Part shown: in pieces, positions 1 to 64,000 of the stretch | Layout of the letters: the number at the start of each line of letters is the position of its first letter | Numbering within the stretch: position 1 is the first letter of the stretch | Assembly (NCBI GenBank): GCA_001899305.1 | Contig: MKWL01000011.1 | Coordinates: 186,001-250,000, forward strand | Length of the DNA stretch: 64,000 nt | Direction: 5' to 3' | Source: Thiobacillus sp. 0-1251 | GTDB lineage: Bacteria > Pseudomonadota > Gammaproteobacteria > Burkholderiales > Thiobacillaceae | The notes under the pieces: model-generated | Told to the model about the DNA's origin: nothing | The model's database searches: none | What the model saw: only the letters and a program-made list of their open reading frames with translations | Position numbers and translations under genes: made by a program

Positions 1-244
1 AGCCCGTCCGGTCTGACATTTAGGCTCCGTGCCGCAGACAAGGAATGGTCAGTGGTCGCCTGGCTAAAGTCTGTATTATTCCGACAGCCGTTAGACTCAA
101 GCAGATGCATAAATAATCGATTATCTGCTTCTAACGATAGACGGTAGTCGCCCATAACTGCCGCCATTACTACACACGACATGTCCGCAACTGGGGATGA
201 TGAATCACTAAGCTTTCCACATAGCTAGGCAAAACATTTCACTT
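1..244. other. Gene-free leader of the accessory patch
   Basis: No credible coding frame is seen on either strand. The base composition is visibly more AT-rich than the sequence beyond 4 kb. It presumably carries the promoter of the following large gene. The only structure recognised is the dyad listed separately. Confidence 0.5.
100..129. repeat. Nested dyad symmetry
   Basis: Outer arms AGCAGAT and ATCTGCT enclose a perfect 12-bp palindrome ATAATCGATTAT at 113-124. It lies about 115 bp upstream of the accessory gene and could be an operator or a weak hairpin. No T-run follows, so it is not a typical terminator. Confidence 0.35.
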
Positions 245-2833
245 ATGTCTCTCGAACTTAAAGGTTGGACCCGCCCACGCCCATTGAGAGTTGCATTCCT
301 GGTTGAGGATAGCGTACATGCGGATCTCATGTTGGATGGTATTTTCGCGGATTGCTACAACCGTTGGGGTGGCCGCTTTAGCCTGATCGTTCCCTGCGTT
401 AATGGACGAATTGCGACCGCCTACTGGTCATGGCTAGAAACTTACGATCCAGACGTTGTTTATTCTTATGTATCGCTCAGTAGGACAGATATCCTAGAGA
501 TTCATGAGCGGCTTTCTCCTTCCAAATATTCGTTTCATAAGCTGGAAAGCGAACCAAGACTGGATGTATTTGGTTTCAAGCCATCCTACGATTTTCCGCC
601 ACTTTCATCCCTATCCACCATCTTCAAACAGGCACGTTACAGCCCGCGGACAGGTGACGGAGCGCCAGTCACCATTATTGACAGCTGGCATACCGAACGG
701 CCGACCCGTTTTTTGACGGACAATTTTGGCACCTACCACCATAGTCTAGGTAGCGGAATCTATCCGCCCGACGCTGCCACTGCAGCACGCCTGCTAACTA
801 TTGTTTCACCAGAAAAGCAGGCTGATCGCAGATATGGCGTTCCGCTTGATCTTCATACGGTTCCTGACGAAATGGCAGCCTTTAATGAGTTCGCTGAGAA
901 ACGAGCTACCAGTCTGTCACTTGCCTCCGCACTTTACGCATCCAAACTCGACATACCCACCGGCCACTGGGGCTCTTCGTTCAATCTTGTAGTCGGAGAC
1001 AGCTTCTCCGACCGTGTCTTATTTTGGAACGTCCGTTTATTAATACCGGCATGGCTTGATAGCGATCTTTGTTGCTTTCGCGTTGAATTTGATCGGATCA
1101 AGGATCCTAAATTTTTGGCTGTTCTTATCCATATGCTGAATCGCCGAAACCACGTTAATGGTGGCTCTGGCGGTCAGCCCCAGATAACCGTTCGCTCCAC
1201 ATCACACAGCTCGAAAGAACTAGCCGAAGTTCAACAGCTTCTCCAAGCTAACAGGATATGGAGCACGGTCGCAATTGAAACAGTTTCCGAATTAGACAGT
1301 ATCGTTCCCTCGGACAAGGCACTCGGGATGGCAAGAGAGGGCAACAGATTCGGCGGTGGGCTGTTTCAGTTTCAGCAACCAGACTGGAGTAGGTATACCT
1401 GGTCACCACCAGCGGCTCATCCACCAGCGATTGCACCAGGCCACCTTTCAGATGCCCCTCCGCGACAGGTATTCACCAATGGCTACTGGGGCGCGGATTT
1501 CATCTTTGAGTATGACGGTCCAAATTCGCGATTTGGTGCCGAAAATCGCTGGGTACTACCTCGCCGTTGGCGAATGGCTCGTGCATTTAACGTGACTTTT
1601 GTTGGAAACAGCCCCCACGTTCTTCCACCGGAGTCGCGGCGAAGTCGCGATGGAAACCTAGCAATTTTTGTAAACCGCGACAATCCAATCGAAACAATTG
1701 TTGTCCCAACTGCCTATGAAGCAATGCAATATGCCCTAGCTTCGGACGGTGCATGGATTGATCCCAACTGCGAAGATTGGAAGGTTTATCCACCTAGCAA
1801 GATTGCCTGGATGCAGCCATCCAACGAGGCCCGCTATTTGACCGGTGTTCTTGGTATGGCCGGCGGACTTCGGCGAGCTACACAGTTTCTCCTACACCCC
1901 TTCCTCCGTGAGAACTTTGCCAAGCTTGGGGGTACACCAAGCCTCCCGATGGACCAAATGATGCCCACTGTTAACCGGCTTCAAAAGAAATCTCGGGGTC
2001 AAGAGGCTTTCGATTTAGCGAGCGAAGGTGAAAGGCTGGCTCTTGCTGATCTGATTGTCCGGGCCGCGCGAGAGATTAAGCGCCCAATGGATTATGTAAC
2101 CTACGATGCTCTTAGAGACCGATGGAAAACCTATCGTGAATCGTTTTGGGCAAAGAACCAGCAGCCGGGCATGGATACCAGTGTCGATTGGGACAAGCAC
2201 GAAGAGCAGTCGCTTGATCTGTGCCTTGCTGAACTACGCCATCGGCAAATGCTTTATCAAGGTCATCGATGGACATGTCGAAAATGCCATCATAAGAACT
2301 GGGTAGGTCTTGGAGCGCTGGCACCTGAGCTCAACTGTGAAGTTTGCAAACAGCCAACGAAGGCACCCGTCAATATCAGTTGGTTGTTTCGCCCGAACGA
2401 GTTTCTTCTCGAAAGTTTACGGGATCACAGTGTCCTATCCCTTATCTGGGTATTGTCAGTACTGTGCGAGCGCTCGAGACGTTCGTTTGCCTTTGTTGAA
2501 CCAACGTGGTTCGGCTTTAATTCCGATTCTGACAAGGTCGATGCAGAGGCCGATCTGCTTGTGCTACTTGATGGCCGATCTGTTCTTTGTGAGGTCAAAT
2601 CATCGTGGCGCAGCCTTCGACTTACCGACATTGAAAAGCTTGTCACACTTGCTCGTAGATTCCGCCCCGATACTGCCCTCCTTGCGATCATGGAGACTGG
2701 TACCGGTCCAGCAGCCGAACTTTCGGCCGCACGTGCACAGTTAGCGGACGAAGGGATAGAGTTCGAACTGCTAACGCCTGGCTTGCACGATGAGGGAGAC
2801 GATCCATATTTACCATTTGATGACGAAGGATGA
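245..2833 (+). CDS. 862-aa uncharacterised protein with zinc ribbon and PD-(D/E)XK-like C-terminus
   Basis: I do not recognise a named family for the whole protein. The N-terminus (about 14-100) begins with a hydrophobic beta strand (RVAFLVED) and looks like a Rossmann-type alpha/beta fold. The middle 500 residues are unassigned. Near the C-terminus C678/C681 and C698/C701 form a two-CxxC zinc ribbon. Residues 766-785 then give an acidic residue D770, a beta strand, and E783-V-K785, the usual spacing of a PD-(D/E)XK nuclease core (D, about 12 residues, ExK). The gene stands alone on its strand, has lower GC and AT-richer third positions than genes after 4 kb, and lies next to a small XRE regulator. 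This suggests acquired DNA. A role in phage or plasmid defence is an inference. No signal peptide or membrane segment is seen. Confidence 0.75.
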   Translation: MSLELKGWTRPRPLRVAFLVEDSVHADLMLDGIFADCYNRWGGRFSLIVPCVNGRIATAYWSWLETYDPDVVYSYVSLSRTDILEIHERLSPSKYSFHKLESEPRLDVFGFKPSYDFPPLSSLSTIFKQARYSPRTGDGAPVTIIDSWHTERPTRFLTDNFGTYHHSLGSGIYPPDAATAARLLTIVSPEKQADRRYGVPLDLHTVPDEMAAFNEFAEKRATSLSLASALYASKLDIPTGHWGSSFNLVVGDSFSDRVLFWNVRLLIPAWLDSDLCCFRVEFDRIKDPKFLAVLIHMLNRRNHVNGGSGGQPQITVRSTSHSSKELAEVQQLLQANRIWSTVAIETVSELDSIVPSDKALGMAREGNRFGGGLFQFQQPDWSRYTWSPPAAHPPAIAPGHLSDAPPRQVFTNGYWGADFIFEYDGPNSRFGAENRWVLPRRWRMARAFNVTFVGNSPHVLPPESRRSRDGNLAIFVNRDNPIETIVVPTAYEAMQYALASDGAWIDPNCEDWKVYPPSKIAWMQPSNEARYLTGVLGMAGGLRRATQFLLHPFLRENFAKLGGTPSLPMDQMMPTVNRLQKKSRGQEAFDLASEGERLALADLIVRAAREIKRPMDYVTYDALRDRWKTYRESFWAKNQQPGMDTSVDWDKHEEQSLDLCLAELRHRQMLYQGHRWTCRKCHHKNWVGLGALAPELNCEVCKQPTKAPVNISWLFRPNEFLLESLRDHSVLSLIWVLSVLCERSRRSFAFVEPTWFGFNSDSDKVDAEADLLVLLDGRSVLCEVKSSWRSLRLTDIEKLVTLARRFRPDTALLAIMETGTGPAAELSAARAQLADEGIEFELLTPGLHDEGDDPYLPFDDEG

Positions 2834-2981
2834 ATTGACACCATCGCATGGAGCCCGTAGTAATCTGCTTAGCTACGCGCTTAGAAACCCCCGCCCATAG
2901 GCGAGTTCATCATCCATAAATTAGCTAAATCAATTTAAAATCCGAGATCCTCGGTTGATCTCCGATCAGGGAGCCAGATAC

Positions 2982-3011
2982 AAAAAGGCCCGCAACAATG
3001 CGGGCCTTTTT
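2982..3011. terminator. Bidirectional rho-independent terminator
   Basis: A GGCCCGC/GCGGGCC stem with a 6-nt loop is flanked by five A on the left and five T on the right. It can therefore stop transcription from the large plus-strand gene and from the convergent XRE gene. Confidence 0.85.
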
Positions 3012-3067
3012 CATTTCCAGTTGCCGCCCTTCGCATGCGCCCGTTCAGGGTCGACAATCAGCCTCGG

Positions 3068-3424
3068 CTAGTTCTCTTTGATCTCGCCGAGCAGTTGCGA
3101 GAACTTTTCCATCTGCTGCTGGGAAAAGCTTGCCCTTGCGAATGCAGCCAGCATCATCGCTTTCTGTGGGTTCATGCCTTCCAGCGAGATTGAGCGGTTC
3201 GCCACATCTGCCAGTTTGCGCAGGTTCGGCGTGGCGATACCTTTATGCTTGAAGAACGATTCGATTCTCGTTGCCCATTCTTCCGGGATCTTGCTTCGCC
3301 CTTTTTCCAAATTACTTAAAAAAGCCGAGGTCACGCCCAATGCGGCCGCCATTTCGCTCTGGGTCACCTTGGCGTCAAGCCTCGCTTTCCTTACAACTAT
3401 CCCGAATTCCGTTAGATTGACCAT
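3068..3424 (-). CDS. XRE-family helix-turn-helix regulator
   Basis: A small cytoplasmic DNA-binding protein of about 118 aa. The N-terminal half contains a Cro/CI-type HTH: QSEMAAALGV is helix 2 and TSAFLSNLEKG is the recognition helix. The C-terminal half is helical with no recognised domain and may dimerise. The first in-frame ATG is chosen because the longer frame needs a TTG start; GGAAA precedes it. It is convergent with the 862-aa gene and separated from it by a two-way terminator. Whether it regulates that gene, itself, or a lost partner cannot be read from the sequence. No toxin-like partner is adjacent. Confidence 0.8.
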   Translation of the reverse strand: MVNLTEFGIVVRKARLDAKVTQSEMAAALGVTSAFLSNLEKGRSKIPEEWATRIESFFKHKGIATPNLRKLADVANRSISLEGMNPQKAMMLAAFARASFSQQQMEKFSQLLGEIKEN

Positions 3425-3459
3425 ATAGTTTCCATGCAAGCGTCCATCAACGATTAGGG

Positions 3460-3723
3460 GGATTCATTGATGCGTATCAAGAGGAGTAGCGTTAGCAGCT
3501 CGGCGAGGTTTCCCGTAGGGGAAGGCATGGCGATTCGTTTGATCGACACGCCATGAAAGACTAGCAAGACAGGCACCCCGGACATCCGGTGGTGGCGTTC
3601 GCTTGAGCTGGCGGGGTGATGCCTCTGTCCGGAGATCCCGGTGATTTGGCCAAAGACCGCACGGCCCAATACACGTATCGCGGCAAAAGGCTTCACGCCA
3701 TCGTTTAACGCATCCAAGAATCC
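3460..3723. repeat. 264-bp segment bounded by 16-bp imperfect inverted repeats
   Basis: The left end GGATTCATTGATGCGT and the reverse complement of the right end, GGATTCTTGGATGCGT, agree at 14 of 16 positions. The interior has no gene of convincing coding character, only short frames such as a 28-codon one at 3470-3556. Clear flanking target duplications are not seen. It may be a MITE-like element, a decayed gene, or an integron-type recombination remnant. Confidence 0.4.
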
Positions 3724-3737
3724 TTAATTTTCAGTAC

Positions 3738-3766
3738 AAAATCCTCCTTATCCTGAGAGGATTTTT
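3738..3766 (+). terminator. Rho-independent terminator
   Basis: AAAATCCTC pairs with GAGGATTTT across a 10-nt loop and the 3' side runs into T residues. No plus-strand gene is recognised immediately upstream, which suggests that an older gene once ended here. Confidence 0.65.
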
Positions 3767-3960
3767 GTTTGATCCTCCAGAACATCAACGATCCTGGCGC
3801 CTTCGCATCGCAAGACCGTGCAAAACCGAGAGGCGCAGCAACAGAAATTATTGACGACCCCAATCATCAATCAAGCGATTGCCATTTTCAAAGACTTAAT
3901 GTCAATGACTTATATAGGAAATGACTATGGGGTGGCGGATGGGCGTTTTATCCCGGTTTG

Positions 3961-4086
3961 ATGCTGCCCGGAAGCGAAGACAGCGCATTTGCGGATGGCC
4001 GGTTCGTCGTCGATTGGTCCACGTTTCCGTTCATTCGCGCCGCGATCGTGCGGGCCTTCTCCAAGGATCGCTACAATAGCCGCTGA
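3961..4086 (+). CDS. Possible 41-codon small ORF or gene remnant
   Basis: An ATG-initiated frame of 41 codons ends 30 bp before the SPINDLY-type gene and has GC and codon choice like the rest of the chromosome. No ribosome binding site or family is recognised. It may be the tail of a gene truncated at the edge of the accessory patch, or chance. The surrounding 3770-4116 stretch shows nothing else. Confidence 0.2.
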   Translation: MLPGSEDSAFADGRFVVDWSTFPFIRAAIVRAFSKDRYNSR

Positions 4087-4116
4087 ACCGGCTCCGCCTC
4101 CGTCCCCTAATGTGCC

Positions 4117-6594
4117 ATGACAACCCAGAAAATCGCGCGTAACGATCCGTGTCCGTGCGGAAGCGGAAAGAAGTACAAGCAGTGCTGCCTGCTCACGGCA
4201 GGGCAACCCGCCTCCCCCGCTTCGGCGGCGATGGATCTCGTGAATGCCTTGCAGCGCGCCTCCGAGCACTACCAGGCCGGGCAGTTGCGCGAGGCCGACG
4301 CGGTTTGCCAGCAGATCCTGCAACTGTCGCCCAATCATCCGGATGCCTTGCATATGCAAGGGATGATCGCGTATCAGATCGGCATGCTCGATGTGGCGGC
4401 CATCCTGCTCGGCAGTGTGACCGAGATCGCGCCGAACTTTGCTGACGGGCACAACAACCTGGGGGTGGTGCTGATGGCGCAAGGCGCGCTGGACGAGGCG
4501 ATCGCCCGCTACCGGCAAGCCATTGCGCTGCAGCCCAATCATGCCAACGCCCATTACAACCTGGGGAATGCGCTCAAGGAACAGAGCCGGATGGACGAGG
4601 CGATCGCCAGCTACCGCAAGGCCGTCGCGCTCACGCCGAACTATGCCCAGCTGCACAGCAACCTGGGCGATGCGCTGCAGACGCAAGGCCGGCTGGACGA
4701 GGCAATCGCCAGCTACCGCAAGGCCCTCCGGCTCGATCCGGATCTGGTGGAAGTGCACTACAACCTGGGCGATGCGCTGAGGGAGCGGGAAGACCTGGAC
4801 GAAGCAGCCGCCAGCTACCGGCGGGCGATCGAACTCAAGCCTGACTATGCCGACGCGTACAACAACCTGGGCAATGTGCTGAAGGACCAGGACAAGCAGG
4901 ACGAGGCGGCCGAGGCCTATCAGCAGGCCATCCGGCTCAAGCCGGATTTCGCCGAGGCCTACAACAACCTGGGCGTCATTTTCCAGAAGCAGGACAAGCT
5001 GAACGAAACGATCGCCTGCTGCCGGCAAGCCGTTTCGATCAAGCCGGATTTCGCCGAGGCCTACAGCAATCTGGGCGAGGCGTTCTATGCGCTGGGCCGT
5101 TTGGACGAAGCCATCGCCTCCAACAAGCGGGCGCTCGAGATCAGGCCCGACTCCGCCGAGACCTACAACAGTCTGGGAAACGCCCTCAGGGAACGCGGCC
5201 GGCTGGACGAAGCCGCCGCATGTGGCAGGCAGGCCCTGCTGCTCAAGCCGGATTTCGCCGAAGCCTACAACGGCCTGGGCAATACGCTCCAGGCGCAAGG
5301 CAGGCTGGATGAGGCCATTGCCTGTTACCGTCAGGTCCTGTCGTTCAAGCCGGATTCCACGATCGCCTACAGCAACCTGCTGTATACGATGCAGTACATG
5401 GACACCGTCACGCCGGCGGAAGTATTCAGCGAACACCAGCGCTACGCCGAGCGTTTCGAAACTCCGCTCAAGGCGCATTGGCGGGCCCACGCAAACAGCC
5501 GCGACCCCGAGCGGCGCCTCAGGATCGGGTATGTCTCCGCGGATTTCTACAATCATGCGGTGGCCTTCTTCATCGAGCCGATCCTGGCCGGACACGACAA
5601 GTCCCAGGTGGAGATCTATTGCTATTACAACCACATCAAGCGCGATGCCCATACCGAGCAGATCGCCGCCCACGCCGATCACTGGCTGGCCTGTTCGAAA
5701 ATGAGCGACGAGCAACTCGCCGAACGCATTCGCGCGGACGGCATCGACATCCTGGTCGACCTGTCCGGACATACCGGCTACAACCGCCTGCCGGTGTTCG
5801 CCCGCAAACCGGCGCCGGTGCAGGCCACATGGATCGGCTACGCCGGGTCCACCGGGCTGACCGCGATGGATTACCGGATCACCAATGCGGAAATGGACCC
5901 ACCCGGGCTGACCGAGCGCTACCACAGCGAATCGCTGGTGCGCATGCCGGACTCGGGCGTGGCCTACCGGCCGGCACCGGGCTGTCCGTCCGTCAATCCC
6001 TTGCCGGCCCTGAGCGCCGACACCTTCGTGTTCGCCTCCCTGAACAATCTGATCAAAATCAACCCATCGGTCGTCCATCTGTGGGCACGGATCCTGGAAG
6101 CACTACCGCACGCCAGGCTGATGCTTGGCAACATAACGGATGACGGCGTCCGGCAGCGGGTGATCGAACGGTTCGGCCAGGCGGGCGTGGAAGCCGATCG
6201 GCTGATCCTGCAGCCGCGCATGTCGTTCAGCGAGTACTTGGCGCTGCATCACACGATCGACCTGGCGCTCGACCCCTTCCCCTACAACGGCGGCACCACC
6301 ACGATGCACTCACTGTGGATGGGGGTGCCGGTCATCACCCTCGCCGGCGAACACATGGTGTCGCGCTGCGCGGTTCCCTTGCTGTCGCGTGTCGGCCTGA
6401 GCGACTTCATCACGCACAACGAGGAAGACTATTTTCAGCTCGTCATGCGGATGGCGCAGGACTTGCCGGGACTGGATCGAATCCGGCAATCCCTGCGCGA
6501 GCGGATGAGTGCGTCGAACTATGGCCCGGAAACCGTCACGCGCCACCTGGAAGCCGCCTACCGGGAGATGTGGCGGACATGGTGTAGCAGTTGA
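4117..6594 (+). CDS. SEC-C/TPR/SPINDLY O-linked N-acetylglucosaminyltransferase-like protein
   Basis: Predicted to transfer a sugar from a nucleotide sugar to protein Ser/Thr. Residues 9-24 carry a SEC-C zinc motif (DPCPCGSGKKYKQCC). About 40-430 is a run of roughly eleven 34-residue TPRs with the recurring DEAIASYRKA signature. The remainder is a glycosyltransferase-41 (SPINDLY) domain. Recognisable blocks there are VSADFYNHAVAFF, VDLSGHTGYNRL and DPFPYNGGTTTMHSLW, equivalent to conserved OGT catalytic and UDP-binding loops. The 825-aa length suits bacterial TPR-OGT proteins. It converges on the glycan operon with an 11-bp gap. Flagellin is a plausible target because filament genes lie in the same window, but that is an inference. 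The SEC-C extension may bind zinc or a partner protein. Confidence 0.88.
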   Translation: MTTQKIARNDPCPCGSGKKYKQCCLLTAGQPASPASAAMDLVNALQRASEHYQAGQLREADAVCQQILQLSPNHPDALHMQGMIAYQIGMLDVAAILLGSVTEIAPNFADGHNNLGVVLMAQGALDEAIARYRQAIALQPNHANAHYNLGNALKEQSRMDEAIASYRKAVALTPNYAQLHSNLGDALQTQGRLDEAIASYRKALRLDPDLVEVHYNLGDALREREDLDEAAASYRRAIELKPDYADAYNNLGNVLKDQDKQDEAAEAYQQAIRLKPDFAEAYNNLGVIFQKQDKLNETIACCRQAVSIKPDFAEAYSNLGEAFYALGRLDEAIASNKRALEIRPDSAETYNSLGNALRERGRLDEAAACGRQALLLKPDFAEAYNGLGNTLQAQGRLDEAIACYRQVLSFKPDSTIAYSNLLYTMQYMDTVTPAEVFSEHQRYAERFETPLKAHWRAHANSRDPERRLRIGYVSADFYNHAVAFFIEPILAGHDKSQVEIYCYYNHIKRDAHTEQIAAHADHWLACSKMSDEQLAERIRADGIDILVDLSGHTGYNRLPVFARKPAPVQATWIGYAGSTGLTAMDYRITNAEMDPPGLTERYHSESLVRMPDSGVAYRPAPGCPSVNPLPALSADTFVFASLNNLIKINPSVVHLWARILEALPHARLMLGNITDDGVRQRVIERFGQAGVEADRLILQPRMSFSEYLALHHTIDLALDPFPYNGGTTTMHSLWMGVPVITLAGEHMVSRCAVPLLSRVGLSDFITHNEEDYFQLVMRMAQDLPGLDRIRQSLRERMSASNYGPETVTRHLEAAYREMWRTWCSS

Positions 6595-6604
6595 GGCGCG
6601 CGCC

Positions 6605-7714
6605 TCAATTCACGCCGGTACGGCGCAGGAACAGGGTGTCGCCGCTGACGAACGCCGAATCGTAGAGGGGGCTGCCGAGCAGTTCGTCGCCCACCCGCCG
6701 CGGGCCGTCGCCGAACGCCCACACATAGTCGTCCAGCAGCAGCCAGCCGCCCTCGGCGAGATAAGGACTCCATAGCTCGACGTCCCGCCGCACGTGGTCG
6801 TAGCGATGATTGGCGTCGACGTGCAGCAGGCTCAGCTTCCCGCTGACCGGGATGCTGCCCAGTTCGGGACTGTGCAGCGCGCCGCTGCGGATGGCCGCCT
6901 CATACTGGCCTGTCGCTTTCTCGGAAGTTGCACGGATATACCCCACGTTGTCGAGCAAGGCTGCGGCATTCAGGAATACCCGGAAGATTTTTTCGCTGTC
7001 GATGTCGGTGTTGGCGAGTTCGACGTTGATGATCGCGGCGGCGGCGCCCTGGTCGGTCAGTTCGGCGGTGTTCCACGGATCGACGCAGATCATGCTGCCC
7101 AGCGTGTACTGGCGGGCCAGATAGCCCAGCGCAAATGCCGATCGCCCGTACAGGCATCCCACCTCGAGCAGGTCGCCGGGCGGCAGCAGGCGGGCTATGT
7201 CGCACAAGGCACGCAGCTTCCCGACGTCGGAATCGCCGGGAATGCTCAGGAACTGTCGGTGCAGCGCGGAATACCGCGCAGGCGACAAGGATGGACGGAT
7301 CGCCTGGGGCGCCGCAAGTCCGGCAAGCGAGGAATCGGACGACATCGAAGCAGCCCATGCCTCGTGTGGCGCAAAGCGCTGCTGCGTCGCGGAAAACGGA
7401 TCGGGTCTGCAGAGCGTGAAGCGGAAGCGGCCCGGGTGTGTTTTCAGGAGCGTGTTCAGATGGCGCCAGACGCCCTGATGCGGCGCATGGATCGTCGTCA
7501 CCGCGTGCTGCTCAAGCGCGTTCTGCAAGGCCTGGTCGAAGGTCGGGTCGGTGATGAAGGGCAGCCGGATGAAATCGTCGACCGCTTTGTCCCCCGGGCC
7601 GGCCATGGCGGAACTGGCGCCGACGACCGCGAGGCCGAGTGCCTTCGCGGTCAGGATGAAGACGTCCGCGTCGTCGATATCGAGCGGGAAGATCAGTATT
7701 GTTGTCGTATTCAT
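6605..7714 (-). CDS. Class I SAM-dependent methyltransferase of the glycan operon
   Basis: About 369 aa. The first ~110 residues form a separate alpha/beta domain beginning with a hydrophobic strand (TTTILIFPLD), resembling the pre-ATP-grasp fold of sugar-modifying enzymes. The C-terminal half is a Methyltransf_24-like Rossmann domain with SAM motif I at LLEVGCLYGRSAFALG and acidic strands VDPWN and HVDANHRYDHV. The ATG chosen follows the end of the upstream dehydrogenase by 16 bp; the longer open frame would overlap it. It is the last gene of a minus-strand operon. It probably O- or N-methylates the sugar or acyl product. The exact acceptor is unknown. Confidence 0.75.
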   Translation of the reverse strand: MNTTTILIFPLDIDDADVFILTAKALGLAVVGASSAMAGPGDKAVDDFIRLPFITDPTFDQALQNALEQHAVTTIHAPHQGVWRHLNTLLKTHPGRFRFTLCRPDPFSATQQRFAPHEAWAASMSSDSSLAGLAAPQAIRPSLSPARYSALHRQFLSIPGDSDVGKLRALCDIARLLPPGDLLEVGCLYGRSAFALGYLARQYTLGSMICVDPWNTAELTDQGAAAAIINVELANTDIDSEKIFRVFLNAAALLDNVGYIRATSEKATGQYEAAIRSGALHSPELGSIPVSGKLSLLHVDANHRYDHVRRDVELWSPYLAEGGWLLLDDYVWAFGDGPRRVGDELLGSPLYDSAFVSGDTLFLRRTGVN

Positions 7715-7730
7715 GTCAGGCGATGCCGAT

Positions 7731-8882
7731 TCAGCAGGCATGATGCGTCCAGTCGAGGATGCATCTGAGATCGCGCGCGTCCAGGTTTGCACGGGCGAGA
7801 AAATCCGTGTCGGTCGACAGCCGCGCCACCATCTGCACCTTCTCCGCATCGCTGAGCAGCGGATGCGGATCGCAGCCCATCAGCGTGAAGTGATCGAGAA
7901 AATGCTGCCCTAGTTGGGCCGCATCGGACAGTGCCAGCTTGTCGGCAAGCTGGCGAGTACGCGTGGCATAGACGGGCTTGCCTGACAGCCAGACGAGCCA
8001 GCCCGGCATGACGACCCTGAGCGATGCGCCATGCGAAATGGGACGGTGGGCAGCCAGCGCATGGGTCAGGTAATGCAGGATCCACGGGACTTTCTTGCCG
8101 CAGGAAAACAGGTAGGACAGCGAGAGCGTCGACGCGAACATGGTGTTGGCCCGAAAGCTATACGAATCTTTCCAGGTTTGCAGTGCCGGCGTGTTCTTCA
8201 GCAGGTAGTGGATGGCTTCGAGAATGATCGCATCGACGATGCCCGTGCTGTCCTCCATCGAAAAATACTGTTCCAGCAGATGGGACAGGATGTCGGTGTA
8301 GTTGTCGGCCAGCACCTGCGGCGGCAGCGTGATCGTGTAGTCGGGATTGCAATAGGCAAAGCGCGGGCGCGTGGACAGGCTGCTGAATGCGATCTTCTCG
8401 TTGTCGGCGCGGCGGCTGATGACGAAGCCGCCGTTGGCCTCGGTGCCCGTTCCCGTGGTGGTCAGCACCACGCCGAGCGGCAGTGCGGGCGCGGTGAAGT
8501 CTTGCCGTGCCGCGTGATACGCCCAGATGTCGCGTGCCTGGTTGGCCGCCAGCAGGGCGATGGCCTTGGCGGCGTCGATCACCGAACCGCCGCCGATCGC
8601 CAGGACGAAATCCACACCGTGATCGAGCGCGAGTTCGGCGCCTGCTCCGACGAATTCGTCATCCGGGTCTTCGGGGCATCCGGGATGCTCGAGGTACGCG
8701 ATGCCGCGCGCTTCGAGCAGGCCGGTCATGTCGTCGTAGCTGCCATTCAGGCGCGCGCTTTCGCGTCCATAGACCAGCAGGGCCTTCGCAACGGGCTGTT
8801 CGTCCAGCTCCCGTTCCAGCAGCGATCGCGCGCCGGACCCGAACAGGATCCGGGTCGGCATGGAGAACGCGAAATCAAGCAT
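7731..8882 (-). CDS. Iron-containing (group III) alcohol dehydrogenase
   Basis: NAD(P)-dependent interconversion of an alcohol and an aldehyde or ketone. The 383-aa protein has the dinucleotide motif GGGSVIDAAKA near residue 100. The metal ligands are an Asp and His in DNYTDILSHLLEQ and two His in HYLTHALAAHRPISHG. The family normally uses Fe2+ or Zn2+. Placement between two methyltransferase genes, with short gaps on both sides, makes it part of glycan or acyl-chain biosynthesis rather than fermentation. It could reduce a small aldehyde building block or act like the dehydrogenases that make unusual polyol or sugar units. Confidence 0.85.
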   Translation of the reverse strand: MLDFAFSMPTRILFGSGARSLLERELDEQPVAKALLVYGRESARLNGSYDDMTGLLEARGIAYLEHPGCPEDPDDEFVGAGAELALDHGVDFVLAIGGGSVIDAAKAIALLAANQARDIWAYHAARQDFTAPALPLGVVLTTTGTGTEANGGFVISRRADNEKIAFSSLSTRPRFAYCNPDYTITLPPQVLADNYTDILSHLLEQYFSMEDSTGIVDAIILEAIHYLLKNTPALQTWKDSYSFRANTMFASTLSLSYLFSCGKKVPWILHYLTHALAAHRPISHGASLRVVMPGWLVWLSGKPVYATRTRQLADKLALSDAAQLGQHFLDHFTLMGCDPHPLLSDAEKVQMVARLSTDTDFLARANLDARDLRCILDWTHHAC

Positions 8883-8899
8883 GGGCGGACGCCGTGCAG

Positions 8900-9961
8900 T
8901 CAGACCGCATAGAGGACGGTTTCGATCGCGCTGATCGTGGAGTGATGCTTGACGTGCAGGCGGTAGCCATAACGCTCGCTGATGATGACGGGGATCCTGA
9001 AGTAGTCGTCGAGGTTGTGGTACAGGCACAGGCACAATTTGGGACGGTCGCGTTCGATCGTGCGATGCGCGCCCTGGACGACGCGTTGCTCCGAGCCTTC
9101 GACGTCGAGGGCGATCATCGACACCTTGCCCTCGACATAGTCGTCGATGGCGACGCCTTCGTGCTGGTAGGTGCTGTTGGCCGCGTCCGCGGTGACGTGC
9201 GCGTCGAGCCCGGAATTGGACATGTCGTCGTCGAAGCTCAGCAGCGTGTTCTCGCTCCAGAGGATCTTGTTGTGGATCGTCACCTGCGGCGCGGTCTTGA
9301 ATTTCTCCCGGAGGTAGGCCGACCAGGTCTTGCTCGGTTCGAAGGCCGCTATGCGGATGGCGGGATTGTTTTCAAGGGCGCGGTCGAGATGCTTGCCGTT
9401 GAAGGCGCCGGCAAACACGAGCTGGCCGGAGGCGTCGAGCCGTTCGTTGATGTCGTTACCGAAATACGGGCTGGCGCTGAAGAGGGACTGGTCCCAGAGC
9501 CGTCCGCACAGGATGTTTTCGATGCAGCCCCGGTAGGTCTTCTTCGACACCGGATCGGCGAGCAGGCCGATGGCCCGGTCGCACTGGTCCATGTTTTTTT
9601 GCAGGTAGTCGTAGACCTCGAAGGTCCGGCAATGGAACAGCGGGAAATAATAGAGCTCGCTTGCAACCACCCTGGCCTGCAGTTCCAGCAGGCCGGCCGT
9701 AATGATGATCACGGTGTCCTTGGGCAGCATGGCCTGCACGTCCTTGAAAGGCAGGACGGGGATGCCCCAGAGCGTCTTCTCGGCGATCTCGCGCGTGCTG
9801 TCGCAGACGCCGTAAGGCGTGGGCAGGAGCTTGCCGTCACCGCAGTACTGCTCGACGAAGCCCTTGAGCCGTCGCCCGGCGCCCCACAAGATGAGCTTTT
9901 TCCCCTGCAGGCCCTTGATCGTGTTGGCCAGGTAAGTCGTGTCGATCTCTGAAAATAACAT
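8900..9961 (-). CDS. FkbM-family methyltransferase with N-terminal nucleotide-binding-like domain
   Basis: 353 aa. The N-terminal part (about 15-110) reads KKLILWGAGRRLKGFVEQ, a Rossmann-like glycine loop often found in front of sugar-modifying enzymes. The C-terminal part carries the FkbM signature ALDVEGSEQRVVQGA and is expected to methylate a hydroxyl group using SAM. It sits between the class III aminotransferase and the Fe-dehydrogenase genes and is read in the same direction. FkbM enzymes are frequent in surface-polysaccharide and flagellin-glycan islands, which fits the neighbourhood. Confidence 0.8.
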   Translation of the reverse strand: MLFSEIDTTYLANTIKGLQGKKLILWGAGRRLKGFVEQYCGDGKLLPTPYGVCDSTREIAEKTLWGIPVLPFKDVQAMLPKDTVIIITAGLLELQARVVASELYYFPLFHCRTFEVYDYLQKNMDQCDRAIGLLADPVSKKTYRGCIENILCGRLWDQSLFSASPYFGNDINERLDASGQLVFAGAFNGKHLDRALENNPAIRIAAFEPSKTWSAYLREKFKTAPQVTIHNKILWSENTLLSFDDDMSNSGLDAHVTADAANSTYQHEGVAIDDYVEGKVSMIALDVEGSEQRVVQGAHRTIERDRPKLCLCLYHNLDDYFRIPVIISERYGYRLHVKHHSTISAIETVLYAV

Positions 9962-9973
9962 GGGGGTCGCTCG

Positions 9974-11254
9974 CTAGAGAGGTTGATCGAGTGTTGCCTG
10001 GAACAGAGCCAGCGTGGCCTTCAATCGGTCCGCAAAAAAATCGAAATCCGCCTCGGTGGCGGCGTAGTTCGGCAGCAGGCGGATGGTGCGGCCGAGATTG
10101 CAATGCTGGAGCAGCAAGCCGTTCTGCTGCGCCAGCCTGCAGAACAGGTCGCCCGCCTGTTTGCTGTCGAGCCTGCCCGTGTCGCTCAGGTCGAATGCGC
10201 ACATCAGCCCCTGGCCTCGGGGATTGCCGATAAGGGAGGATTCGGCAGCAATCGCGCCGAGTTTAGCCAGCAGGTAGGCGCCGGAGGCGCGGTTCCGCTC
10301 GAGCAGGCCGCGGTTCTCGATCTCGTCGATCAGGTGGGACACCAGGGCGCCGGCATATGACTCGTTCTGGTGGGAGCTGAAATACTCCATCGCGAACTTC
10401 GCATGCGGGACGGTATGGCCGTTGGCAATGACGCAGGAGACCGGGTAGCCCATCCCCATGGCTTTTGCGGACACGACGAAATCGGGCACGCATCCGAGCT
10501 GTTGATAGTAGAACCAGCTGCCCGTCCTGCCGAAGCCGGTCTGGCACTCGTCGAAGACCAGGAAGATGCCGTTGTCGTCGCAGAGTTGTCGGACCGCCTG
10601 GAAATAGCGGCGCGACGGAAAGTAGAATCCGCCGCCCGAGATGATGGGCTCGAAGATCGCCGCGGCAATGTCGTCCTTGCAATCGCCGATGGTCTGCCGG
10701 AACGCCTCGATGCAGCGGTCGGTTTCCGCTTCGTCGTCGGCATGGGCACGCGGCGCAGGCGTGACGTACGAGTGCTCGACCGGCGGCCGGATCCGGTCGC
10801 GCGACATCGAGTACGCGGCGCTGCCGTGCGTCAGTCCGTGATAGGCCTTGTCGAAGGCGATGACGCCCGGCTTCTCCTTGATGTGCTTCGCGTACTTGAG
10901 GCAGCATTCGACGGCCTCTGCGCCGGTCGACAGGAAGAGGATGCGGCCGTTCATCTCCGGGGCGCGGTCATGAATCTGCTTGGCGGCCAGCAGGACCGAC
11001 CGGGTCAGGGTAGACGTGTCCGTGTCCTGCAGGGTCTGGGCGATCTCCTGCATCTTGCGGGCGACGCCGGGATCGGAGTGGCCCAGCACCGCGCAAAACT
11101 GGCCGCTGTTCAGATCCAGGTACTGGTTACCGTCGGCATCCCAGACGTAGCTGCCTTGCCCCCGCACCAGGACGATGTCGCGGAAGCTCAGCACGGGAAG
11201 CATGTAGCGTCCGTATTCGGCAAGCAGGGATGCGTTGTTGTCTGGCTGGCTCAT
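9974..11254 (-). CDS. Class III PLP-dependent aminotransferase
   Basis: 426 aa, typical for the family that includes GABA transaminase and glutamate-1-semialdehyde aminomutase. The cofactor region shows IFLVFDECQTGFGRTG and the PLP-lysine segment VVSAKAMGMGYP. The G-A-E-A segment after ILFLSTG is also present. It should move an amino group to a ketone or aldehyde. Because it directly follows an acyl carrier protein gene, its substrate may be a carrier-bound or free keto acid that becomes the N-acyl group of the sugar. Substrate specificity cannot be derived from sequence. Confidence 0.85.
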   Translation of the reverse strand: MSQPDNNASLLAEYGRYMLPVLSFRDIVLVRGQGSYVWDADGNQYLDLNSGQFCAVLGHSDPGVARKMQEIAQTLQDTDTSTLTRSVLLAAKQIHDRAPEMNGRILFLSTGAEAVECCLKYAKHIKEKPGVIAFDKAYHGLTHGSAAYSMSRDRIRPPVEHSYVTPAPRAHADDEAETDRCIEAFRQTIGDCKDDIAAAIFEPIISGGGFYFPSRRYFQAVRQLCDDNGIFLVFDECQTGFGRTGSWFYYQQLGCVPDFVVSAKAMGMGYPVSCVIANGHTVPHAKFAMEYFSSHQNESYAGALVSHLIDEIENRGLLERNRASGAYLLAKLGAIAAESSLIGNPRGQGLMCAFDLSDTGRLDSKQAGDLFCRLAQQNGLLLQHCNLGRTIRLLPNYAATEADFDFFADRLKATLALFQATLDQPL

Positions 11255-11273
11255 GTCAGGTTGCTCAATGGAA

Positions 11274-11561
11274 TCAAGGTGCGGGGGATCGATCGCATTT
11301 GTCGTCGATCAATGCAACCAGTCCGCCGACGGTTTTTGCCTGGTCGCCCAGCATGTCCGCTTCCGAGAACTGGATGCCGAAGCGCTCTTCGATGCGAAAG
11401 ACGAATTTGATGAAGGCGAGCGAATCGATATGGCCGACGTCGAGGTACCGGTAGGCGGGCAGCGCGGCAGGTTCCGGGACCGCGCCCTTTTCTTCGAGCA
11501 GCTGCACGATGAAATCGTAAACGGCTTGGGACCTGGCGTTCGTCTGGTCGGGGCGCGTCAT
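11274..11561 (-). CDS. Stand-alone acyl carrier protein
   Basis: A 95-aa phosphopantetheine-carrier protein. The attachment site is Ser47 in GHIDSLAFIKF (the usual D-S-L/M motif), in the expected position between helix 1 and helix 2. A tail rich in acidic residues surrounds it. Its ATG overlaps the stop codon of the upstream oxidoreductase (ATGA), so the two are translationally coupled. A start four codons earlier is also possible. A dedicated carrier beside an acyl-CoA ligase gene suggests the ligase loads an acyl or amino-acyl unit onto this protein. Confidence 0.85.
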   Translation of the reverse strand: MTRPDQTNARSQAVYDFIVQLLEEKGAVPEPAALPAYRYLDVGHIDSLAFIKFVFRIEERFGIQFSEADMLGDQAKTVGGLVALIDDKCDRSPAP

Positions 11562-12685
11562 ACCGTTTCCCATTTTCGTGTTTGCGCGGATCGGGAAATG
11601 GCCTCCAGGAAGCGCAAGCCCTCTTCCGATTCCTGGGCACCGTAGACGAACGCGTTGCGCGTCATGGCGCCGGATTGATGCTGGCGCAACTGGTCGGCAA
11701 TATCGGCGTAGAGATTGGCGAAAGCCTCGATGAACCCGGAGGGATGGCCGGATTTGAAACGGTTGTAGCGCAACTGCCGGGCCAGGTCGGCGTCGCCGGA
11801 CCCGCGGTCGATGAGCAGCCTGCGGCCGTCGGCCTGGCTGAACAGCAGATCCTCGGGCTGCATCTGGAACCACTCGGCGCTGGCGAGACTGCCGTAGACG
11901 CGTATGCGCAGGCCGTTGCGGTTGCCGAGCGCCGTTTTTCCGAACCAGGACTGTACCCGCAGGTCGTCCTCGTAGTGCGCAAGGCAATAGACATTGTCGA
12001 CGATGTCGCCGAACTGGCCATAGGTGGCCTGATCGCCGATGACTTCGAGCGGCGCCTTGCCGCCGGTCAGGAAATGGACCAGATGGTGGGCGTGCACGCC
12101 GAGATCGAGCGACACCGTGGGAACGGCATGGTCCTTGAGACGCCAGGCTTGCGGCGCAGCCGCCTGCCGCAGGAAGCCTTCCTGGGGGATCTCGATCTGG
12201 ATCTGCTGGAGGCGCCCCAGCTGGCCGTCGGCGATCATGCGGCGCAATTCGCGCACCATCGGGTAGCCGGAGTAGTTGTAGGTCACCGCCAGGAACCCAT
12301 GGTTGCGGGCCACCGCGTCGTCGATGCTGCGGCACGCTTCGCTGGACACCGCCAGGGCCTTCTCGCAAATGACCGGATAGCCGGCATCGAGCGCGGCGAT
12401 CACGCTATCCCGGTGATCCGGCGTCGGCGTCAGTACCAGGATGGCATCGAGCGATGACTTCTCGCTTTCCAGGAGCGCGTGCCAGGTGGCGTGCGTGCGC
12501 TCGGCCGGGATGCCGTACGTCCGCGCCGTCTCCTCGTTGACGTCGGCACGCCGGCTGAAGCACCCGCTGTCCACGCGAAAATGGCCGTCCAGCCGGCTGG
12601 AATTGTAGTGCGTGTAGCCCACGGCCGAATTCAGGGCGCCGCCGATGAAGCCCAGTCGCAGCGGGGGAAGTTGGGTATGCGCCAT
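11558..12685 (-). CDS. Gfo/Idh/MocA-family oxidoreductase
   Basis: NAD(P)-dependent dehydrogenase acting on a sugar or sugar acid. The 375-aa protein begins with a Rossmann strand (LRLGFIGGALNSAVGYTH), in which the usual GxGxxG is altered. The family CEKALA motif follows near residue 95, and the C-terminal alpha/beta domain supplies the substrate site (LDLGVHAHHLVHF). In glycan clusters such enzymes make 3-keto or C6-oxidised UDP-sugars for later amination. It ends in a stop that overlaps the acyl carrier protein start. Confidence 0.85.
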   Translation of the reverse strand: MAHTQLPPLRLGFIGGALNSAVGYTHYNSSRLDGHFRVDSGCFSRRADVNEETARTYGIPAERTHATWHALLESEKSSLDAILVLTPTPDHRDSVIAALDAGYPVICEKALAVSSEACRSIDDAVARNHGFLAVTYNYSGYPMVRELRRMIADGQLGRLQQIQIEIPQEGFLRQAAAPQAWRLKDHAVPTVSLDLGVHAHHLVHFLTGGKAPLEVIGDQATYGQFGDIVDNVYCLAHYEDDLRVQSWFGKTALGNRNGLRIRVYGSLASAEWFQMQPEDLLFSQADGRRLLIDRGSGDADLARQLRYNRFKSGHPSGFIEAFANLYADIADQLRQHQSGAMTRNAFVYGAQESEEGLRFLEAISRSAQTRKWETV

Positions 12686-12687
12686 GC

Positions 12688-14232
12688 TTATCCTTTATGC
12701 AGGCCGGTTGAATAGGCCTGTCGCAGTGCAGGTTTGTCGAGTTTACCCATGGCGTTCCGCGGAAGCGCATCGACGACGAAGAAGCGGCGCGGCTGCTGGA
12801 AGTCCCCGAGGCGCTGCATGCAAAGCCGTTGCAGGTCGCGCGGTGCAGGTGGAGCGTCGGGCACATGGAAGGCGACGACCACGCCGACCACTTCGCCCAG
12901 CTGGTCGTCCGGCAGCGGAATGGCCGCGCATTCCCTGACTGCCGGATGGCTGGCGACCACCTCCTCGATGTCCTTCGGATAGATATTGATGCCGCCGCTG
13001 ATGATGATGTCCTTGATCCGTCCGAGAAAGTACAGAAAACCCTCGCTGTCCATCCTGCCGAGATCGCCGGTACGGAAATAGTCGCCCCACATCGCGGCCT
13101 GCGTGGCGGCCGGCTGGCCATAGTAGCCGCTGAACAGCATGGGGGTGCGGCACACGATCTCGCCTGGCGTGCCCGGCGGCGCCGCCTGCCCGTTTTCGTC
13201 GAGGATCAGGACGTCCGTTCCGGGAATGGCGGTACCCACCGAGCCCAGTTTGCGGGACGCCGCGTCGGGTGCCAGATTGGTGGCAATGGCAATCTCCGAC
13301 GCGCCGTAGCATTCGTGAAACGCGCAGGACAGGTGGGCCAGCAGCCTGGCTTTCGTTTCATCGTCCAGGAGCGCGGAAGACGACACCAGGCAGCGCAGCG
13401 ACGGCAGCGTTTCCTGGCTGGCGATCAAGGCGTCCAGTATTTGCCTGAGCTGGGACGAAACCGCGATGGAAAAAGTCACGCCATGTTCGCGGACCGTGGC
13501 GATCCAGCTGGCCGGAGTGAAGTGCGCCATGACGATGCTCGTCCCCCCGGAAATCAGCGGCATCAGCACCAGACGTTGCGCCAGCGAATGGTAGAGCGGC
13601 GTGGCGGCCAGCGTCACGTCGTCCGCAGTGACGCCATACAATTCGGCAGCCGCTGCGGCGCGCAGCCGCTTGGTGCGCTGGCTCAGGAGGATGGGCTTGG
13701 GCTGTCCGGTGGAGCCGGAGGTAAGGACCATGAGATACGGCAACGCCTCCGGCAACCCGGGCGCGGTCCCGGGCATGGCGCGGCCGGTATCGATCAGCGC
13801 CGGCACGGATGTCCAGCCTTCCCGGACACCGCCGGCCACGACACGCATGCCGCCGGGCGGAAGACGCAGGTCGGCCAGATTGGAAATCGCGCCGGCCCAT
13901 GCGATCAGATGCCGGACATCGGCGGCCTTGAAGGTGGCGGCCAGCGCTTCCGCGCCCAATCCCATGCTCTGGGGCACGATGACCGCGCCGAGGCGCGCAC
14001 CGGCGAGCAGGGTCAGGACAAACTCGGCGCAATTGGGCAGCAGCACGCCGAGGTGGTCGCCCGCACGCACCCCGGCAATCGACAGGCCATCCGCCAGCGC
14101 ATCCACATCCTGCAGCAGGTCGCGATAGATGTAACGGGCGTTGCCCACCACGAGCGCCAGCTTGTCGGGGCTGTGTTCGGCGGCATGCCGGAAGTGCCCA
14201 TAGAGGGCGGCAGGGTGCGATGAAGTCAGCAT
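12688..14232 (-). CDS. Acyl-CoA/acyl-ACP ligase (ANL adenylate-forming enzyme)
   Basis: Activates a carboxylic acid with ATP and transfers it to CoA or to a carrier protein. The 514-aa protein shows the P-loop-like block LTSGSTGQPKPILLSQ, the A5 motif YGASEIA, the A7/A8 region YFRTGDLGRMD and GRIKDIIISGGINIYP, and the C-terminal catalytic lysine in NAMGKLDKPAL. All core motifs are intact. The start is placed at the ATG following a short gap after the acyltransferase gene; the longer frame runs into that gene. Proximity to the carrier protein gene suggests it charges that protein. Confidence 0.88.
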   Translation of the reverse strand: MLTSSHPAALYGHFRHAAEHSPDKLALVVGNARYIYRDLLQDVDALADGLSIAGVRAGDHLGVLLPNCAEFVLTLLAGARLGAVIVPQSMGLGAEALAATFKAADVRHLIAWAGAISNLADLRLPPGGMRVVAGGVREGWTSVPALIDTGRAMPGTAPGLPEALPYLMVLTSGSTGQPKPILLSQRTKRLRAAAAAELYGVTADDVTLAATPLYHSLAQRLVLMPLISGGTSIVMAHFTPASWIATVREHGVTFSIAVSSQLRQILDALIASQETLPSLRCLVSSSALLDDETKARLLAHLSCAFHECYGASEIAIATNLAPDAASRKLGSVGTAIPGTDVLILDENGQAAPPGTPGEIVCRTPMLFSGYYGQPAATQAAMWGDYFRTGDLGRMDSEGFLYFLGRIKDIIISGGINIYPKDIEEVVASHPAVRECAAIPLPDDQLGEVVGVVVAFHVPDAPPAPRDLQRLCMQRLGDFQQPRRFFVVDALPRNAMGKLDKPALRQAYSTGLHKG

Positions 14233-14239
14233 GGGTATG

Positions 14240-14932
14240 CTAACGGGTGGAACGGGCGATAAATTGAAGAAAAGCCTGACTTGCCAGCGGAAAGCGTTCG
14301 CCGCTCGCCGAAACATACACCTCGTCGGCGAGTGTGTTCCGGGTCACCAGCGTGTTGGCGCCCACGAAGCACTGCCTGCCGATCCGGATATTGTCTCCGA
14401 GGGTGGCGTTGATGCCGAGGAAGCAGGCGTCCCCGATCACGGTCTCGCCCCCGATGGCAACGCCCGAATTGATCCAGCAGGCGTCGCCGATACGGCAACC
14501 ATGTCCGATCGACGCATTGCTGGCAATGAAGACGCTGTTGCCGATCTGCGTATAGGGATGGATGGCGGCATGGTCGAGGATGATGGTGTTCTCGCCCACC
14601 GACACGCTGGCGTGGCGCACCACAGAGGCGTGGACATAGCTGGCGAAGGCGTAGCCCTTGGCCAGGCCTTCCCGGTACTTGCGGACCCGCAGGTCATTCA
14701 TCTCCCGATAGCCGACGGCGATGATCAGGCAATGGTTTGCCGGCGGGTAGTCCGTCTCGATGTCATCGAACGGGATGACGGGAAGGCCTTCGATGAAGGG
14801 ATCGGTCAGGACGGAGCGGTCGACCGTAAACGCCACAACTTCATATTCCAGTCGCGCGAACTCCAGAAACATGCGTGCCATCTGGCCATTGCCGTAGATG
14901 ATCAGTTTTTTATTTCCCGACGCAGCGGTCAT
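14240..14932 (-). CDS. NeuD/PglD-like sugar O/N-acyltransferase
   Basis: Expected to acylate the amino group installed by the upstream aminotransferase. The N-terminal ~85 residues form a Rossmann-like sugar-binding domain (KLIIYGNGQMARMFLEF). The rest is a left-handed beta helix of hexapeptide repeats (VGENTIILDHAAIHPYTQIG onward) with a conserved His in LDHAAIH that serves as general base in this family. About 230 aa, close to PglD. Because an acyl-CoA ligase and acyl carrier protein are cotranscribed, the donor may be an unusual acyl-ACP rather than acetyl-CoA. Confidence 0.85.
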   Translation of the reverse strand: MTAASGNKKLIIYGNGQMARMFLEFARLEYEVVAFTVDRSVLTDPFIEGLPVIPFDDIETDYPPANHCLIIAVGYREMNDLRVRKYREGLAKGYAFASYVHASVVRHASVSVGENTIILDHAAIHPYTQIGNSVFIASNASIGHGCRIGDACWINSGVAIGGETVIGDACFLGINATLGDNIRIGRQCFVGANTLVTRNTLADEVYVSASGERFPLASQAFLQFIARSTR

Positions 14933-14960
14933 GCGCCCACCCTTTCCATGACGCTCTGTT

Positions 14961-16085
14961 CTACATGCATGACTGCGCTGCAATCAGCCGGGTAATGGTG
15001 TCGATCTGCCTGTCGTCCAGGTTTGGGTAAATCGGCAGGCACAAGATTTTTTCTGCGGCCTCGACCGCGACCGGGAGATTGTCAGGGTGCGCGGAGGGAA
15101 GCCCGCGATACATCGAAAAGTCTGAAATCAGCGGATAAAAATAACGGCGCGGGTGGATGCCGTTGTCCTTGAGTATCTGGTGAAGGCCGTCTCGACTGAT
15201 CGGGTAGTCGGCCTCGACCAGAATCGGGAAATAGGCGAAATTGGAAATATCTCCCCGTTCCGCCGGCATGCATTGAATCCCCTTCACCGCTGCCAGGCGT
15301 TTGCGATAGGCCGCGTCGATTTCCCTGCGCCGCGCAAGCGCCTGGTCGATGTATTTCAATTGGAGCATGCCCAGTGCCGCATTGAACTCGCTCATCTTGC
15401 CGTTGATGCCGGGAGCGACGACTGCCACCTCGCTCACATGGCCGAAATTCTTCAGATGATCGATGCGCGTTTTGGTCTTGGCATCCGGGCAGACGATCGC
15501 CCCGCCCTCGAAGGTATTGAACACCTTGGTGGCGTGAAAGCTCAGCACCGACAGATCGCCATGCCGCAGGATGCTGCCGCCCGCGTCGCGCACGCCGAAC
15601 GCATGCGCCGCATCGTAGATGACCTTGAGGTTGTAGTTGTCAGCGATGGCCTGGATGGCCTCGACATCGCACGGGCGGCCGTAGCAATGCACGGGCATGA
15701 TGGCCGTGGTCTGCGGCGTGATGGCGGCCTCGATCCTCGCCGGATCGAGATTGAGCGTGTCGCGGTCGACGTCCACGAACACGGGCTTGATGCCGTTCCA
15801 GAGCAGGGAGTGCGAGGTGGCCACGAAGGAATAGGGCGTGGTGATGACCTCACCCGTGATGCGCAAGGATTGCAATGCCGTGATCAGGGCGATCGTGCCG
15901 TTGGTGAACAGGGCGATGTGCTCGACGCCCAGGTACTCGCCCAGCGCCTGTTCCAGTTGCTGATGGAAGGGGCCATTGTTGGTGAGCTGCTTGCTCTCCC
16001 AGATTTTTTCCAGGTACGGGATGAACTCGTCCAGGGGCGGCAGATAGGGTTGCGTGACGTAAATCTGTTCCGGATCAGTGCTCAT
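14961..16085 (-). CDS. DegT/DnrJ/EryC1/StrS sugar aminotransferase
   Basis: PLP-dependent aminotransferase that converts a nucleotide keto-sugar to an amino-sugar. The 374-aa length is typical. The catalytic Lys lies in SFHATKVFNTFEGGAIV, and the upstream DAAHAFGV segment provides the pyridine-N aspartate. It is the first gene of the operon, transcribed from the AT-rich region to its right. The likely products are 4-amino-4,6-dideoxy or 3-amino sugars. No 4,6-dehydratase lies in this window, so the keto-sugar must be supplied from elsewhere or by the Gfo/Idh enzyme. Confidence 0.9.
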   Translation of the reverse strand: MSTDPEQIYVTQPYLPPLDEFIPYLEKIWESKQLTNNGPFHQQLEQALGEYLGVEHIALFTNGTIALITALQSLRITGEVITTPYSFVATSHSLLWNGIKPVFVDVDRDTLNLDPARIEAAITPQTTAIMPVHCYGRPCDVEAIQAIADNYNLKVIYDAAHAFGVRDAGGSILRHGDLSVLSFHATKVFNTFEGGAIVCPDAKTKTRIDHLKNFGHVSEVAVVAPGINGKMSEFNAALGMLQLKYIDQALARRREIDAAYRKRLAAVKGIQCMPAERGDISNFAYFPILVEADYPISRDGLHQILKDNGIHPRRYFYPLISDFSMYRGLPSAHPDNLPVAVEAAEKILCLPIYPNLDDRQIDTITRLIAAQSCM

Positions 16086-16418
16086 CGATCAACCTTGGTA
16101 TATCAATCGTTCGCTACAGGAAAACGCGCGTGTTTATATATCTATTATGGGGCGCCTGGTGCGGGCGTGACTTCATGAACGGCTCAGGCCGGGCAATCTG
16201 AAGCCGCACGCAGTCTGAGAGCAGACCCGATGCCCGATGATAATGGGTTCTTCGAAGGATTTGTTGGATCGGGAAGGCCAGACCGCTCGGCCCAGGCTTG
16301 CGGAAACGCTTCGCCTGTCCTGCCCCAGGCCCCGATGAAACGGGCATGCCCAATGCCGCAAGGCCCGCATCGCTGCGGGCCTTGCGGGTTTCAGGTGTCG
16401 GCGTTTCCGCCTGCCGGA
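16086..16418. other. Intergenic region holding the glycan-operon promoter
   Basis: No gene is seen. The part nearest the aminotransferase start is AT-rich on the minus strand (TATAAA- and TATAAT-like stretches near 16130-16150) and likely holds the promoter of the nine-gene operon. The right part contains the hairpin listed separately. Confidence 0.5.
16358..16385. terminator. Strong hairpin downstream of the rhodanese gene
   Basis: A perfect 12-bp stem (GCAAGGCCCGCA / TGCGGGCCTTGC) with a TCGC loop lies 33 bp past the rhodanese stop. There is no clean T-run on either side, so termination efficiency is uncertain. Confidence 0.6.
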
Positions 16419-16841
16419 TCAATACGTGGCCTCGTGGACCTGCGGCATGCCGTCGTCCACCCAGCGGGTATAGCCGCCTTCCATGTTCAACACGTTCTTG
16501 AATCCCATCATCTGCAGCACGGCGGCCGTCATGGCGGAACGTCCGCCGGTGGCGCAGTAGACGACGATCTGACGGTCGCGGGCGGCGGCCAGTTCGGGCA
16601 GGTGCTTGGGATAGGCAGGGTCGGCAGCCGCCTCGATGATGCCGCGCGGCACCAGCTGCGCGCCCTTGATGTGGCCCATCTCGAATTCGCCGTGTTCGCG
16701 CACGTCAAGCAGCAGCAGGTCCTCTCTCGCATTGAGTTTGTCCAGCAGCGCCTGCGGGGTGATTTCCCTGACGCAGGATTTGGCGGCGCGGACGAAATCC
16801 ATCAGGCTCATGGGCTGTTCGGGTTTGAAGGTGTTGTACAT
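16419..16841 (-). CDS. Rhodanese-domain sulfurtransferase
   Basis: A single rhodanese domain of about 140 aa, preceded by ~25 residues. The active-site loop is YCATGGRSAMTA: the catalytic Cys starts a six-residue loop typical of thiosulfate- or persulfide-type rhodaneses. The conserved LDVREHGEFEMGHI strand and the GGYTRW end of the domain are present. No signal peptide is seen, so it is probably cytoplasmic. It follows a HIT-family gene by 65 bp on the same strand. A role in sulfane-sulfur handling is reasonable given the sulfur-oxidation genes nearby, but not proved. Confidence 0.9.
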   Translation of the reverse strand: MYNTFKPEQPMSLMDFVRAAKSCVREITPQALLDKLNAREDLLLLDVREHGEFEMGHIKGAQLVPRGIIEAAADPAYPKHLPELAAARDRQIVVYCATGGRSAMTAAVLQMMGFKNVLNMEGGYTRWVDDGMPQVHEATY

Positions 16842-16906
16842 CGCGGGTGTTCCAGGATCGGGTTGTTGAAGGGCCGAAAAATATCAGATTGCGGCGCCGG
16901 GCACAC

Positions 16907-17299
16907 TCATGCCCAGTACTTCGCCTTGTCCGGCAGCACCCAGCGCACGCCGCCGCGCGGATCTTCCTTGTCGCCGCGGTAGCGCGGGATGAGATGGATG
17001 TGCAGGTGCGGGACGGTCTGGCCGCCGGCCGGGCCGTGGTTGATGCCGATGTTGTAGCCGTCAGGCTGGTGGTGCTTGTCGAGGATGTCCTTCGCTTGTG
17101 CCAGCATGCTGAGCAGCGCAGTCTGCTCGGCTTCGGTGGCCTCGAACAGGGTGGCGACATGACGGCGCGGAATGATCACCGTATGGCCGAGCGAGACGGG
17201 AAACCCGTCGCGATAGGCCACGGTGAGTTCATCTTCGGCGACGATGCGGTGCGGGTCGAGCTGGCAAAAAGGACAGGGTTTGGTTTCAGGTGCGGTCAT
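16907..17299 (-). CDS. HIT-family (histidine triad) nucleotide hydrolase
   Basis: About 130 aa. The histidine triad is HLHIHLIP, and a PCPFC motif at the N-terminus suggests a bound zinc as in Hint/Fhit relatives. The GHTVIIPRRHV segment is the other family landmark. Likely a purine nucleotide phosphoramidase or dinucleotide hydrolase. The start used is the ATG directly before TAPETKPCPFC; an ATG 22 codons upstream is also open. It is cotranscribed with the rhodanese gene downstream. Confidence 0.9.
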   Translation of the reverse strand: MTAPETKPCPFCQLDPHRIVAEDELTVAYRDGFPVSLGHTVIIPRRHVATLFEATEAEQTALLSMLAQAKDILDKHHQPDGYNIGINHGPAGGQTVPHLHIHLIPRYRGDKEDPRGGVRWVLPDKAKYWA

Positions 17300-17412
17300 G
17301 CCTTGGATGTACTCGTATTGTTGGTGCGGGGTCGGGATAGGGCCGAGTTTAACCGATGCGTTCACGCAGACGCGGTTGGCGCCCTCATCGACAGGATCGC
17401 CCTGGCGCGACG

Positions 17413-18327
17413 CTACCCCTTGGGCAGGATTTCGTCCCAGGGCGGTTTGCTGCCGATCCGCTGGGCCAGGTATTCAACCAGGGCCCGGACTCGGTGCGGC
17501 ACGTAGCGATTGCTCGGAAAGACCGCGTAGATTCCCAGTTCAGGCGCGCGAAACGCGGGCAGCAGGATATCCAGGCTATGTTCGCGTACCGCCGTTTCGA
17601 CGATGAACGTGGGAAGATAAGTGATCCCGAGCCCGCCTATCGCGGCAGCGAGCAGGGCGTCGCCACTGTTGGCCTCAAGCCGACCGGCAACGGGAAACCA
17701 CTCGGTCTTGCCATCGAGGCTAAAGGCCCAGCTCGAGCGCGTGGCGAGCACATAGCCGAAGCACTCATGCCGGATCAGGTCCTTCGGGTGACGCGGACGG
17801 CCATGGCGCTTGATATAGCCGGGTGCGGCCACCACGACGCTCCGGCTGCTGCCGATCTTGCGCGCCACGTCGCCCGGCTCCAGCCGGTCGGTGATGCGAA
17901 TGGCCAGATCGAATCCGCCCTCGATCAGGTTGGTGCGACGGTCGCTGAATTCGAGCTCGATCGTAATCTCGGGATTCGCAACCATGAAGTCGCCGAACAT
18001 CGGCATCAACTGGCGAATGCCGAAGGAGAACGGCAAGGTGATGCGGAGGTGGCCGCGCGGCGCTTGACTGTCCTCGGTCAGGCCGGCTTCGGCGGCATCC
18101 ACCAGCCCGAGGATCTCGCGGCATTTTTCCAGGTAGGTGGCGCCGGCCGACGTGAGGCTCAGGCGTCGTGTGCTGCGGGCCAGCAGCTTCGTTCCGAGGT
18201 GTGCTTCGAGCGCCGCCACCTGCCGCGTCACCACCGAGCGTGCCACGTTCATCTGTTGCGCGACGGCGGAGAAGCTGCCGAGTTCGGCCACCCGCACGAA
18301 GAGCCGCATGCTGTCGAGTCGGTCCAT
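17413..18327 (-). CDS. LysR-family transcriptional regulator
   Basis: 304 aa with a winged HTH at about residues 4-62 (FSAVAQQMNVARSVVTRQVA is the HTH core) and a periplasmic-binding-protein-like effector domain. The sequence type (LDSMRLFVRVAELGSF; RITLPFSFG) is that of the large LysR subgroup often found beside oxidoreductase genes. It is divergent from the YceI gene, with about 120 bp between starts, and is the obvious candidate regulator of that six-gene plus-strand set. The start is the ATG preceding DRLDSM. Confidence 0.93.
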   Translation of the reverse strand: MDRLDSMRLFVRVAELGSFSAVAQQMNVARSVVTRQVAALEAHLGTKLLARSTRRLSLTSAGATYLEKCREILGLVDAAEAGLTEDSQAPRGHLRITLPFSFGIRQLMPMFGDFMVANPEITIELEFSDRRTNLIEGGFDLAIRITDRLEPGDVARKIGSSRSVVVAAPGYIKRHGRPRHPKDLIRHECFGYVLATRSSWAFSLDGKTEWFPVAGRLEANSGDALLAAAIGGLGITYLPTFIVETAVREHSLDILLPAFRAPELGIYAVFPSNRYVPHRVRALVEYLAQRIGSKPPWDEILPKG

Positions 18328-18449
18328 GTATGCCTCTGTCTGATTGTTGTCTTGTGAGCAACAATAATTTGCCAAATGTAGCCTATTTCTCCAAGCCCGG
18401 CTTGCGTACAGTGAACCTATCGTCTCGTCTGCACTCAGGAGTTCAGATC

Positions 18450-19070
18450 ATGAATCTCACCGCCCGCGCTTCCTTCTCAAGCCTCATGAAACCTGGCACG
18501 CGGCACGTTGCGCCGTTCGTCGGCCTGGCCGCCCTGCTGCTGTCGGCGGGTGCCCAGGCCATCGAATTCAACCAACTGCTGGCCGACAAGAGCGCAGTGA
18601 GCTTTGCATACAAGCAGATGAACGTGCCGCTCGATGGCGGCTTCAAGCGCTTCGACGGCCGGATCAACTTCGATCCGGCGAAGCCGGCGCTCGCCAAGGC
18701 TGAAATCGACATCGAGCTCGCCAGCATCGATACCGGCTCCGAGGAAGGCAACGACGAAGTGGCCGGCAAGCTCTGGTTCAACACCAAGCAATTTCCCGTT
18801 GCGCGCTTCGTGTCCACGTCGATCAAGCCGCTGGGCAACAATCGCTTCGAGGTGGCCGGCAAGATGAGCATCAAGGGCCGCACACTCGATACGAGAACGC
18901 CCGCCACGTTCAGGCAGGAAGGCAATCTCGGCGTGTTCGAAGGCAGTTTCGTGCTGAAGCGTGGCGACTACGGCATCGGCGAAGGCATGTGGGCCGACTA
19001 CGGCACCGTCGCCAACGAAGTGCAGATCAAATTCCGGCTTGTTGCCGCTGCGGCGGCCGGCAAGAAGTAG
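18450..19070 (+). CDS. YceI-family periplasmic protein (first copy)
   Basis: A lipocalin-like protein of 206 aa that in YceI relatives binds an isoprenoid or other lipid chain in the periplasm. A Sec signal is visible (FVGLAALLLSAGAQA, cleavage before IEFNQL). The YceI signature follows: FDGRINFDP, DIELASIDTGSEEGNDEV, and WFNTKQFPVARF. A CAGGAG ribosome binding site precedes the ATG. It is adjacent to a second YceI gene 35 bp downstream; the two differ enough to be old paralogues rather than a recent duplication. Confidence 0.9.
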   Translation: MNLTARASFSSLMKPGTRHVAPFVGLAALLLSAGAQAIEFNQLLADKSAVSFAYKQMNVPLDGGFKRFDGRINFDPAKPALAKAEIDIELASIDTGSEEGNDEVAGKLWFNTKQFPVARFVSTSIKPLGNNRFEVAGKMSIKGRTLDTRTPATFRQEGNLGVFEGSFVLKRGDYGIGEGMWADYGTVANEVQIKFRLVAAAAAGKK

Positions 19071-19105
19071 TTCCGCTCACCAACCTTTCACCCAGGAGAC
19101 TCACC

Positions 19106-19681
19106 ATGAAGAAACTCGTCCTTGCCCTCGCCTTCGCTTCCGTCGCCGGCAGCGCCTTTGCTGCGCCGGAAACCTACGTCATCGACCCCACGCATACCCA
19201 GCCGCGCTTCGAGTACAACCACTTCGGCTACTCGAACCAGGTGCACAGCTTCGACAAGACCAGCGGCACGATCGTCTACGACAAGGCCGCCAAGACGGGC
19301 TCGGTGGACGTCACCATCGACGCGAAGTCGGTGAACACCGGCTATCCCCTGCTGAACGAGCACATCCAGGATGAGGATTTCTTCGATACCGCGAAGTACC
19401 CGACCATCACGTTCAAGTCGACGTCCGTGAAATTCGACGGCGACAAGCCGGTGTCGGTCGATGGCAACCTGACGATCAAGGGCATCACCAAGCCGGTGAC
19501 CCTGACCGTCACCTCGTTCCAGGCGATGCCGCATCCCATCATGAAGAAGGACGCGATCGGCGCCAATGCGGTAACCAAGATCAAGCGTACCGAATTCAAC
19601 ATGGGCAAATACGCACCCTATGTGTCCGATGACGTGACCCTCGAGATCCCGATGGAAGCGGTCGCGGTCAACAAGCAGTAA
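19106..19681 (+). CDS. YceI-family periplasmic protein (second copy)
   Basis: 191 aa with a clear signal peptide (KKLVLALAFASVAGSAFA, cleaved before APETYV). It follows the canonical YceI pattern: YVIDPTHTQPRFEYNHFGYS, an AKSVNTGYPLLNEHI helix and the DFFDTAKYPTITF strand. It probably binds a hydrophobic ligand in the periplasm. CAGGAG sits 9 bp before the ATG. It lies between its paralogue and the DODA-type dioxygenase gene with short spacing, so the genes are likely cotranscribed. Confidence 0.93.
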   Translation: MKKLVLALAFASVAGSAFAAPETYVIDPTHTQPRFEYNHFGYSNQVHSFDKTSGTIVYDKAAKTGSVDVTIDAKSVNTGYPLLNEHIQDEDFFDTAKYPTITFKSTSVKFDGDKPVSVDGNLTIKGITKPVTLTVTSFQAMPHPIMKKDAIGANAVTKIKRTEFNMGKYAPYVSDDVTLEIPMEAVAVNKQ

Positions 19682-19718
19682 TCCGCCGCTGCCTCTCTGG
19701 CGGAGAAAGGAGTCCGAT

Positions 19719-20516
19719 ATGTCTCGCCTGCCCGTCGTGTTCGTGTCCCACGGCGCCCCCGATGCCCTGCTGAAGGCACCGGAGGCCGTGGCCTGTTGGC
19801 GCGATATCGGTCGGATAATCCCGCGGCCGACGGCGATTCTTGCGATTTCGGCGCACTGGGAAGCGCGCCAGGCCACGGCCAGCCTGTCCGGTGCGCCGGA
19901 AACCATTCACGACTTCTCCGGTTTTTCGCCGGCACTGCATGCCATGCAGTATCCCGCGCCAGGCGCGCCGGCGCTGGCCGAGCGCGCCGTCGCCCTGCTG
20001 TCCGCTGCTGGCACGCCGGCGGAGCTGCACCCCAGCCGCGGACTGGACCACGGCGCCTGGGTGCCGCTGTCGGCAATGTTTCCGCAGGCCGACGTCCCGG
20101 TCACGCAACTCTCGCTGGTGCGCAACGCCGGCCCGGCCGCCCATTTCGCGCTGGGGCAGGCGCTGGCGCCTCTGCGCGAGGAAGGCGTGCTCATCGTCGC
20201 CACCGGTTCGATCACGCATAACTTCGGCTGGCTGGAGTGGCAGGCGACTGGCGACCCGACGCCGGTTCCGCAGGCGAAGGACTTTGCCGACTGGGTCGCC
20301 GCACGCGTCGCGGCGCAGGATGTCGCGGCCCTGCTGGACTATCGTTCGGTCCCCCATGGTTCGGCGTCGCACCCGACCGAAGAACACTTCCTGCCGTTTT
20401 TCGTCGCCCTGGGCGCCGCGGACGGCGATCGGCCCACGCGCCATCAACCTCCCTTCACCTATGGCGGCCTCGCCATGGACGCCTATGTGTGGCGTGACCC
20501 GACGGAAGCCAATTAG
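19719..20516 (+). CDS. DODA-type extradiol aromatic ring-opening dioxygenase family protein
   Basis: Class III extradiol-dioxygenase fold, about 265 aa, like YgiD/4,5-DOPA dioxygenase. Predicted metal-binding histidines lie in VSHGAPD, SAHWEARQ and HGAWVPL, with a further His in GSITHNFGW. Bacterial members cleave catechol-type rings in vitro, although their physiological substrate is usually unknown. It is the third gene in the LysR-adjacent set and precedes an ene-reductase. The ATG is preceded by GAAAGGAG. Confidence 0.9.
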   Translation: MSRLPVVFVSHGAPDALLKAPEAVACWRDIGRIIPRPTAILAISAHWEARQATASLSGAPETIHDFSGFSPALHAMQYPAPGAPALAERAVALLSAAGTPAELHPSRGLDHGAWVPLSAMFPQADVPVTQLSLVRNAGPAAHFALGQALAPLREEGVLIVATGSITHNFGWLEWQATGDPTPVPQAKDFADWVAARVAAQDVAALLDYRSVPHGSASHPTEEHFLPFFVALGAADGDRPTRHQPPFTYGGLAMDAYVWRDPTEAN

Positions 20517-20546
20517 CCCATTGCCCCCTTAAAGGAACCCATCATC

Positions 20547-21644
20547 GTGAGCATCTTGTTTTCTCCCATCACACTCGGCAGACAGGTTCTGGACAACCGC
20601 GTCGTCATCGCCCCCATGTGCCAGTACTCAGCCGACGAGGGTCGGGCGACCGACTGGCACCAGATCCACCTGGGACACCTGGCCCTGTCCGGCGCCGGCC
20701 TGATGTTCATCGAGGCCACGGCAGTTGCGCCGGAGGGCCGCATCTCGCCCGCCGACCTCGGACTCTGGTCGGACGAGACGGAGGCGGCGCTGGCACACGT
20801 CCTCCAGTCGATCCGCCGGCATTCCCCGATTCCTATCGCCATCCAGCTGGCGCATGCCGGCCGCAAGGCCTCCACCGAGGTGCCGTGGGCCGGTGGGCAG
20901 TCGATCGCGCCGGCCAGCGGCGGCTGGCAAACCGTCGCGCCGTCCGCCCTGCCCTATGCGGCAGACGACACCCGCCCGGCCGCCCTCGATGAAGCCGGAC
21001 TCGCACGCATCTGCAACGATTTCGTGGCGGCGGCTCAGCGTGCGCAGCGGCTGGGCTTCAACGTAATCGAACTGCACGCGGCACATGGCTATCTGCTGCA
21101 CCAGTTCCTGTCGCCCCTGTCGAATACCCGCGACGACCGCTACGGCGGCACGCTGGAAAATCGCATGCGATTTCCACTCGAGGTGTTCGACGCTCTCCGC
21201 GCCGCCGTGCCGGATGACACGCCGGTGGGCATCCGGATTTCCGCCACCGACTGGGTGGACGGCGGCTGGGATATCGAGCAGAGCGTCGCGTTCGCACAGG
21301 AACTGCAGCGCCGCGGTTGCGCGTTCATCGACGTGTCCAGCGGCGGACTCTCCCCCTTGCAGGAAATCCCGGTCGGACCGGGCTACCAGGTTGCCTTCGC
21401 CGACAGAATCCGGCGCGAAACCGGACTGCCCACGATCGCCGTGGGCCTGATCACCGAGCCCGAGCAGGCGGAAACGATCCTCGCCTCGGGCCAGGCCGAC
21501 ATGGTGGCGCTCGCTCGCGGTATGCTGTACGACCCGCGCTGGCCCTGGCACGCAGCGGCGAAACTCGGCGACCAGGTCGATGCGCCGAAACAGTACTGGC
21601 GTTCCCAGCCGCGGGCATACAAAGACCTGTTCAAGCCGGGATAA
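20547..21644 (+). CDS. Old Yellow Enzyme family NADH:flavin oxidoreductase
   Basis: An FMN-dependent ene-reductase of 365 aa in the YqjM/XenA (thermophilic-like) subgroup. Landmarks are VIAPMCQYSADEG, in which the Cys tunes FMN potential, HAGRKAS, and HAAHGYLLHQFLSPLSN with the substrate-binding His pair. The C-terminal phosphate-binding barrel segment is QADMVALARGML, and an Arg-rich tail (WRSQPRAYKDLF) is typical of this subgroup. It likely reduces activated C=C bonds or electrophiles such as quinones. The start codon is GTG, preceded by AAAGGAA. Confidence 0.93.
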   Translation: MSILFSPITLGRQVLDNRVVIAPMCQYSADEGRATDWHQIHLGHLALSGAGLMFIEATAVAPEGRISPADLGLWSDETEAALAHVLQSIRRHSPIPIAIQLAHAGRKASTEVPWAGGQSIAPASGGWQTVAPSALPYAADDTRPAALDEAGLARICNDFVAAAQRAQRLGFNVIELHAAHGYLLHQFLSPLSNTRDDRYGGTLENRMRFPLEVFDALRAAVPDDTPVGIRISATDWVDGGWDIEQSVAFAQELQRRGCAFIDVSSGGLSPLQEIPVGPGYQVAFADRIRRETGLPTIAVGLITEPEQAETILASGQADMVALARGMLYDPRWPWHAAAKLGDQVDAPKQYWRSQPRAYKDLFKPG

Positions 21645-21677
21645 AACAGCCTGCCGGACCGGCAGCGGAGACAGCAC

Positions 21678-22355
21678 ATGAGCGAACACGACTTTCAAGG
21701 AATCGAATTGCTGCCCGCCACGCTGCCGGTCCGGCAGCTTTTCATTGTGCTGCATGGCGCGGGCAGGACGCCCGCGGACATGCTGCCGCTGGCCGACACG
21801 CTCGGTGCCGCCTTTCCCCAGGCCGCGTTCCTGCTGCCCGAAGGCATTGCCGCGTTCGACGGACACGACAGCGGCAGGCAGTGGTTCTCCCTCGATGGCT
21901 TGAACGACGACAACCGGGCCGCCCGGGTAGCCGCGGCCATGCCGGCGCTGCACGCGCTGATTCGACAGGCCCAGGACCGTCTCAAGGTGATGCAGCCGGA
22001 CACGGCGCTGGTCGGCTTCTCGCAGGGCGCGATCATGGCGCTGGAATACGGCATTGCGCATGATGGCGGCGTCGGCCGGGTCCTGGCGTTTTCCGGCCGC
22101 TTTGCGACGCTGCCCGACCGGGCGCCCGAATTCACGACCTTGCACGTGCTGCACGGAAAAGATGACCCGATCATCCCGGTCGAGCATGCCTATGCCGCCT
22201 ATGAACGACTCATGCAATGCCAGGGAGACGCCACGCTGGACGTGGCCTCGCCGGTCGGGCACGAACTCCATGCCGCCCTGATCGACCGCGCCCTCCATCG
22301 CCTGCAGACGTGCATTCCGCTGCGCACCTGGAAAAATGCGCTGAACGGCGCCTGA
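21678..22355 (+). CDS. Phospholipase/carboxylesterase family serine hydrolase
   Basis: An alpha/beta hydrolase of 225 aa resembling YpfH. The nucleophile Ser is in GFSQGAIMALEYG, the acid is the Asp of HGKDDPIIPVEH, and the catalytic His lies in PVGHELHAALI. The oxyanion region is VLHGAGRTPADML. No signal peptide is seen, so it is cytoplasmic. It stands between the ene-reductase and the MFS gene with gaps of 33 and 12 bp. The substrate is unknown. Confidence 0.88.
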   Translation: MSEHDFQGIELLPATLPVRQLFIVLHGAGRTPADMLPLADTLGAAFPQAAFLLPEGIAAFDGHDSGRQWFSLDGLNDDNRAARVAAAMPALHALIRQAQDRLKVMQPDTALVGFSQGAIMALEYGIAHDGGVGRVLAFSGRFATLPDRAPEFTTLHVLHGKDDPIIPVEHAYAAYERLMQCQGDATLDVASPVGHELHAALIDRALHRLQTCIPLRTWKNALNGA

Positions 22356-22367
22356 CGCGAACGCATC

Positions 22368-23990
22368 GTGACAGCCGAGACGCCCAAGCCCACTTCGCCC
22401 TGGGCGCCCCTCCACAACCGCGTGTTCCGCACGTTATGGATTGCGTCGGTCGCGTCGAACATCGGTTCCTGGATGCACGAGGTCGGCGCCGGCTGGCTGA
22501 TGACCTCGCTCGCGCCCAACCCCCTGATGGTGGCGCTGGTACAGGCCGCCACCACGGCCCCGGTCTTCCTGCTGGCGCTGCCGGCCGGGGCCCTGGCCGA
22601 CATCGTCGACCGCCGCCGCTACCTCATCACCGCCCAGGTGTGGATGCTGGCCATGGCGGCCACGCTGGGCGTCCTCACCCTCGCGGGCCTGACCACCGCG
22701 CCCCTCCTGTTGCTGTTCACCTTCGCGCTCGGCATCGGCAACGCCATGATGATGCCGGCCTGGGGTGCGATCACGCCGGAACTCGTGCCACGCGCTCAAC
22801 TCCAGGCAGCGATCGGGCTGAATTCCATGGGACTGAACGTCGCCCGAGCCGTCGGCCCCGCGCTGGCCGGGGTGATCGTGGCCGCCGCCGGGCCGGGCGC
22901 GGTCTTCGTGCTGAACGCCGTGTCGTTTATTGCCGTCATTGCCGCCTTGAGGCATTGGCAGCGCCCGCCCACGGCGAGTGGACTACCCGCCGAACGGCTT
23001 GCCGGCGCGGTACGTGCCGGTCTGCGCTATGCGCGCCATTCGCCCGAGTTGCGCGCAGTGCTCACTCGCGGCGTCGCCTTCTTCGTGTTCGCCAGCGCCT
23101 CCTGGGCCCTGCTGCCGCTCATCGTCAGGCAGGAACTGCACAGCGGCCCCGGGACGTACGGACTCTTCCTGGCCTGTCTGGGCCTGGGCGCCGTAGCCGG
23201 CGCCCTGCTGCTGCCCCATGCGCACGCCCGCCTCTCGCGCGACCGGATCGTGGCCGGCGCGACCGGGCTGTACGCCCTGGCCATGCTGGCGCTCGCCCAC
23301 AGCGGGAACGTGGTTGCGGCCGGGACGGCCATGCTGCTGATCGGGGTTGCCTGGATCAGCGTGGTCTCGTCGCTGATGACCGCCGCGCAGACAGCCCTGC
23401 CCGGGTGGGTGCGCGCGCGAGGCCTGGCCTTGTTCTGGGTCGTCTACATGGGTGGGATGGCGGCCGGCAGTGCATTGTGGGGCCAGGTCGCCTCCTGGAC
23501 GGGCATCCCGCTCGCGCTGAGTGTCGCCGCCGTCGGCGCACTGGTCGGGATTGCCCTCACCCGCTCGTACCGGGTCGGGCGGCATGATGTCGTCGATCTT
23601 TCACCCTCACTGTTCTGGCCCACGCCCATGATGGCCGGGGAACGCGAAAGCGACCGCGGGCCGGTCATGGTCACGGTGGAATACCGGATCGATCCGGCCC
23701 AGACCGAGGCGTTCACCCGAACCATGCAGCAGATCAGCCGGATCCGCCGGCGCGATGGCGCCTTCATGTGGGAACTGTTCTGGGACGTCGAACATCCCGA
23801 ACGCATGGTGGAATGCTTCATGGTCGAATCCTGGCACGAGCACTTGCGCCAGCACGAACGGGTCACGGTTGCGGATCGGGACGTCCTGGAACAGACACGT
23901 ACATTTCATCTCGGCAGCGAGCCGCCCAAAGTCACCCATCTGGTCGCCGGCAAGGCCCGGCCGGCCATGACATCGCGATTCCCCTTCTGA
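22368..23990 (+). CDS. MFS exporter (EntS-like, MFS_3 type) with C-terminal soluble domain
   Basis: 540 aa. Residues 15-405 hold about eleven to twelve membrane helices with the MFS motif A loop at LADIVDRRRYLI. The last ~110 residues form a soluble ferredoxin-like or ABM-type domain (VMVTVEYRIDPAQ... FMWELFWDVE), an arrangement known for MFS_3 proteins. Related proteins export siderophores or drugs. The start is a GTG, 12 bp after the esterase stop, with no better ATG nearby. It closes the LysR-adjacent gene set. Confidence 0.88.
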   Translation: MTAETPKPTSPWAPLHNRVFRTLWIASVASNIGSWMHEVGAGWLMTSLAPNPLMVALVQAATTAPVFLLALPAGALADIVDRRRYLITAQVWMLAMAATLGVLTLAGLTTAPLLLLFTFALGIGNAMMMPAWGAITPELVPRAQLQAAIGLNSMGLNVARAVGPALAGVIVAAAGPGAVFVLNAVSFIAVIAALRHWQRPPTASGLPAERLAGAVRAGLRYARHSPELRAVLTRGVAFFVFASASWALLPLIVRQELHSGPGTYGLFLACLGLGAVAGALLLPHAHARLSRDRIVAGATGLYALAMLALAHSGNVVAAGTAMLLIGVAWISVVSSLMTAAQTALPGWVRARGLALFWVVYMGGMAAGSALWGQVASWTGIPLALSVAAVGALVGIALTRSYRVGRHDVVDLSPSLFWPTPMMAGERESDRGPVMVTVEYRIDPAQTEAFTRTMQQISRIRRRDGAFMWELFWDVEHPERMVECFMVESWHEHLRQHERVTVADRDVLEQTRTFHLGSEPPKVTHLVAGKARPAMTSRFPF

Positions 23991-24079
23991 AATTTCGCAG
24001 GGCACCCCGTCTACGCGTCCAGGCAGCCTCCCGCTTTTGCTTGCGAGGCGACCTTCAGGAAGTTCTTGCACATATTAAC

Positions 24080-24098
24080 GAGAACGATTATCGTTATG
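24080..24098 (+). promoter_or_regulatory. Putative Fur box
   Basis: GAGAACGATTATCGTTATG matches 14 of 19 positions of the classic Fur consensus and keeps its dyad symmetry. It lies 26 bp before the cupredoxin start, in a position to repress the iron operon when iron is plentiful. Confidence 0.75.
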
Positions 24099-24123
24099 AA
24101 AACGTGAATGATTGTAGACACCC

Positions 24124-24441
24124 ATGAAAGCCCTTGCCCTTGCCTGTTTGATGTTCCCCCTTGCCAGCCTGGCAGCCGATCTGGAAGCTACGCTGACGAT
24201 CAAGGACCATCAATTCACGCCCAGCGAACTGAAAGTGCCCGCAGGCAAGAAGATCAAGCTGCTGGTCAGCAATCTGGATAGCACGCCGGAAGAATTCGAA
24301 AGCCATGAACTCAACCGCGAAAAACTGGTGGCCGGCAATGGCAAGGTCACGATCTATGTCGGTCCGCTCGCGCCCGGCAAATATCCCTTCTACGGCGAAT
24401 TCCACGACAAGACCGCGCGCGGCGTGATCGTGGCGGAGTAA
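24124..24441 (+). CDS. Periplasmic cupredoxin-like protein of an iron-uptake operon
   Basis: 105 aa with a signal peptide (KALALACLMFPLASLA) and a small beta-sandwich cupredoxin_1 domain (IKDHQFTPSELKVPAGKKIKL). It resembles the N-terminal part of EfeO and the P19-associated proteins that escort iron or copper. The usual cupredoxin copper ligand Cys is absent; FYGEFHDKT carries a His. It probably presents Fe to the FTR1 permease encoded 3 bp downstream. Confidence 0.85.
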   Translation: MKALALACLMFPLASLAADLEATLTIKDHQFTPSELKVPAGKKIKLLVSNLDSTPEEFESHELNREKLVAGNGKVTIYVGPLAPGKYPFYGEFHDKTARGVIVAE

Positions 24442-24444
24442 AGC

Positions 24445-25263
24445 ATGTTCGGATCGGCCATCATCGTTTTCAGGGAAAGCCTCGAGGCCGCCCTGCTCAT
24501 CGGCATCATCGCCGCCGCCACGCGCGGGTTGGCCGGCCGCAACCTCTGGCTCGCCATCGGTATCGGCGCCGGCCTGGGCGGCGCCCTGGTGGTGGCCGGA
24601 TTAACCGAGACCATCGCCGATATGGCCGAAGGCGCCGGACAGGAACTGTTCAATGCCGCCATCCTGGGCATCGCGGTGCTGATGCTGGGCTGGCACAACA
24701 TCTGGATGGCCACCCACGGGCGCGAGATGGCCGCACAAGCCAAATCGATGGGACATGCGGTCAAGTCGGGACAGCGGGAAATGTCGGCACTGGCCATCCT
24801 GATCGCTCTGGCCGTCCTGCGCGAAGGTTCGGAGACTGCCTTGTTCCTGTACGGACTGGCCGCGGGCGATGGCTCAAGCCGGGTTTCCATGCTGAGCGGC
24901 GGCCTGCTGGGCCTGGCGGCCGGCATCGGCGCGGGATGGGTACTGTATTCGGGGCTCGCCCGAATTCCGCTGCGCCATTTCTTCACTGTCACCAGCGCCC
25001 TGATTCTTTTCCTCGCAGCCGGCATGGCCGGGCAGATGGCACGCCTGCTGATCCAGGGCGACCTCATTCGCCCGCTCGCCAGCCCGCTGTGGGATTCCTC
25101 GTCCCTGCTGCCCATGGACTCGTTTCTGGGCAACCTGCTGCACATCTTCGCCGGCTACGAGGCCCGCCCCAGCGGCATGCAGGTGCTGTTCTACACGCTG
25201 ACCTTCCTCGTCATCCTGTTCGGGATGCGCTGGAGTCGCCCCCGCATCCCCCAGGCAACCTGA
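24445..25263 (+). CDS. FTR1-family high-affinity iron permease
   Basis: 272 aa with seven membrane spans. The two REXXE iron-transfer motifs of the family are seen as FRESLEAALLIG at the N-terminus and LREGSETALFLYG near residue 115. Cytoplasmic membrane location. It imports iron, in some systems after oxidation by a copper protein, which fits the cupredoxin partner. The short gap to its upstream neighbour implies coupling, and a Fur box lies before the first gene. Confidence 0.93.
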   Translation: MFGSAIIVFRESLEAALLIGIIAAATRGLAGRNLWLAIGIGAGLGGALVVAGLTETIADMAEGAGQELFNAAILGIAVLMLGWHNIWMATHGREMAAQAKSMGHAVKSGQREMSALAILIALAVLREGSETALFLYGLAAGDGSSRVSMLSGGLLGLAAGIGAGWVLYSGLARIPLRHFFTVTSALILFLAAGMAGQMARLLIQGDLIRPLASPLWDSSSLLPMDSFLGNLLHIFAGYEARPSGMQVLFYTLTFLVILFGMRWSRPRIPQAT

Positions 25264-25273
25264 AAGGAATCCC

Positions 25274-26002
25274 ATGAAACGCAACGCAGTGTTGATTGCT
25301 GCGATGGGCATGCTGTATCTGCAATCCGCCCTCGCCGGTCCCACCGACTACGTCTACACGCCCACCGTGGAGAAAGGCGAGAAGGAGATCGACTTCAAGT
25401 TCGGCACCGTCGACAGCGCACCGCGCCAATCCATGGCCTCGCTGGGGTTGGGCTACGGCGCCAACGACTGGTGGTTCACCGAGGTCTATCTGAAGTATGC
25501 GAAGACCGGCGGCGACGGCGTCAAGTACGATGCCGTCGAGTGGGAGAACAAGTTCCAGCTCACCGAGACCGGAAAATATCCGGTAGACGTCGGCTTCATC
25601 ACTGAGATCGAAGTGCCGAGCGACCACGACGAAGGCATCGAACTGAAAGTCGGCCCGCTCTTCCAGACCGAATTCGGCAAGCTGCAATTCAATGGCAACA
25701 TCCTGTTCGAGAAGCGCTTCAACGCCGCCGTATCCAGCCCGACCGAAGCCGGCTACCAGTGGCAGGTGAAATACCGCTGGCAGCCCGCCTTCGAATACGG
25801 GCTCCAGGGCTTTGGCGGCACTGGCCCCTGGAACGACTGGGAAGCCTCCCGGGACCAGTCGCATAAGATAGGACCGGCCGTCTTCGGCAAACTGGCCACC
25901 GCCCACCACCATGCCATCAAGTACAACGCCGCCTGGCTGTTCGGCGTGTCGGATGCCACCCCGGACAATACGTTCAGGCTGCAGACCGAATACGAGTTCT
26001 AA
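25274..26002 (+). CDS. Putative outer-membrane or periplasmic beta-rich protein of the FTR1 operon
   Basis: 242 aa with a signal peptide ending at ALAGPTDY. The mature part is made of alternating amphipathic strands rich in Trp, Tyr and Phe and ends in YEF, the terminal aromatic residue typical of outer-membrane barrels. No characterised domain is recognised. It is the third gene of the iron operon, 10 bp after the permease. It could be a small porin for iron passage. This is an inference from location. Confidence 0.7.
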   Translation: MKRNAVLIAAMGMLYLQSALAGPTDYVYTPTVEKGEKEIDFKFGTVDSAPRQSMASLGLGYGANDWWFTEVYLKYAKTGGDGVKYDAVEWENKFQLTETGKYPVDVGFITEIEVPSDHDEGIELKVGPLFQTEFGKLQFNGNILFEKRFNAAVSSPTEAGYQWQVKYRWQPAFEYGLQGFGGTGPWNDWEASRDQSHKIGPAVFGKLATAHHHAIKYNAAWLFGVSDATPDNTFRLQTEYEF

Positions 26003-26007
26003 CAGGA

Positions 26008-26041
26008 CAGTGTGCGCCACCTAGGAACGATGCGCACACTG
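26008..26041. terminator. Hairpin between convergent operons
   Basis: A perfect 10-bp stem (CAGTGTGCGC / GCGCACACTG) with a 14-nt loop starts 6 bp after the stop of the iron operon. It lies between two convergent transcription units. There is no long T-run, so it may act weakly in either direction. Confidence 0.55.
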
Positions 26042-26149
26042 CTCACATTTGCAGCCCCGGTTGTTTCGAAAGCGCTTTTTTCCATAACCTCGCCACAGAC
26101 AACGGGGGACGCCATATGCGCCATAGCAATCCGAGGCTGCGTTGACTGG

Positions 26150-26479
26150 CTAATGCTGACTGGTTAGCGGGGAATCGAGTTGCGCCATGCCGAGAGCCGC
26201 CTGCTCGTTGGCAACGGCAGCGTACTTCATCACAGCTGCATCATCTTGTTGCTTGGCGGCTTCCTGGGCCTGGACTAGCGCACTGGCCGCTGTGGTCCAC
26301 AACGCCTTTTTGGCTGTCGCCAGATCCACGCTAGACTCCGCTCGCGCCAAGGCTTCCGTGGCCTCGGCTGACAACACCGGCTTGCGGTTGTTTTCGGCAG
26401 CGCATACGCCGTATCCAAGCCCACCTACCACAAACCCGCTCCACACCAGCCAACCGATTGCAATACGACGTGAATTCAT
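26150..26479 (-). CDS. SoxK-like SoxXA-binding protein
   Basis: A 109-aa exported protein with a signal sequence (SGFVVGGLGYGVCAAENN). The mature part is a small two-helix hairpin rich in Ala, Glu and Lys (EATEALARAESSVDLATAKKALWTTAASALVQ). SoxK/SAXB proteins have this size and pattern, associate with SoxXA and raise its activity. The gene directly follows soxA, 51 bp downstream, which is the main support. It contains no heme motif and no Cys after the signal. The assignment rests on size, pattern and position and needs an HMM search. Confidence 0.6.
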   Translation of the reverse strand: MNSRRIAIGWLVWSGFVVGGLGYGVCAAENNRKPVLSAEATEALARAESSVDLATAKKALWTTAASALVQAQEAAKQQDDAAVMKYAAVANEQAALGMAQLDSPLTSQH

Positions 26480-26530
26480 TTTTTCCTCCTGACAATTGCC
26501 CGGACGGCAGCATTCTGCCGCCCATGCTCG

Positions 26531-27367
26531 TTATTTCCTGAAAACCGATGACTTGAGCGGTAGACCATTGCTGAGATACGAATGGAAATACTCCAGATTG
26601 TTGTACTCTTCTCCACCGATCTCCATGGGCACCGCACGCACCAGCTGATTACATGCCGAGTAGCGCCGCTGCAGTGTGAACAAAGTGTAATCTCCACCTC
26701 GGAAGGCCGGCCAGTGCGTAGCCTGTCCCGGTAACATCGAGAGATATTCGGTACGCAGGATTTCACCGACATGATCTACGTGGCAGCTGGCGCAGGAAAA
26801 ATTGAGCTGGCCGCGACGCTGATAGAAGAAGCGGCGACCAGACTCGAAAGCCGCCAGGGCGCCACCGCCCTTCACCTTGATGTTCATGAGCATGCCATCC
26901 GATAAAGTCCGGGCATAAGCGGTAAGCAGGCCCATGGTATTCATGTCAGCTTGCTTGTAGGGCGCTTCGCCATTATTGGTACGACACTGGTTGAGCGCCA
27001 TTTCGAAGGTGACCACTTTTTTCATGGTTTCATCGTAGTAAGGGTAATTGCCGACTACATTCTTGCCACCTCCGGGAAAGCAATCGGCATACCGCTTGCC
27101 GTTGTTGAACTGGGTCTCCCACAACTGGCGGCCCTTGTCGATCTCGGACTCGAACGGCGGGAACGCCATCATGTTTTCATATTGCGCCTTGGCATCCGCG
27201 CTGAAGGCCAGCGCACCATGCACGTAGTCTTCGAATTTGATATCGGGGTATTTTTGCTGCACCGCCTGCACGCGGTTCAGCCGCTCCTGTTCCGGGGAGA
27301 CGGACAGCGCTTCGGTACTGAAAGCCAGCATGCCCAGACAGGACAGCATCCATGTTGCTCGTTTCAT
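26531..27367 (-). CDS. soxA: SoxA, c-type cytochrome of the SoxXA complex
   Basis: The periplasmic catalytic subunit that links a sulfur substrate to a carrier thiol. The 278-aa protein has a signal peptide (CLGMLAFSTEALS). The C-terminal heme is bound at C192-x-x-C195-H196 (SCASCH). The active-site Cys ligand is C239 in SACNQLVRAVP, the persulfide-forming cysteine in SoxA. The N-terminal domain has single Cys C96 and C128, which in monoheme SoxA form a disulfide where diheme forms carry a second CxxCH. So this is a monoheme type. It lies next to soxX without the rest of a sox operon in the window. Confidence 0.93.
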   Translation of the reverse strand: MKRATWMLSCLGMLAFSTEALSVSPEQERLNRVQAVQQKYPDIKFEDYVHGALAFSADAKAQYENMMAFPPFESEIDKGRQLWETQFNNGKRYADCFPGGGKNVVGNYPYYDETMKKVVTFEMALNQCRTNNGEAPYKQADMNTMGLLTAYARTLSDGMLMNIKVKGGGALAAFESGRRFFYQRRGQLNFSCASCHVDHVGEILRTEYLSMLPGQATHWPAFRGGDYTLFTLQRRYSACNQLVRAVPMEIGGEEYNNLEYFHSYLSNGLPLKSSVFRK

Positions 27368-27406
27368 GTTTCTTTTCTCTTTTAAAATCAGATGGCGGCC
27401 GGGCAT

Positions 27407-27781
27407 TCACAGCCCATAAACGTAATCCACGACTTTGTTGATCTCCGCGTCGGTCAAGATCCTGTTCTTGCCGAATGGCGGCATGGCCGTGTCGGGGTTG
27501 GCGCGCGTAGCGTCCCAGATCTGTGCGTACAGATCTTTCCGATTCGGGAAACGTGCAGCCATGCCTATCAGCGGCGGGGCGATGTTGGTGTTGGTCACCG
27601 CTTTAGGCTCTCCGGGCATGGCATGACATGCCAGACAATTTCCCTTGCGGTTATCGAAAGCCAGTTCCTGCCCGGTTGGTTCCGGCTTGGATGCCTCCGC
27701 GGCCTGCGCAGAGGGGATGAATGTGGCAGTGAGCAGAAGGCTCAGGCTAGCTGCCGTGACGATTGCAATTTGTTTCTCCAT
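27407..27781 (-). CDS. soxX: SoxX, monoheme c-type cytochrome
   Basis: The electron-carrying partner of SoxA. The 124-aa protein (from the chosen ATG) has a signal peptide ending at SAQAAEA. Its heme is bound at C49-x-x-C52-H53 (NCLACH), and the distal ligand is Met100 in TAMPPFGKNRILTD, the characteristic SoxX segment. An ATG eleven codons upstream would give a longer signal sequence. It is followed 39 bp later by soxA and preceded by the pentapeptide gene in the same operon. Confidence 0.93.
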   Translation of the reverse strand: MEKQIAIVTAASLSLLLTATFIPSAQAAEASKPEPTGQELAFDNRKGNCLACHAMPGEPKAVTNTNIAPPLIGMAARFPNRKDLYAQIWDATRANPDTAMPPFGKNRILTDAEINKVVDYVYGL

Positions 27782-27908
27782 CAGTCTTGCCCTGTCAGTT
27801 TTAATTAACGCCATAAAATTACGAACATTTTCTTCTCCCCCCGTACCGCGTGAGAAGAAACGGGAATAGATCCTGCCGGGGCGTAGCACCCTCGCCCGCG
27901 AAATGCGA

Positions 27909-28613
27909 CTACCGCATGGCGCCGGGCTTTTCTCCGCTTTCACTCAAGGTATGCATATCGCAGGGGCCGGGCTTCAAATCAGGACAGGTCGTCGTGACAT
28001 CGGTCGCCACCCCATTGACGTCGGCATGACTGAAATCGGCCTCATGCAAATTTGCGCCCATAAAATTCACATCGGTCAGATCGGCGAATAGGAAGCGGGA
28101 CTCGTACAAATCTGTCCGGCTCAGATTCGCACCGGTCAGGATGGCCCCTTCCATATTGGAATATTCCAGCTTGGCCTCGGAGAAATCGGCACGAGCCAGA
28201 TTGGCCATGTTTAGATTGGCGCGGCTCGATATCACTCGTTTCAGGTCGACGCCTTTCATATCCGCACCGCTCAGATTGGCCCCGCCGATGACCGCACCGC
28301 TCAGGTTGGCCTCAGTCAGTTTGGCTTGATAGAGCGTGGCGCCGATCAGATACGAACCGGCAAGATTGGCCCGGGACAGATCTGCGTGGGACAAATCAGC
28401 CCCCATGAGATTGAGACCAGCCAGATCAACCCCGGCCAGATCGCATTTCACGCAGGCATTGGTCGCAAGCAGTTGATCGCGGTTGCCCCTATGCTGCATG
28501 GGTGTTTGGGCAAAGGCCACGTGCACCATCCCCGCGCCTGCCACCAGGAATGCAATGCCTGTGATCAGGCCGGCCCGACAGAAGCGGGAATACCCGGGAT
28601 GTGTCATCCGCAT
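27909..28613 (-). CDS. Exported pentapeptide-repeat protein
   Basis: About 234 aa. An N-terminal hydrophobic signal (LITGIAFLVAGAGMVHVAFA) precedes roughly 25 tandem A(D/N)LXX repeats (for example GADLSHADLSRANLAG), which form a right-handed quadrilateral beta helix. The repeats start after a Cys pair (CVKCDL) and end before a short tail with two more Cys (TCPDLKPGPCD), which could make end-capping disulfides. An AGGAGAG site sits just before the chosen ATG. Export to the periplasm is unusual for this family, which is often cytoplasmic. It lies between the HSN-type protein and soxX. Function is unknown; scaffolding of the oxidase system is a guess. Confidence 0.85.
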   Translation of the reverse strand: MRMTHPGYSRFCRAGLITGIAFLVAGAGMVHVAFAQTPMQHRGNRDQLLATNACVKCDLAGVDLAGLNLMGADLSHADLSRANLAGSYLIGATLYQAKLTEANLSGAVIGGANLSGADMKGVDLKRVISSRANLNMANLARADFSEAKLEYSNMEGAILTGANLSRTDLYESRFLFADLTDVNFMGANLHEADFSHADVNGVATDVTTTCPDLKPGPCDMHTLSESGEKPGAMR

Positions 28614-28713
28614 GTCTGCTCTCCTCTCCGGCACTAGCCGCCGATACCTGCCAGTGCCGGTAAGCACAGACCGTCATGCAGTTGCAGATACATCATGATT
28701 CCAGAACCGCGGC

Positions 28714-29181
28714 TCAATGCTTTCCCGCGTGATCCGCCTTCATGTCGCCCAGCAGATAACGAATTTGCAAAGGCTTCTGCCCCTTCATGGTCACGGTCAG
28801 GAGGATCCTGGTACCGGCAACAAGCCTGATCCGGGAATCTTTTCCAACCAGTTCGTTGGCGCCGGCCGGATTCAATTTCACCGTCATGGCTTGCGTGCCC
28901 GCGATGAAACGCAGGCTGGCGCTCGCGCCCTGGGTCGATTGGGGCGTATCGCCATGGTCGGTGACCCATACCTGGGCCTCGCCGTCCTTCACCACCAATT
29001 CGAAGTGGTACATCTCCGCCATGCGTAGCAAACCGCCGTGGTCGCCCTTGATGGTGGCCAGATATTCGTTACTGTGCGCCAGTGCCGCAGTCGGCAGGCC
29101 CAACGCAGATAACAGCCCCAGGCAGGCAATCCAGCGCCTTGCCGAGGCAAATGTATTCACGATTGTTCTTTGAATATTCAT
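28714..29181 (-). CDS. Small periplasmic beta-rich protein, metal-locus family
   Basis: 155 aa with a signal peptide ending at PTAALAHSNEYL. The mature part is a short beta-sandwich-like sequence with His at its very start, an HGG motif (KGDHGGLLRMAEMYHFELV), the VTDHGDT loop, and a C-terminal KADHAGKH tail. I have seen similar unnamed proteins beside copper and heavy-metal efflux genes. A copper-binding or chaperone role, analogous to CopC, is plausible. It directly follows the beta-propeller enzyme gene. No enzymatic motif is seen. Confidence 0.7.
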   Translation of the reverse strand: MNIQRTIVNTFASARRWIACLGLLSALGLPTAALAHSNEYLATIKGDHGGLLRMAEMYHFELVVKDGEAQVWVTDHGDTPQSTQGASASLRFIAGTQAMTVKLNPAGANELVGKDSRIRLVAGTRILLTVTMKGQKPLQIRYLLGDMKADHAGKH

Positions 29182-29265
29182 GCTCGTCTTTCAGTTCTTT
29201 GATAATCTTTTCATCGGATACCCCGTCGACGGCGATGCCGCCGACGGAGAGAACGAAACGTTCCG

Positions 29266-30732
29266 TTACACCGAAGTACTGCGCGAGAACTTCATGCCTT
29301 CCCAGCTTTCCGGTACCACGACGTGGTCGTGCATGCCACCGGGAACGGCAATACGGGCTTCGATCTTGTCGGTCTCGACGTTAAGAATCACCAAGCCGGA
29401 CTGTCCGCCCTGGTTGCCGCTGTACACCGTAGTCATGTATTTGCCGTCAACCGAGCAGTCGCAGGTGTGGGGATCCGGGCCGGTATCCCACTTCGCGGTC
29501 ACCTTCCAGGTTTTGGTATCCACCTTGCAGATGTAGCCATTGTTCGGCTTGCGCGCCCACATGGTGAAGTAGGCAAAACGCGAATCCGGTACGTTGCCCA
29601 TATGCAGCGGCAGATATTTGTCGCCGAACCCTTCGACGAAGGCTTCCTTCTTCCATTTGAGCGGATTCTCATCGGTCGAACGGTAGATCGCGATGTTGTT
29701 CTGCAGCACGTTGTTACATGCACAGAAGTATTCGCCGCTCGTAATGAAGCCAGCCTCGTGCAAAGGCGTAAGCACAGACGGCACGGAGAAGGTCCAGGTG
29801 AAACCCTGTTGCCGGGTCAGCGGGAAATTGTCAGGCGCGCCCTTGGCGGTGGAAAGCAGCGCAACCACTTCCCAGGTGCGCGTATCGACGATCGCGCAGC
29901 AACCGAGGCGGCGAATCAGGATCGCCCCAAACGGCAGGGTCGGATGCCAGGTAAAGGCATCCACGAAGACCGCAGTCGGGTCGGCCGGCATCAACTCTTC
30001 GCCCAGCATCGCCTCGTGGGTCGTCTTCATGCCTTTGCGGCCCACGTAGTCGAACTTGCCGGTGGTGGCATCGGGGAAGATATGGCTGATGTGAAGCTGT
30101 CGCTTGACGGGATCGTAATCGGCACGGAAGGCCTTGACGATTTTCGGGTTGTCATCGATGGTGGTGATCAGCACCATGTCCTTCTGGCCATCCGCAAACG
30201 CGACATACTTGTTGGCGTTTTCGCCCACACCGATGGACACGTGCACCCCCAGCGACATACCCGTGGTCACGCCGATGTCGTTGACCACTTCGATGTGGTT
30301 TTGCTTGCCGCTACCGTCGTAGCGCATCTTGAACATCTTGAAATCGCCACGATCGCGCCATTCGGGGGAGTTCTCGTTGACATAAGGCGTCCCGGGCGGC
30401 TGCATGGTCTGGTAAAAGTCGAATCCCTTGTAAGGATCGGCCGAGGGCATGGCCGCGATGTGGTGCGGGATGGGCATGTTGACGCCCGCCAGGCCGTAGT
30501 TGTACCAAGCCAGGGTTTCCGGTACGGCGAGGTCAAGCGCCTGCACGTAGCCGCCGTACTTGCTCGGCAGCAGCACGACGTTACGATCGAATTTCTTGAA
30601 AAAATCGGCCTGCGCTTCGTTGAGCGGATCGTGGCGAGCCGCCAAGGCGCTCCCCGAACCCAAAACACCTGCTGCCCCGGCCATGCCGGCAGCGAGCGAA
30701 CCTTGTATGAACTGCCTTCTGGAAATACTCAT
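29266..30732 (-). CDS. Tat-exported beta-propeller copper oxidoreductase, thiocyanate dehydrogenase/NosZ-like
   Basis: 488 aa. The twin-arginine signal SRRQFIQGSLAAGMAGAAG and the AARHDP site imply export of a folded, metal-loaded protein. The rest has repeated beta blades like the NosZ propeller but no C-terminal CuA domain, so it is not a nitrous oxide reductase. Candidate copper ligands and catalytic residues recur at loop positions: K58, H90/H91, H164, H263, H325, H377, H422 and H468. From memory, thiocyanate dehydrogenase uses Lys103, His135, His381, His437, His482 and His528; the spacings 45 and 46 between its last three match H377, H422 and H468 exactly, and Lys-to-His 32 matches K58-H90. 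The predicted reaction is periplasmic oxidation of thiocyanate to cyanate and sulfur, but this is an inference. AAGGAG precedes the ATG. Confidence 0.68.
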   Translation of the reverse strand: MSISRRQFIQGSLAAGMAGAAGVLGSGSALAARHDPLNEAQADFFKKFDRNVVLLPSKYGGYVQALDLAVPETLAWYNYGLAGVNMPIPHHIAAMPSADPYKGFDFYQTMQPPGTPYVNENSPEWRDRGDFKMFKMRYDGSGKQNHIEVVNDIGVTTGMSLGVHVSIGVGENANKYVAFADGQKDMVLITTIDDNPKIVKAFRADYDPVKRQLHISHIFPDATTGKFDYVGRKGMKTTHEAMLGEELMPADPTAVFVDAFTWHPTLPFGAILIRRLGCCAIVDTRTWEVVALLSTAKGAPDNFPLTRQQGFTWTFSVPSVLTPLHEAGFITSGEYFCACNNVLQNNIAIYRSTDENPLKWKKEAFVEGFGDKYLPLHMGNVPDSRFAYFTMWARKPNNGYICKVDTKTWKVTAKWDTGPDPHTCDCSVDGKYMTTVYSGNQGGQSGLVILNVETDKIEARIAVPGGMHDHVVVPESWEGMKFSRSTSV

Positions 30733-30783
30733 TAATTTAACTCCTTGCGTTGTATTGCTTTATGCAGACGCCCTAGCGTCGAT

Positions 30784-31437
30784 TCAGATGTCGCCTTTCT
30801 TCCAGTCCTGCGGGCCGACGAAGACCTTTTCGATCGTGCCGTTGGCCGACAACAGGAAGCTGGTCGGCAAGCCGCGAATCCCCAGACGCGTAGAAACGCC
30901 TTTAGGGCTCAACACATCGTTGGGCGCCACATACATATCCCGCTTCAAGTTATGCTCCTTCTTGATCAGGCGCATGGTTGCCGCCGTGGAAGGAATCGCC
31001 TGCGTCGGGCCGCCCATCAGGTGCGTGCCCATCGTGTCCGCATTGATAAAGACGACGTTCGCGCCGCGTCCATATTTGTCCACGAATACCTCGGTCTTTT
31101 TCAGCTGTTCAACCGAAACCGGCACCGCAGAGATGAAAAACACCACCAGCGTCCGTTTGCCTGCCACCAGACTGCCGAGATCGGCCTTTTTTGCATTGGA
31201 GTCATAAATCTCGATATCAGTCGGCATTTTTGTGCCGACCGCCATCGGTTTGATGAACACTTCACCCCCCACCTGCTCGGCAGATGGGAAGGTTCCATCC
31301 TTACCATCCGCCAACACCACGCTAACGGGTATTGCAAGCAGCCCCAACGCGAAAAGAGCTGGCCCCGCCGTGCAAAGTGCAGAAACGACGCGTCGCTTCC
31401 CCAGCCCACCTGATACCGTTGTTGCCTTAGATTTCAT
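30784..31437 (-). CDS. Exported thioredoxin-fold protein lacking redox cysteines
   Basis: 217 aa with a membrane or signal segment (residues 20-43). The mature part follows a TlpA/AhpC/SCO-like thioredoxin fold: a strand LVVFFIS (97-103), the normal active-site position, and the cis-Pro segment GLPTSFLL (cis-Pro 191). Where CxxC should stand there is AVPVSV, and the only Cys in the protein is in the signal region. It therefore cannot do thiol-disulfide exchange. It might be a structural chaperone or a copper-site assembly factor that uses His/Met. It is the first gene of the operon, with AGGAGA before the ATG. Confidence 0.75.
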   Translation of the reverse strand: MKSKATTVSGGLGKRRVVSALCTAGPALFALGLLAIPVSVVLADGKDGTFPSAEQVGGEVFIKPMAVGTKMPTDIEIYDSNAKKADLGSLVAGKRTLVVFFISAVPVSVEQLKKTEVFVDKYGRGANVVFINADTMGTHLMGGPTQAIPSTAATMRLIKKEHNLKRDMYVAPNDVLSPKGVSTRLGIRGLPTSFLLSANGTIEKVFVGPQDWKKGDI

Positions 31438-31593
31438 CTGTAAATTCTCCTGTTGTTAAACCTTGTCGCACACCGACCTGAAATCAGAACCGGATGGCAC
31501 ACAACCGAACTGCCATCTAGAGATCTGGCGGCCAAACCACTCTCCAGAAAGCCCGCCCAACAAAGCTGCGACACCTTGTCGCGGTTGGTCTCT

Positions 31594-31609
31594 AGCACTT
31601 CCCATGCCA
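31594..31609 (-). promoter_or_regulatory. Putative sigma54 (-24/-12) promoter of the propeller/SoxXA operon
   Basis: Read on the minus strand it is TGGCATGGGAAGTGCT, with GG at -24 and GC at -12 at the required 12-bp offset. Mismatches to TGGCACG-N4-TTGCW are at two positions only. Transcription would start near 31582, about 145 bp before the first gene. Confidence 0.65.
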
Positions 31610-31672
31610 ATTTAATTTATTATTTATTTTCAACAGGTTGAACACACGCCACCCCACTTTGTTTCAGTGAAT

Positions 31673-31687
31673 GTTTCACGTTGAAAA
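31673..31687 (-). promoter_or_regulatory. Candidate upstream activator site (dyad GTTTCA-N3-TGAAA)
   Basis: The plus-strand sequence GTTTCACGTTGAAAA is a 15-bp imperfect palindrome whose nearest edge is 64 bp from the -24 box. A similar site stands at the same distance before the efflux-operon promoter. It suggests binding by the sigma54 response regulator of this locus. Confidence 0.55.
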
Positions 31688-31723
31688 AACTCGTCCGACC
31701 TGCGCAATCCCACATCACCCACG

Positions 31724-31753
31724 CAAAAAAACCGGTAGCGCAGGGCTACCGGT
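31724..31753 (-). terminator. Rho-independent terminator
   Basis: Perfect 9-bp stem (ACCGGTAGC / GCTACCGGT) with a 5-nt loop, followed on the minus strand by seven T. It would stop transcription coming from sodC before the propeller-operon promoter. Confidence 0.8.
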
Positions 31754-31990
31754 AAAGGAGGAGGAAATTGAGCGATTAGATGAGGCCAGACTTTCATCCA
31801 CGGCTTAAGCAGCCATTGAATGGAAATGCAGAAAGCCTGGAATCAGCGCATCGTCAGTCTCTCTCTGGCGATCGTTGCGGGCTGAGCGCCCTCAAATGAA
31901 TTGCGCTATATAGGGAAGGAATCGCTTGGATCGATCACGGGCAACCCCACAGACCGGAACAGACGAAACACTCACGAAGTGGCCGGACGC

Positions 31991-32605
31991 TTACATGCGC
32001 ATATCGTTGTCCTGCTCGATTACACCACAGGCCACACGCGCACCGGAATTGCCGGCCGGATCGGAAAAATCGTCTTCTTTGGCGTGAATGACGATCGCGC
32101 GATTGACAATGGAATTGAGGCCGATCAACGCCAGACTCACACCCGGCACGTCCACGCTCACGTTGGCGACGCCGTTCCGATCCGCTTCAATATTGCCGAG
32201 GTCGCCCAGATGATGTGCCTCGCCGGAGGGCGCGCCGTGGACCCCGCCAGAAGGCGCGAAATGACCGCCTGCACTCATTCCATCCGGTGAATCACAATTG
32301 CCGTTCACATGAATATGGAAACCGTGTTTGCCCGGCGTCAGGCCCGCCACGCTTCCTTTGATCAGCACGTTACTGTTGTCATGTTGAACCAGATGCAGCG
32401 TGCCATTCACTTGACTGCCTGAAATGGCCACCAGTTCTGCCGTCGCATTCGAGCCTCCATGATTGTGATCCATGGGAGACGCCACATGATGGCCATGGTG
32501 GGAATGCTCTGCCGCACCAGCCTGCCCTATCGCCCCAAGCAGCGCGGCAACGGCGATCCGACGCATATAACGGGTTTCAAGTCTCCCGTTCCATCTGTCC
32601 TTCAT
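31991..32605 (-). CDS. sodC: Cu/Zn superoxide dismutase
   Basis: Periplasmic dismutation of superoxide. About 204 aa with a signal peptide (IAVAALLGAIGQAGAAEH) and then a His-rich stretch (HSHHGHHVASPMDHNHGG) that may capture metal, as in some bacterial SodC proteins. Metal ligands are in GFHIHVNGNCDS, GGHFAPSG, and AIVIHAKEDD. The structural Cys pair is in GNCDS and RVACGVIEQ. A second ATG downstream (RRIAVAAL) is also possible; an AAGGAG site favours the upstream ATG. It lies between the DUF302 gene and the propeller operon and is likely part of the copper-related response. Confidence 0.95.
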   Translation of the reverse strand: MKDRWNGRLETRYMRRIAVAALLGAIGQAGAAEHSHHGHHVASPMDHNHGGSNATAELVAISGSQVNGTLHLVQHDNSNVLIKGSVAGLTPGKHGFHIHVNGNCDSPDGMSAGGHFAPSGGVHGAPSGEAHHLGDLGNIEADRNGVANVSVDVPGVSLALIGLNSIVNRAIVIHAKEDDFSDPAGNSGARVACGVIEQDNDMRM

Positions 32606-32739
32606 CAAATACTCCTTGTCATCGAATTGAGTGTATCCAGGGCACCTGTTCGTGCACTGCAGGAGGCGCAGGCCATTTCCGTTCCCGCCCTCAGCAGCTT
32701 GCTACGTATGGATTTGAACGATGCGCCGAGCGGGTTCGT

Positions 32740-32754
32740 TCCATTGTGAAACGA
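32740..32754 (-). promoter_or_regulatory. Third copy of the GTTTCA-type dyad
   Basis: On the minus strand GTTTCACAATGGAAC resembles the two activator-site candidates of the locus. It lies between the DUF302 gene and sodC. About 65 bp downstream on the minus strand is TGGCCTG, a -24-like element, but no GC falls at the required -12 offset, so a functional sigma54 promoter is doubtful. The site also lies inside a weak hairpin. Confidence 0.35.
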
Positions 32755-32767
32755 GCCCGTCCGGCCA

Positions 32768-33289
32768 TCAGAACCCACCACTGGCCAAGCTATCCAGAAT
32801 GGCGCGCAAGTCATCATCAAACTGCTTGAGGGTTGCCCTGCCTTCGTCTGTCAGATTCTTGTCGTTGGCAAGCAAGCTCAAAATATGGGCCGGACGCTGC
32901 ATCATGACCGTGGTCTTGCCGTCATGCTCGATGAGCGCCAACCGGCATGGCGCAAACATCTCGAAGTTGGGCACATGATGGGTGACGGTGTAGGCCTTGG
33001 TCAGATTGCAGAACTCGATGAGCTGAAGCGGCGGCGCATCGATCCCGCGCCCCTGCAGGCCTTCCTGCACATTGAGCACGTTGATGATGGCGTAATTCCT
33101 GGCTTCGAGTTGCGAGATCAGCATATCGCGCACGGCCGCAATTTTGTCTGCCACGGTCACTTCGAACTTGAGCTCGGTTGCCACTACATGGGGTTCATCG
33201 GCCATGGCCGATGTCGCTGGAAAGATCGTCAGCAAGCCCAGTAAAAATAGCGTGCGACTGTTGCGTTTAACGCGGGAAAAAAACTTCAT
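32768..33289 (-). CDS. Exported DUF302 protein
   Basis: 174 aa starting at the ATG before KFFSRVKRNS, with GGAGAG upstream. A signal peptide (LFLLGLLTIFPATSAMA) is followed by a DUF302 domain (about residues 40-145): the N-terminal strand-helix motif TVADKIAAVRDML and the segments FCNLTKAYTVTH and FAPCRLALIEHDGKTTV. Two Cys in the mature part are conserved-looking. DUF302 proteins are small periplasmic or cytoplasmic proteins of unknown function common in sulfur and metal metabolism loci. It has its own sigma54 promoter and neighbours the regulator gene. Confidence 0.85.
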   Translation of the reverse strand: MKFFSRVKRNSRTLFLLGLLTIFPATSAMADEPHVVATELKFEVTVADKIAAVRDMLISQLEARNYAIINVLNVQEGLQGRGIDAPPLQLIEFCNLTKAYTVTHHVPNFEMFAPCRLALIEHDGKTTVMMQRPAHILSLLANDKNLTDEGRATLKQFDDDLRAILDSLASGGF

Positions 33290-33346
33290 CACCTTCTCTC
33301 CTGTTTGTTTCAAACAACAGGCCGTGAATCGGCCCTGCCGAACTTG

Positions 33347-33362
33347 AGCAAACAGCATGCCA
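33347..33362 (-). promoter_or_regulatory. Putative sigma54 promoter of the DUF302 gene
   Basis: The minus strand reads TGGCATGCTGTTTGCT, which matches the -24/-12 consensus except at one position, with correct GG-GC spacing. It sits in the gap between the response regulator end and the DUF302 start, giving a leader of about 45 nt. sodC may be transcribed from it too. Confidence 0.75.
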
Positions 33363-33376
33363 GACGATGCGGGACA

Positions 33377-34768
33377 CTATTCGCGCCGGCTTGGCGTGAA
33401 CTGGAGATTGAATTCGCGCATCTTGCGCCACAGGGTGGTACGGCCGATACCCAATTCACGCGCAGCCTCGCCGATATGCCTGGCACGCCGCAAGGCAGCC
33501 TCGATCAACATGCGCTCGGTCTTGGCAAGGCTGCCCCCCTCTCCTTGCGGCAATGGGGCGGGGACATCGGCCTCTGATATGTTGCCCAGATGCTGCAACA
33601 GATCTTCTGGCAGGGCGTTGATATCGATCACCCCCTGCTCGTCAGCGAAAACCACCATTTGTTCCACGAAGTTTTCCAACTGGCGGATATTCCCCGGGTA
33701 CGGATAAGCCTGTACACAGGCCAGGGCGCGCGGCGTCAGACTGAGTCCGCTGCGCTTGTACTTGGCACTGTAGACTTCGAGAAAACGCGTCAGCAACCGC
33801 TTGAGGTCCTCGCCTCGCTCCCTGAGCGGCGGCAGATGCAGCCGGATACCATTGAGGCGGAAATACAGATCGGAACGGAAATGTCCACGTTCCATGAGGC
33901 TATCGAGCACCTGATTGGTGGCAGAAATCACCCGGATATCCACTTGTTTGCTCTTGTTCGATCCCACCCGGCGGATCTGCCGCTCCTGCAGTACGCTCAA
34001 TAGCTTGGCCTGCATCGCGGGCGACAGGGTATCCACCTCGTCCAGGAAAATGGTGCCGCCATCCGCTTCCTCGAACAGACCGGCACGAGAATCGGTCGCG
34101 CCGGTGAAGCTGCCGCGCACGTGGCCAAACAGTTCGCTCTCCAGAAGCTGCTCCGGTAGGCTGGCGCAATTGATGCTGACAAAGGCATGCTCGCTGCGCG
34201 CGCTTTTCTCGTGGATGAGTCGGGCAACACGAGTCTTTCCGGTGCCGGTCTCGCCGGTAATGAGCACGCTGATGTCGGTGGCTGCCAGCCGTTCCGCCTT
34301 GATCAGGGTCGCGCGCATCTGCGGAGTATCGGCCACGATGTCGTCTGCCTCGCGCGACTCCGCCGTGGGAGGGCTCCGCATTGCGGTGGCGTAATTGCGC
34401 AATGCCTGGCTGGCATGGATTTTTTCCAGAATATCGTGTTCGCTGAACGGCTTGGTGAGGTAATCAAATGCGCCCAGGCGCATCGCATCGACTGCCGATT
34501 CGATGCTGCCATAGGCCGTGATCAGGATCACCGGCAGGTGGGGCTTGATCTGCTTGATCTCGCGCAGCAGATCAATTCCGGACATGTCATCCATACGCAA
34601 ATCGGTAATCACCAGATCGTATTCAGCCTGGCTCAAGATCGCCAACGCCTGGCTGCCGCTTTCCGCCTCGCTGGTGTCGAAGCCGGCCCCCAGCAGCATG
34701 AGCGACAGGCTACGGCGCAGGCTTTTCTGGTCGTCCACCAACAGGATATGAAGAGGTTTGCTGCTCAT
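33377..34768 (-). CDS. Sigma54-dependent NtrC-family response regulator
   Basis: 463 aa in three parts. The receiver (5-120) has the phosphoacceptor Asp in DLVITDLRMDDMSG. The AAA+ domain (about 143-375) has Walker A TGETGTGKT, the sigma54-contacting loop as GSFTGA, a known variant of GAFTGA, and Walker B GGTIFLDEVD. The C-terminal Fis HTH is EAARELGIGRTTLWRKMRE. It is the enhancer-binding activator. Its start overlaps the end of the sensor gene by 4 bp, so it is their pair. Matching -24/-12 promoters lie nearby. I infer it activates the RND efflux, DUF302 and propeller operons. Confidence 0.95.
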   Translation of the reverse strand: MSSKPLHILLVDDQKSLRRSLSLMLLGAGFDTSEAESGSQALAILSQAEYDLVITDLRMDDMSGIDLLREIKQIKPHLPVILITAYGSIESAVDAMRLGAFDYLTKPFSEHDILEKIHASQALRNYATAMRSPPTAESREADDIVADTPQMRATLIKAERLAATDISVLITGETGTGKTRVARLIHEKSARSEHAFVSINCASLPEQLLESELFGHVRGSFTGATDSRAGLFEEADGGTIFLDEVDTLSPAMQAKLLSVLQERQIRRVGSNKSKQVDIRVISATNQVLDSLMERGHFRSDLYFRLNGIRLHLPPLRERGEDLKRLLTRFLEVYSAKYKRSGLSLTPRALACVQAYPYPGNIRQLENFVEQMVVFADEQGVIDINALPEDLLQHLGNISEADVPAPLPQGEGGSLAKTERMLIEAALRRARHIGEAARELGIGRTTLWRKMREFNLQFTPSRRE

Positions 34769-37422
34769 GCCATCGCTATCGTACGGTCAAGGGTTGCGTC
34801 GACCGGCTCGGGCAAGGGTACGCGCACATAAAACCGGGTACCATGCCCCATCTGGCTTGCAATGCGGATACGACCGCCCCACTCCTGCACGAAGCGCTGC
34901 ACGATGGCGAGCCCAAGCCCGGCACCATGTGAGCGCTGGGTATAAAACGGCTCGAAAATCAGCTTGCGCTCCAAGGGGGGGATGCCCTTGCCAGTATCCG
35001 CCACGACCAGCAGAAACCAGCCGGGATAGACGCGTACCGTGGCATACACATGGCCCCGGCCATGAATGGCCTGCGACGCATTGAGCAGGAGGTTCCACAG
35101 AACGACTTCCAGACCATCCGCATCGAACAGATGGGACATGGCATTGCCCGAGATACCCGCTTCCACTTCGATCATTTGTCCCTGTTGCTGGACATGACGC
35201 TCCAGTGCTGCACACACCTTGTAAACCAGCGCTTCCAGTACCACCGGCTTGTTTGCCATCACACGCGGCTTGCCAAACATGAGGAAGTCGCGCGTCAGAT
35301 TATCCAGCCGCGCCACCTCGTCCTGGATGATTTCCAAGGCATCGCGGCTTCGGCCCTCGTTACTGCGTTCCGCCTTCAACACCGCCAGGCAATTGGTAAT
35401 GGCCGACAGCGGATTGCGTACCTCATGCGCCACCGAGGCAGCCATCTGGCCCAGCGCTGCCAGGCGTTCCGCGCGGATTTTGTTTGCCTCGGACAGTTTA
35501 AGTTGCTGGTTGATTTCGGACAATTGCTGGTAGCTATGGGCATTGTTGATTGCAATACGGACCTGGCCGGCAAGTAGTTCCCCCTTGGCCAGGGTAGCCT
35601 CGCTGAATTGCACCCGCTCCTTGCGTATCAACACCATGGCGCCGATCAGGCGTTCTTCGTCCAGTAGGGGAAACAGCGCCATCGCCCCCCAATGGCAACT
35701 CAATGGCTGTTCTGAAACCCATAACGCCTGACTGTCCGGCCACAGCATGGCACGTGGGCGGAAGTGGCCGTCGATATTATTCAGGAGCCGTGCGCATGAA
35801 TGGCCGTCACGGCACCAGGCCTCCAGTTCAGCGGTACAAGCCTTGTCGCTGTCGGCAAACCATCGGGCCGCCAGAGTGAAGCGCCCGGGTTCCTTATCGC
35901 TGGGAAGCCAGACCAGCGCCCCTTCACTGTCCAGCAGGTCGGCGATTTCGCTGCACACCGATTCAAGCACCCGCTTGAGGTTCAGGGTTGAGGTCATCAT
36001 GGCCGATACTCGTAGCAAAGCGGCCCGGAATTCGTTGGCGTCAAGCCAACGATGGTAAAGCAGTGCATTGTTGACGATCGTGCCAATCTCCGCCGCCAAC
36101 GCCTGCAACTGGCCCATGCGCTGGCGCAAGTGCTCACGATCTTCCATGAGCAAGCGAAGGTGACCGATCTCCTGGCCGCTCGCGGTGAGCGACAGGCAAA
36201 CCGACTGATCGACCGTGCCGGAAGAGCATTCGTAATAGCTTCCCCCCGACTCCCTCACCAACTGACAGCTTTGCCCAAAACAGGTGGCGTTCGACGCCTT
36301 GGCCCGGATGGGCCAGTGCGATCCCAGTTGGGGCATATGTCGCTCGAACTCGTCGATTTCATCCGCCGGGATGCTCAGGATCAACTCGCCACAGGGGATA
36401 CCCAGCAGTTGGTTGACCGCACTGGACACCACATCGAGCGCATTGTTGAGATCGGGCGAGGTCATCGCCTCGCGCGCCATGCGATTGCGTATCCTGAGTT
36501 CCTGATTGACGTTTCTGATCCTGCGTTGGGTGCGATGCAGCCGCCGGTTGGCGCGCATCAGAACATGGCGCGAGCGCTCAATGGTATTGAGTGCCAGCAG
36601 GAAACCGACCGACACCGTGACCATGACGCCCAGATAGAACATCATTTTGACCCCGTGCCACCCCCACCAGATGATGTCCCATAGTTTGGAGAAGTTGAAC
36701 AAATAGGCACTCTGCGCAAACACCAACAGCAGACTGGCGATCACCAGTGCAAGGCTTTTCCGATACTTCCGGTAATAGCCGTAAAAAGCAACGGCATCGA
36801 GCGCATAAAGAAAGCTGGCCAGGTAATGCACGCTATGCGTGGTCGGCAGAAAACTCAGAGAATTGGGGTAGGTGCCTGACATCAGGTTCGGAATGAATAT
36901 CTGATACAAGACTGCCACCATCAATACGACCAGCCCGCCCACTCCCACTGTGAGCATATCGCTGTGAGTAGGCCAGCGTTTCCGATCTGAGAAAATATGG
37001 GCCACGATGCCGGCCAGGATCAGCCCGCTTCCAGACAGGGAAGAGACGGTATGGTAGGCGACGAAATGGTGCAGTTCCGGGCCCGGATTGGACCAGGCAT
37101 GCAGGATGTCCATGACCCCCATGGACAGGAAAGCCATTCCGAAAAATGCCCCACCATAGCTCTTTTGTCTCGCGCTCACGGCCAGAATCATGCCGGCGAT
37201 CATCAGTGCCACAAAACCGCAGAATGACTCGATCAGCATGTGGCTCTTGATCTCGACAAACTGCTGCGCAAGCAGATGAGGAGAAAGATTTCCAAACAGC
37301 AGGATCGGGAGTAAAAGCAGGAACACCACCCACAGCATCACGCCGGTCTCGAGCAGGTTGCCCGCCCGCTCCGATTCAGGCAGCCCGATTCCACGTTCCA
37401 TTCGAAAAAATTTCACCTGCAT
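34765..37422 (-). CDS. Membrane sensor histidine kinase with seven-helix sensor and two GAF-type domains
   Basis: 885 aa. Residues 25-290 contain about seven hydrophobic helices, a MASE-like sensor with HAWSNPGPELHHF in a loop. Two GAF-like modules follow (about 315-455 and 475-625). The first carries an unusual Cys set in NATCFGQSCQLV and YYECSSG. The HisKA phosphoacceptor is in SVAHEVRNPLSAITN near residue 665, and the ATPase domain shows NLLLNASQAI, DTGKGIPP and GAGLGLAI. It is cotranscribed with the response regulator and probably senses a metal or sulfur ligand in or near the membrane. Confidence 0.92.
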   Translation of the reverse strand: MQVKFFRMERGIGLPESERAGNLLETGVMLWVVFLLLLPILLFGNLSPHLLAQQFVEIKSHMLIESFCGFVALMIAGMILAVSARQKSYGGAFFGMAFLSMGVMDILHAWSNPGPELHHFVAYHTVSSLSGSGLILAGIVAHIFSDRKRWPTHSDMLTVGVGGLVVLMVAVLYQIFIPNLMSGTYPNSLSFLPTTHSVHYLASFLYALDAVAFYGYYRKYRKSLALVIASLLLVFAQSAYLFNFSKLWDIIWWGWHGVKMMFYLGVMVTVSVGFLLALNTIERSRHVLMRANRRLHRTQRRIRNVNQELRIRNRMAREAMTSPDLNNALDVVSSAVNQLLGIPCGELILSIPADEIDEFERHMPQLGSHWPIRAKASNATCFGQSCQLVRESGGSYYECSSGTVDQSVCLSLTASGQEIGHLRLLMEDREHLRQRMGQLQALAAEIGTIVNNALLYHRWLDANEFRAALLRVSAMMTSTLNLKRVLESVCSEIADLLDSEGALVWLPSDKEPGRFTLAARWFADSDKACTAELEAWCRDGHSCARLLNNIDGHFRPRAMLWPDSQALWVSEQPLSCHWGAMALFPLLDEERLIGAMVLIRKERVQFSEATLAKGELLAGQVRIAINNAHSYQQLSEINQQLKLSEANKIRAERLAALGQMAASVAHEVRNPLSAITNCLAVLKAERSNEGRSRDALEIIQDEVARLDNLTRDFLMFGKPRVMANKPVVLEALVYKVCAALERHVQQQGQMIEVEAGISGNAMSHLFDADGLEVVLWNLLLNASQAIHGRGHVYATVRVYPGWFLLVVADTGKGIPPLERKLIFEPFYTQRSHGAGLGLAIVQRFVQEWGGRIRIASQMGHGTRFYVRVPLPEPVDATLDRTIAMA

Positions 37423-37504
37423 TGCGTTTGCTCCAGCCTTGGCGGCCGTGGATAAACCATCTACTTCATGTTAGGTCAGCGCAGTCCGGACGAGGATTAT
37501 CGGC

Positions 37505-40500
37505 TCACAATCCGCTCGGCACCAGCCAGCCCTTGCGGCGGCTGGCCATCCAATGGAAGAGCGTCGGGATCACCAGCAGATTGAGCAGGGTCGAGCTCAA
37601 CATGCCACCCAGCAAAACAATGGCCAGCGGCCGTTGCAATTCCTTTCCAGTGGGGTCGCCCAGAATCAGTGGGATCACAGCCAGTGCGGCTGTAAATGCC
37701 GTCATCAAAATAGGGACCAGGCGGTCCACCGACCCTTTCAAGGCGATTTCTCCGGCATTGAGATCTGGGCGCATGCGAAGCAGGGATTGATAGCGGGATA
37801 TCAGTAGCAGGCTATTGCGGGTGGCCACACCGAAGAGGGCCACCATGCCGATCAGCGAGGATACGTTGAGGGTCTCTCCGGCCAGTGCGAGTGCGAATAC
37901 ACCGCCGATCAGGGCCAAAGGCAAATTGAGCATGACCAGCGATACCAACGACCAGCTCCGGAACGCCTGATACATGACGACCGACATCAACAGTATTGCG
38001 GCGGCGGACGTCACCAGCAGAGTGCGGGATGCACGTTGCTGACCCTCGTAGTCGCCGCCAAACTCAATACTGTAGCCAGGCGGCAACGTAAGCTTGTCGC
38101 GAATGCGGTCCTGGGCTTCCCGTACCACCCCGTCAAGATCGCGTCCTTCGGTGTTCCATTGCACCACGGCGCGGCGTGCGGCCCCATCGCGGTTGATCAT
38201 GTAAGGCTCCTGCACCGATTTCAGCTCGGCCACTTCACGCAATGGAATGACTGCACCGCCAGGTGACATCAGCGGCATTTCGCCCAGAGTCTGGATATCG
38301 CTGCGGGCTGCTTCGTTCACACGCATGAAAATATCGAAGGTACGGTCCTGTTCCAGAACTTTGGATACCGCCACCCCATTGAACGCGGCACTCACCTGGG
38401 TAACGACCGCACCCGGGGTGAATCCATAGGCGGCTGCGACGGCCCGATTGACCCGGATATCGACACCCGGTACCAAAACCATCGGCTCCATCTGCAAATC
38501 CACGACGCCCGTCACGCCCTTCACCGCTTGATAGACTTCCTGTTGCTTCTGCTGCAGCACCTCGAAATCCTGGCCATAGATCTTCACTGCAACCTGGGCA
38601 CGCACCCCGGACAGGATCTCCGACATACGGTGGGTGATGAACTGGGACACATTGACCGACATGCCTGGAATCTGCGCCAGCTTGTCACGGATGCGCTGCA
38701 TCACCTCGGGCACGTTGCGGGTACCCGGCTTGAGCGCAATATCGAACTCGCTGAAATTCACTGGCTGGGCATCCTCGTCCAGACGCGAGCGTCCGGCACG
38801 CTGGGCAAGGCTGGCAATCTCCGGCATATCGCCGATCAATTGCTCGATCTTGCGGCCCACACGCAAATTTTCCTCCAGTGACGTACCCGGCATCAGCGTG
38901 GTCGCGATCACCAGGTTTCCCTCGTGGAAGGCGGGAATAAAGGATCGGCCAAGGGACGGAATCACCAGGATCGCCGCGACCAGGATCAATGCGGACATCG
39001 CGGCCGTCGGCAAGGGCCGATCCAGACAGGGTTTCAATACCTTCTCATAACGGCTGAGCAGCATGTCGGAAATGGGGCTCAAGCCATAGCTCTGATATTG
39101 CGGCCGCCGCCCCATGAGGTAGTAACTCAACACCGGCACGAGCGTGATGGCAACCACAAGAGAGCTGGCGATGGCCGCCAAGTAGGAGATCGCCAGCGGT
39201 CGGAAGATACGGCCTTCGATGCCCTGGAGGAAAAAGATTGGGATGAAAGCCACGACAATCACGAAGGTGGCGAACACCACCGAATTGCGGATCTCACGCG
39301 AACCTTCGTAAACAATCTCCAGTGCAGGCAACGGCTCCGCCGCCTGCTTGTTTTCACGCAGGCGGCGCAGAATATTCTCGACGTCGATGATGGCATCGTC
39401 CACGACTTCGCCAATGGCGAACACCAGCCCCCCCAGAGTCAGGGCGTTGATTCCGATGCCAAAGAGCCACAGCACCAGCACACCGGCCATCAGGGAAACG
39501 GGAATGGCAATCAGGCTGATCGCAGTGGGACGCCAACGGAACAGGAACAGCAGCAGCACCAACGCCACGATAAGGGAGGCGTCGAGCAATGCGCCTCGCA
39601 GATTGGCGATGGCGGTCTCGATGAAACTTGCCTGGCGGAATACATCGGGAATCAACTGAATATCCGCGGGCAGGCTGCGCGCCAGATTGGCCAGTGCCTT
39701 CTCGACGTTGTGTGTGGTTTCCAGCGTGTCCGCGCCCCACAGCTTGGAGACGGTTCCGATCACGGCCGGGCCACCGAAGATCTGGCCATCGCCTCGTTTG
39801 ACCTCGCTCCCAAAGCGCACTTCCCCCACATCCTCGACCCGGATCGGCTGTCCTTCGCGCATGGCAATCAGTGTCTCCGCCACATCACGGAGGCTCTGCA
39901 CCCGGCCATTGACACGAATGAAATATTCCTCCTCGCTGGTGGGATAGACAAACCCTCCGGGCGCCACCAGATTGGCGCGACGCAGGGCCTGCATCACGTC
40001 TTCGCTGGATACGTCGTACTTGCGCATGCGAATGGGATCAAGCATCACCTGGTACTGCTTCACCCCGCCACCCACGGCCACCACGGACGCAACCCCCGGT
40101 TGGGCCAGCACCCTGTTGCGAATATCCCAGTCCGCCAGCGTGCGCAACTCATGTTCGCGGTTCTCGCCAGACCAGTCGACCAAGGCGAACTTGAGCAGCC
40201 AGCTCACTGCTGACGTGACCGGCATCAATTGGGGCGCTTGGGCCGACTCGGGCAGTTGGCCCTGCACCAGTTGCAAACGTTCCTGAATGATCTGGCGGGC
40301 ACGGTAAATATCGACACCCCATTTGAATGTGATCGTGATGCGCGACAGGCCAACCGACGAGTTGGATCGGATTTGATCGATATACGGGGCTCCCTGCAGG
40401 ACGATCTCGATCGGCCGGGTGACCAGCCCTTCAACGTCTTTCGTCGAGTATCCCGGCACTTCGGTCTGGATCTGCACCTGCGGCGGCGCAAATTCCGGGA

Positions 40501-40615
40501 ATACATCTACCGCCATGTGCAGTGCGGCAAAGATCGACGCGCCGGCCATCAGCACATAAAGCAACACCACGGCCAGCCGGTTCTTGAGGGACCACTTGAT
40601 TGCCCAATCAAACAT
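37505..40615 (-). CDS. HME-RND (CusA/CzcA-like) efflux pump
   Basis: The inner-membrane, proton-driven pump subunit of a heavy-metal efflux complex; 1036 aa, a normal length. Twelve helices and two large periplasmic loops. The HME signature sits in the fourth helix region as [14 protein letters not shown], with acidic residues for proton relay. The N-terminal [14 protein letters not shown] and loop [17 protein letters not shown] are typical. The metal is probably Cu+ or Ag+, but Zn/Co/Cd or another substrate cannot be excluded from the sequence. It is downstream of two adaptor genes and upstream of the sensor gene. Confidence 0.92.
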
Positions 40616-40630
40616 CTTCGTTCATCCGTC

Positions 40631-41791
40631 TCAGTGATGGTGGTCGCTGTCTGCTACGCTGGCATGATTGCCGGACATGCGGTACACCCCTTCCAGAATC
40701 ATCTTGCCGTCGACCACCACCCGGTCGCGCGGGTCGACACCCGCCACCTGGAGCCAACTCTCCGTTTCACTCAATACCGCCACCGGCTTGCGCAGATAGC
40801 GTCCGGGTGCAGCTTGCACGTACACGACCGGATCCAGCTTCTGACCCAGAACCGATTGGCGCGGCACCCAAGTTCCCACCTGTCCATCCAGGACAAGCAC
40901 AAGCTCCACCGTCTGGCCGGTGGCCAGCCCAGGCACGCTGCGCCCCAGATCCAACAGGAAACGGGCACGCTGCGTCCGGGGATCGATACCCGGCACCACC
41001 TCGGCTATCGGACGCTGCATCTTCACGCCGCCAGGCAAGGCGACCTCGACCTTGATGCCAGGCCGAAGCAGGGTCTCCTGGCCGGCATAGACATAGCCTT
41101 CCACCCACAATGACTGCTTGCTGGATACCATGCGCGCCACCGACTTTCCTATCACCACGAACTGCTTCATGGTGCGGTCGCCTGCATTGACCAGCGATCC
41201 GGGCTGCACGAACAGGTCGGTAACGAATCCGTCAGTGGGCGCCTCCAGGATGAGGTGTTCCACCACCGTTCCCTTGTCGATCAACGCGGCGATCTGCGGA
41301 TCGGTCATCCCCCACCAGCGCAGGTTTTCCTTGGCGTCCTTGAGGTAATTGGGCAGCCGCCCCTCCTCGCGAAGAACCTGAAGCCGCTCCTCGTTTTGCA
41401 GGAATTGCAGATACCCCTTCTGGGTCGTGATGAACTCGGGATTGAAAATGGACACCATCGGCTGCCCCTTTCTCACGCTGTCGCCGGGGCGCACGAAGAC
41501 CTGAACAATCTGGCCGCTGACGACAGTATTGACATCCAGAACTGCCTCGGCATTGGGCACGACCTGGCCGTAAGTCTGCAGCCGCTTGGCAGGGGCATCG
41601 GCCCTGACCGCTGCGAGCGTGATAACGTCTCCAATGTCACGCACGCCCGAGGGCAGCCTGACCTCGCTGGCTTCACGGCTGCGTTCAATGATCTGTTCGA
41701 ATACCCCAGAGTCGCCGTGCGCATGAACCAGGGCGGGCATACTCAGCGCAAGCAAAACAATGGGAAGCGCCAATACCACCTTAATGAACAT
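40631..41791 (-). CDS. RND periplasmic adaptor protein with His-rich C-terminus
   Basis: 386 aa. A signal peptide (LPIVLLALSMPALVHAHGD) precedes a barrel-sandwich lipoyl-like domain (VSGQIVQVFVRPGDSVRKGQPMVS), a helical hairpin, a beta barrel and a membrane-proximal domain, typical of CusB. The C-terminus ends in DSDHHH, which could bind metal. It overlaps the preceding adaptor by 11 bp and precedes the RND pump by 15 bp. Bridges pump and outer-membrane channel and may pass metal to the pump. Confidence 0.9.
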   Translation of the reverse strand: MFIKVVLALPIVLLALSMPALVHAHGDSGVFEQIIERSREASEVRLPSGVRDIGDVITLAAVRADAPAKRLQTYGQVVPNAEAVLDVNTVVSGQIVQVFVRPGDSVRKGQPMVSIFNPEFITTQKGYLQFLQNEERLQVLREEGRLPNYLKDAKENLRWWGMTDPQIAALIDKGTVVEHLILEAPTDGFVTDLFVQPGSLVNAGDRTMKQFVVIGKSVARMVSSKQSLWVEGYVYAGQETLLRPGIKVEVALPGGVKMQRPIAEVVPGIDPRTQRARFLLDLGRSVPGLATGQTVELVLVLDGQVGTWVPRQSVLGQKLDPVVYVQAAPGRYLRKPVAVLSETESWLQVAGVDPRDRVVVDGKMILEGVYRMSGNHASVADSDHHH

Positions 41792-42650
41792 GCGCGTCCC
41801 CCGAAAAACTGACCGTAGCCACCCCCCCATTCAGCAGCCCCAGATGCTCAGGCTCTCTGAAAACCTGTAACCGCACCCACTGCCTCTGATTGACCGGGTT
41901 CACAAAGGCATACACACGCTGCACCTTCGCGGCCACCGCTATCCGCCCCTTGGCTGGATCGTTCACGTAGACCGTCGCTGACTGTCCCGGCTTGACCGCC
42001 GAAGCCTCACTTACCGGCAAACTCGCTTCCACCACGATTGCGCCAGGCTGAGCGATCGTGGCGATCGTGGTGCCACTGGTCGCGTATTGGCCGCCCTGTG
42101 TTCCGGCATTGAGGATCTGGTTATTGACCACATTCAGGCTATACAGGTAGCCTGAGATCGGGGCCTTGATCTTGATCAGCTTGAGCGGCTGGCGCGTTGC
42201 TTCCAGACGTTTGATATCCTCCTCCGACATACCGCGCCAGAGCAGATTCATGCGCGCATCGACCATCTTCTCTTCGCTGGTCATGGAAAATGCCCGGACA
42301 GCATCCATGTTGGCAAACAAGCCCAGATAGGTAGCCTGCACTGTCTCCAGTTCGGCGCTTTCTATCTCGCCCAGCACCTCGCCCCGGCTCACTCTTTTCC
42401 CGACGTACACGTTGCGGAGATTGGCCATGCGAGCGTTGATCTTGATTACCACACTCACCATATGACGGGGATCGATCGATACCTTGGCCGGATAAAGCTT
42501 CGCCGGCTCCGCCTCCGTCTCTTCATCGTCATGATGATGGGCTGCGGCAGGCGCGCTAAACATGGACGAATCGGAATGCGCCCATGCCTGCTGTTGCAGA
42601 CCAGTCAATAGACAAAACAACGCAGTGCAACCAATGATGGCGGGCAGCAT
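41781..42650 (-). CDS. Second, short RND adaptor (HlyD/CusB-like)
   Basis: 289 aa, shorter than normal adaptors. After a signal (LFCLLTGLQQQAWAHS) there is a His- and Asp-rich strip (HHHDDEETEAE), then LYPAKVSIDPRHMVSVVIKINARM and a barrel-sandwich core (GKRVSRGEVLGEIESAELE). It lacks a long membrane-proximal C-terminal domain but keeps the lipoyl and barrel parts. It leads the operon, right behind a sigma54 promoter. Two different adaptors for one pump is unusual. It may deliver metal or work as a heteromer with the next gene product. Confidence 0.85.
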   Translation of the reverse strand: MLPAIIGCTALFCLLTGLQQQAWAHSDSSMFSAPAAAHHHDDEETEAEPAKLYPAKVSIDPRHMVSVVIKINARMANLRNVYVGKRVSRGEVLGEIESAELETVQATYLGLFANMDAVRAFSMTSEEKMVDARMNLLWRGMSEEDIKRLEATRQPLKLIKIKAPISGYLYSLNVVNNQILNAGTQGGQYATSGTTIATIAQPGAIVVEASLPVSEASAVKPGQSATVYVNDPAKGRIAVAAKVQRVYAFVNPVNQRQWVRLQVFREPEHLGLLNGGVATVSFSGDAHVH

Positions 42651-42694
42651 GATCAGTATGGGCAGCCGTTCCAGAATGTACCTCCCAACCCGTC

Positions 42695-42710
42695 AGCAAT
42701 GACTGTGCCA
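42695..42710 (-). promoter_or_regulatory. Sigma54 (-24/-12) promoter of the metal-efflux operon
   Basis: The minus strand TGGCACAGTCATTGCT differs from TGGCACG-N4-TTGCW at one base and keeps the correct GG-GC spacing. Transcription would begin about 33 bp before the first adaptor gene. The sigma54 activator is encoded in the same run of genes. Confidence 0.82.
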
Positions 42711-42773
42711 CTATCCTCACCCCCGCATACGCGCCGTAGTGAGCCCTCATTCCCCCAATCGGCGTTTCATGAT

Positions 42774-42788
42774 GTTTCAATACGGAAC
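42774..42788 (-). promoter_or_regulatory. Candidate upstream activator site of the efflux promoter
   Basis: The plus strand reads GTTTCAATACGGAAC, a 15-bp imperfect palindrome of the same type as at the propeller promoter. Its near edge is 64 bp from the -24 box, the same distance as there. A further GTTTCA half-site lies 10 bp closer. Confidence 0.55.
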
Positions 42789-42941
42789 ACCAATGGCTTG
42801 ACCCGCGTTCTCTGGAACAGTCCCGGCACGCAGGCAAGGAAATGTTCCGGCTTCCCGCCCATACATAAAATGGCCCATGGCATCGCGTGCTCGTCGTTAT
42901 TGCAACTAAGATAAAGACATTAAATCGAATAGGGATTAGCC

Positions 42942-43568
42942 ATGGTTTTCGCCAACCGCCATCAGGCAGCCGAGCGTCTCGCGACAGCCTTGGCCTCGTA
43001 CAAAGGCCAGCACCCCCTGATTCTTGCCATCCCGCGCGGCGCCGTACCGATGGGGCAGCAACTCGCGCGGGCCCTCGAAGGCGAGCTCGATGTAGTACTG
43101 GTGCGCAAGCTGCGCGCCCCCTTCAATCCTGAATTCGCCATTGGCTCGATCGACGAATCGGGCTGGACGTATGTGGCCGACTACGCGGAGTCGGTCGGCG
43201 GCACGCCTGCCTATCTCGCGCAAGAAAGACAAGCCCAGCTCGACGTCATCAGGAAACGACGCGTGCAGTACACGCCGTTGCGCCCACCGATCGACCCCGC
43301 CGGACGCATCGTCATCGTGGTCGATGACGGGCTGGCGACGGGTGCAACGATGATTTCCGCGCTGCATGCGCTGCGCGACAAGAAACCGGCACGCCTGATC
43401 TGCGCGGTACCGGTGGCACCGGCCGACACGGTGGAGAAGATCCGCCCCTATGCGGACGAGGTGGTGTGCCTGTCGACGCCAATGTCTTTCCAGGCAGTGG
43501 GGCAGTTCTATACGGACTTTCCGCAGGTGGACGACGCCGAAGTCGAGGCCATCCTCAAGCAGGCTTGA
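42942..43568 (+). CDS. Phosphoribosyltransferase-family protein
   Basis: 208 aa, type I PRTase fold. The PRPP loop is VIVVDDGLATGATM, an exact match for the family pattern. The N-terminal part AIPRGAVPMGQQLARALEGELDV is a normal first strand and helix. Nucleobase substrate unknown; many such proteins beside hydrolases are predicted to act on modified bases or to be non-canonical. It stands alone on the plus strand between convergent minus operons, and its stop is 4 bp from the end of the opposite gene. Confidence 0.9.
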   Translation: MVFANRHQAAERLATALASYKGQHPLILAIPRGAVPMGQQLARALEGELDVVLVRKLRAPFNPEFAIGSIDESGWTYVADYAESVGGTPAYLAQERQAQLDVIRKRRVQYTPLRPPIDPAGRIVIVVDDGLATGATMISALHALRDKKPARLICAVPVAPADTVEKIRPYADEVVCLSTPMSFQAVGQFYTDFPQVDDAEVEAILKQA

Positions 43569-43571
43569 GCG

Positions 43572-44765
43572 TCAGCGCGGCTTCACGCGCACACCCTCAC
43601 GGATCGTTTCGTCCGGATGGGCCACCACCCGGTCGCCGGCCTTGAGTCCTGACAGCACCTGGGTCGCCAGCCCGGCGCGCTGGCCGATTTCGACCGGCGT
43701 CAGGCGGGCGCGACTGCCCTCCAGCCGAAACGCCGCCCAGCCCTCGCCGTTGCGGAACAGCGCGCTGCTCGGCAGCTGCAGCACGTCCTTGCCTTGCCAC
43801 AGCACGAAGCGCGCTTCCACGCGATAGCCGTCGCCGAGCCGCGCCCACGCCTCACGCGGCGAGGTGAAATCGACGATGACGCGCACCCGCTGCTCCTCGA
43901 CGCCGAGCGCGGAGATCTTGGTGAAGCCGCCCGGTTCGACGACGCGCACCCTGCCCTCGATCGGCGGGTTGCCGCCCCAGCGGTCCAGAACCACCTTCGA
44001 GCCGGTTGCGATCTTCACCGCATCGGTGGACAGCACCTCCACCTCGGCTTCCAGGCTTTCGGGATTACCGATCTCGAGCAAGGACTGGCCGGCCGCCACC
44101 GGGCCTTCGCTTTCATGCTGCACCCTGAGCACGCGCGCGGCCACCGGTGCCTGCACCTGCAGTGCCTCGGCCGTGCCGCCGCGCTGCAGCTGCGCAGCGC
44201 TGGCGGCCGCCGCGCGCGCCGTCTCCAGATCGAAACGCGCCACCCTGACCGCGTACTGCGCAGCCTGTTCCGCGGCGCGGGCGCGGGTTTCTGCGGTGCG
44301 GGCCGCATCGAGCGCCTGGGCGGACACGAAATTCGACTGCCGCAGCGACTCGGCACGCACGCGTTCCTGCTGTGCCAGTTGCGCCGCGGCCGCGGCGGCA
44401 CGCGCATTTTCCTGCGCGGCCGCCAGCGCGGCCTGCGCGGCGCTCACCTGCGCCTGGGCCTGCACGCGGGTGCGCGGATCAAGCGCCACCGGACGCGCCG
44501 GCTCGATCACCGCGAGCACCTGGCCGGCCGCCACCGCATCGCCGGCCTTGAGGTCGATGCGCCGCGCGTAGCCGGCCACGGGCGCCGACACCAGGTAGCG
44601 CTCGCGCACACGGGTCTTGCCCTCCTCCTCCACCGTCACCGTGAGCGGCGCCCGTTTCACCTCGGCGACGTCGACCGGCACCGCACGCGGCATGAAGCCG
44701 ATCGCGAGGCCAACCACCACCAGTGCGGCCGTGGCGAGCATTCCGATTTTTGCGCGTAGACGCAT
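43572..44765 (-). CDS. HlyD-family periplasmic adaptor of an ABC exporter
   Basis: About 397 aa. One N-terminal membrane anchor (IGMLATAALVVVGLAIGFM), a lipoyl domain (VSAPVAGYARRIDLKAGDAVAAGQ), a long Ala-rich coiled coil (about 95-205), and beta-barrel and C-terminal domains ending in HPDETIREGVRV. Such adaptors pair with FtsX-type ABC permeases. It is the last gene of a four-gene minus-strand unit, 14 bp after the permease. The longer frame starts inside the permease gene and is not used. Confidence 0.9.
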   Translation of the reverse strand: MRLRAKIGMLATAALVVVGLAIGFMPRAVPVDVAEVKRAPLTVTVEEEGKTRVRERYLVSAPVAGYARRIDLKAGDAVAAGQVLAVIEPARPVALDPRTRVQAQAQVSAAQAALAAAQENARAAAAAAQLAQQERVRAESLRQSNFVSAQALDAARTAETRARAAEQAAQYAVRVARFDLETARAAAASAAQLQRGGTAEALQVQAPVAARVLRVQHESEGPVAAGQSLLEIGNPESLEAEVEVLSTDAVKIATGSKVVLDRWGGNPPIEGRVRVVEPGGFTKISALGVEEQRVRVIVDFTSPREAWARLGDGYRVEARFVLWQGKDVLQLPSSALFRNGEGWAAFRLEGSRARLTPVEIGQRAGLATQVLSGLKAGDRVVAHPDETIREGVRVKPR

Positions 44766-44779
44766 GTTCCGTTGTTGTC

Positions 44780-47149
44780 CTATTCGCGTGTTTTCAACAC
44801 CGCCACCAGATCCAACCGGCCCAGGCGTCGCCATAGCAGCAGCCCGGACAGCAGCGCCGAGACGATGACGACGCTTGCCCCCATGGCGTAGTTTTCCGGC
44901 GTCAGGATCAGCGGCAGCCGGTAGAGCTCGCTCTGGAACGCCACCACCAGGATGCTGACCAGACCGATACCGACCAGGAAACCGACCGGAATCGCCGCCA
45001 GTGTCAAGAGCGCCAGTTCTCCCAGCAGAATATAGGCGATCTCGCCGCGGGTGAAGCCCAGCACGCGCAGGCTGGCGAGCTCACGCCCGCGCTCCGACAA
45101 GGCGATGCGCGCACTGTTGTAGACCACGCCGAAGCCGATGGCGCCGGCGAGCACGGTGGCCACCAGGTTGTAGAACAGGATGAACTCGCCGATGGTGGCG
45201 TAGAAGCTCTGCACCGCCGTCTTGTTGGCGACCATGCCGAGCACGCGCGGACGGTCGTGCAGCCTGGCGTACAGTTCCGCCTCGCTGCCCGGTTCCACCG
45301 CCAGATAGGCGCCGGTCACCGTATTGCCCTCGCGCATCAGGGCATTCACCGAGTCCTTCTGCATGTAGGCCGACACGCCCAGATACTGCTGGGTGATGCC
45401 GAGCACCGGCACCTGCCGCACCGGCCGGCTGCCTTCCAGCACCTCCACGGTCAGCATGTCGCCCGGCTTCACGTGCAGGATGTCGTTCGCCAGGTAATCG
45501 GTGAGTACCACGCCGCCCGGCGGTACCGCCACCGGCTTCAGCCGGCTGTCGAGCGAGCGGTGCAGTTGGCCTTCCGGCTGGATGCCGAACAGCGCGGCGC
45601 GATGGCGGTACTGGCCGAAGCGCAGGATCGCCGGCACGTCGCGATAGCCCTCGACGTATTCGACGCCGGGCAGCGCGGCAAGCTCGTGCAGGGCACGGCC
45701 GGAAGTCGGATCGATGAAGGCGAGCGCCAGATCCTCGCGCGAGGCCTGGCGGAACTGCACGTCGACCATGAAATCGATCGCCCCCTTCTGGTAGTTGCCC
45801 ACCATCATCAGCCCGCAGGCGCAGGCGATGCCGAGCACGGTCAGCAGCGACTTCAGCGGGCGCCGCCCGATGTGGCGCAGGATCATCCGCGACGGCGCGG
45901 CGAGCCAGCGCTGCAGGCCGAGGCGCTCGACCAGGCTGGTACGGTAACGTGTCGGCATCTCGGGGCGCATGCCCTCGGCCGGCGGCAGCCGCACGGCGCG
46001 CATGACCGAAACCAGCGTGCCGCTGACCGCCGCGAAGCTGCTGATTCCCAGTGCGATCAGGATCACCCCGGGGCGAAGCCGGTAATCCAGATAGGGAAAG
46101 CGGAAGGTCGTTTCGCTGTAGACGTGCGACAGCCCCTGGCCGAACCAGGTGCCGAGCGCCACCCCGGCCGCCACGCCGAGCAGCGCCATCAGCAGCACCA
46201 TCTTGACGTAGTGCATGCCGATCACCGCATAGCTGTAGCCGAAGGCCTTGAGGATGGCGATCTGCTCGCGCTGCAGGGCAATCAGCCGGCTCAGCACCAC
46301 GTTGAGCAGGAAGGCGGCGACGCCGAGGAAGATGGCCGGGAAAATGGTGGCCATGGTCCGCAGCTGCTTCAGTTCCTCGCTCAGGAAACGGTTGGAGAAC
46401 TGGTCGCGGCGTCCGTAGGCGCCGGTGCCGCCGTAGTCGGCCAGGATCGCGTCGACGCGGTCGATCACGTCCTGCTCGTTGGCATCGCGCGCCAGCGTCA
46501 GGCTGACCTGGTTGAAGGCCCCCTTCATGTCGTAGGCGGTGGCGAGCGCGTTGCGCCCCATCCACAGCACGCCGTAGCGCTTGAAGTCGGGAAACATGGA
46601 GCCGGGCGCGATCTGGTAGACATACTCGGGCGACACCGCGACGCCGACCACGGTAAGCGTCTTGCGCTTGCCGTGGATGATGGCGGCGAGCGTGTCGCCC
46701 GGCTGCAGATGGTGGGCATCGGCGAAGGTGTCGGACAATACCACCTCGTCGCTGCTCCACGGCTGCACACTGCGGCCGCGCTTGAAGTAGAGCCGGTTGA
46801 GCTGCGCCTCGCCGACATCCGGCAGGGACAGGATCTGGCCGGTGATGGGGTCGGAGAAGCCCGCCACTTCCAGCTTGACCCCGGCCTTCACCCGCGTTTC
46901 GAGTCGCTCGACCCCAGGGATCGCGGCGAGCCGTTCGGCGACCGGTTCGGGGGCACGCTTGAGGCTGGCGAAGACGTCGGCCAGGCGGTATTCGCTGTAG
47001 AAACGGTCGCGCGTGGTGACCAGCGAATCGTAGGTGGAGAGCGACATCACCAGGGTAGCGACGCCGCCCATGATCACCGCGGCGATCGCCAGCACCTGGC
47101 CGCGCAGGTGCCAGAGGTCGCGGAACAGCTTGCGGTCGAGCGCCTTCAT
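44780..47149 (-). CDS. FtsX-type ABC permease, fused two-half form
   Basis: 789 aa. A first membrane helix (LAIAAVIMGGVATLVMSL), a large periplasmic domain (about 45-250), three helices, a second periplasmic domain and a final four-helix FtsX block (GELALLTLAAIPVGFLVGIG; GASVVIVSALLSGLLL). Two FtsX modules in one chain are typical of the MacB-like or lipoprotein-export permeases. It overlaps the stop of the P-type ATPase gene by 4 bp. The ATPase gene of the same unit lies on the far side of it. Confidence 0.9.
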   Translation of the reverse strand: MKALDRKLFRDLWHLRGQVLAIAAVIMGGVATLVMSLSTYDSLVTTRDRFYSEYRLADVFASLKRAPEPVAERLAAIPGVERLETRVKAGVKLEVAGFSDPITGQILSLPDVGEAQLNRLYFKRGRSVQPWSSDEVVLSDTFADAHHLQPGDTLAAIIHGKRKTLTVVGVAVSPEYVYQIAPGSMFPDFKRYGVLWMGRNALATAYDMKGAFNQVSLTLARDANEQDVIDRVDAILADYGGTGAYGRRDQFSNRFLSEELKQLRTMATIFPAIFLGVAAFLLNVVLSRLIALQREQIAILKAFGYSYAVIGMHYVKMVLLMALLGVAAGVALGTWFGQGLSHVYSETTFRFPYLDYRLRPGVILIALGISSFAAVSGTLVSVMRAVRLPPAEGMRPEMPTRYRTSLVERLGLQRWLAAPSRMILRHIGRRPLKSLLTVLGIACACGLMMVGNYQKGAIDFMVDVQFRQASREDLALAFIDPTSGRALHELAALPGVEYVEGYRDVPAILRFGQYRHRAALFGIQPEGQLHRSLDSRLKPVAVPPGGVVLTDYLANDILHVKPGDMLTVEVLEGSRPVRQVPVLGITQQYLGVSAYMQKDSVNALMREGNTVTGAYLAVEPGSEAELYARLHDRPRVLGMVANKTAVQSFYATIGEFILFYNLVATVLAGAIGFGVVYNSARIALSERGRELASLRVLGFTRGEIAYILLGELALLTLAAIPVGFLVGIGLVSILVVAFQSELYRLPLILTPENYAMGASVVIVSALLSGLLLWRRLGRLDLVAVLKTRE

Positions 47150-49698
47150 CGCGCCCTCCCGCTGCGCCGTTCCCAGCGCCGGTAGAACATCCGCTTGGCC
47201 CAGAACATGACCGCGAGATAGGCGGCGACGATGCCGGCCAGCGCCGCATACAAGGCGGGCGGCGGCGCGACGAAGCCCAACTCGCCGGCGAACGGCAGCC
47301 AGGGCAGCAGCGCGGCCACCGCCACCACCGCGAGCGACAGCGCCACCAGCCAGACATTCGGTCGGCTGGCGAACGGACTGCCGCGGGTGCGGATGATGAA
47401 GATGACCAGCACCTGGGTGGCGATGGACTCGATGAACCAGCCGGTGTGGAACAGCGCCTCATTCGCCTGGAACACCTTCAGCATCACGAAGAAGGTCAGG
47501 AAGTCGAACACCGAACTCACCGGGCCGAGCGCCAGCATGAAATTGCGGATGAAGTGCATGTCCCACACCCGCGGGCGGGCCAGCGTGTCCTCGTCGACGC
47601 GGTCGAGCGGGATGGCGATCTCCGACAGGTCGTAGAGGAAGTTGTTGAGCAGGATCTGGATCGGCAACATCGGCAGGAAAGGCAGGAACAGCGTGCCGCC
47701 GGCCATGCTGAACATGTTGCCGAAGTTGGAGCTGGTGCCCATCATGATGTACTTGGTGACGTTGCCGAAGGTGCGCCGGCCTTCGCGCACGCCCTCCTGC
47801 AGCACGTTCAGGTCGTGTTCCAGCAGTACCAGGTCCGCCGCCTCCTTGGCGACGTCGACCGCGCTGTCGACCGAGATGCCGACGTTCGCCGCATGCAGCG
47901 CCGGCGCATCGTTGATGCCGTCGCCGAGAAAGCCCACCACGTGGCCGCGCGCCCGCAAGGCGTTGAGGATGCGCGTCTTCTGCGCGGGCGTGACGCGGCA
48001 GAACAGGGTCACCCGCTCCACCTGCGCGTGCAGGGCGGGGTCGCTCATGGCCTGGATGTCGCTGCCGTTGAGCACGCCGGTGATCGGCACGCCCAGCTTG
48101 TCGCAGATGTAGCGCGCGACCAGTTCGTTGTCGCCGCTGACGATCTTCACCGCCACGCCGCCGGCCGCCAGCGCGGCGAGCGCCGGCGCCGCGCTGGCTT
48201 TCGGCGGGTCGAGAAAGGCCGCGAAACCGCAGAACACCAGTTCGCTCTCGTCGGTGACCACGGCGTGAGCCTGATGCGGCGGGGCCTGGCGCCAGGCGAT
48301 GCCGAGCACCCGGAAGCCGTCGCGGCTCAGTTCCTCGAAGAGGGCCAGGATGCGTTCGCGCGCGGCGTCGTCGAGGGACGGCTGTGCCTCGGCGTCTTCG
48401 TACCGGGTGCACAGCCGCAGCACGTCCTCGGGCGAGCCTTTGACGAACAGGCTGCGCGCCCCGCCCCGCTCGAGCAGCACCGAGACCCGCCGCCGCTCGA
48501 AGTCGAACGGCACCTCGTCGACCTTGCGCCAGGCGCCGACGTCGATGTGGGTGTGCGCCAGGATCGCCTCGTCGAGCGGGCTCCTGATACCGGTCTCGAA
48601 CTGGCTGTTGAGGTAGGCGAGTTCCAGCACGCGCTCGCTGTCGCGGCCGAGGGCGTCGACATGGCGCTCCAGCCGGATATGACCCTCGGTCAGCGTGCCG
48701 GTCTTGTCGGTGCACAGCACGTCGATGCCACCCAGCTCCTGCACCGCCGACAGCCGCTTGACGATGACGCGGCGCCGCGCCAGCCGCATCGCGCCCTGCG
48801 ACAGCGTGACCGACAGCACCATCGGCAGCAGTTCCGGCGTCAGGCCCACCGCCAGCGCCACCGCGAACAGGAAGGACTCGAACAGCGGGCGGTGGAACGC
48901 GGCGTTGATCAGCAGCACCGCCAGCACCAGGATCACGGTAAGGCGCAGGATGAGCGCGCCGAAGGCCTGCGTGCCACGCTCGAAGGCGGTGGCCTGCGGG
49001 CGTTGCACCAGGGTGTCGGCGATCTGCCCCAGGGCCGTCGCGGAACCGGTGCGGACGATGAGCAGGCGTCCGGCCCCGCTGATGACGGAGGTGCCGAGGA
49101 ACAGGGCATTCGTCGCGCTGGCCATGTCGGCGTCGGGAAGCGCATCCTGTGCATGCTTTTCCACCGGGTAGGATTCTCCGGTCAGCAGGGCCTGGTTGAC
49201 GAACAGGTCGCGCGCATCGAGCACGCGCCCGTCCGCCGGCGCCAGGTCGCCTGCCGCGAGCAGGACCACGTCGCCAGGCACCAGTTCGGCGACCGGGATC
49301 TCGCGCGTCTGGCCGCCACGGACCACCCTGGCACGCAAGGCCACCGAATGCCGCAGCTTCTCGACGGCACGGCTGGCGCGAAACTCCTGGAAGAAATCCA
49401 GGGTCACGCTCATCAGCACGATGACGCTGATGACGATGAAGCTATTCATGTCGCCGAGCATCCCGGCAATCGCGCTGGCGGCCAGCAGCACCAGCACCAG
49501 CGGATTCTTGAAGTGGGCCAGAAACTGCTGCACCCATGCCCGTTCGGCATGCGGGCGCAGCTGGTTGGAGCCGAAAATACGGCGCCGCGCTTCGGCTTCC
49601 GCCTCGCTCAGGCCCTCAGGCGAACTGCCCAGCTGCGCCTGTAGGTCCGCCAGTGCCGGCTGCCAGAAACTTGCAGGAAGCGGCTCGGGCGAGGACAT
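47146..49698 (-). CDS. MgtA-like P-type (magnesium/cation) ATPase
   Basis: 850 aa, P3B-like. Phosphorylation motif [13 protein letters not shown] loop in [13 protein letters not shown], and hinge [22 protein letters not shown] are all present. The fourth-helix segment [14 protein letters not shown] is the MgtA form. Ten helices are expected. It imports Mg2+ or a related cation. It is embedded between the ABC ATPase and permease genes with 3 bp and a 4-bp overlap, so it is translated with them. That order is odd and may reflect insertion or a functional link, for example to outer-membrane maintenance under low Mg. Confidence 0.93.
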
Positions 49699-49701
49699 GT
49701 T

Positions 49702-50430
49702 TCACCAGGCCAGTTCGCACGCCGGCTTCTTGGTGGCGTTTTCGTGGATATCGGCGATGCGGCCGTCGGACAGCCGGATCACGCGGTCGGCCATGTCGGC
49801 AATGCCGGCGTTGTGGGTGATCAGCACGGTCAGCGTGCCGAGCTCGCGGTTGACCTTCTCCAGCACCTCGAGCACCACCACGCCGGTGGCCGAATCGAGC
49901 GCGCCGGTCGGCTCGTCGCACAGCAGCACCGCCGGGTTCTTGGCGACGGCGCGCGCGATCGCGACGCGCTGCTGCTCGCCGCCGGAGAGCTGCGCCGGAA
50001 AATGGTCGAGGCGGTTGCCCAGCCCCACCAGACCGAGCGCATCCTCCGGCCGCATCGGGGACTCGGAAATCTCGGTCACCGCGGCGACGTTCTCGCGCGC
50101 GGTGAGGCTGGGAATCAGGTTGTAGAACTGGAACACGAAGCCGACATGCTCGCGGCGGAAGCGCGTGAGCTCCGCCTCGGTCGCGCCGGTCAGCTTGTGG
50201 TCGAGGTAATAAACCTCGCCACTGCTCGGCGCGTCGAGCCCGCCGAGGATGTTGAGCAGCGTGGACTTGCCGCTGCCCGACGGGCCGAGCAGCACCACCA
50301 GCTCGCCGCGATAGAGCGTGAGGTCGATGCCGCGCAAGGCCTGAACCTCGACCTCGCCCATGCGGTAGACCTTGGCGAGGTTGCGGGCAACGAAGACGGG
50401 CGAGGTTTCGGCAATGCTTTCCATGTTCAT
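49702..50430 (-). CDS. ABC transporter ATP-binding protein (LolD/MacB type)
   Basis: 242 aa. Walker [16 protein letters not shown]-loop [10 protein letters not shown], signature [14 protein letters not shown], Walker [16 protein letters not shown] and H-loop THN are intact. The sequence type is the LolD/MacB family, which partners FtsX permeases. The chosen ATG (ESIAETSPV) has a reasonable upstream site; the longer open frame extends into upstream noncoding sequence. It is the first gene of the export operon. Confidence 0.93.
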
Positions 50431-50555
50431 CCGCGGGTTCCCTCGGATCATGCCATGTCCCCGGCATGGCCGAAAGCCGGGCAAGGCCCGAACCGGCTCG
50501 CACAGACGCACGTTATACTGGCCTGAGGTAGTTTGAATACAAAAAGAGAGCGGAC

Positions 50556-52346
50556 ATGACCCCTGAAATCGCCCTGGTACTCGCCGTGCTGGCCGTCACC
50601 GTTTTCCTCTTCGTAACCGAGGCGCTGCGCGTCGATGTCATTGCGATCCTCATCATGCTGGCTTTGGGCTGGCTGCAACTGGTGACGCCGCAGCAGGCCT
50701 TCTCCGGCCTGGCCAGCAACGCCGTCGTATCGATCATCGCGGTCATGATTCTCGGCTATGGGGTCGATCGTTCCGGCCTCATGAACCGCGTGATCAAGCC
50801 GATCATGCGCTTTGCGGGCAGAAGCGAACCCCGCCTGATCGGCACCGTTTCCGGGGTCGTCGGCGGCATATCCGCCTTCATGCAAAACGTCGGCGCGGCA
50901 GCGCTGTTCCTTCCGGCGATGCTGCGGATCGCCAAGCGGACCCATATCCCGGTTTCACGCCTGCTGATGCCGATGGGCTTCGCGGCAATTCTCGGCGGTA
51001 CGCTGAGCATGGTCGGCTCGAGCCCGCTGATCATCCTCAACGACCTGATGCAGGCTGGAGGACAGGAAAAATTTGGCCTGTTCAGCGTGACCCCGTTGGG
51101 TCTGGTCCTGCTTGGCGCAGGGATTGTCTATTTCATGCTCGCCGGAAAATACGTGCTGCCTGCGAAAACCGGGGAGGACACCAGCGGGAAGCAACAGCGC
51201 GAGCTGATCGAATCATGGCAGCTCCCTACCCACCTCCACGAACTACGCGTTCCCGCGGCCAGCCCGCTCATCGGCAAGACCCGCGAGGACGCTCACATGG
51301 AGACGGCTTATCAGCTGCACCTGATCGCGCTGGCGGACGGGGATGAAATCCTCTATGCGCCCTGGCGGCATGCCCACTTTGCCGCCGGGCAGGTGCTGGC
51401 CTTGATCGGCGAGCGGCACGAGGCGGAGCGTTTCGCCGCTGAATGGGCGCTTGATCTGAGCGAAACCGTGGAGCGGTTCGAGGCGCTGCAGAATCCCACT
51501 GCGGCAGGGTATGCGGAACTCATCCTGGCGCCGCGTTCCTCGCTTGCGGGCAAGAGCATCCGCGACATCAGCTTTCGCCGGTCTTACCGGGTCGAGCCCC
51601 TGTTGCTGCTGAGCGAGGGGCAGGCCGAGCGCGGCGATTTCTCCGACCGTCCTCTGCGACCCGGCGACGCCATCGTCGTCCACGGCCGCTGGAGCGAACT
51701 GAAGACGCTGGCCCATGATCGGGACTTCGTGGTCGCCGCCCCGGTCGAGGCGGAAGACATCGACGAATCCAAGGCCTGGGTCGCCGGCCTGTGCTTTGCC
51801 GGCGCCATCGGTCTGGCCTTGAGCGGGACGACCTTGTCGATTGCATTGATGAGCGGCGCGCTGGCCATGATCCTGCTGCGTGTGATCAGCATCGACGACG
51901 CCTATCGCTCGGTCGATTGGCGCACGGTTTTCCTGCTTGCCGGACTGATCCCCCTTGGCGTGGCGATGGAGTCGACGGGCGCCGCCAGCTATGTCGCGCA
52001 TCAGATGATGCGGGTGCTGACCGACGGCCATACGCTCCTCATCCTGCTGGCCATCGCCACCCTGACCACCCTGTTCTCCCTGTTCATGTCCAACGTCGCG
52101 GCCACCGTCCTGCTGGTACCGCTGGTCATCGAATTGTCGGAACTCGCCGGGATCGACCCCCGCGGGGCAGCACTGCTGGTGGGGGTGTCGGCGTCGAACT
52201 CGTTCATCCTGCCCACGCACCAGGTGAATGCGCTCCTGATGGGCCCGGGCGGATACCGGAATGCGGATTACCTGCGGGCGGGCGGCGGCATGACCCTCCT
52301 GTTCCTGGGCATTGCCGTGGGCTACATCTACCTGTTCCACGTGTGA
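50556..52346 (+). CDS. SLC13/CitMHS-like anion permease with two RCK_C domains
   Basis: 596 aa. Two sets of membrane helices (about 1-205 and 400-596) flank a soluble middle region (215-385) with two TrkA-C-type domains ([17 protein letters not shown] and [17 protein letters not shown]). The membrane part shows [14 protein letters not shown] and ANVAAT-like [15 protein letters not shown], family landmarks of sodium/anion symporters. Substrate may be sulfate, dicarboxylate or another anion. A TATACT -10-like element lies 42 bp upstream and GAGAGCGG precedes the ATG. Confidence 0.9.
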
Positions 52347-52384
52347 CCTGCCACGCCGGCCGGCCCGGGTTTGTGCGGCAAGCC

Positions 52385-53032
52385 CTAGGCTGCGGGGTGC
52401 AGGTGACGGACAAACCAGGCTGCGGCCTGCCTGGCCACGGCTTCCAGCGTGCCGGGTTCCTCGAACAGGTGGGTGGCGCCAGGAACGATCACCATGTCCT
52501 TCTCGCAATTCAGCTGATCGTAGGCCAGCTGGTTGAGGTCGATCACGCCGTCGTCATGGCCGCCAACCAATAAAAGCGTGGGCGCGCTCACCCGCAGCAG
52601 TGCCTGCTCGCTGGCGAGGTCGGGGCGACCGCCGCGCGAGACCACCGCGCGGACTTCGCCGCCCAGTTCGGCCGCGGCCTCGAGTGCAGCCGCGGCGCCG
52701 GTACTGGCGCCAAACAATCCAAGCGGGAGGTTCCGGGTGGCGGCCTGTACGCGGACCCAGCGCACTGCATCCAGCAGACGCTGCGTCAACAGCCCGATGT
52801 CGAAGCGCCGGGCGTAATCGCGATCCTCCTCCGGCGTCAGCAGGTCCATCAGCAACGTGCCTACGCCGGCTGCGCGCAGCTCGCCGGCAACGTAGTTGTT
52901 GCGGGGAGAATGACGCGACGAGCCGCTGCCATGGGCGAACAGCACCAACCCGATGGCGCCGTCGGGAATCTCCAGCATGCCCTCGACGGTGACGTTGCCG
53001 GCAGGGATGTGGACCAGGGTGGACGTGTTCAT
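52385..53032 (-). CDS. Dienelactone-hydrolase-like alpha/beta hydrolase
   Basis: 215 aa. Nucleophile Ser lies in GLFGASTGAAAALEA, the Asp in GGHDDGVID and the His in VPGATHLFEEPG. The N-terminal VLFAHGSGSSRHSPRNN is the oxyanion strand. No signal peptide. The gene's ATG overlaps the end of the radical SAM gene by 4 bp (the longer frame inside it is ignored), so the two are translationally coupled. Substrate unknown; it may process a product of the neighbouring module. Confidence 0.88.
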   Translation of the reverse strand: MNTSTLVHIPAGNVTVEGMLEIPDGAIGLVLFAHGSGSSRHSPRNNYVAGELRAAGVGTLLMDLLTPEEDRDYARRFDIGLLTQRLLDAVRWVRVQAATRNLPLGLFGASTGAAAALEAAAELGGEVRAVVSRGGRPDLASEQALLRVSAPTLLLVGGHDDGVIDLNQLAYDQLNCEKDMVIVPGATHLFEEPGTLEAVARQAAAWFVRHLHPAA

Positions 53033-54123
53033 GCGCGGTCCTCCCGGTGCATGGAAATCGGAATGCGGCGATTGCCGAAGGGGTGGCTGAACGTGCCGAA
53101 GCGGCCTGCGATGGCATGACCGCAATGCGGGCAATGGCCGTCGGGCGTGACACTGTAATGCTCGATGCGATACCAGTCGCGCACGATCAGGGCTTCATGG
53201 CAGGCTGGGCAGGCGGTGGTACCGCCGGTGGTGTCGTGCACGTTGCCGGTGTAGACGTAATGCAGTCCGGCCTTCAACGCGATGTCGCGCGCACGGCTCA
53301 GCGTCGAGGCAGGCGTGGGAGGCACGTCCTGCATTTTCCAGTCGGGGTGGAAGGCCGAGAAATGGAGCGGTACCTCGGGGCCGAGTTCGCGCAGGATCCA
53401 CTGGCTCATCGCCTCAAGCTCGGCGTCGGAATCGTTGTGGCCGGGAATCAGCAGCGTGGTGATCTCGAACCAGACGTCGGTCTCGCGCTTGAGATACACC
53501 AGCGTGTCGAGCACCGGCTGCAGATGCGCACCGGTCAGCTTGACGTAGAAGTCGTCGGTGAAGGCCTTGAGGTCGACGTTGGCCGCGTCCATCTTCGCGT
53601 AGAACGCGCGGCGCGGTTCATCGTGGATGTAGCCGGCGGTCACCGCCACCGTCTTGAGGCCGCGCGCATGGCAGGCGTCGGCGACGTCCATCGCATATTC
53701 GGCAAAGATCACCGGGTCGTTGTAGGTGAAGGCCACGCTCCTGCAGCCGGCGCGTTCCGCCGCGATGGCGATCTCGTCCGGCGCGGCCTGGTCCATCAGC
53801 GTATCGGTCTCGCGCGACTTGGAGATGTCCCAGTTCTGGCAGAACTTGCACGCCAGGTTGCAGCCGGCCGTGCCGAAGGAGAACACCGACGATCCGGGGT
53901 AGAAGTGGTTGAGCGGCTTCTTCTCGATGGGGTCGACGCAGAAGCCGGATGAGCGGCCATAGGTCGTGAGCACCATCCGGCCACCTTCCATCTTGCGCAC
54001 GAAGCACAAGCCGCGCTGGCCCTCGTGCAGCTTGCAGTCGCGGGGACAGAGATCGCACTGGATGCGACCGTCGGGCAGCGTATGCCACCAGCGCGCGGGG
54101 GTGTGCGATTCGGGGATGCTCAT
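53029..54123 (-). CDS. AmmeMemoRadiSam system radical SAM enzyme
   Basis: 364 aa. The 4Fe-4S cluster motif is CNLACKFCQNW (Cx3Cx2C). An N-terminal Cys set (CDLCPRDCKLHEGQRGLC) is typical of this family and pyruvate-formate-lyase-activase relatives. At the C-terminus two more pairs (CPACHEAL and CPHCGHAI) form a zinc-ribbon-like tail. The family occurs with Memo and AMMECR1 proteins in a module of unknown modification chemistry, here too. It follows the Memo-AMMECR1 gene on the same strand after an 85-bp gap. Confidence 0.93.
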   Translation of the reverse strand: MSIPESHTPARWWHTLPDGRIQCDLCPRDCKLHEGQRGLCFVRKMEGGRMVLTTYGRSSGFCVDPIEKKPLNHFYPGSSVFSFGTAGCNLACKFCQNWDISKSRETDTLMDQAAPDEIAIAAERAGCRSVAFTYNDPVIFAEYAMDVADACHARGLKTVAVTAGYIHDEPRRAFYAKMDAANVDLKAFTDDFYVKLTGAHLQPVLDTLVYLKRETDVWFEITTLLIPGHNDSDAELEAMSQWILRELGPEVPLHFSAFHPDWKMQDVPPTPASTLSRARDIALKAGLHYVYTGNVHDTTGGTTACPACHEALIVRDWYRIEHYSVTPDGHCPHCGHAIAGRFGTFSHPFGNRRIPISMHREDRA

Positions 54124-54208
54124 GCGGCCACCTCTTCAAAAGGACGTAGGGGCATTGGATAGCGCGTCGGTGGCGGCCACATTCGCGGTCGTTCGCACGT
54201 GCCGAGGC

Positions 54209-55576
54209 TCACTGCTCATGCGGCCCCTCCTCTTTCCACTTGCTCACCGTGTAGCGCGACAGCTTCACCTGCTCCGCCCAGAAATCCGCGGGCAGTCCGG
54301 CCTTGCGTTTCAGGTGGGCCAGAAACTCAGCCGGCTCCGGCAGTTGTTCCCATACCTGCGGCAGGAAAGTGCTGCGGTAGTGGCCATACTCGAACACCAC
54401 GCCGTCGATGTGCGGGCGCAACACAGCGAGCGCCGCCGCTTCATCAGCCGCCGTCAGCGGCTCGGTCGACGACAGCAGCGACACCTCGACCCGGATCTCG
54501 TCGAACTCGGTCTGGGACAGCGGCATGAAGCGCGGGTCGCGGAACGCCGCCGCCACTGCGTTCTCGCGCACGTCGACACTGAGCGGGCGATGCGCCTCCA
54601 GCGTGCCGATGCAGCCGCGCAGCTTGCCCTGCCGGGTCAGGGTGACGAAGGTCGCACCCGGTTCGGCCAGCCAATCGGACTGCGCGGATGCCGCGCCCGG
54701 GTGGCCCAGCTTCGAGGCGATTTCCGTGCGCGCCAGCTTCAGCAGGGTCTCGCCCTTCTCCGCATCCGGCCGGTCGCTGTCGGCCGCCGGCTGGAAAGCG
54801 AAGGCGGCGTAGCCGACCACCCGCTCGGGGTCACCTGCGGTGTCGCTGGAGTTGCGCACGTCCAGCGCGACCGGGTGCAAGCCGTGCCGTTTAGCGGCCA
54901 ACAGCAGACCGTTGACCGGCGTCGCGCCGCAGGCCTGCTCGTGGTTGAGATGCGGATTCAGCGCCAGGATGGCCTTGACGGTCTCGCCGTCCACCTGGCG
55001 GGCGAGCGCGTCGGGCAGGAAATGCGACAGATCGGAACTGATCACGATCAGCGTCTCGTCGCCGCCCCACACCTGCTCCAGCACCTCGGCCACCTCGGCG
55101 GCGCTGGCGTCGCCCACTGCCAGCGGCAGCAACTGGAAGTCGCCCAGCACCTGCTGCAGGAAGGGCAACTGCACTTCCAGCGAATGCTCCATCTGGTGGG
55201 CCGCCGCGCTGAGCACCACCTGCGGCAGTCCGGCGAGCGCCTGCATGCCCGCGCAGTCCAGCGGGACGTCGCCAAGCGGCGTGGCAAAACGCTCCGCCTC
55301 GGGCAGCGCCAGCCCGCGGACCGGGACACGGTGGGTGGGACCGAGCAGCACCACCCGGCGGATGCGGCCGCGCAGATCGGCCAATGCCGAATAGGCGCTG
55401 GCGGCAATGGCACCGGAATAGATATAGCCGGCATGCGGTACGATCAGGGCCTTCGGGGCAGGCCGGGCAGCGCCTGCCCCGGCGTGGGCCAGCAGGTCGG
55501 CGACGGTGCGCTTGAGCTCAATCGGGTTGTCCGGGTAGAACAATCCCGCAACGGCAGCGGGGCGGATGGTGGACAT
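54209..55576 (-). CDS. Memo-AMMECR1 fusion protein (AmmeMemoRadiSam system)
   Basis: 455 aa, two domains in one chain. Residues 1-270 are a Memo-type fold related to class III dioxygenases, with metal-binding His and Cys positions in VPHAGYIYSGA, GPTHRVPVRG and MEHSLEVQLPF. Residues 285-455 are an AMMECR1 domain (GCIGTLEAHRPLSVDVRENAVAAAF; RVEVSLLSS). The chosen ATG precedes STIRPAAVAG. Memo and AMMECR1 are encoded separately in many genomes. The reaction is unknown; modification of a protein or RNA has been suggested. Confidence 0.93.
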   Translation of the reverse strand: MSTIRPAAVAGLFYPDNPIELKRTVADLLAHAGAGAARPAPKALIVPHAGYIYSGAIAASAYSALADLRGRIRRVVLLGPTHRVPVRGLALPEAERFATPLGDVPLDCAGMQALAGLPQVVLSAAAHQMEHSLEVQLPFLQQVLGDFQLLPLAVGDASAAEVAEVLEQVWGGDETLIVISSDLSHFLPDALARQVDGETVKAILALNPHLNHEQACGATPVNGLLLAAKRHGLHPVALDVRNSSDTAGDPERVVGYAAFAFQPAADSDRPDAEKGETLLKLARTEIASKLGHPGAASAQSDWLAEPGATFVTLTRQGKLRGCIGTLEAHRPLSVDVRENAVAAAFRDPRFMPLSQTEFDEIRVEVSLLSSTEPLTAADEAAALAVLRPHIDGVVFEYGHYRSTFLPQVWEQLPEPAEFLAHLKRKAGLPADFWAEQVKLSRYTVSKWKEEGPHEQ

Positions 55577-55716
55577 ACGGCATTCCTCATTAATCAGCCT
55601 AGTAAATCTGGGGGATTTGTCCGCTTTCAAGTGATGCCTGGCCGGATCCGCGTTTGCGCCGATAATAATGTGCCCGAGGCGACCGGATCGCCCTCATTCC
55701 AATATCGAGGAGATTT

Positions 55717-57183
55717 ATGGCTTCATCCAGAGCGGCCGACGAAGGCACCCTGCTCAAGGCCATCCTGCAGGAATCGGCAACCGAGGTGATGGTGTTCGAC
55801 GCCGACACCCTGCGGATCGTCCAGGCCAATCCGGCGGCGGCCAAGAATCTGCAATACCAGCCCCGAGCCCTGCAGAAACTGACACCGCTGGATTTTCTGC
55901 CTCCCGAGGACAGGCAGGCCTTCCATACCCTGCTCACCCTGCTCAGACACGGGAAAAAGCGCCGCACCGCGCTCAGCGTGCACTGCCGCCGCCGGGATGG
56001 GACCCTGTATCCCGTCGAGGTCCGGATGCTGTACTCGGCCGACCACGAAAAACCGGTTTTCATCTGGATCGCCAATGACGTCAGCCAGCGCGAGGCCACA
56101 CGGCAGGCCCTGGCGCATTCGGTATCGGACATGCACGCGATCGTGGCGCATATCCCGGGCATGGCGTTCCAGATCCAGCGCCGGCACGATGCCCCGCCCA
56201 CGCTGCGCTACGTGAGCGAACAATCCGCCCAGCTGCTCGGCATCAAGGCGTCCGCCTTGCATGGCAAGCCCGAGCGCTTCTACAAGCTGATCCTGGAGGA
56301 GGACCGGCCCGACTATCTGGCCCAGCTGGCGCAAGCCGACGGCGGCCACATGACCTTCAACTGGGAGGGCCGCATCTGGATGAAAGCCTGGAAGGACGTG
56401 AAATGGGTCGCGATACGCGTCAGCCAGCGCAAGGACGAGGACAGCACGATCTGGGACGGCATCATGCTGAACATGACGCACAGCAAGCAGGCCGAGGCCG
56501 AACTCCTGCGGTCGCGGGCCCAGTTGAGCGCACTGGCCGCACACGTCGAAGCGGTCAAGGAACAGGAGCGCCTGCACCTGGCCCGCGAGGTGCACGACGA
56601 CCTGGGCGGCAACCTCACCACCATCAAGATCGGGCTATCCTGGCTGATGCGGCACCTCCCGTCCGACCAGCCGCTGCTGATCCAGCGCACGGCCTACCTG
56701 GACAACGTGGTCGACCAGACCTTCGAGGCCGCGCACCGGATCGCCTCCAACCTGCGGCCGGCAGCGCTCGATTTCGGCATCGTTCCCGCCATCGCCTGGC
56801 AGCTGCAGCGTTTTACCCGCAACACCGATATTCCCCATGAATTCAGTGCGCCCGAGGATGCCATCCCGCTCGGCCCCGATGCGGAGATCGCCGCGTTCCG
56901 CATCGTGCAGGAAGCGCTGACCAACGTCGCCAAGCACGCCCGCGCCACGCGGGTGAAACTCAGGCTGGTGCGGGAACCGGACAGCCTGCGGATCACGCTG
57001 ACCGACAATGGCCGCGGCCTCCAGCCCGCGCCGGGAAACGGGCATGGCTTCGGCATACTCGGCATGATCGAGCGCGCAGCCGCACTGGGCGGCGAACTCA
57101 CTGTACAGCCCGCCAAACGGAAGGGCACCCAGGTCAGCCTGCGCATTCCCCTGGCCGTCGCTGTGCCCGATCCGGCGGAATGA
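55717..57183 (+). CDS. PAS-containing NarL-type sensor histidine kinase
   Basis: 488 aa without membrane helices, hence cytoplasmic. Two PAS domains (about 10-130 and 130-265). A HisKA_3 dimerisation helix has the phosphoacceptor His in HLAREVHDDLGGNLTTIKIG. The HATPase shows EALTNVAKHARA, DNGRGLQP and GHGFGILGMIERAA. It is cotranscribed with a NarL-type regulator 36 bp downstream. The second PAS may bind a small ligand or flavin. Signal unknown. Confidence 0.93.
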   Translation: MASSRAADEGTLLKAILQESATEVMVFDADTLRIVQANPAAAKNLQYQPRALQKLTPLDFLPPEDRQAFHTLLTLLRHGKKRRTALSVHCRRRDGTLYPVEVRMLYSADHEKPVFIWIANDVSQREATRQALAHSVSDMHAIVAHIPGMAFQIQRRHDAPPTLRYVSEQSAQLLGIKASALHGKPERFYKLILEEDRPDYLAQLAQADGGHMTFNWEGRIWMKAWKDVKWVAIRVSQRKDEDSTIWDGIMLNMTHSKQAEAELLRSRAQLSALAAHVEAVKEQERLHLAREVHDDLGGNLTTIKIGLSWLMRHLPSDQPLLIQRTAYLDNVVDQTFEAAHRIASNLRPAALDFGIVPAIAWQLQRFTRNTDIPHEFSAPEDAIPLGPDAEIAAFRIVQEALTNVAKHARATRVKLRLVREPDSLRITLTDNGRGLQPAPGNGHGFGILGMIERAAALGGELTVQPAKRKGTQVSLRIPLAVAVPDPAE

Positions 57184-57219
57184 CGGCATAATCGTCCCCA
57201 TACCAAGCAGAGAACGCTC

Positions 57220-57867
57220 GTGGCAGCCGCAAAACCCTATCGCATCCTCATCGTCGACGACCACGCCATCGTTCGCGAGGGACTCAAGCTGATCCTGGCC
57301 GACGTCGAAGACATCGTAGTGGCCGGCGAGGCCGACTGTTCCAGCCGCGCCCTGCAGATGGCACGGCTGGAACCGTGGGACATGGTACTGATGGACATCT
57401 CCATGCCCGACCGCAATGGTCTGGAAACGCTGGAACTCATGAAAAAGGAGCATCCCGGCATCAAGGTGCTGATGCTCTCCATGTACCGGGAGACCCAATA
57501 TGCGGTGCGGGCGCTGAAATCCGGCGCGGCGGGCTATCTCAACAAGCAGAGCGCGCCCGACCAGCTGGTCGATGCCATCCGCCTGGTCGCCTCGGGCAAG
57601 AAATACATCAGCGCCGAAGTCGCCCAGGAACTCGCCAGCCAGGTCAGCGGCGAACGCGCCGGCCTGCCGCACGAGGCCCTGTCCAACCGCGAATACCAGA
57701 CCCTGTGCATGATCGCCTCGGGGCTGACCGTCTCCGCCATCGCCGACAAGCTCGCCCTGTCGGTCAAGACCATCAGCATGTACCGGGCCCGCCTGCTGCA
57801 GAAAATGCAGTTGAAAAACAACGCCGAACTGACGCATTACGCCATCAAGCACGGGCTGCTGGACTGA
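57220..57867 (+). CDS. NarL/FixJ-family response regulator
   Basis: 215 aa. The receiver has IVDDHAIVREGLKLI and phosphoacceptor Asp in MVLMDISMPDRNGL. The LuxR-type HTH is NREYQTLCMIASGLTVSAIAD and the recognition helix LSVKTISMYRARLLQKM. The start is a GTG, with AGAGAACG upstream. It pairs with the preceding histidine kinase. Confidence 0.95.
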   Translation: MAAAKPYRILIVDDHAIVREGLKLILADVEDIVVAGEADCSSRALQMARLEPWDMVLMDISMPDRNGLETLELMKKEHPGIKVLMLSMYRETQYAVRALKSGAAGYLNKQSAPDQLVDAIRLVASGKKYISAEVAQELASQVSGERAGLPHEALSNREYQTLCMIASGLTVSAIADKLALSVKTISMYRARLLQKMQLKNNAELTHYAIKHGLLD

Positions 57868-57884
57868 GTTGCAAGTCACACGCA

Positions 57885-57928
57885 GCACGTTTCAAGTTTT
57901 TCCTTGTAATTTGTAACTTGAAACGTGC
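57885..57928. repeat. 14-bp perfect inverted repeat with 16-nt loop
   Basis: GCACGTTTCAAGTT and AACTTGAAACGTGC are exact reverse complements. It lies 17 bp after the regulator stop. No T-run follows, but a hairpin of this strength could terminate or protect transcripts. The form looks like a dispersed intergenic repeat. Confidence 0.7.
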
Positions 57929-58014
57929 AGCTGTCTTCAGAAATACCGGGGTTTTCCCGCCTTAATCCGGACTTCATCCTGCCGGGGCCAGCCCTACCAT
58001 GCGAGGCATAGTCA

Positions 58015-59625
58015 ATGCCCTTCCCGGGCCTGAGTGCCGACATGGCTGAGCCGAACGACAAAATCAATCTTGCCAATCCGACCGAAGTCGCGCGCGAAAC
58101 CCTGCGCCGCCTGGCCCTGCGGCGGATCGCGCCGACCCCGGACAATTACCAGACGCTGTACGAGGAAATCGTGGGCGGGCCGAGCGCCCAGTCCGCTATT
58201 CCCTCGAATGCAGCCACGGCCGCCAGCGCCCTGTCCGGCCTGGTGATGGACCTCAACCTGCATCATCCCGAACTGGCTGCGCCCGTGGAAACGCTGAACC
58301 AGGCCATCCGCAAGAACGACTGGACGCAATGCCGCAAGCAACTGGGCCAGATCACCCTGCAGCTCAAGCAACAGGGCGAAAGCAGCGGAGGCGGCGGGGA
58401 AAACCTGGCCTTGCTGCGCGACCTGCTGGCCAAAACCCTGGAATTCGGCGTCGTCACCCAGCTGTCGCACAGTCCGCGCCTGGCCGAGAAAGCCCAGCAT
58501 CTCGCCGCCGCGGTGCGCGACGCCAACAGCGCATCGGCCTTGCGCAGCGTCACGTCCGGACTGAAATCCCTGTGGGTCGGCATCGAGATGCAGGCCCCGG
58601 ATCTCCAGCAGCAGCAGGAGATGCTCAAGCGCATCCTGCTGCTGCTGGTCGAAAACATCGGCGAACTGCTGGACGATGACACCTGGCTGCGCGGCCAGCT
58701 CGACATGGTCGAGGAAGTCATCGCAGGCCCGCTCCAGATCCAGTCTCTGCAGGAAGCGGAGAAGCGGCTCAAGGAAGTCATCTACAAGCAGAGCATGGTC
58801 AAGCACGGCCTGCGCGAGGCCACCGCCACGCTGAAAGCCACCATGACCACCTTCGTCAGCCGCATGCGGGACGCCGTGGCGGCCAACGACGAATACCAGG
58901 GCAAGATCGCCACCCACATCGAGCGCATCCGCAATACCGAGGACGTACTGGAACTGAACCGCATTCTCGAGAACCTGCTGGACGAAACGCGCAGCGCGCA
59001 GGCCGACACCCGGCGCGCCCACGAGCAACTGATCGGGGAGCGCGATGCCGCCGTGCAGGCGGAGAGCCGCATCAAGCAACTGGAAACCGAACTCGCCCAG
59101 ATGAGCGCCCTGGTGCGCGAAGATCCGATGACCCGCAGTCTCAACCGGCGCGGGCTGGACGACGAATTTGCGCGCGAGGCATCGCGTGCCGACCGTTACG
59201 ACACGCCCTTCAGCATCGCCGTGCTCGACGTCGACAATTTCAAGGCGCTGAACGACAAGCGCGGCCACCAGACCGGCGACGAGGCGCTGATCCACCTGGT
59301 CAAGGTGGCAAAGGAAGAACTGCGCATCACCGACCATATCGCGCGGATGGGCGGCGAGGAATTCCTGATCATTCTGCCCAACACTCCGCTCGATGAGGCC
59401 GCGCGCATCATCACCCGCCTGCAGCGCAGCCTCACCAAGAAATATTTCCTCGACAACAACGAAAAAGTATTGATCACCTTCAGCGCCGGCGTCGCCCAGC
59501 GCGTGCCTGGCGAATCGCAGGAAGCCTCCATCGCCCGGGCCGACAGCGCCATGTACCTAGCCAAGCACAGCGGCAAGAACCGCGTCTGTCTGGCTTCGGA
59601 CGCGCCTGTCAAGGCCGGGGAATGA
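58015..59625 (+). CDS. GGDEF diguanylate cyclase
   Basis: 536 aa. The C-terminal GGDEF domain has the active motif as RMGGEEFLIILPNTP. The N-terminal ~340 residues are mostly helical and coiled-coil (LEETRS... to QLETELAQMSAL). The first 70 residues match the uncharacterised N-terminal part (NPTEVARETLRRLALRRIAP) seen in betaproteobacterial cyclases. An ATG nine codons later (AEPNDKIN) is a reasonable alternative start. It makes cyclic di-GMP and may tune motility, next to flagellar genes. A typical I-site RxxD is not obvious before the motif. Confidence 0.92.
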   Translation: MPFPGLSADMAEPNDKINLANPTEVARETLRRLALRRIAPTPDNYQTLYEEIVGGPSAQSAIPSNAATAASALSGLVMDLNLHHPELAAPVETLNQAIRKNDWTQCRKQLGQITLQLKQQGESSGGGGENLALLRDLLAKTLEFGVVTQLSHSPRLAEKAQHLAAAVRDANSASALRSVTSGLKSLWVGIEMQAPDLQQQQEMLKRILLLLVENIGELLDDDTWLRGQLDMVEEVIAGPLQIQSLQEAEKRLKEVIYKQSMVKHGLREATATLKATMTTFVSRMRDAVAANDEYQGKIATHIERIRNTEDVLELNRILENLLDETRSAQADTRRAHEQLIGERDAAVQAESRIKQLETELAQMSALVREDPMTRSLNRRGLDDEFAREASRADRYDTPFSIAVLDVDNFKALNDKRGHQTGDEALIHLVKVAKEELRITDHIARMGGEEFLIILPNTPLDEAARIITRLQRSLTKKYFLDNNEKVLITFSAGVAQRVPGESQEASIARADSAMYLAKHSGKNRVCLASDAPVKAGE

Positions 59626-59654
59626 AGATCATGCAGATTTTTGAAACAGCGGCC

Positions 59655-59681
59655 TTAACTTTCTCCAACCCCCGACGATTC
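59655..59681 (+). promoter_or_regulatory. Putative sigma28 (FliA) promoter of flagellin
   Basis: TTAACTTT, 11 nt, then GACGATTC, against the sigma28 consensus TAAAGTTT-N11-GCCGATAA (6 of 8 and 5 of 8 bases). The spacing is exact. It lies 138 bp before the flagellin ATG. Confidence 0.55.
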
Positions 59682-59792
59682 CTCACACAACGGCGGTTCA
59701 TGTAGCCCCAACGGGCAGACCAACGTTGACGGCACCAGAGCACCCTTTGGGGCATAGAAGCCGGAACCATCGACCCACTTAAGGAGAAACAA

Positions 59793-60509
59793 ATGGCACA
59801 AGTAATCAACACCAACGTAGGCGCTCTCTTCGCTGGCGCTGCACTGAACAAATCGGCGATCGCTTTGCAAACCGCCCAGCAACGCCTGTCCTCCGGCCTG
59901 CGCATCAACAGCGCCGCGGATGACGCGACCGGCCTGGGCATCGCCACCACCTACGATTCGAAGATCCGCGGCGCGAACATGCAGATCCGCAATGCCAACG
60001 ACGGCATTTCCAAGGCCCAGATCTCCGACGGCTACCTGGCCCAGATCACGGAAAACACCCAGCGCCTGCGCGAAATCTATGTGCAGACCGGTGCGGTCTC
60101 CAACCAGGAGGCAACCGCCCTCCTCGCTGAAAACGCGCGTATCGACGGCCTGGTTACCGCCAGCACTGCGGTGACGGTGGACGAAAGCGGCGGCACGGCC
60201 GGCGGCACGGGCGGCACCTTCACCGCTGCGACGTCCTACTCCAACCTGGCTGCATTCGACACCGAGTTGACCGCCATCGGCACCGCCCGTGCCAAGTTCG
60301 GCGCCGACATGTCGTCGCTGGCTTCCGCCGTGGCCACGCTGCAGACCGCTTCGGTGAACTACTCGGCTTCCTACAGCCGCGTCATGGATACCGACTACGC
60401 TGCCGAAACCGCGGCCCAGGCCAAGAACAACATCCTGCAACAGGCCGGTACCGCGGTCCTGGCGCAGGCCAACCAGACGCCGCAAACCGTGCTGACCCTG
60501 CTGCGTTAA
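59793..60509 (+). CDS. fliC: Flagellin
   Basis: The filament subunit. The 238-aa protein has the conserved N-terminal D0/D1 helices (INTNVGALFAGAALNKS; QQRLSSGLRINSAADDATGL) and the C-terminal D1/D0 helices (AAETAAQAKNNILQQAGTAVLAQANQ). The central variable region is very short and rich in Gly, Ala and Thr (ESGGTAGGTGGTFTAAT), which gives possible O-glycosylation sites. AAGGAG lies 8 bp before the ATG. The upstream sigma28-like promoter is expected. The SPINDLY transferase and glycan operon in this window may act on it. Confidence 0.97.
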   Translation: MAQVINTNVGALFAGAALNKSAIALQTAQQRLSSGLRINSAADDATGLGIATTYDSKIRGANMQIRNANDGISKAQISDGYLAQITENTQRLREIYVQTGAVSNQEATALLAENARIDGLVTASTAVTVDESGGTAGGTGGTFTAATSYSNLAAFDTELTAIGTARAKFGADMSSLASAVATLQTASVNYSASYSRVMDTDYAAETAAQAKNNILQQAGTAVLAQANQTPQTVLTLLR

Positions 60510-60530
60510 GCGGTTTTTGATAGGAGACAC

Positions 60531-60555
60531 CCCCAACCGGAGCAGTCGGTTGGGG
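60531..60555 (+). terminator. Hairpin after flagellin
   Basis: Perfect 9-bp stem CCCCAACCG / CGGTTGGGG with a 7-nt loop, 21 bp beyond the flagellin stop. A partial stop or mRNA stabiliser would make flagellin more abundant than the downstream genes. There is no clear T-run. Confidence 0.6.
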
Positions 60556-60562
60556 ATTTGAC

Positions 60563-60931
60563 ATGAAGGATATCGCGATGATTATCCAGAACACCCCCCT
60601 CATGAATCAGGCCGCGCTCCCGGCCGCGCGCGCCCATGGCGCCGCCCATACCGAATCCAAGGTCGTCGCCAACACCCCGGCCCATAATGTTCCCCAACAG
60701 CCTTCCGCGGCAGAACTGAAAAACGCCGTGGAAATGCTCAACAAAGCCATGCAGCAATCGAACCAGAACCTCGAGTTCAGCGTGGACACCGACACGAAAA
60801 AAGTCGTGGTCAAGATGGTGGACACCAGTACGGGTCAACTGATTCGCCAATTTCCGTCCGAAGAAACCCTTGCGATTTCGCGAGGTATCGAACAATTCCA
60901 GCAAGGTCTGCTGCTGAAACAAAAGGCTTGA
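60563..60931 (+). CDS. flaG: FlaG-family flagellar protein
   Basis: 122 aa. The C-terminal FlaG domain (residues 45-120) shows ELKNAVEMLNKAMQQSNQNLEFSVDTDTKKVVVKMVD and the closing TGQLIRQFPSEETLAI. Related proteins affect filament length. It lies between fliC and fliD, the usual location. The start is the ATG before KDIAMIIQ; an alternative ATG 8 codons later (IIQNTPLM) is possible. Confidence 0.9.
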   Translation: MKDIAMIIQNTPLMNQAALPAARAHGAAHTESKVVANTPAHNVPQQPSAAELKNAVEMLNKAMQQSNQNLEFSVDTDTKKVVVKMVDTSTGQLIRQFPSEETLAISRGIEQFQQGLLLKQKA

Positions 60932-60946
60932 GTCAGGAGGTCCATC

Positions 60947-62368
60947 ATGGCCATTACTTCGTCGACCACGACCGCACTCGATGTTCCCACTCTCGTCTCG
61001 CAGCTGATGGCCGTCGAGCGACGTCCGATCGACACGCTCAACACCCAGATCACCAGCTACCAGACCAAGATTTCTTCCTTCGGCACGCTGAGCGGCCTGG
61101 TCTCGAGTTTCCAGACCGCAGCCCAGAATCTGGGCACCACCCTGCAGAAACTCGCCGCCACGCCCTCCGATCCCAGCGTCTTTTCCGCCACCGCGGGCAG
61201 CACCGCCGTGCCCGGCAACTACACGGTCGAGGTGAGCAAGCTGGCGCAGTCGCAGAGCCTGGTTGCCGCAGGACAGGCCAGCAGCACGGCCGCCATCGGC
61301 AACGGCACCGCCACCACGGTCACGTTCGACTTCGGCACCATCGGCGGCGGCACCCTGACCAACGGGGTATACAGCGGCGCGGCCTTCACGTCGAACGGCA
61401 ACGGCACCGCCAGCATCACCATCGACAGCACCAACAACACCCTGGAAGGCATACGTGACGCGATCAACTCCGCCGCCATGGGCGTGACCGCGACCATCGT
61501 CAACGACGGGTCGGGCACGCCCTACCGCCTGGCGCTGACCTCAGGCAGTTCCGGTGCCAGCAACAGCATGAAAATCACCACCAGCGGCGGCGACGGCTCC
61601 ATCGACAGCCTGCTGGCTTACGATCCGGCCGGCACGCAGAATCTGACCCAGACCATCGCCGCCCAGAATGCCGATCTCACGGTGAACGGGATCGCGATCA
61701 CCAGCGCTTCCAACACGGTGAGCGAGGCCATCCAGGGTGTCACGCTGACGCTCACGAACACCACCGCCGCGCCAGCCAGCCTGACGGTCGCGCGCGACAC
61801 CACGGCAATCAACACCGCGGCATCCGGGTTTGTCGACGCCTACAACGCCCTGGCCGGCCAGATCAAATCCCGTTCCGCCTACGCCACCAACGGCTCGGCA
61901 GGGGGCGCCCTGGCGGGGGACGGCACCTTGCGCGTCATGCAGGACCAGCTGCGCAGCATTTTCAATACGCCCGCCAGTGGCGGCACCCTGACTTCGCTTG
62001 CCGAGGTCGGCATCGCCTTCCAGAAGGACGGTTCGCTGAGCCTGGACAGCAGCAAGCTCAACAGCGCCATCTCGGCCAATTTCAGCGATGTGACCAATTT
62101 GTTCTCGTCGTCGACGGGCTTCGCTACCCGGCTGGCCGACTGGGCCCAGTCCACGCTCGATCCCGGCGGCCTGATCGATACGCGCACCCAGAGTCTCAAC
62201 AAATACGTCCAGGACCGCAACGACGAAATCGACCGGCTGGAGAACCAGATGACGGCCCTGCAGAAGAAATACACGGCCGAATATACCAACCTGAACCTTC
62301 TGCTGAGCCGCATGAATTCCACCAGCACGTATCTGACCCAGCAGCTGAGCAGCACCTCGTCCAAATGA
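60947..62368 (+). CDS. fliD: Flagellar filament cap protein FliD
   Basis: 473 aa. The N-terminal D0 helix has VPTLVSQLMAVERRPIDTLNTQITSYQ, followed by FliD_N, the middle domain with sheet and the C-terminal FliD_C coiled helix ending in LNLLLSRMNSTSTYL. It caps the filament and guides flagellin folding. An AGGAGG site lies 7 bp before the ATG. It follows flaG by 15 bp. Confidence 0.96.
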   Translation: MAITSSTTTALDVPTLVSQLMAVERRPIDTLNTQITSYQTKISSFGTLSGLVSSFQTAAQNLGTTLQKLAATPSDPSVFSATAGSTAVPGNYTVEVSKLAQSQSLVAAGQASSTAAIGNGTATTVTFDFGTIGGGTLTNGVYSGAAFTSNGNGTASITIDSTNNTLEGIRDAINSAAMGVTATIVNDGSGTPYRLALTSGSSGASNSMKITTSGGDGSIDSLLAYDPAGTQNLTQTIAAQNADLTVNGIAITSASNTVSEAIQGVTLTLTNTTAAPASLTVARDTTAINTAASGFVDAYNALAGQIKSRSAYATNGSAGGALAGDGTLRVMQDQLRSIFNTPASGGTLTSLAEVGIAFQKDGSLSLDSSKLNSAISANFSDVTNLFSSSTGFATRLADWAQSTLDPGGLIDTRTQSLNKYVQDRNDEIDRLENQMTALQKKYTAEYTNLNLLLSRMNSTSTYLTQQLSSTSSK

Positions 62369-62444
62369 GCGCCGTCTGCATCGTTCCGAACGCGCCACGT
62401 GACTGCCCCGCCGGCCGTCCGCATCAATAAACCAGGAGGAAGAC

Positions 62445-62879
62445 GTGTACACACAATCCAGAGTTGCCGCCAACGCCTACGCCAACGTCGGTCTCGAAAC
62501 CGGCGTGGTGGCCGCCAATCCGCACCAGCTCATCATCATGCTGTATGAGGGGGCCGAACTTTCGGTGCGGATGGCAATCCGGCACATGAATGAAGGCGAT
62601 CTGGTCAAGAAATCGGCCGCCATCACCAAGGCCAGCACCATCATTCTGGAAGGCCTGCGCACTGCACTCGATACCCGCCAGGGGGGCAAACTCGCGATGC
62701 AGCTCGACGCCCTGTACGACTACATGGGCAAGCGCCTGATGCTCGCTCATCTCAACAACCAGACCGAGCCCCTGGAAGAAGTGCTGGGGTTGTTGCGTGA
62801 ACTGCATGACGCCTGGAAACAGATCGGCGTCACCGGCCAATCCCACGCCGTCCCCCTCCAACATCCCATCGCCGCTTGA
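62445..62879 (+). CDS. fliS: Flagellin export chaperone FliS
   Basis: 144 aa with a FliS helical bundle. The N-terminal YANVGLETGVVAANPHQLIIMLYEGA and the AMQLDALYDYMGKRLMLAHL core are typical. Binds the C-terminus of flagellin in the cytoplasm. The operon order fliC-flaG-fliD-fliS is standard. AGGAGGAAG precedes the start codon. Confidence 0.95.
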   Translation: MYTQSRVAANAYANVGLETGVVAANPHQLIIMLYEGAELSVRMAIRHMNEGDLVKKSAAITKASTIILEGLRTALDTRQGGKLAMQLDALYDYMGKRLMLAHLNNQTEPLEEVLGLLRELHDAWKQIGVTGQSHAVPLQHPIAA

Positions 62880-62892
62880 ACCGGAGACTTTC

Positions 62893-63222
62893 ATGACCAG
62901 CCACGAAATCCTCACCACCTATGAATCGCTCTCCGAACTGACCGGCAGCATGCTGAATGCCGCCCGCCAGGGCGAATGGGATGATCTGGCCGTGCTGGAG
63001 CAACGCTGCCAGGCCTATGTCGGCAGCCTGATGCAAACCGATCGGGTTCGCCTGAACGAAAGCGAACAACGCACCAAGGTCGCGATCATCCGTACCATCC
63101 TGCAGAATGATGCCCAGATCCGTGCACTGGCCGAACCGCGCCTGCACGAATTGCAGCAGCGCCTGAGCCTGTCGCGCGCGAGCCAGCGCAGCGTCAAGGC
63201 CTACAACGCGCAGCGAACCTGA
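62893..63222 (+). CDS. fliT: FliT-like flagellar export chaperone
   Basis: 109 aa, mostly helical (LTTYESLSELTGSMLNAARQGEWDDLAVLEQRCQ). Size, helical pattern and position after fliS fit FliT, which chaperones FliD and inhibits FlhDC in enteric bacteria. The start is placed at the ATG preceding TSHEIL, 13 bp after fliS, with CCGGAGA upstream. The family is poorly conserved, so position is the main support. Confidence 0.75.
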   Translation: MTSHEILTTYESLSELTGSMLNAARQGEWDDLAVLEQRCQAYVGSLMQTDRVRLNESEQRTKVAIIRTILQNDAQIRALAEPRLHELQQRLSLSRASQRSVKAYNAQRT

Positions 63223-63232
63223 CGCCTCTCCC

Positions 63233-64000
63233 ATGTTCCCGGTTCAGTTCATGGCTCGCATGATGGATGCCCCGCTCTCGCGGGACACCACGCCGCGGCC
63301 CGTGTCCGGACTGGTGCCTGTACAGGCGGTTCTGAACGCCACCGAACGCGACCAGACCACCCCGCGTCCCACCTTCGAACACCTGGCTCTGGGGCAGACG
63401 CTGACCGGCCTGGTCAAGAGCCTGAGCAAGGGCCTGGCGCTGGTCGAGATCGACGGACAAACCGTTGCGATGCGGCTGCCGCCCGAAACGGCGCCGGGCG
63501 ATACGCTACGTCTGCGCTTCGCCGGCCACATGCCGCAACCCGTATTTCTGCTCGCCACCCCGCAAGCTGCCGCCAGCGACACCCCGCAGTTGAGCCAGAC
63601 GGCACGCATGCTGAGCGACTTGATGCAGCACCTGCCGGGACACAATGCCTTGCCCACGGTCACCCCGAACGGTCCTCTGCTCGACCAGCCGAACGCAAAC
63701 CCGGCGGTGATGGCGCTTGCGCTGCGTACCGCGCTGGTCCGCAGCGGCCTGTTTTATGAATCCCACCTCGCCAACTGGGCGGTTGGCCAGGACAGTCTGG
63801 ACGGCCTGATGCAGGAGCCGCAGAATCGACTCGTCGCGACGGAAACCGCGCGCGCTGCTGCCAACCCCGCCGGTACGCTCGCCCTGCCCAATACCGCCGA
63901 AGCGGCCGGCGACAAGCCGCTCAATCCCATGCACGCCCTGCTGTCGCAGCAATTGCAGGTGCTGGAGTCCCCGCAATTCGTCTGGCGCGGGGAAGTATGG
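63233..64000 (+). CDS. fliK: FliK-like flagellar hook-length control protein, truncated by window end
   Basis: The frame is open from an ATG 10 bp after fliT to the last base, 256 codons seen. Features are a Pro/Ala/Thr-rich N-terminal half, then a small beta domain (GQTLTGLVKSLSKGLALVEIDG... LRLRFAGHMPQPVFLL) and an Ala-rich linker. This is the pattern of FliK or a FliK-related protein. The C-terminal Flg_hook domain would lie beyond the window. Its operon position supports the call. Confidence 0.7.
   Translation, partial: MFPVQFMARMMDAPLSRDTTPRPVSGLVPVQAVLNATERDQTTPRPTFEHLALGQTLTGLVKSLSKGLALVEIDGQTVAMRLPPETAPGDTLRLRFAGHMPQPVFLLATPQAAASDTPQLSQTARMLSDLMQHLPGHNALPTVTPNGPLLDQPNANPAVMALALRTALVRSGLFYESHLANWAVGQDSLDGLMQEPQNRLVATETARAAANPAGTLALPNTAEAAGDKPLNPMHALLSQQLQVLESPQFVWRGEVW

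Follow-up and report, generated by a model that had tools for sequence, protein, structure and literature searches.

The window analysed here is a 64,000-nucleotide stretch of contig MKWL01000011.1 from Thiobacillus sp. 0-1251, a sulfur bacterium and close relative of Thiobacillus thioparus. As described in the earlier note, seven genes lie in one run on the minus strand at positions 26150–31437; all seven ORFs are open, and the spacings between them as listed are 51, 84, 46, −35, 0, and 51 bases. In this order they encode an exported redoxin-fold protein (TrxL, 30784..31437), a Tat-exported copper propeller identified as thiocyanate dehydrogenase (TcDH, 29266..30732), a small exported protein, P155 (28714..29181), an exported pentapeptide-repeat protein (27909..28667; scanned against Pfam, true start probably near 28613) with four conserved cysteines (72, 75, 228, and 236), the mono-heme cytochrome c SoxX (27407..27943), the mono-heme SoxA (26531..27406), and a small exported SAXB/SoxK-like protein (26150..26479). 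The same-strand cluster continues upstream to position 42650, and is thus longer than noted earlier. This upstream part holds genes for a Cu/Zn superoxide dismutase (SodC, 31991..32608; Pfam, 142.6 bits), a DUF302 protein (32768..33358) and an NtrC-type sigma-54 response regulator (33377..34768), both from the family scan, a large histidine kinase (34765..37422), a CusA-type RND pump (37505..40615), and adaptors of the CusB2 (40631..41830) and CusB1 (41781..42650) types, all on the minus strand. The names of the kinase and the three cus-type ORFs derive from a published locus (PMC6504805) and from inspection of the sequence rather than from the family scan.

An exact match to a sigma-54 −24/−12 site (TGGCAC-N5-TTGCT; 42695..42710, minus strand) is located 44 bases before the cusB1 start, and a sigma-54-like site with one mismatch is found at the DUF302 gene (33347–33362). 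A weak sigma-54-like site with two mismatches, TGGCATGGGAAGTGCT (31594..31609, minus strand), lies 156 bases before TrxL; a two-mismatch site this weak is expected in 13% of random 560-base pieces, and its support comes from better sites upstream of TrxL in related loci. A window-wide enrichment of such sites was rejected, as three sites at up to one mismatch compare with 2.96 expected. The evidence that counts is the exact site before cusB1 and the recurrence upstream of TrxL, the latter in loci that are related and not independent.

The propeller was earlier proposed to be a TcDH, and this assignment is confirmed by sequence, active site, and model. Residues 42–487 match nine TcDH sequences in the PDB with E values of 2.7e-64 to 5.9e-75, at about 32–35% identity to characterized TcDH, and the model (pLDDT 77) has TcDH structures at ranks 1–20 of its Foldseek PDB matches (TM 0.79–0.86), and NosZ or another propeller family was rejected as an alternative; no NosZ occurs among the PDB sequence matches or the 50 Foldseek matches listed. 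Thirteen active-site positions were set in advance from the legend to Fig. 4 of PMC6504805, and all 13 residues (Lys58, His90, His91, Gln111, His164, Glu240, Asp258, His325, His377, His422, His468, Asp469, and Arg484) are kept both in the window protein and across all 21 rows of the alignment. As judged from this alignment, the predicted copper ligands and the catalytic Lys and Glu are in place, and the ligand spacings of 45 and 46 residues, which the earlier note gave, prove correct, with His377, His422, and His468 aligning with His437, His482, and His528 of the T. paradoxus enzyme. A chance ligand pattern can be dismissed, the naive probability of 13 out of 13 pre-listed positions being 1.4e-6 at 35.5% identity, a figure that excludes coincidence only, since conservation at active sites exceeds the average. 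The Tat signal, also noted earlier, scores above both the Pfam and the NCBIfam cut-off. A complete trinuclear copper site and Tat export of the folded protein are predictions strongly supported by sequence and model. Two cysteines conserved in this TcDH type, Cys424 and Cys426, are found near the copper ligand His422. The enzyme type itself has been published before from organisms other than haloalkaliphiles, namely Thiohalobacter, Guyparkeria, and Afipia (PMC6504805, PMC6934394, PMC8061750). Plasmid-borne spread was considered and discarded, since PLSDB gave only two Methylocella tundrae records (33%).

TrxL matches Pfam Redoxin with 28.3 bits (cut-off 26.6). Its earlier description as cysteine-less holds for the mature part, while the leader has one cysteine, at residue 22. 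A homologue of TrxL has been proposed as acceptor of zero-valent sulfur (PMC6504805). For P155, no Pfam match and no credible PDB sequence match was obtained for the window protein; matches to designed propellers in the PDB were set aside as spurious short repeats, and a PHROGs scan returned a single match of unknown function (E 0.07). The predicted structure (pLDDT 87) gave CrdA as the first Foldseek match (E 4e-3, TM 0.52–0.58), with PcoC and CopC also listed and none at E ≤ 0.001, and P155 is possibly a periplasmic copper protein of the CopC/CrdA kind, with His36 as the likely first mature residue. P155 was rejected as a TcDH-specific marker, because its profile matches 37 of 398 genomes of the phylum against 2 of 398 for TcDH.

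The SoxX and SoxA assignments of the earlier note are sound, with 89.1 bits against a cut-off of 61 for SoxX (NCBIfam TIGR04485) and 204.2 against 110 for SoxA (TIGR04484). The listed starts are probably too long, positions 27814 or 27781 for SoxX and about 27367 for SoxA being likelier. These two are the only heme proteins by motif among the seven (CLACH in SoxX, CASCH in SoxA). SoxA has retained the heme motif together with the putative catalytic Cys252, whose aligned counterpart in R. sulfidophilum SoxA is residue 222, the heme-ligand cysteine of that protein. The third protein resembles SoxK as proposed, but cannot be counted as a family member (SAXB/NF052674, 23.4 bits, E 6e-5, cut-off 95); five of six orthologues scanned gave the same weak match (19.8–27 bits) and one gave none.

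The earlier remark that SoxXA occurs here without other sox genes applies to the locus, where no soxYZ was found among the ORFs, but not to the genome, which has an ordinary soxXYZAB elsewhere and its only SoxY match on contig C20. The SoxXA of the operon therefore need not function without a carrier. The ordinary copies share the heme motif and active cysteine with those of the locus, at 55% (SoxA) and 46% (SoxX) identity, whereas the locus copies belong to a separate clade and lack an adjoining soxYZB. Both neighbours of Cys252 differ from the ordinary SoxA, Ala251 replacing Gly and Asn253 replacing Phe. Ala251 is not exclusive, since 4 of the other 31 SoxA rows have it too. A 14-kb region spanning the ordinary operon contained no SAXB-like match.

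The soxX-soxA-SAXB-like cassette is the variant part of the operon. It is present in all 11 Thiobacillus TcDH loci with enough downstream sequence, which bears out the suggested tie between SoxXA and the TcDH locus. The linked SoxA proteins have the CxxCH and RRY-x-A-C motifs in 11 of 11 cases, contain no stops, and are 78–97% identical to the window SoxA in the core. They form one clade (support 100/99), and the linked SoxX rows also group (90/86); the two trees disagree about what branches next to the linked clade. Among the 13 TcDH-bearing Thiobacillus genomes, 12 have a SoxA a few kb from TcDH on the same contig. The cassette was seen in none of 14 non-Thiobacillus TcDH loci, 12 of which are informative (L031 stops about 117 bases past TcDH and L020 after soxZ), and in these 12 the enzyme has to function with no private SoxXA in its operon. 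Other sox genes occur beside TcDH as soxX-Y-Z in L020, as a divergent soxXYZA in L025, and as a soxX fragment after the cus genes in L033. The TrxL gene adjoins TcDH in alpha, beta, and gamma loci.

Of the known systems, the neutrophilic TcDH loci of Thiohalobacter thiocyanaticus HRh1 and Guyparkeria SCN-R1 share cusB1, cusB2, cusA, a histidine kinase, a sigma-54 regulator, a cysteine-less thioredoxin-like gene, and TcDH with the window, and the accessible text of PMC6504805 yielded no description of the genes behind TcDH. In the Thiohalobacter locus analysed here (L021), TcDH is 79% and the kinase 41% identical to the window proteins, and the P155 and pentapeptide genes likewise follow TcDH, but soxX-soxA-SAXB is absent behind it. 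The Afipia enzyme published as "thiocyanate desulfurase" (PMC8061750) is the same kind of protein, and another Afipia strain (L027) has a TcDH 76% identical to that of the window in an operon without SoxXA. The TcDH of Thioalkalivibrio paradoxus and Tv. thiocyanoxidans (PDB code 5F75; PMC5328954, PMC5744179) has the same fold and active site, and its locus likewise features Tat export, a sigma-54 regulator, and nearby copper genes, although identity is about 32–35%, and copCD, tatA, fccAB, and ABC transporters replace Cus, TrxL, and SoxXA. The best PDB match is the TcDH of Pelomicrobium methylotrophicum (PDB code 8Q9X and others), of class Hydrogenophilia, at about 34% identity.

Based on these observations, we regard the locus as a Thiobacillus form of the neutrophilic TcDH operon, with its own SoxXA to accept the TcDH product, a reading to which we assign a probability of about 0.58. 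The exported TcDH would, like its solved relatives, convert SCN− and H2O to cyanate, zero-valent sulfur, and two electrons. The SoxXA most likely accepts this product as electrons, sulfur, or both; electrons would pass via the SoxX and SoxA hemes, sulfur perhaps onto Cys252 of SoxA, and SoxXA would then hand the sulfur to the SoxYZ whose genes lie at another site of the genome. Docking or carrier roles may fall to TrxL and the SAXB-like protein, P155, the Cus-type proteins, and the kinase/NtrC pair would provide copper supply or sensing and sigma-54 control, and cyanate could go to the cyanase of the genome, as in known biology. A dedicated SoxXA is favoured by the 11 of 11 Thiobacillus loci, the separate SoxA clade, the changed residues beside the active cysteine, and the other sox genes beside TcDH in L020, L025, and L033. 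SoxX and SoxA are also the only heme proteins by motif in the run, and a cytochrome c acts as acceptor of T. paradoxus TcDH in vitro (PMC9456337). On the same side, TcDH of Thiohalobacter FOKN1 was inactive when purified, its electron acceptor was unknown, and the abundant SoxYZA was left without explanation (PMC6934394). Against it stand the sox genes of FOKN1, which are away from TcDH, the 12 informative loci without the cassette, the lack of soxYZ at the locus, the 4 other SoxA rows with Ala251, the disagreement of the two trees, and the fact that sulfur oxidizers often have sox clusters. More tentative is a direct coupling of TcDH to a specialized SoxXA, with sulfur moving to SoxA Cys252 and on to a SoxYZ persulfide, perhaps via Cys424 and Cys426 of TcDH.

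Because the linked SoxX and SoxA pass ordinary thiosulfate-SoxXA models, a thiosulfate role is possible, with SoxXA as a co-regulated extra enzyme that never touches TcDH: released sulfur would combine with sulfite, and the thiosulfate be loaded onto ordinary SoxYZ. The soxYZB genes elsewhere in the genome fit this, as does the abundance of SoxYZA in FOKN1 on thiocyanate, the authors of that study suggesting thiosulfate formation (PMC6934394). Free thiosulfate was, however, not seen by these authors, the linked paralogue forms its own clade with altered residues at the active cysteine, and one genome (G477) keeps the linked SoxXA although searches there revealed neither SoxY nor SoxB nor another SoxA, which may be a gap in an apparent MAG, for which reason it was dropped as proof of a carrier-free SoxXA. 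We consider this alternative doubtful. It is quite unlikely that the propeller is a paralogue acting on another substrate, e.g., a different sulfane compound, despite its modest identity to characterized TcDH and the failure of the purified FOKN1 enzyme, from the same genus as L021, to oxidize thiocyanate, because the active site is intact throughout the aligned rows, FOKN1 is rich in TcDH while degrading thiocyanate with accumulation of cyanate, HRh1 overproduces a protein of TcDH mass on thiocyanate, and SCN-reactor or thiocyanate appears in the record names of 9 of the 27 loci. Some TcDH hosts are, to our knowledge, not known as thiocyanate users, which counts in favour of another substrate. 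That the SoxXA-SAXB genes are a duplicated passenger behind the TcDH operon, as their restriction to one genus might suggest, is very improbable given ORFs at most 84 bases apart, the intact and conserved cassette in every linked locus, and three further loci with other sox genes near TcDH.

The hydrolase (COS) route, in which the pollutant thiocyanate is acted upon by an unrelated cobalt enzyme, ScnABC, has Thiobacillus thioparus as its textbook example. The genome of the window also has a gamma subunit gene of thiocyanate hydrolase, close to a cyanase gene, but no such gamma gene was found in 9 of the 13 TcDH-bearing Thiobacillus genomes, two of the nine being less than 90% complete and three being MAGs with SCN-pilot names; surveys based on the hydrolase may thus miss thiocyanate degraders. 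On the basis of cyanase activity, Youatt (1954; cited in PMC6504805) had earlier proposed a cyanate route for thiocyanate-using thiobacilli. The type strain DSM 505, for which scnABC is published (PMC5328954), was found here to have a complete TcDH operon as well, and the old question of route thereby becomes genetically testable. If TcDH is coupled directly to SoxXA, thiocyanate sulfur would enter the Sox pathway without passing through thiosulfate, and the coupling would help account for the apparent inactivity of a neutrophilic TcDH purified alone. The private SoxXA is also a specific candidate acceptor for the neutrophilic enzyme.

The seven open reading frames claimed in the earlier note are present in the ORF listing at window positions 26150–31437 on the minus strand. 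In the order of transcription they encode a redoxin-fold protein (TrxL), the propeller protein, a 155-residue exported protein (P155), an exported pentapeptide-repeat protein, SoxX, SoxA, and a SAXB/SoxK-like protein. Upstream of TrxL on the same strand, the family scan places SodC, a DUF302 protein, and an NtrC-type regulator, beyond which a putative large kinase and three putative cus ORFs, also on the minus strand, are assigned by their fit to the published order cusB1–cusB2–cusA–kinase–regulator (PMC6504805). Since the gene order is the same as in T. thioparus DSM 505 (locus L009) and the propeller proteins are 99% identical, the window genome can be placed in Thiobacillus near this strain. 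On the plus strand, facing the SAXB-like gene (24124–26002), lie genes for a small exported protein, an FTR1-like permease (named by eye), and a 242-residue protein, a trio that among the compared loci occurs only in L009 and L032. The pentapeptide-repeat protein (27909–28667) carries conserved cysteines at both repeat ends (72, 75, 228, and 236), and such an exported protein adjoins the propeller gene in three proteobacterial classes.

Based on sequence and model, the propeller (29266–30732) is a predicted thiocyanate dehydrogenase (TcDH), which bears out the earlier proposal. A phmmer search of the PDB returned nine TcDH sequences with E values from 2.7e-64 to 5.9e-75, and no non-TcDH match with E < 0.2. 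All 13 residues listed for the active site of T. paradoxus TcDH (PMC6504805) are identical in the window protein (35.5% identity, 437 aligned pairs), and the same residues are kept in 21/21 rows of a multiple alignment comprising the window and 20 loci with at least 58% identity (L010, L012, L014, L016, L019, L034, L035, and L041 fall outside it). The best 20 PDB matches of the AlphaFold2 model (mean pLDDT 77) are all TcDH structures, with TM scores of 0.79–0.86, and the propellers of NirN and cytochrome cd1 appear only from rank 21, far behind. Three cysteines are conserved in this neutrophilic-type TcDH, namely C339 (21/21 rows), C424 (20/21), and C426 (19/21), the latter two just after the copper ligand H422; the aligned T. 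paradoxus enzyme has no cysteine at these places.

This TcDH type is already in print, and the family membership of the propeller is therefore not new. In Thiohalobacter and Guyparkeria, the type has been described together with a cysteine-less thioredoxin-like gene before TcDH, a sigma-54 regulator, and Cus genes (Tsallagov 2019, PMC6504805). The alignment in that paper includes unnamed homologues from further genomes, and its accessible text mentions T. thioparus contig NZ_KB891333.1 only in connection with cusB genes. An Afipia member is also known (PMC8061750). Proteomics of Thiohalobacter FOKN1 found TcDH to be abundant, and SoxYZA as well, which was left unexplained; the purified TcDH was inactive and its electron acceptor is given as unknown (PMC6934394). 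From the genus, we infer that the FOKN1 enzyme is of the same type as that in the window. Our search of openly available article text turned up neither a TcDH operon containing SoxXA nor a report of TcDH in Thiobacillus, and novelty is claimed, within that limit, for SoxXA in the TcDH operon of Thiobacillus.

Among 27 TcDH loci from the genome collection, the order TrxL–TcDH–P155–pentapeptide gene is common to alpha-, beta-, and gammaproteobacterial loci; neither of the last two genes was seen in L029–L031, and the pentapeptide gene was not seen in L020 and L034. Behind this cluster, soxX–soxA–SAXB follows in 11/11 Thiobacillus/Hydrogenophilales loci that extend far enough downstream (L009, L011–L019, and L032, where L011 and L015 come from one MAG); the sequences of L010 and L035 stop shortly after TcDH or within it and are not part of this count. 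The cassette is seen in none of the 14 remaining loci, 12 of which are informative, since L031 continues for only some 117 bases past TcDH and L020 stops after soxZ. At the level of genomes, SoxA lies a few kb from TcDH on the same contig in 12 of the 13 TcDH-bearing members of the genus. In the thirteenth, G477 (the source of L010), this TcDH-type SoxA is on a different contig, and the genome gave no match for SoxY, SoxB, or a second, ordinary SoxA, which may reflect an assembly gap or a real loss. G477 is a MAG labelled Rhizobium, yet it is placed in Thiobacillus.

The linked SoxX and SoxA form, by phylogeny, a distinct pair, because each falls in a clade of its own. The SoxA tree comprises 60 distinct rows, after removal of 12 identical rows, hits below 165 columns, and rows with stops; in it, the 11 linked rows form a single clade with support of 100/99. 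An adjoining clade (98/99) holds 19 other Thiobacillus rows, including the copy from the soxXYZAB operon of the same genome, but the fork uniting the two clades reaches only 88/90. The SoxX tree groups the linked rows with the SoxX of the window in a clade of 12 (90/86), and unlike in the SoxA tree, the ordinary Thiobacillus SoxX pairs first with L107 and L020, so that the nearest relative differs between the two trees. Compared with the ordinary copies in the genome, the linked proteins show 55% (SoxA) and 46% (SoxX) identity. The ordinary operon, soxX–soxY–soxZ–soxA–soxB, is located on another contig (C20) and contains the sole SoxY match found in the genome; no SAXB-like match was present in the 14-kb stretch around it. 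Each linked SoxA (11/11) has one CxxCH motif and the cysteine of RRY-x-A-C. This residue, Cys252, corresponds in the alignment to position 222 of R. sulfidophilum SoxA, which we take to be the catalytic heme ligand. Sixteen alignment positions are fixed differently (at least 90% in each group) in linked and ordinary SoxA, and two of these flank Cys252: Ala251 is glycine in 19/19 ordinary rows and alanine in 4/31 other rows, and Asn253, present in 10/11 linked rows, is phenylalanine in 18/19 ordinary rows and asparagine in 1/31 others.

Judging from homology and the complete active site, TcDH would oxidize thiocyanate to cyanate and sulfur in the periplasm, and the two electrons released would need an acceptor. 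For T. paradoxus TcDH, cytochrome c552 serves as acceptor in vitro (PMC9456337). Because an acceptor is needed, and SoxX and SoxA are the only proteins among the seven with heme motifs, we propose that SoxXA would accept the TcDH product, i.e., the electrons and, more speculatively, the sulfur on Cys252. The ordinary SoxYZ would then be the next sulfur carrier.

Sox genes were found nearby in 3 of the 14 TcDH loci outside Thiobacillus, using Thiobacillus queries that may miss distant ones. L020 (176–4366), from a betaproteobacterial MAG, presents a second type of Sox–TcDH linkage: TrxL–TcDH–P155 is followed in one run by soxX, soxY (GGCGG type), and soxZ to the contig end, all above cut-off. 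Since L020 SoxX sits among ordinary rows (97/77), outside the linked clade, this looks like a separate recruitment. In L025 (4289–6452; Rhodoplanes serenus), a divergent soxX–Y–Z–A cluster precedes the TrxL–TcDH operon; SoxA and SoxZ score above cut-off, SoxY just below (121 of 125 bits), and SoxX is a 53-residue fragment below cut-off. In L033 (Pseudaminobacter), the contig ends with a soxX start behind the cus genes, also a fragment below cut-off. Within Thiobacillus, the contig of L011 ends with a soxY start, which the SAXB-like gene precedes by about 2.3 kb. In L034 (7836–9456; Paracoccus sp. S-4012), TcDH is split into three overlapping frame pieces, a pattern expected of a frameshift mutation or a sequencing error.

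Alignment of P155 (21 rows) shows invariant G14, G15, H24, E26, G32, W37, D40, and P70 in mature numbering, and an Ala-His pair at the likely signal-peptide end in 20/20 rows covering it (cleavage judged by eye); this histidine is missing from some more distant relatives. The best PDB match of the P155 model (pLDDT 87) is H. pylori CrdA, a CopC-like copper protein lacking histidine (PMC9182242), with PcoC and CopC also among the matches listed (E at least 4e-3, TM 0.38–0.58). A sigma-54 site without mismatch precedes cusB1 by 44 bases. Of the 10 Thiobacillus loci examined, 8 have a candidate site with no more than one mismatch before TrxL, as do L020, L026, and L027; the window, L009, L010, and L034 have one with two mismatches there, and in eight other loci none was found. 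Random 560-base pieces of the window contain such a site in 1.35% of cases at one mismatch or fewer and 13% at two or fewer. Because the loci are related, the recurrence is support rather than proof.

TcDH is rare in the phylum sample (2/398 genomes at E 1e-10), where the P155 family is wider (37/398), and is found in 13 of 117 genomes of the bacterial family, all of one genus. The window's genome holds, beside TcDH, a predicted gene of the COS route, thiocyanate hydrolase gamma (locus L123; contig C1, 59333–59908), which scores 385.9 bits against a cut-off of 291. Nitrile-hydratase-beta-like ORFs precede it, and a cyanase gene is about 2.5 kb off. That specific model was applied to this gene only; by Pfam family, gamma is matched in 4/13 TcDH-bearing Thiobacillus genomes (the window's, G459, G477, and G502, which is DSM 505 by contig coordinates) and unmatched in 9/13, and it is also matched in 3 of 7 hand-picked genomes without TcDH. 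Cyanase is present in 9/13. DSM 505 grows on thiocyanate, a word that occurs once, for growth, in the accessible text of its genome paper, which reports the sox set as soxXYZAB (PMC5248467); scnABC has already been reported in this strain (PMC5328954). Three Thiobacillus MAGs with SCN-pilot names, 65-29, 65-1059, and 65-1402 (by contig coordinates G460, G456, and G457; loci L017, L019, and L018), have TcDH and no detected hydrolase gamma gene, and these organisms may be unrecognized thiocyanate degraders.
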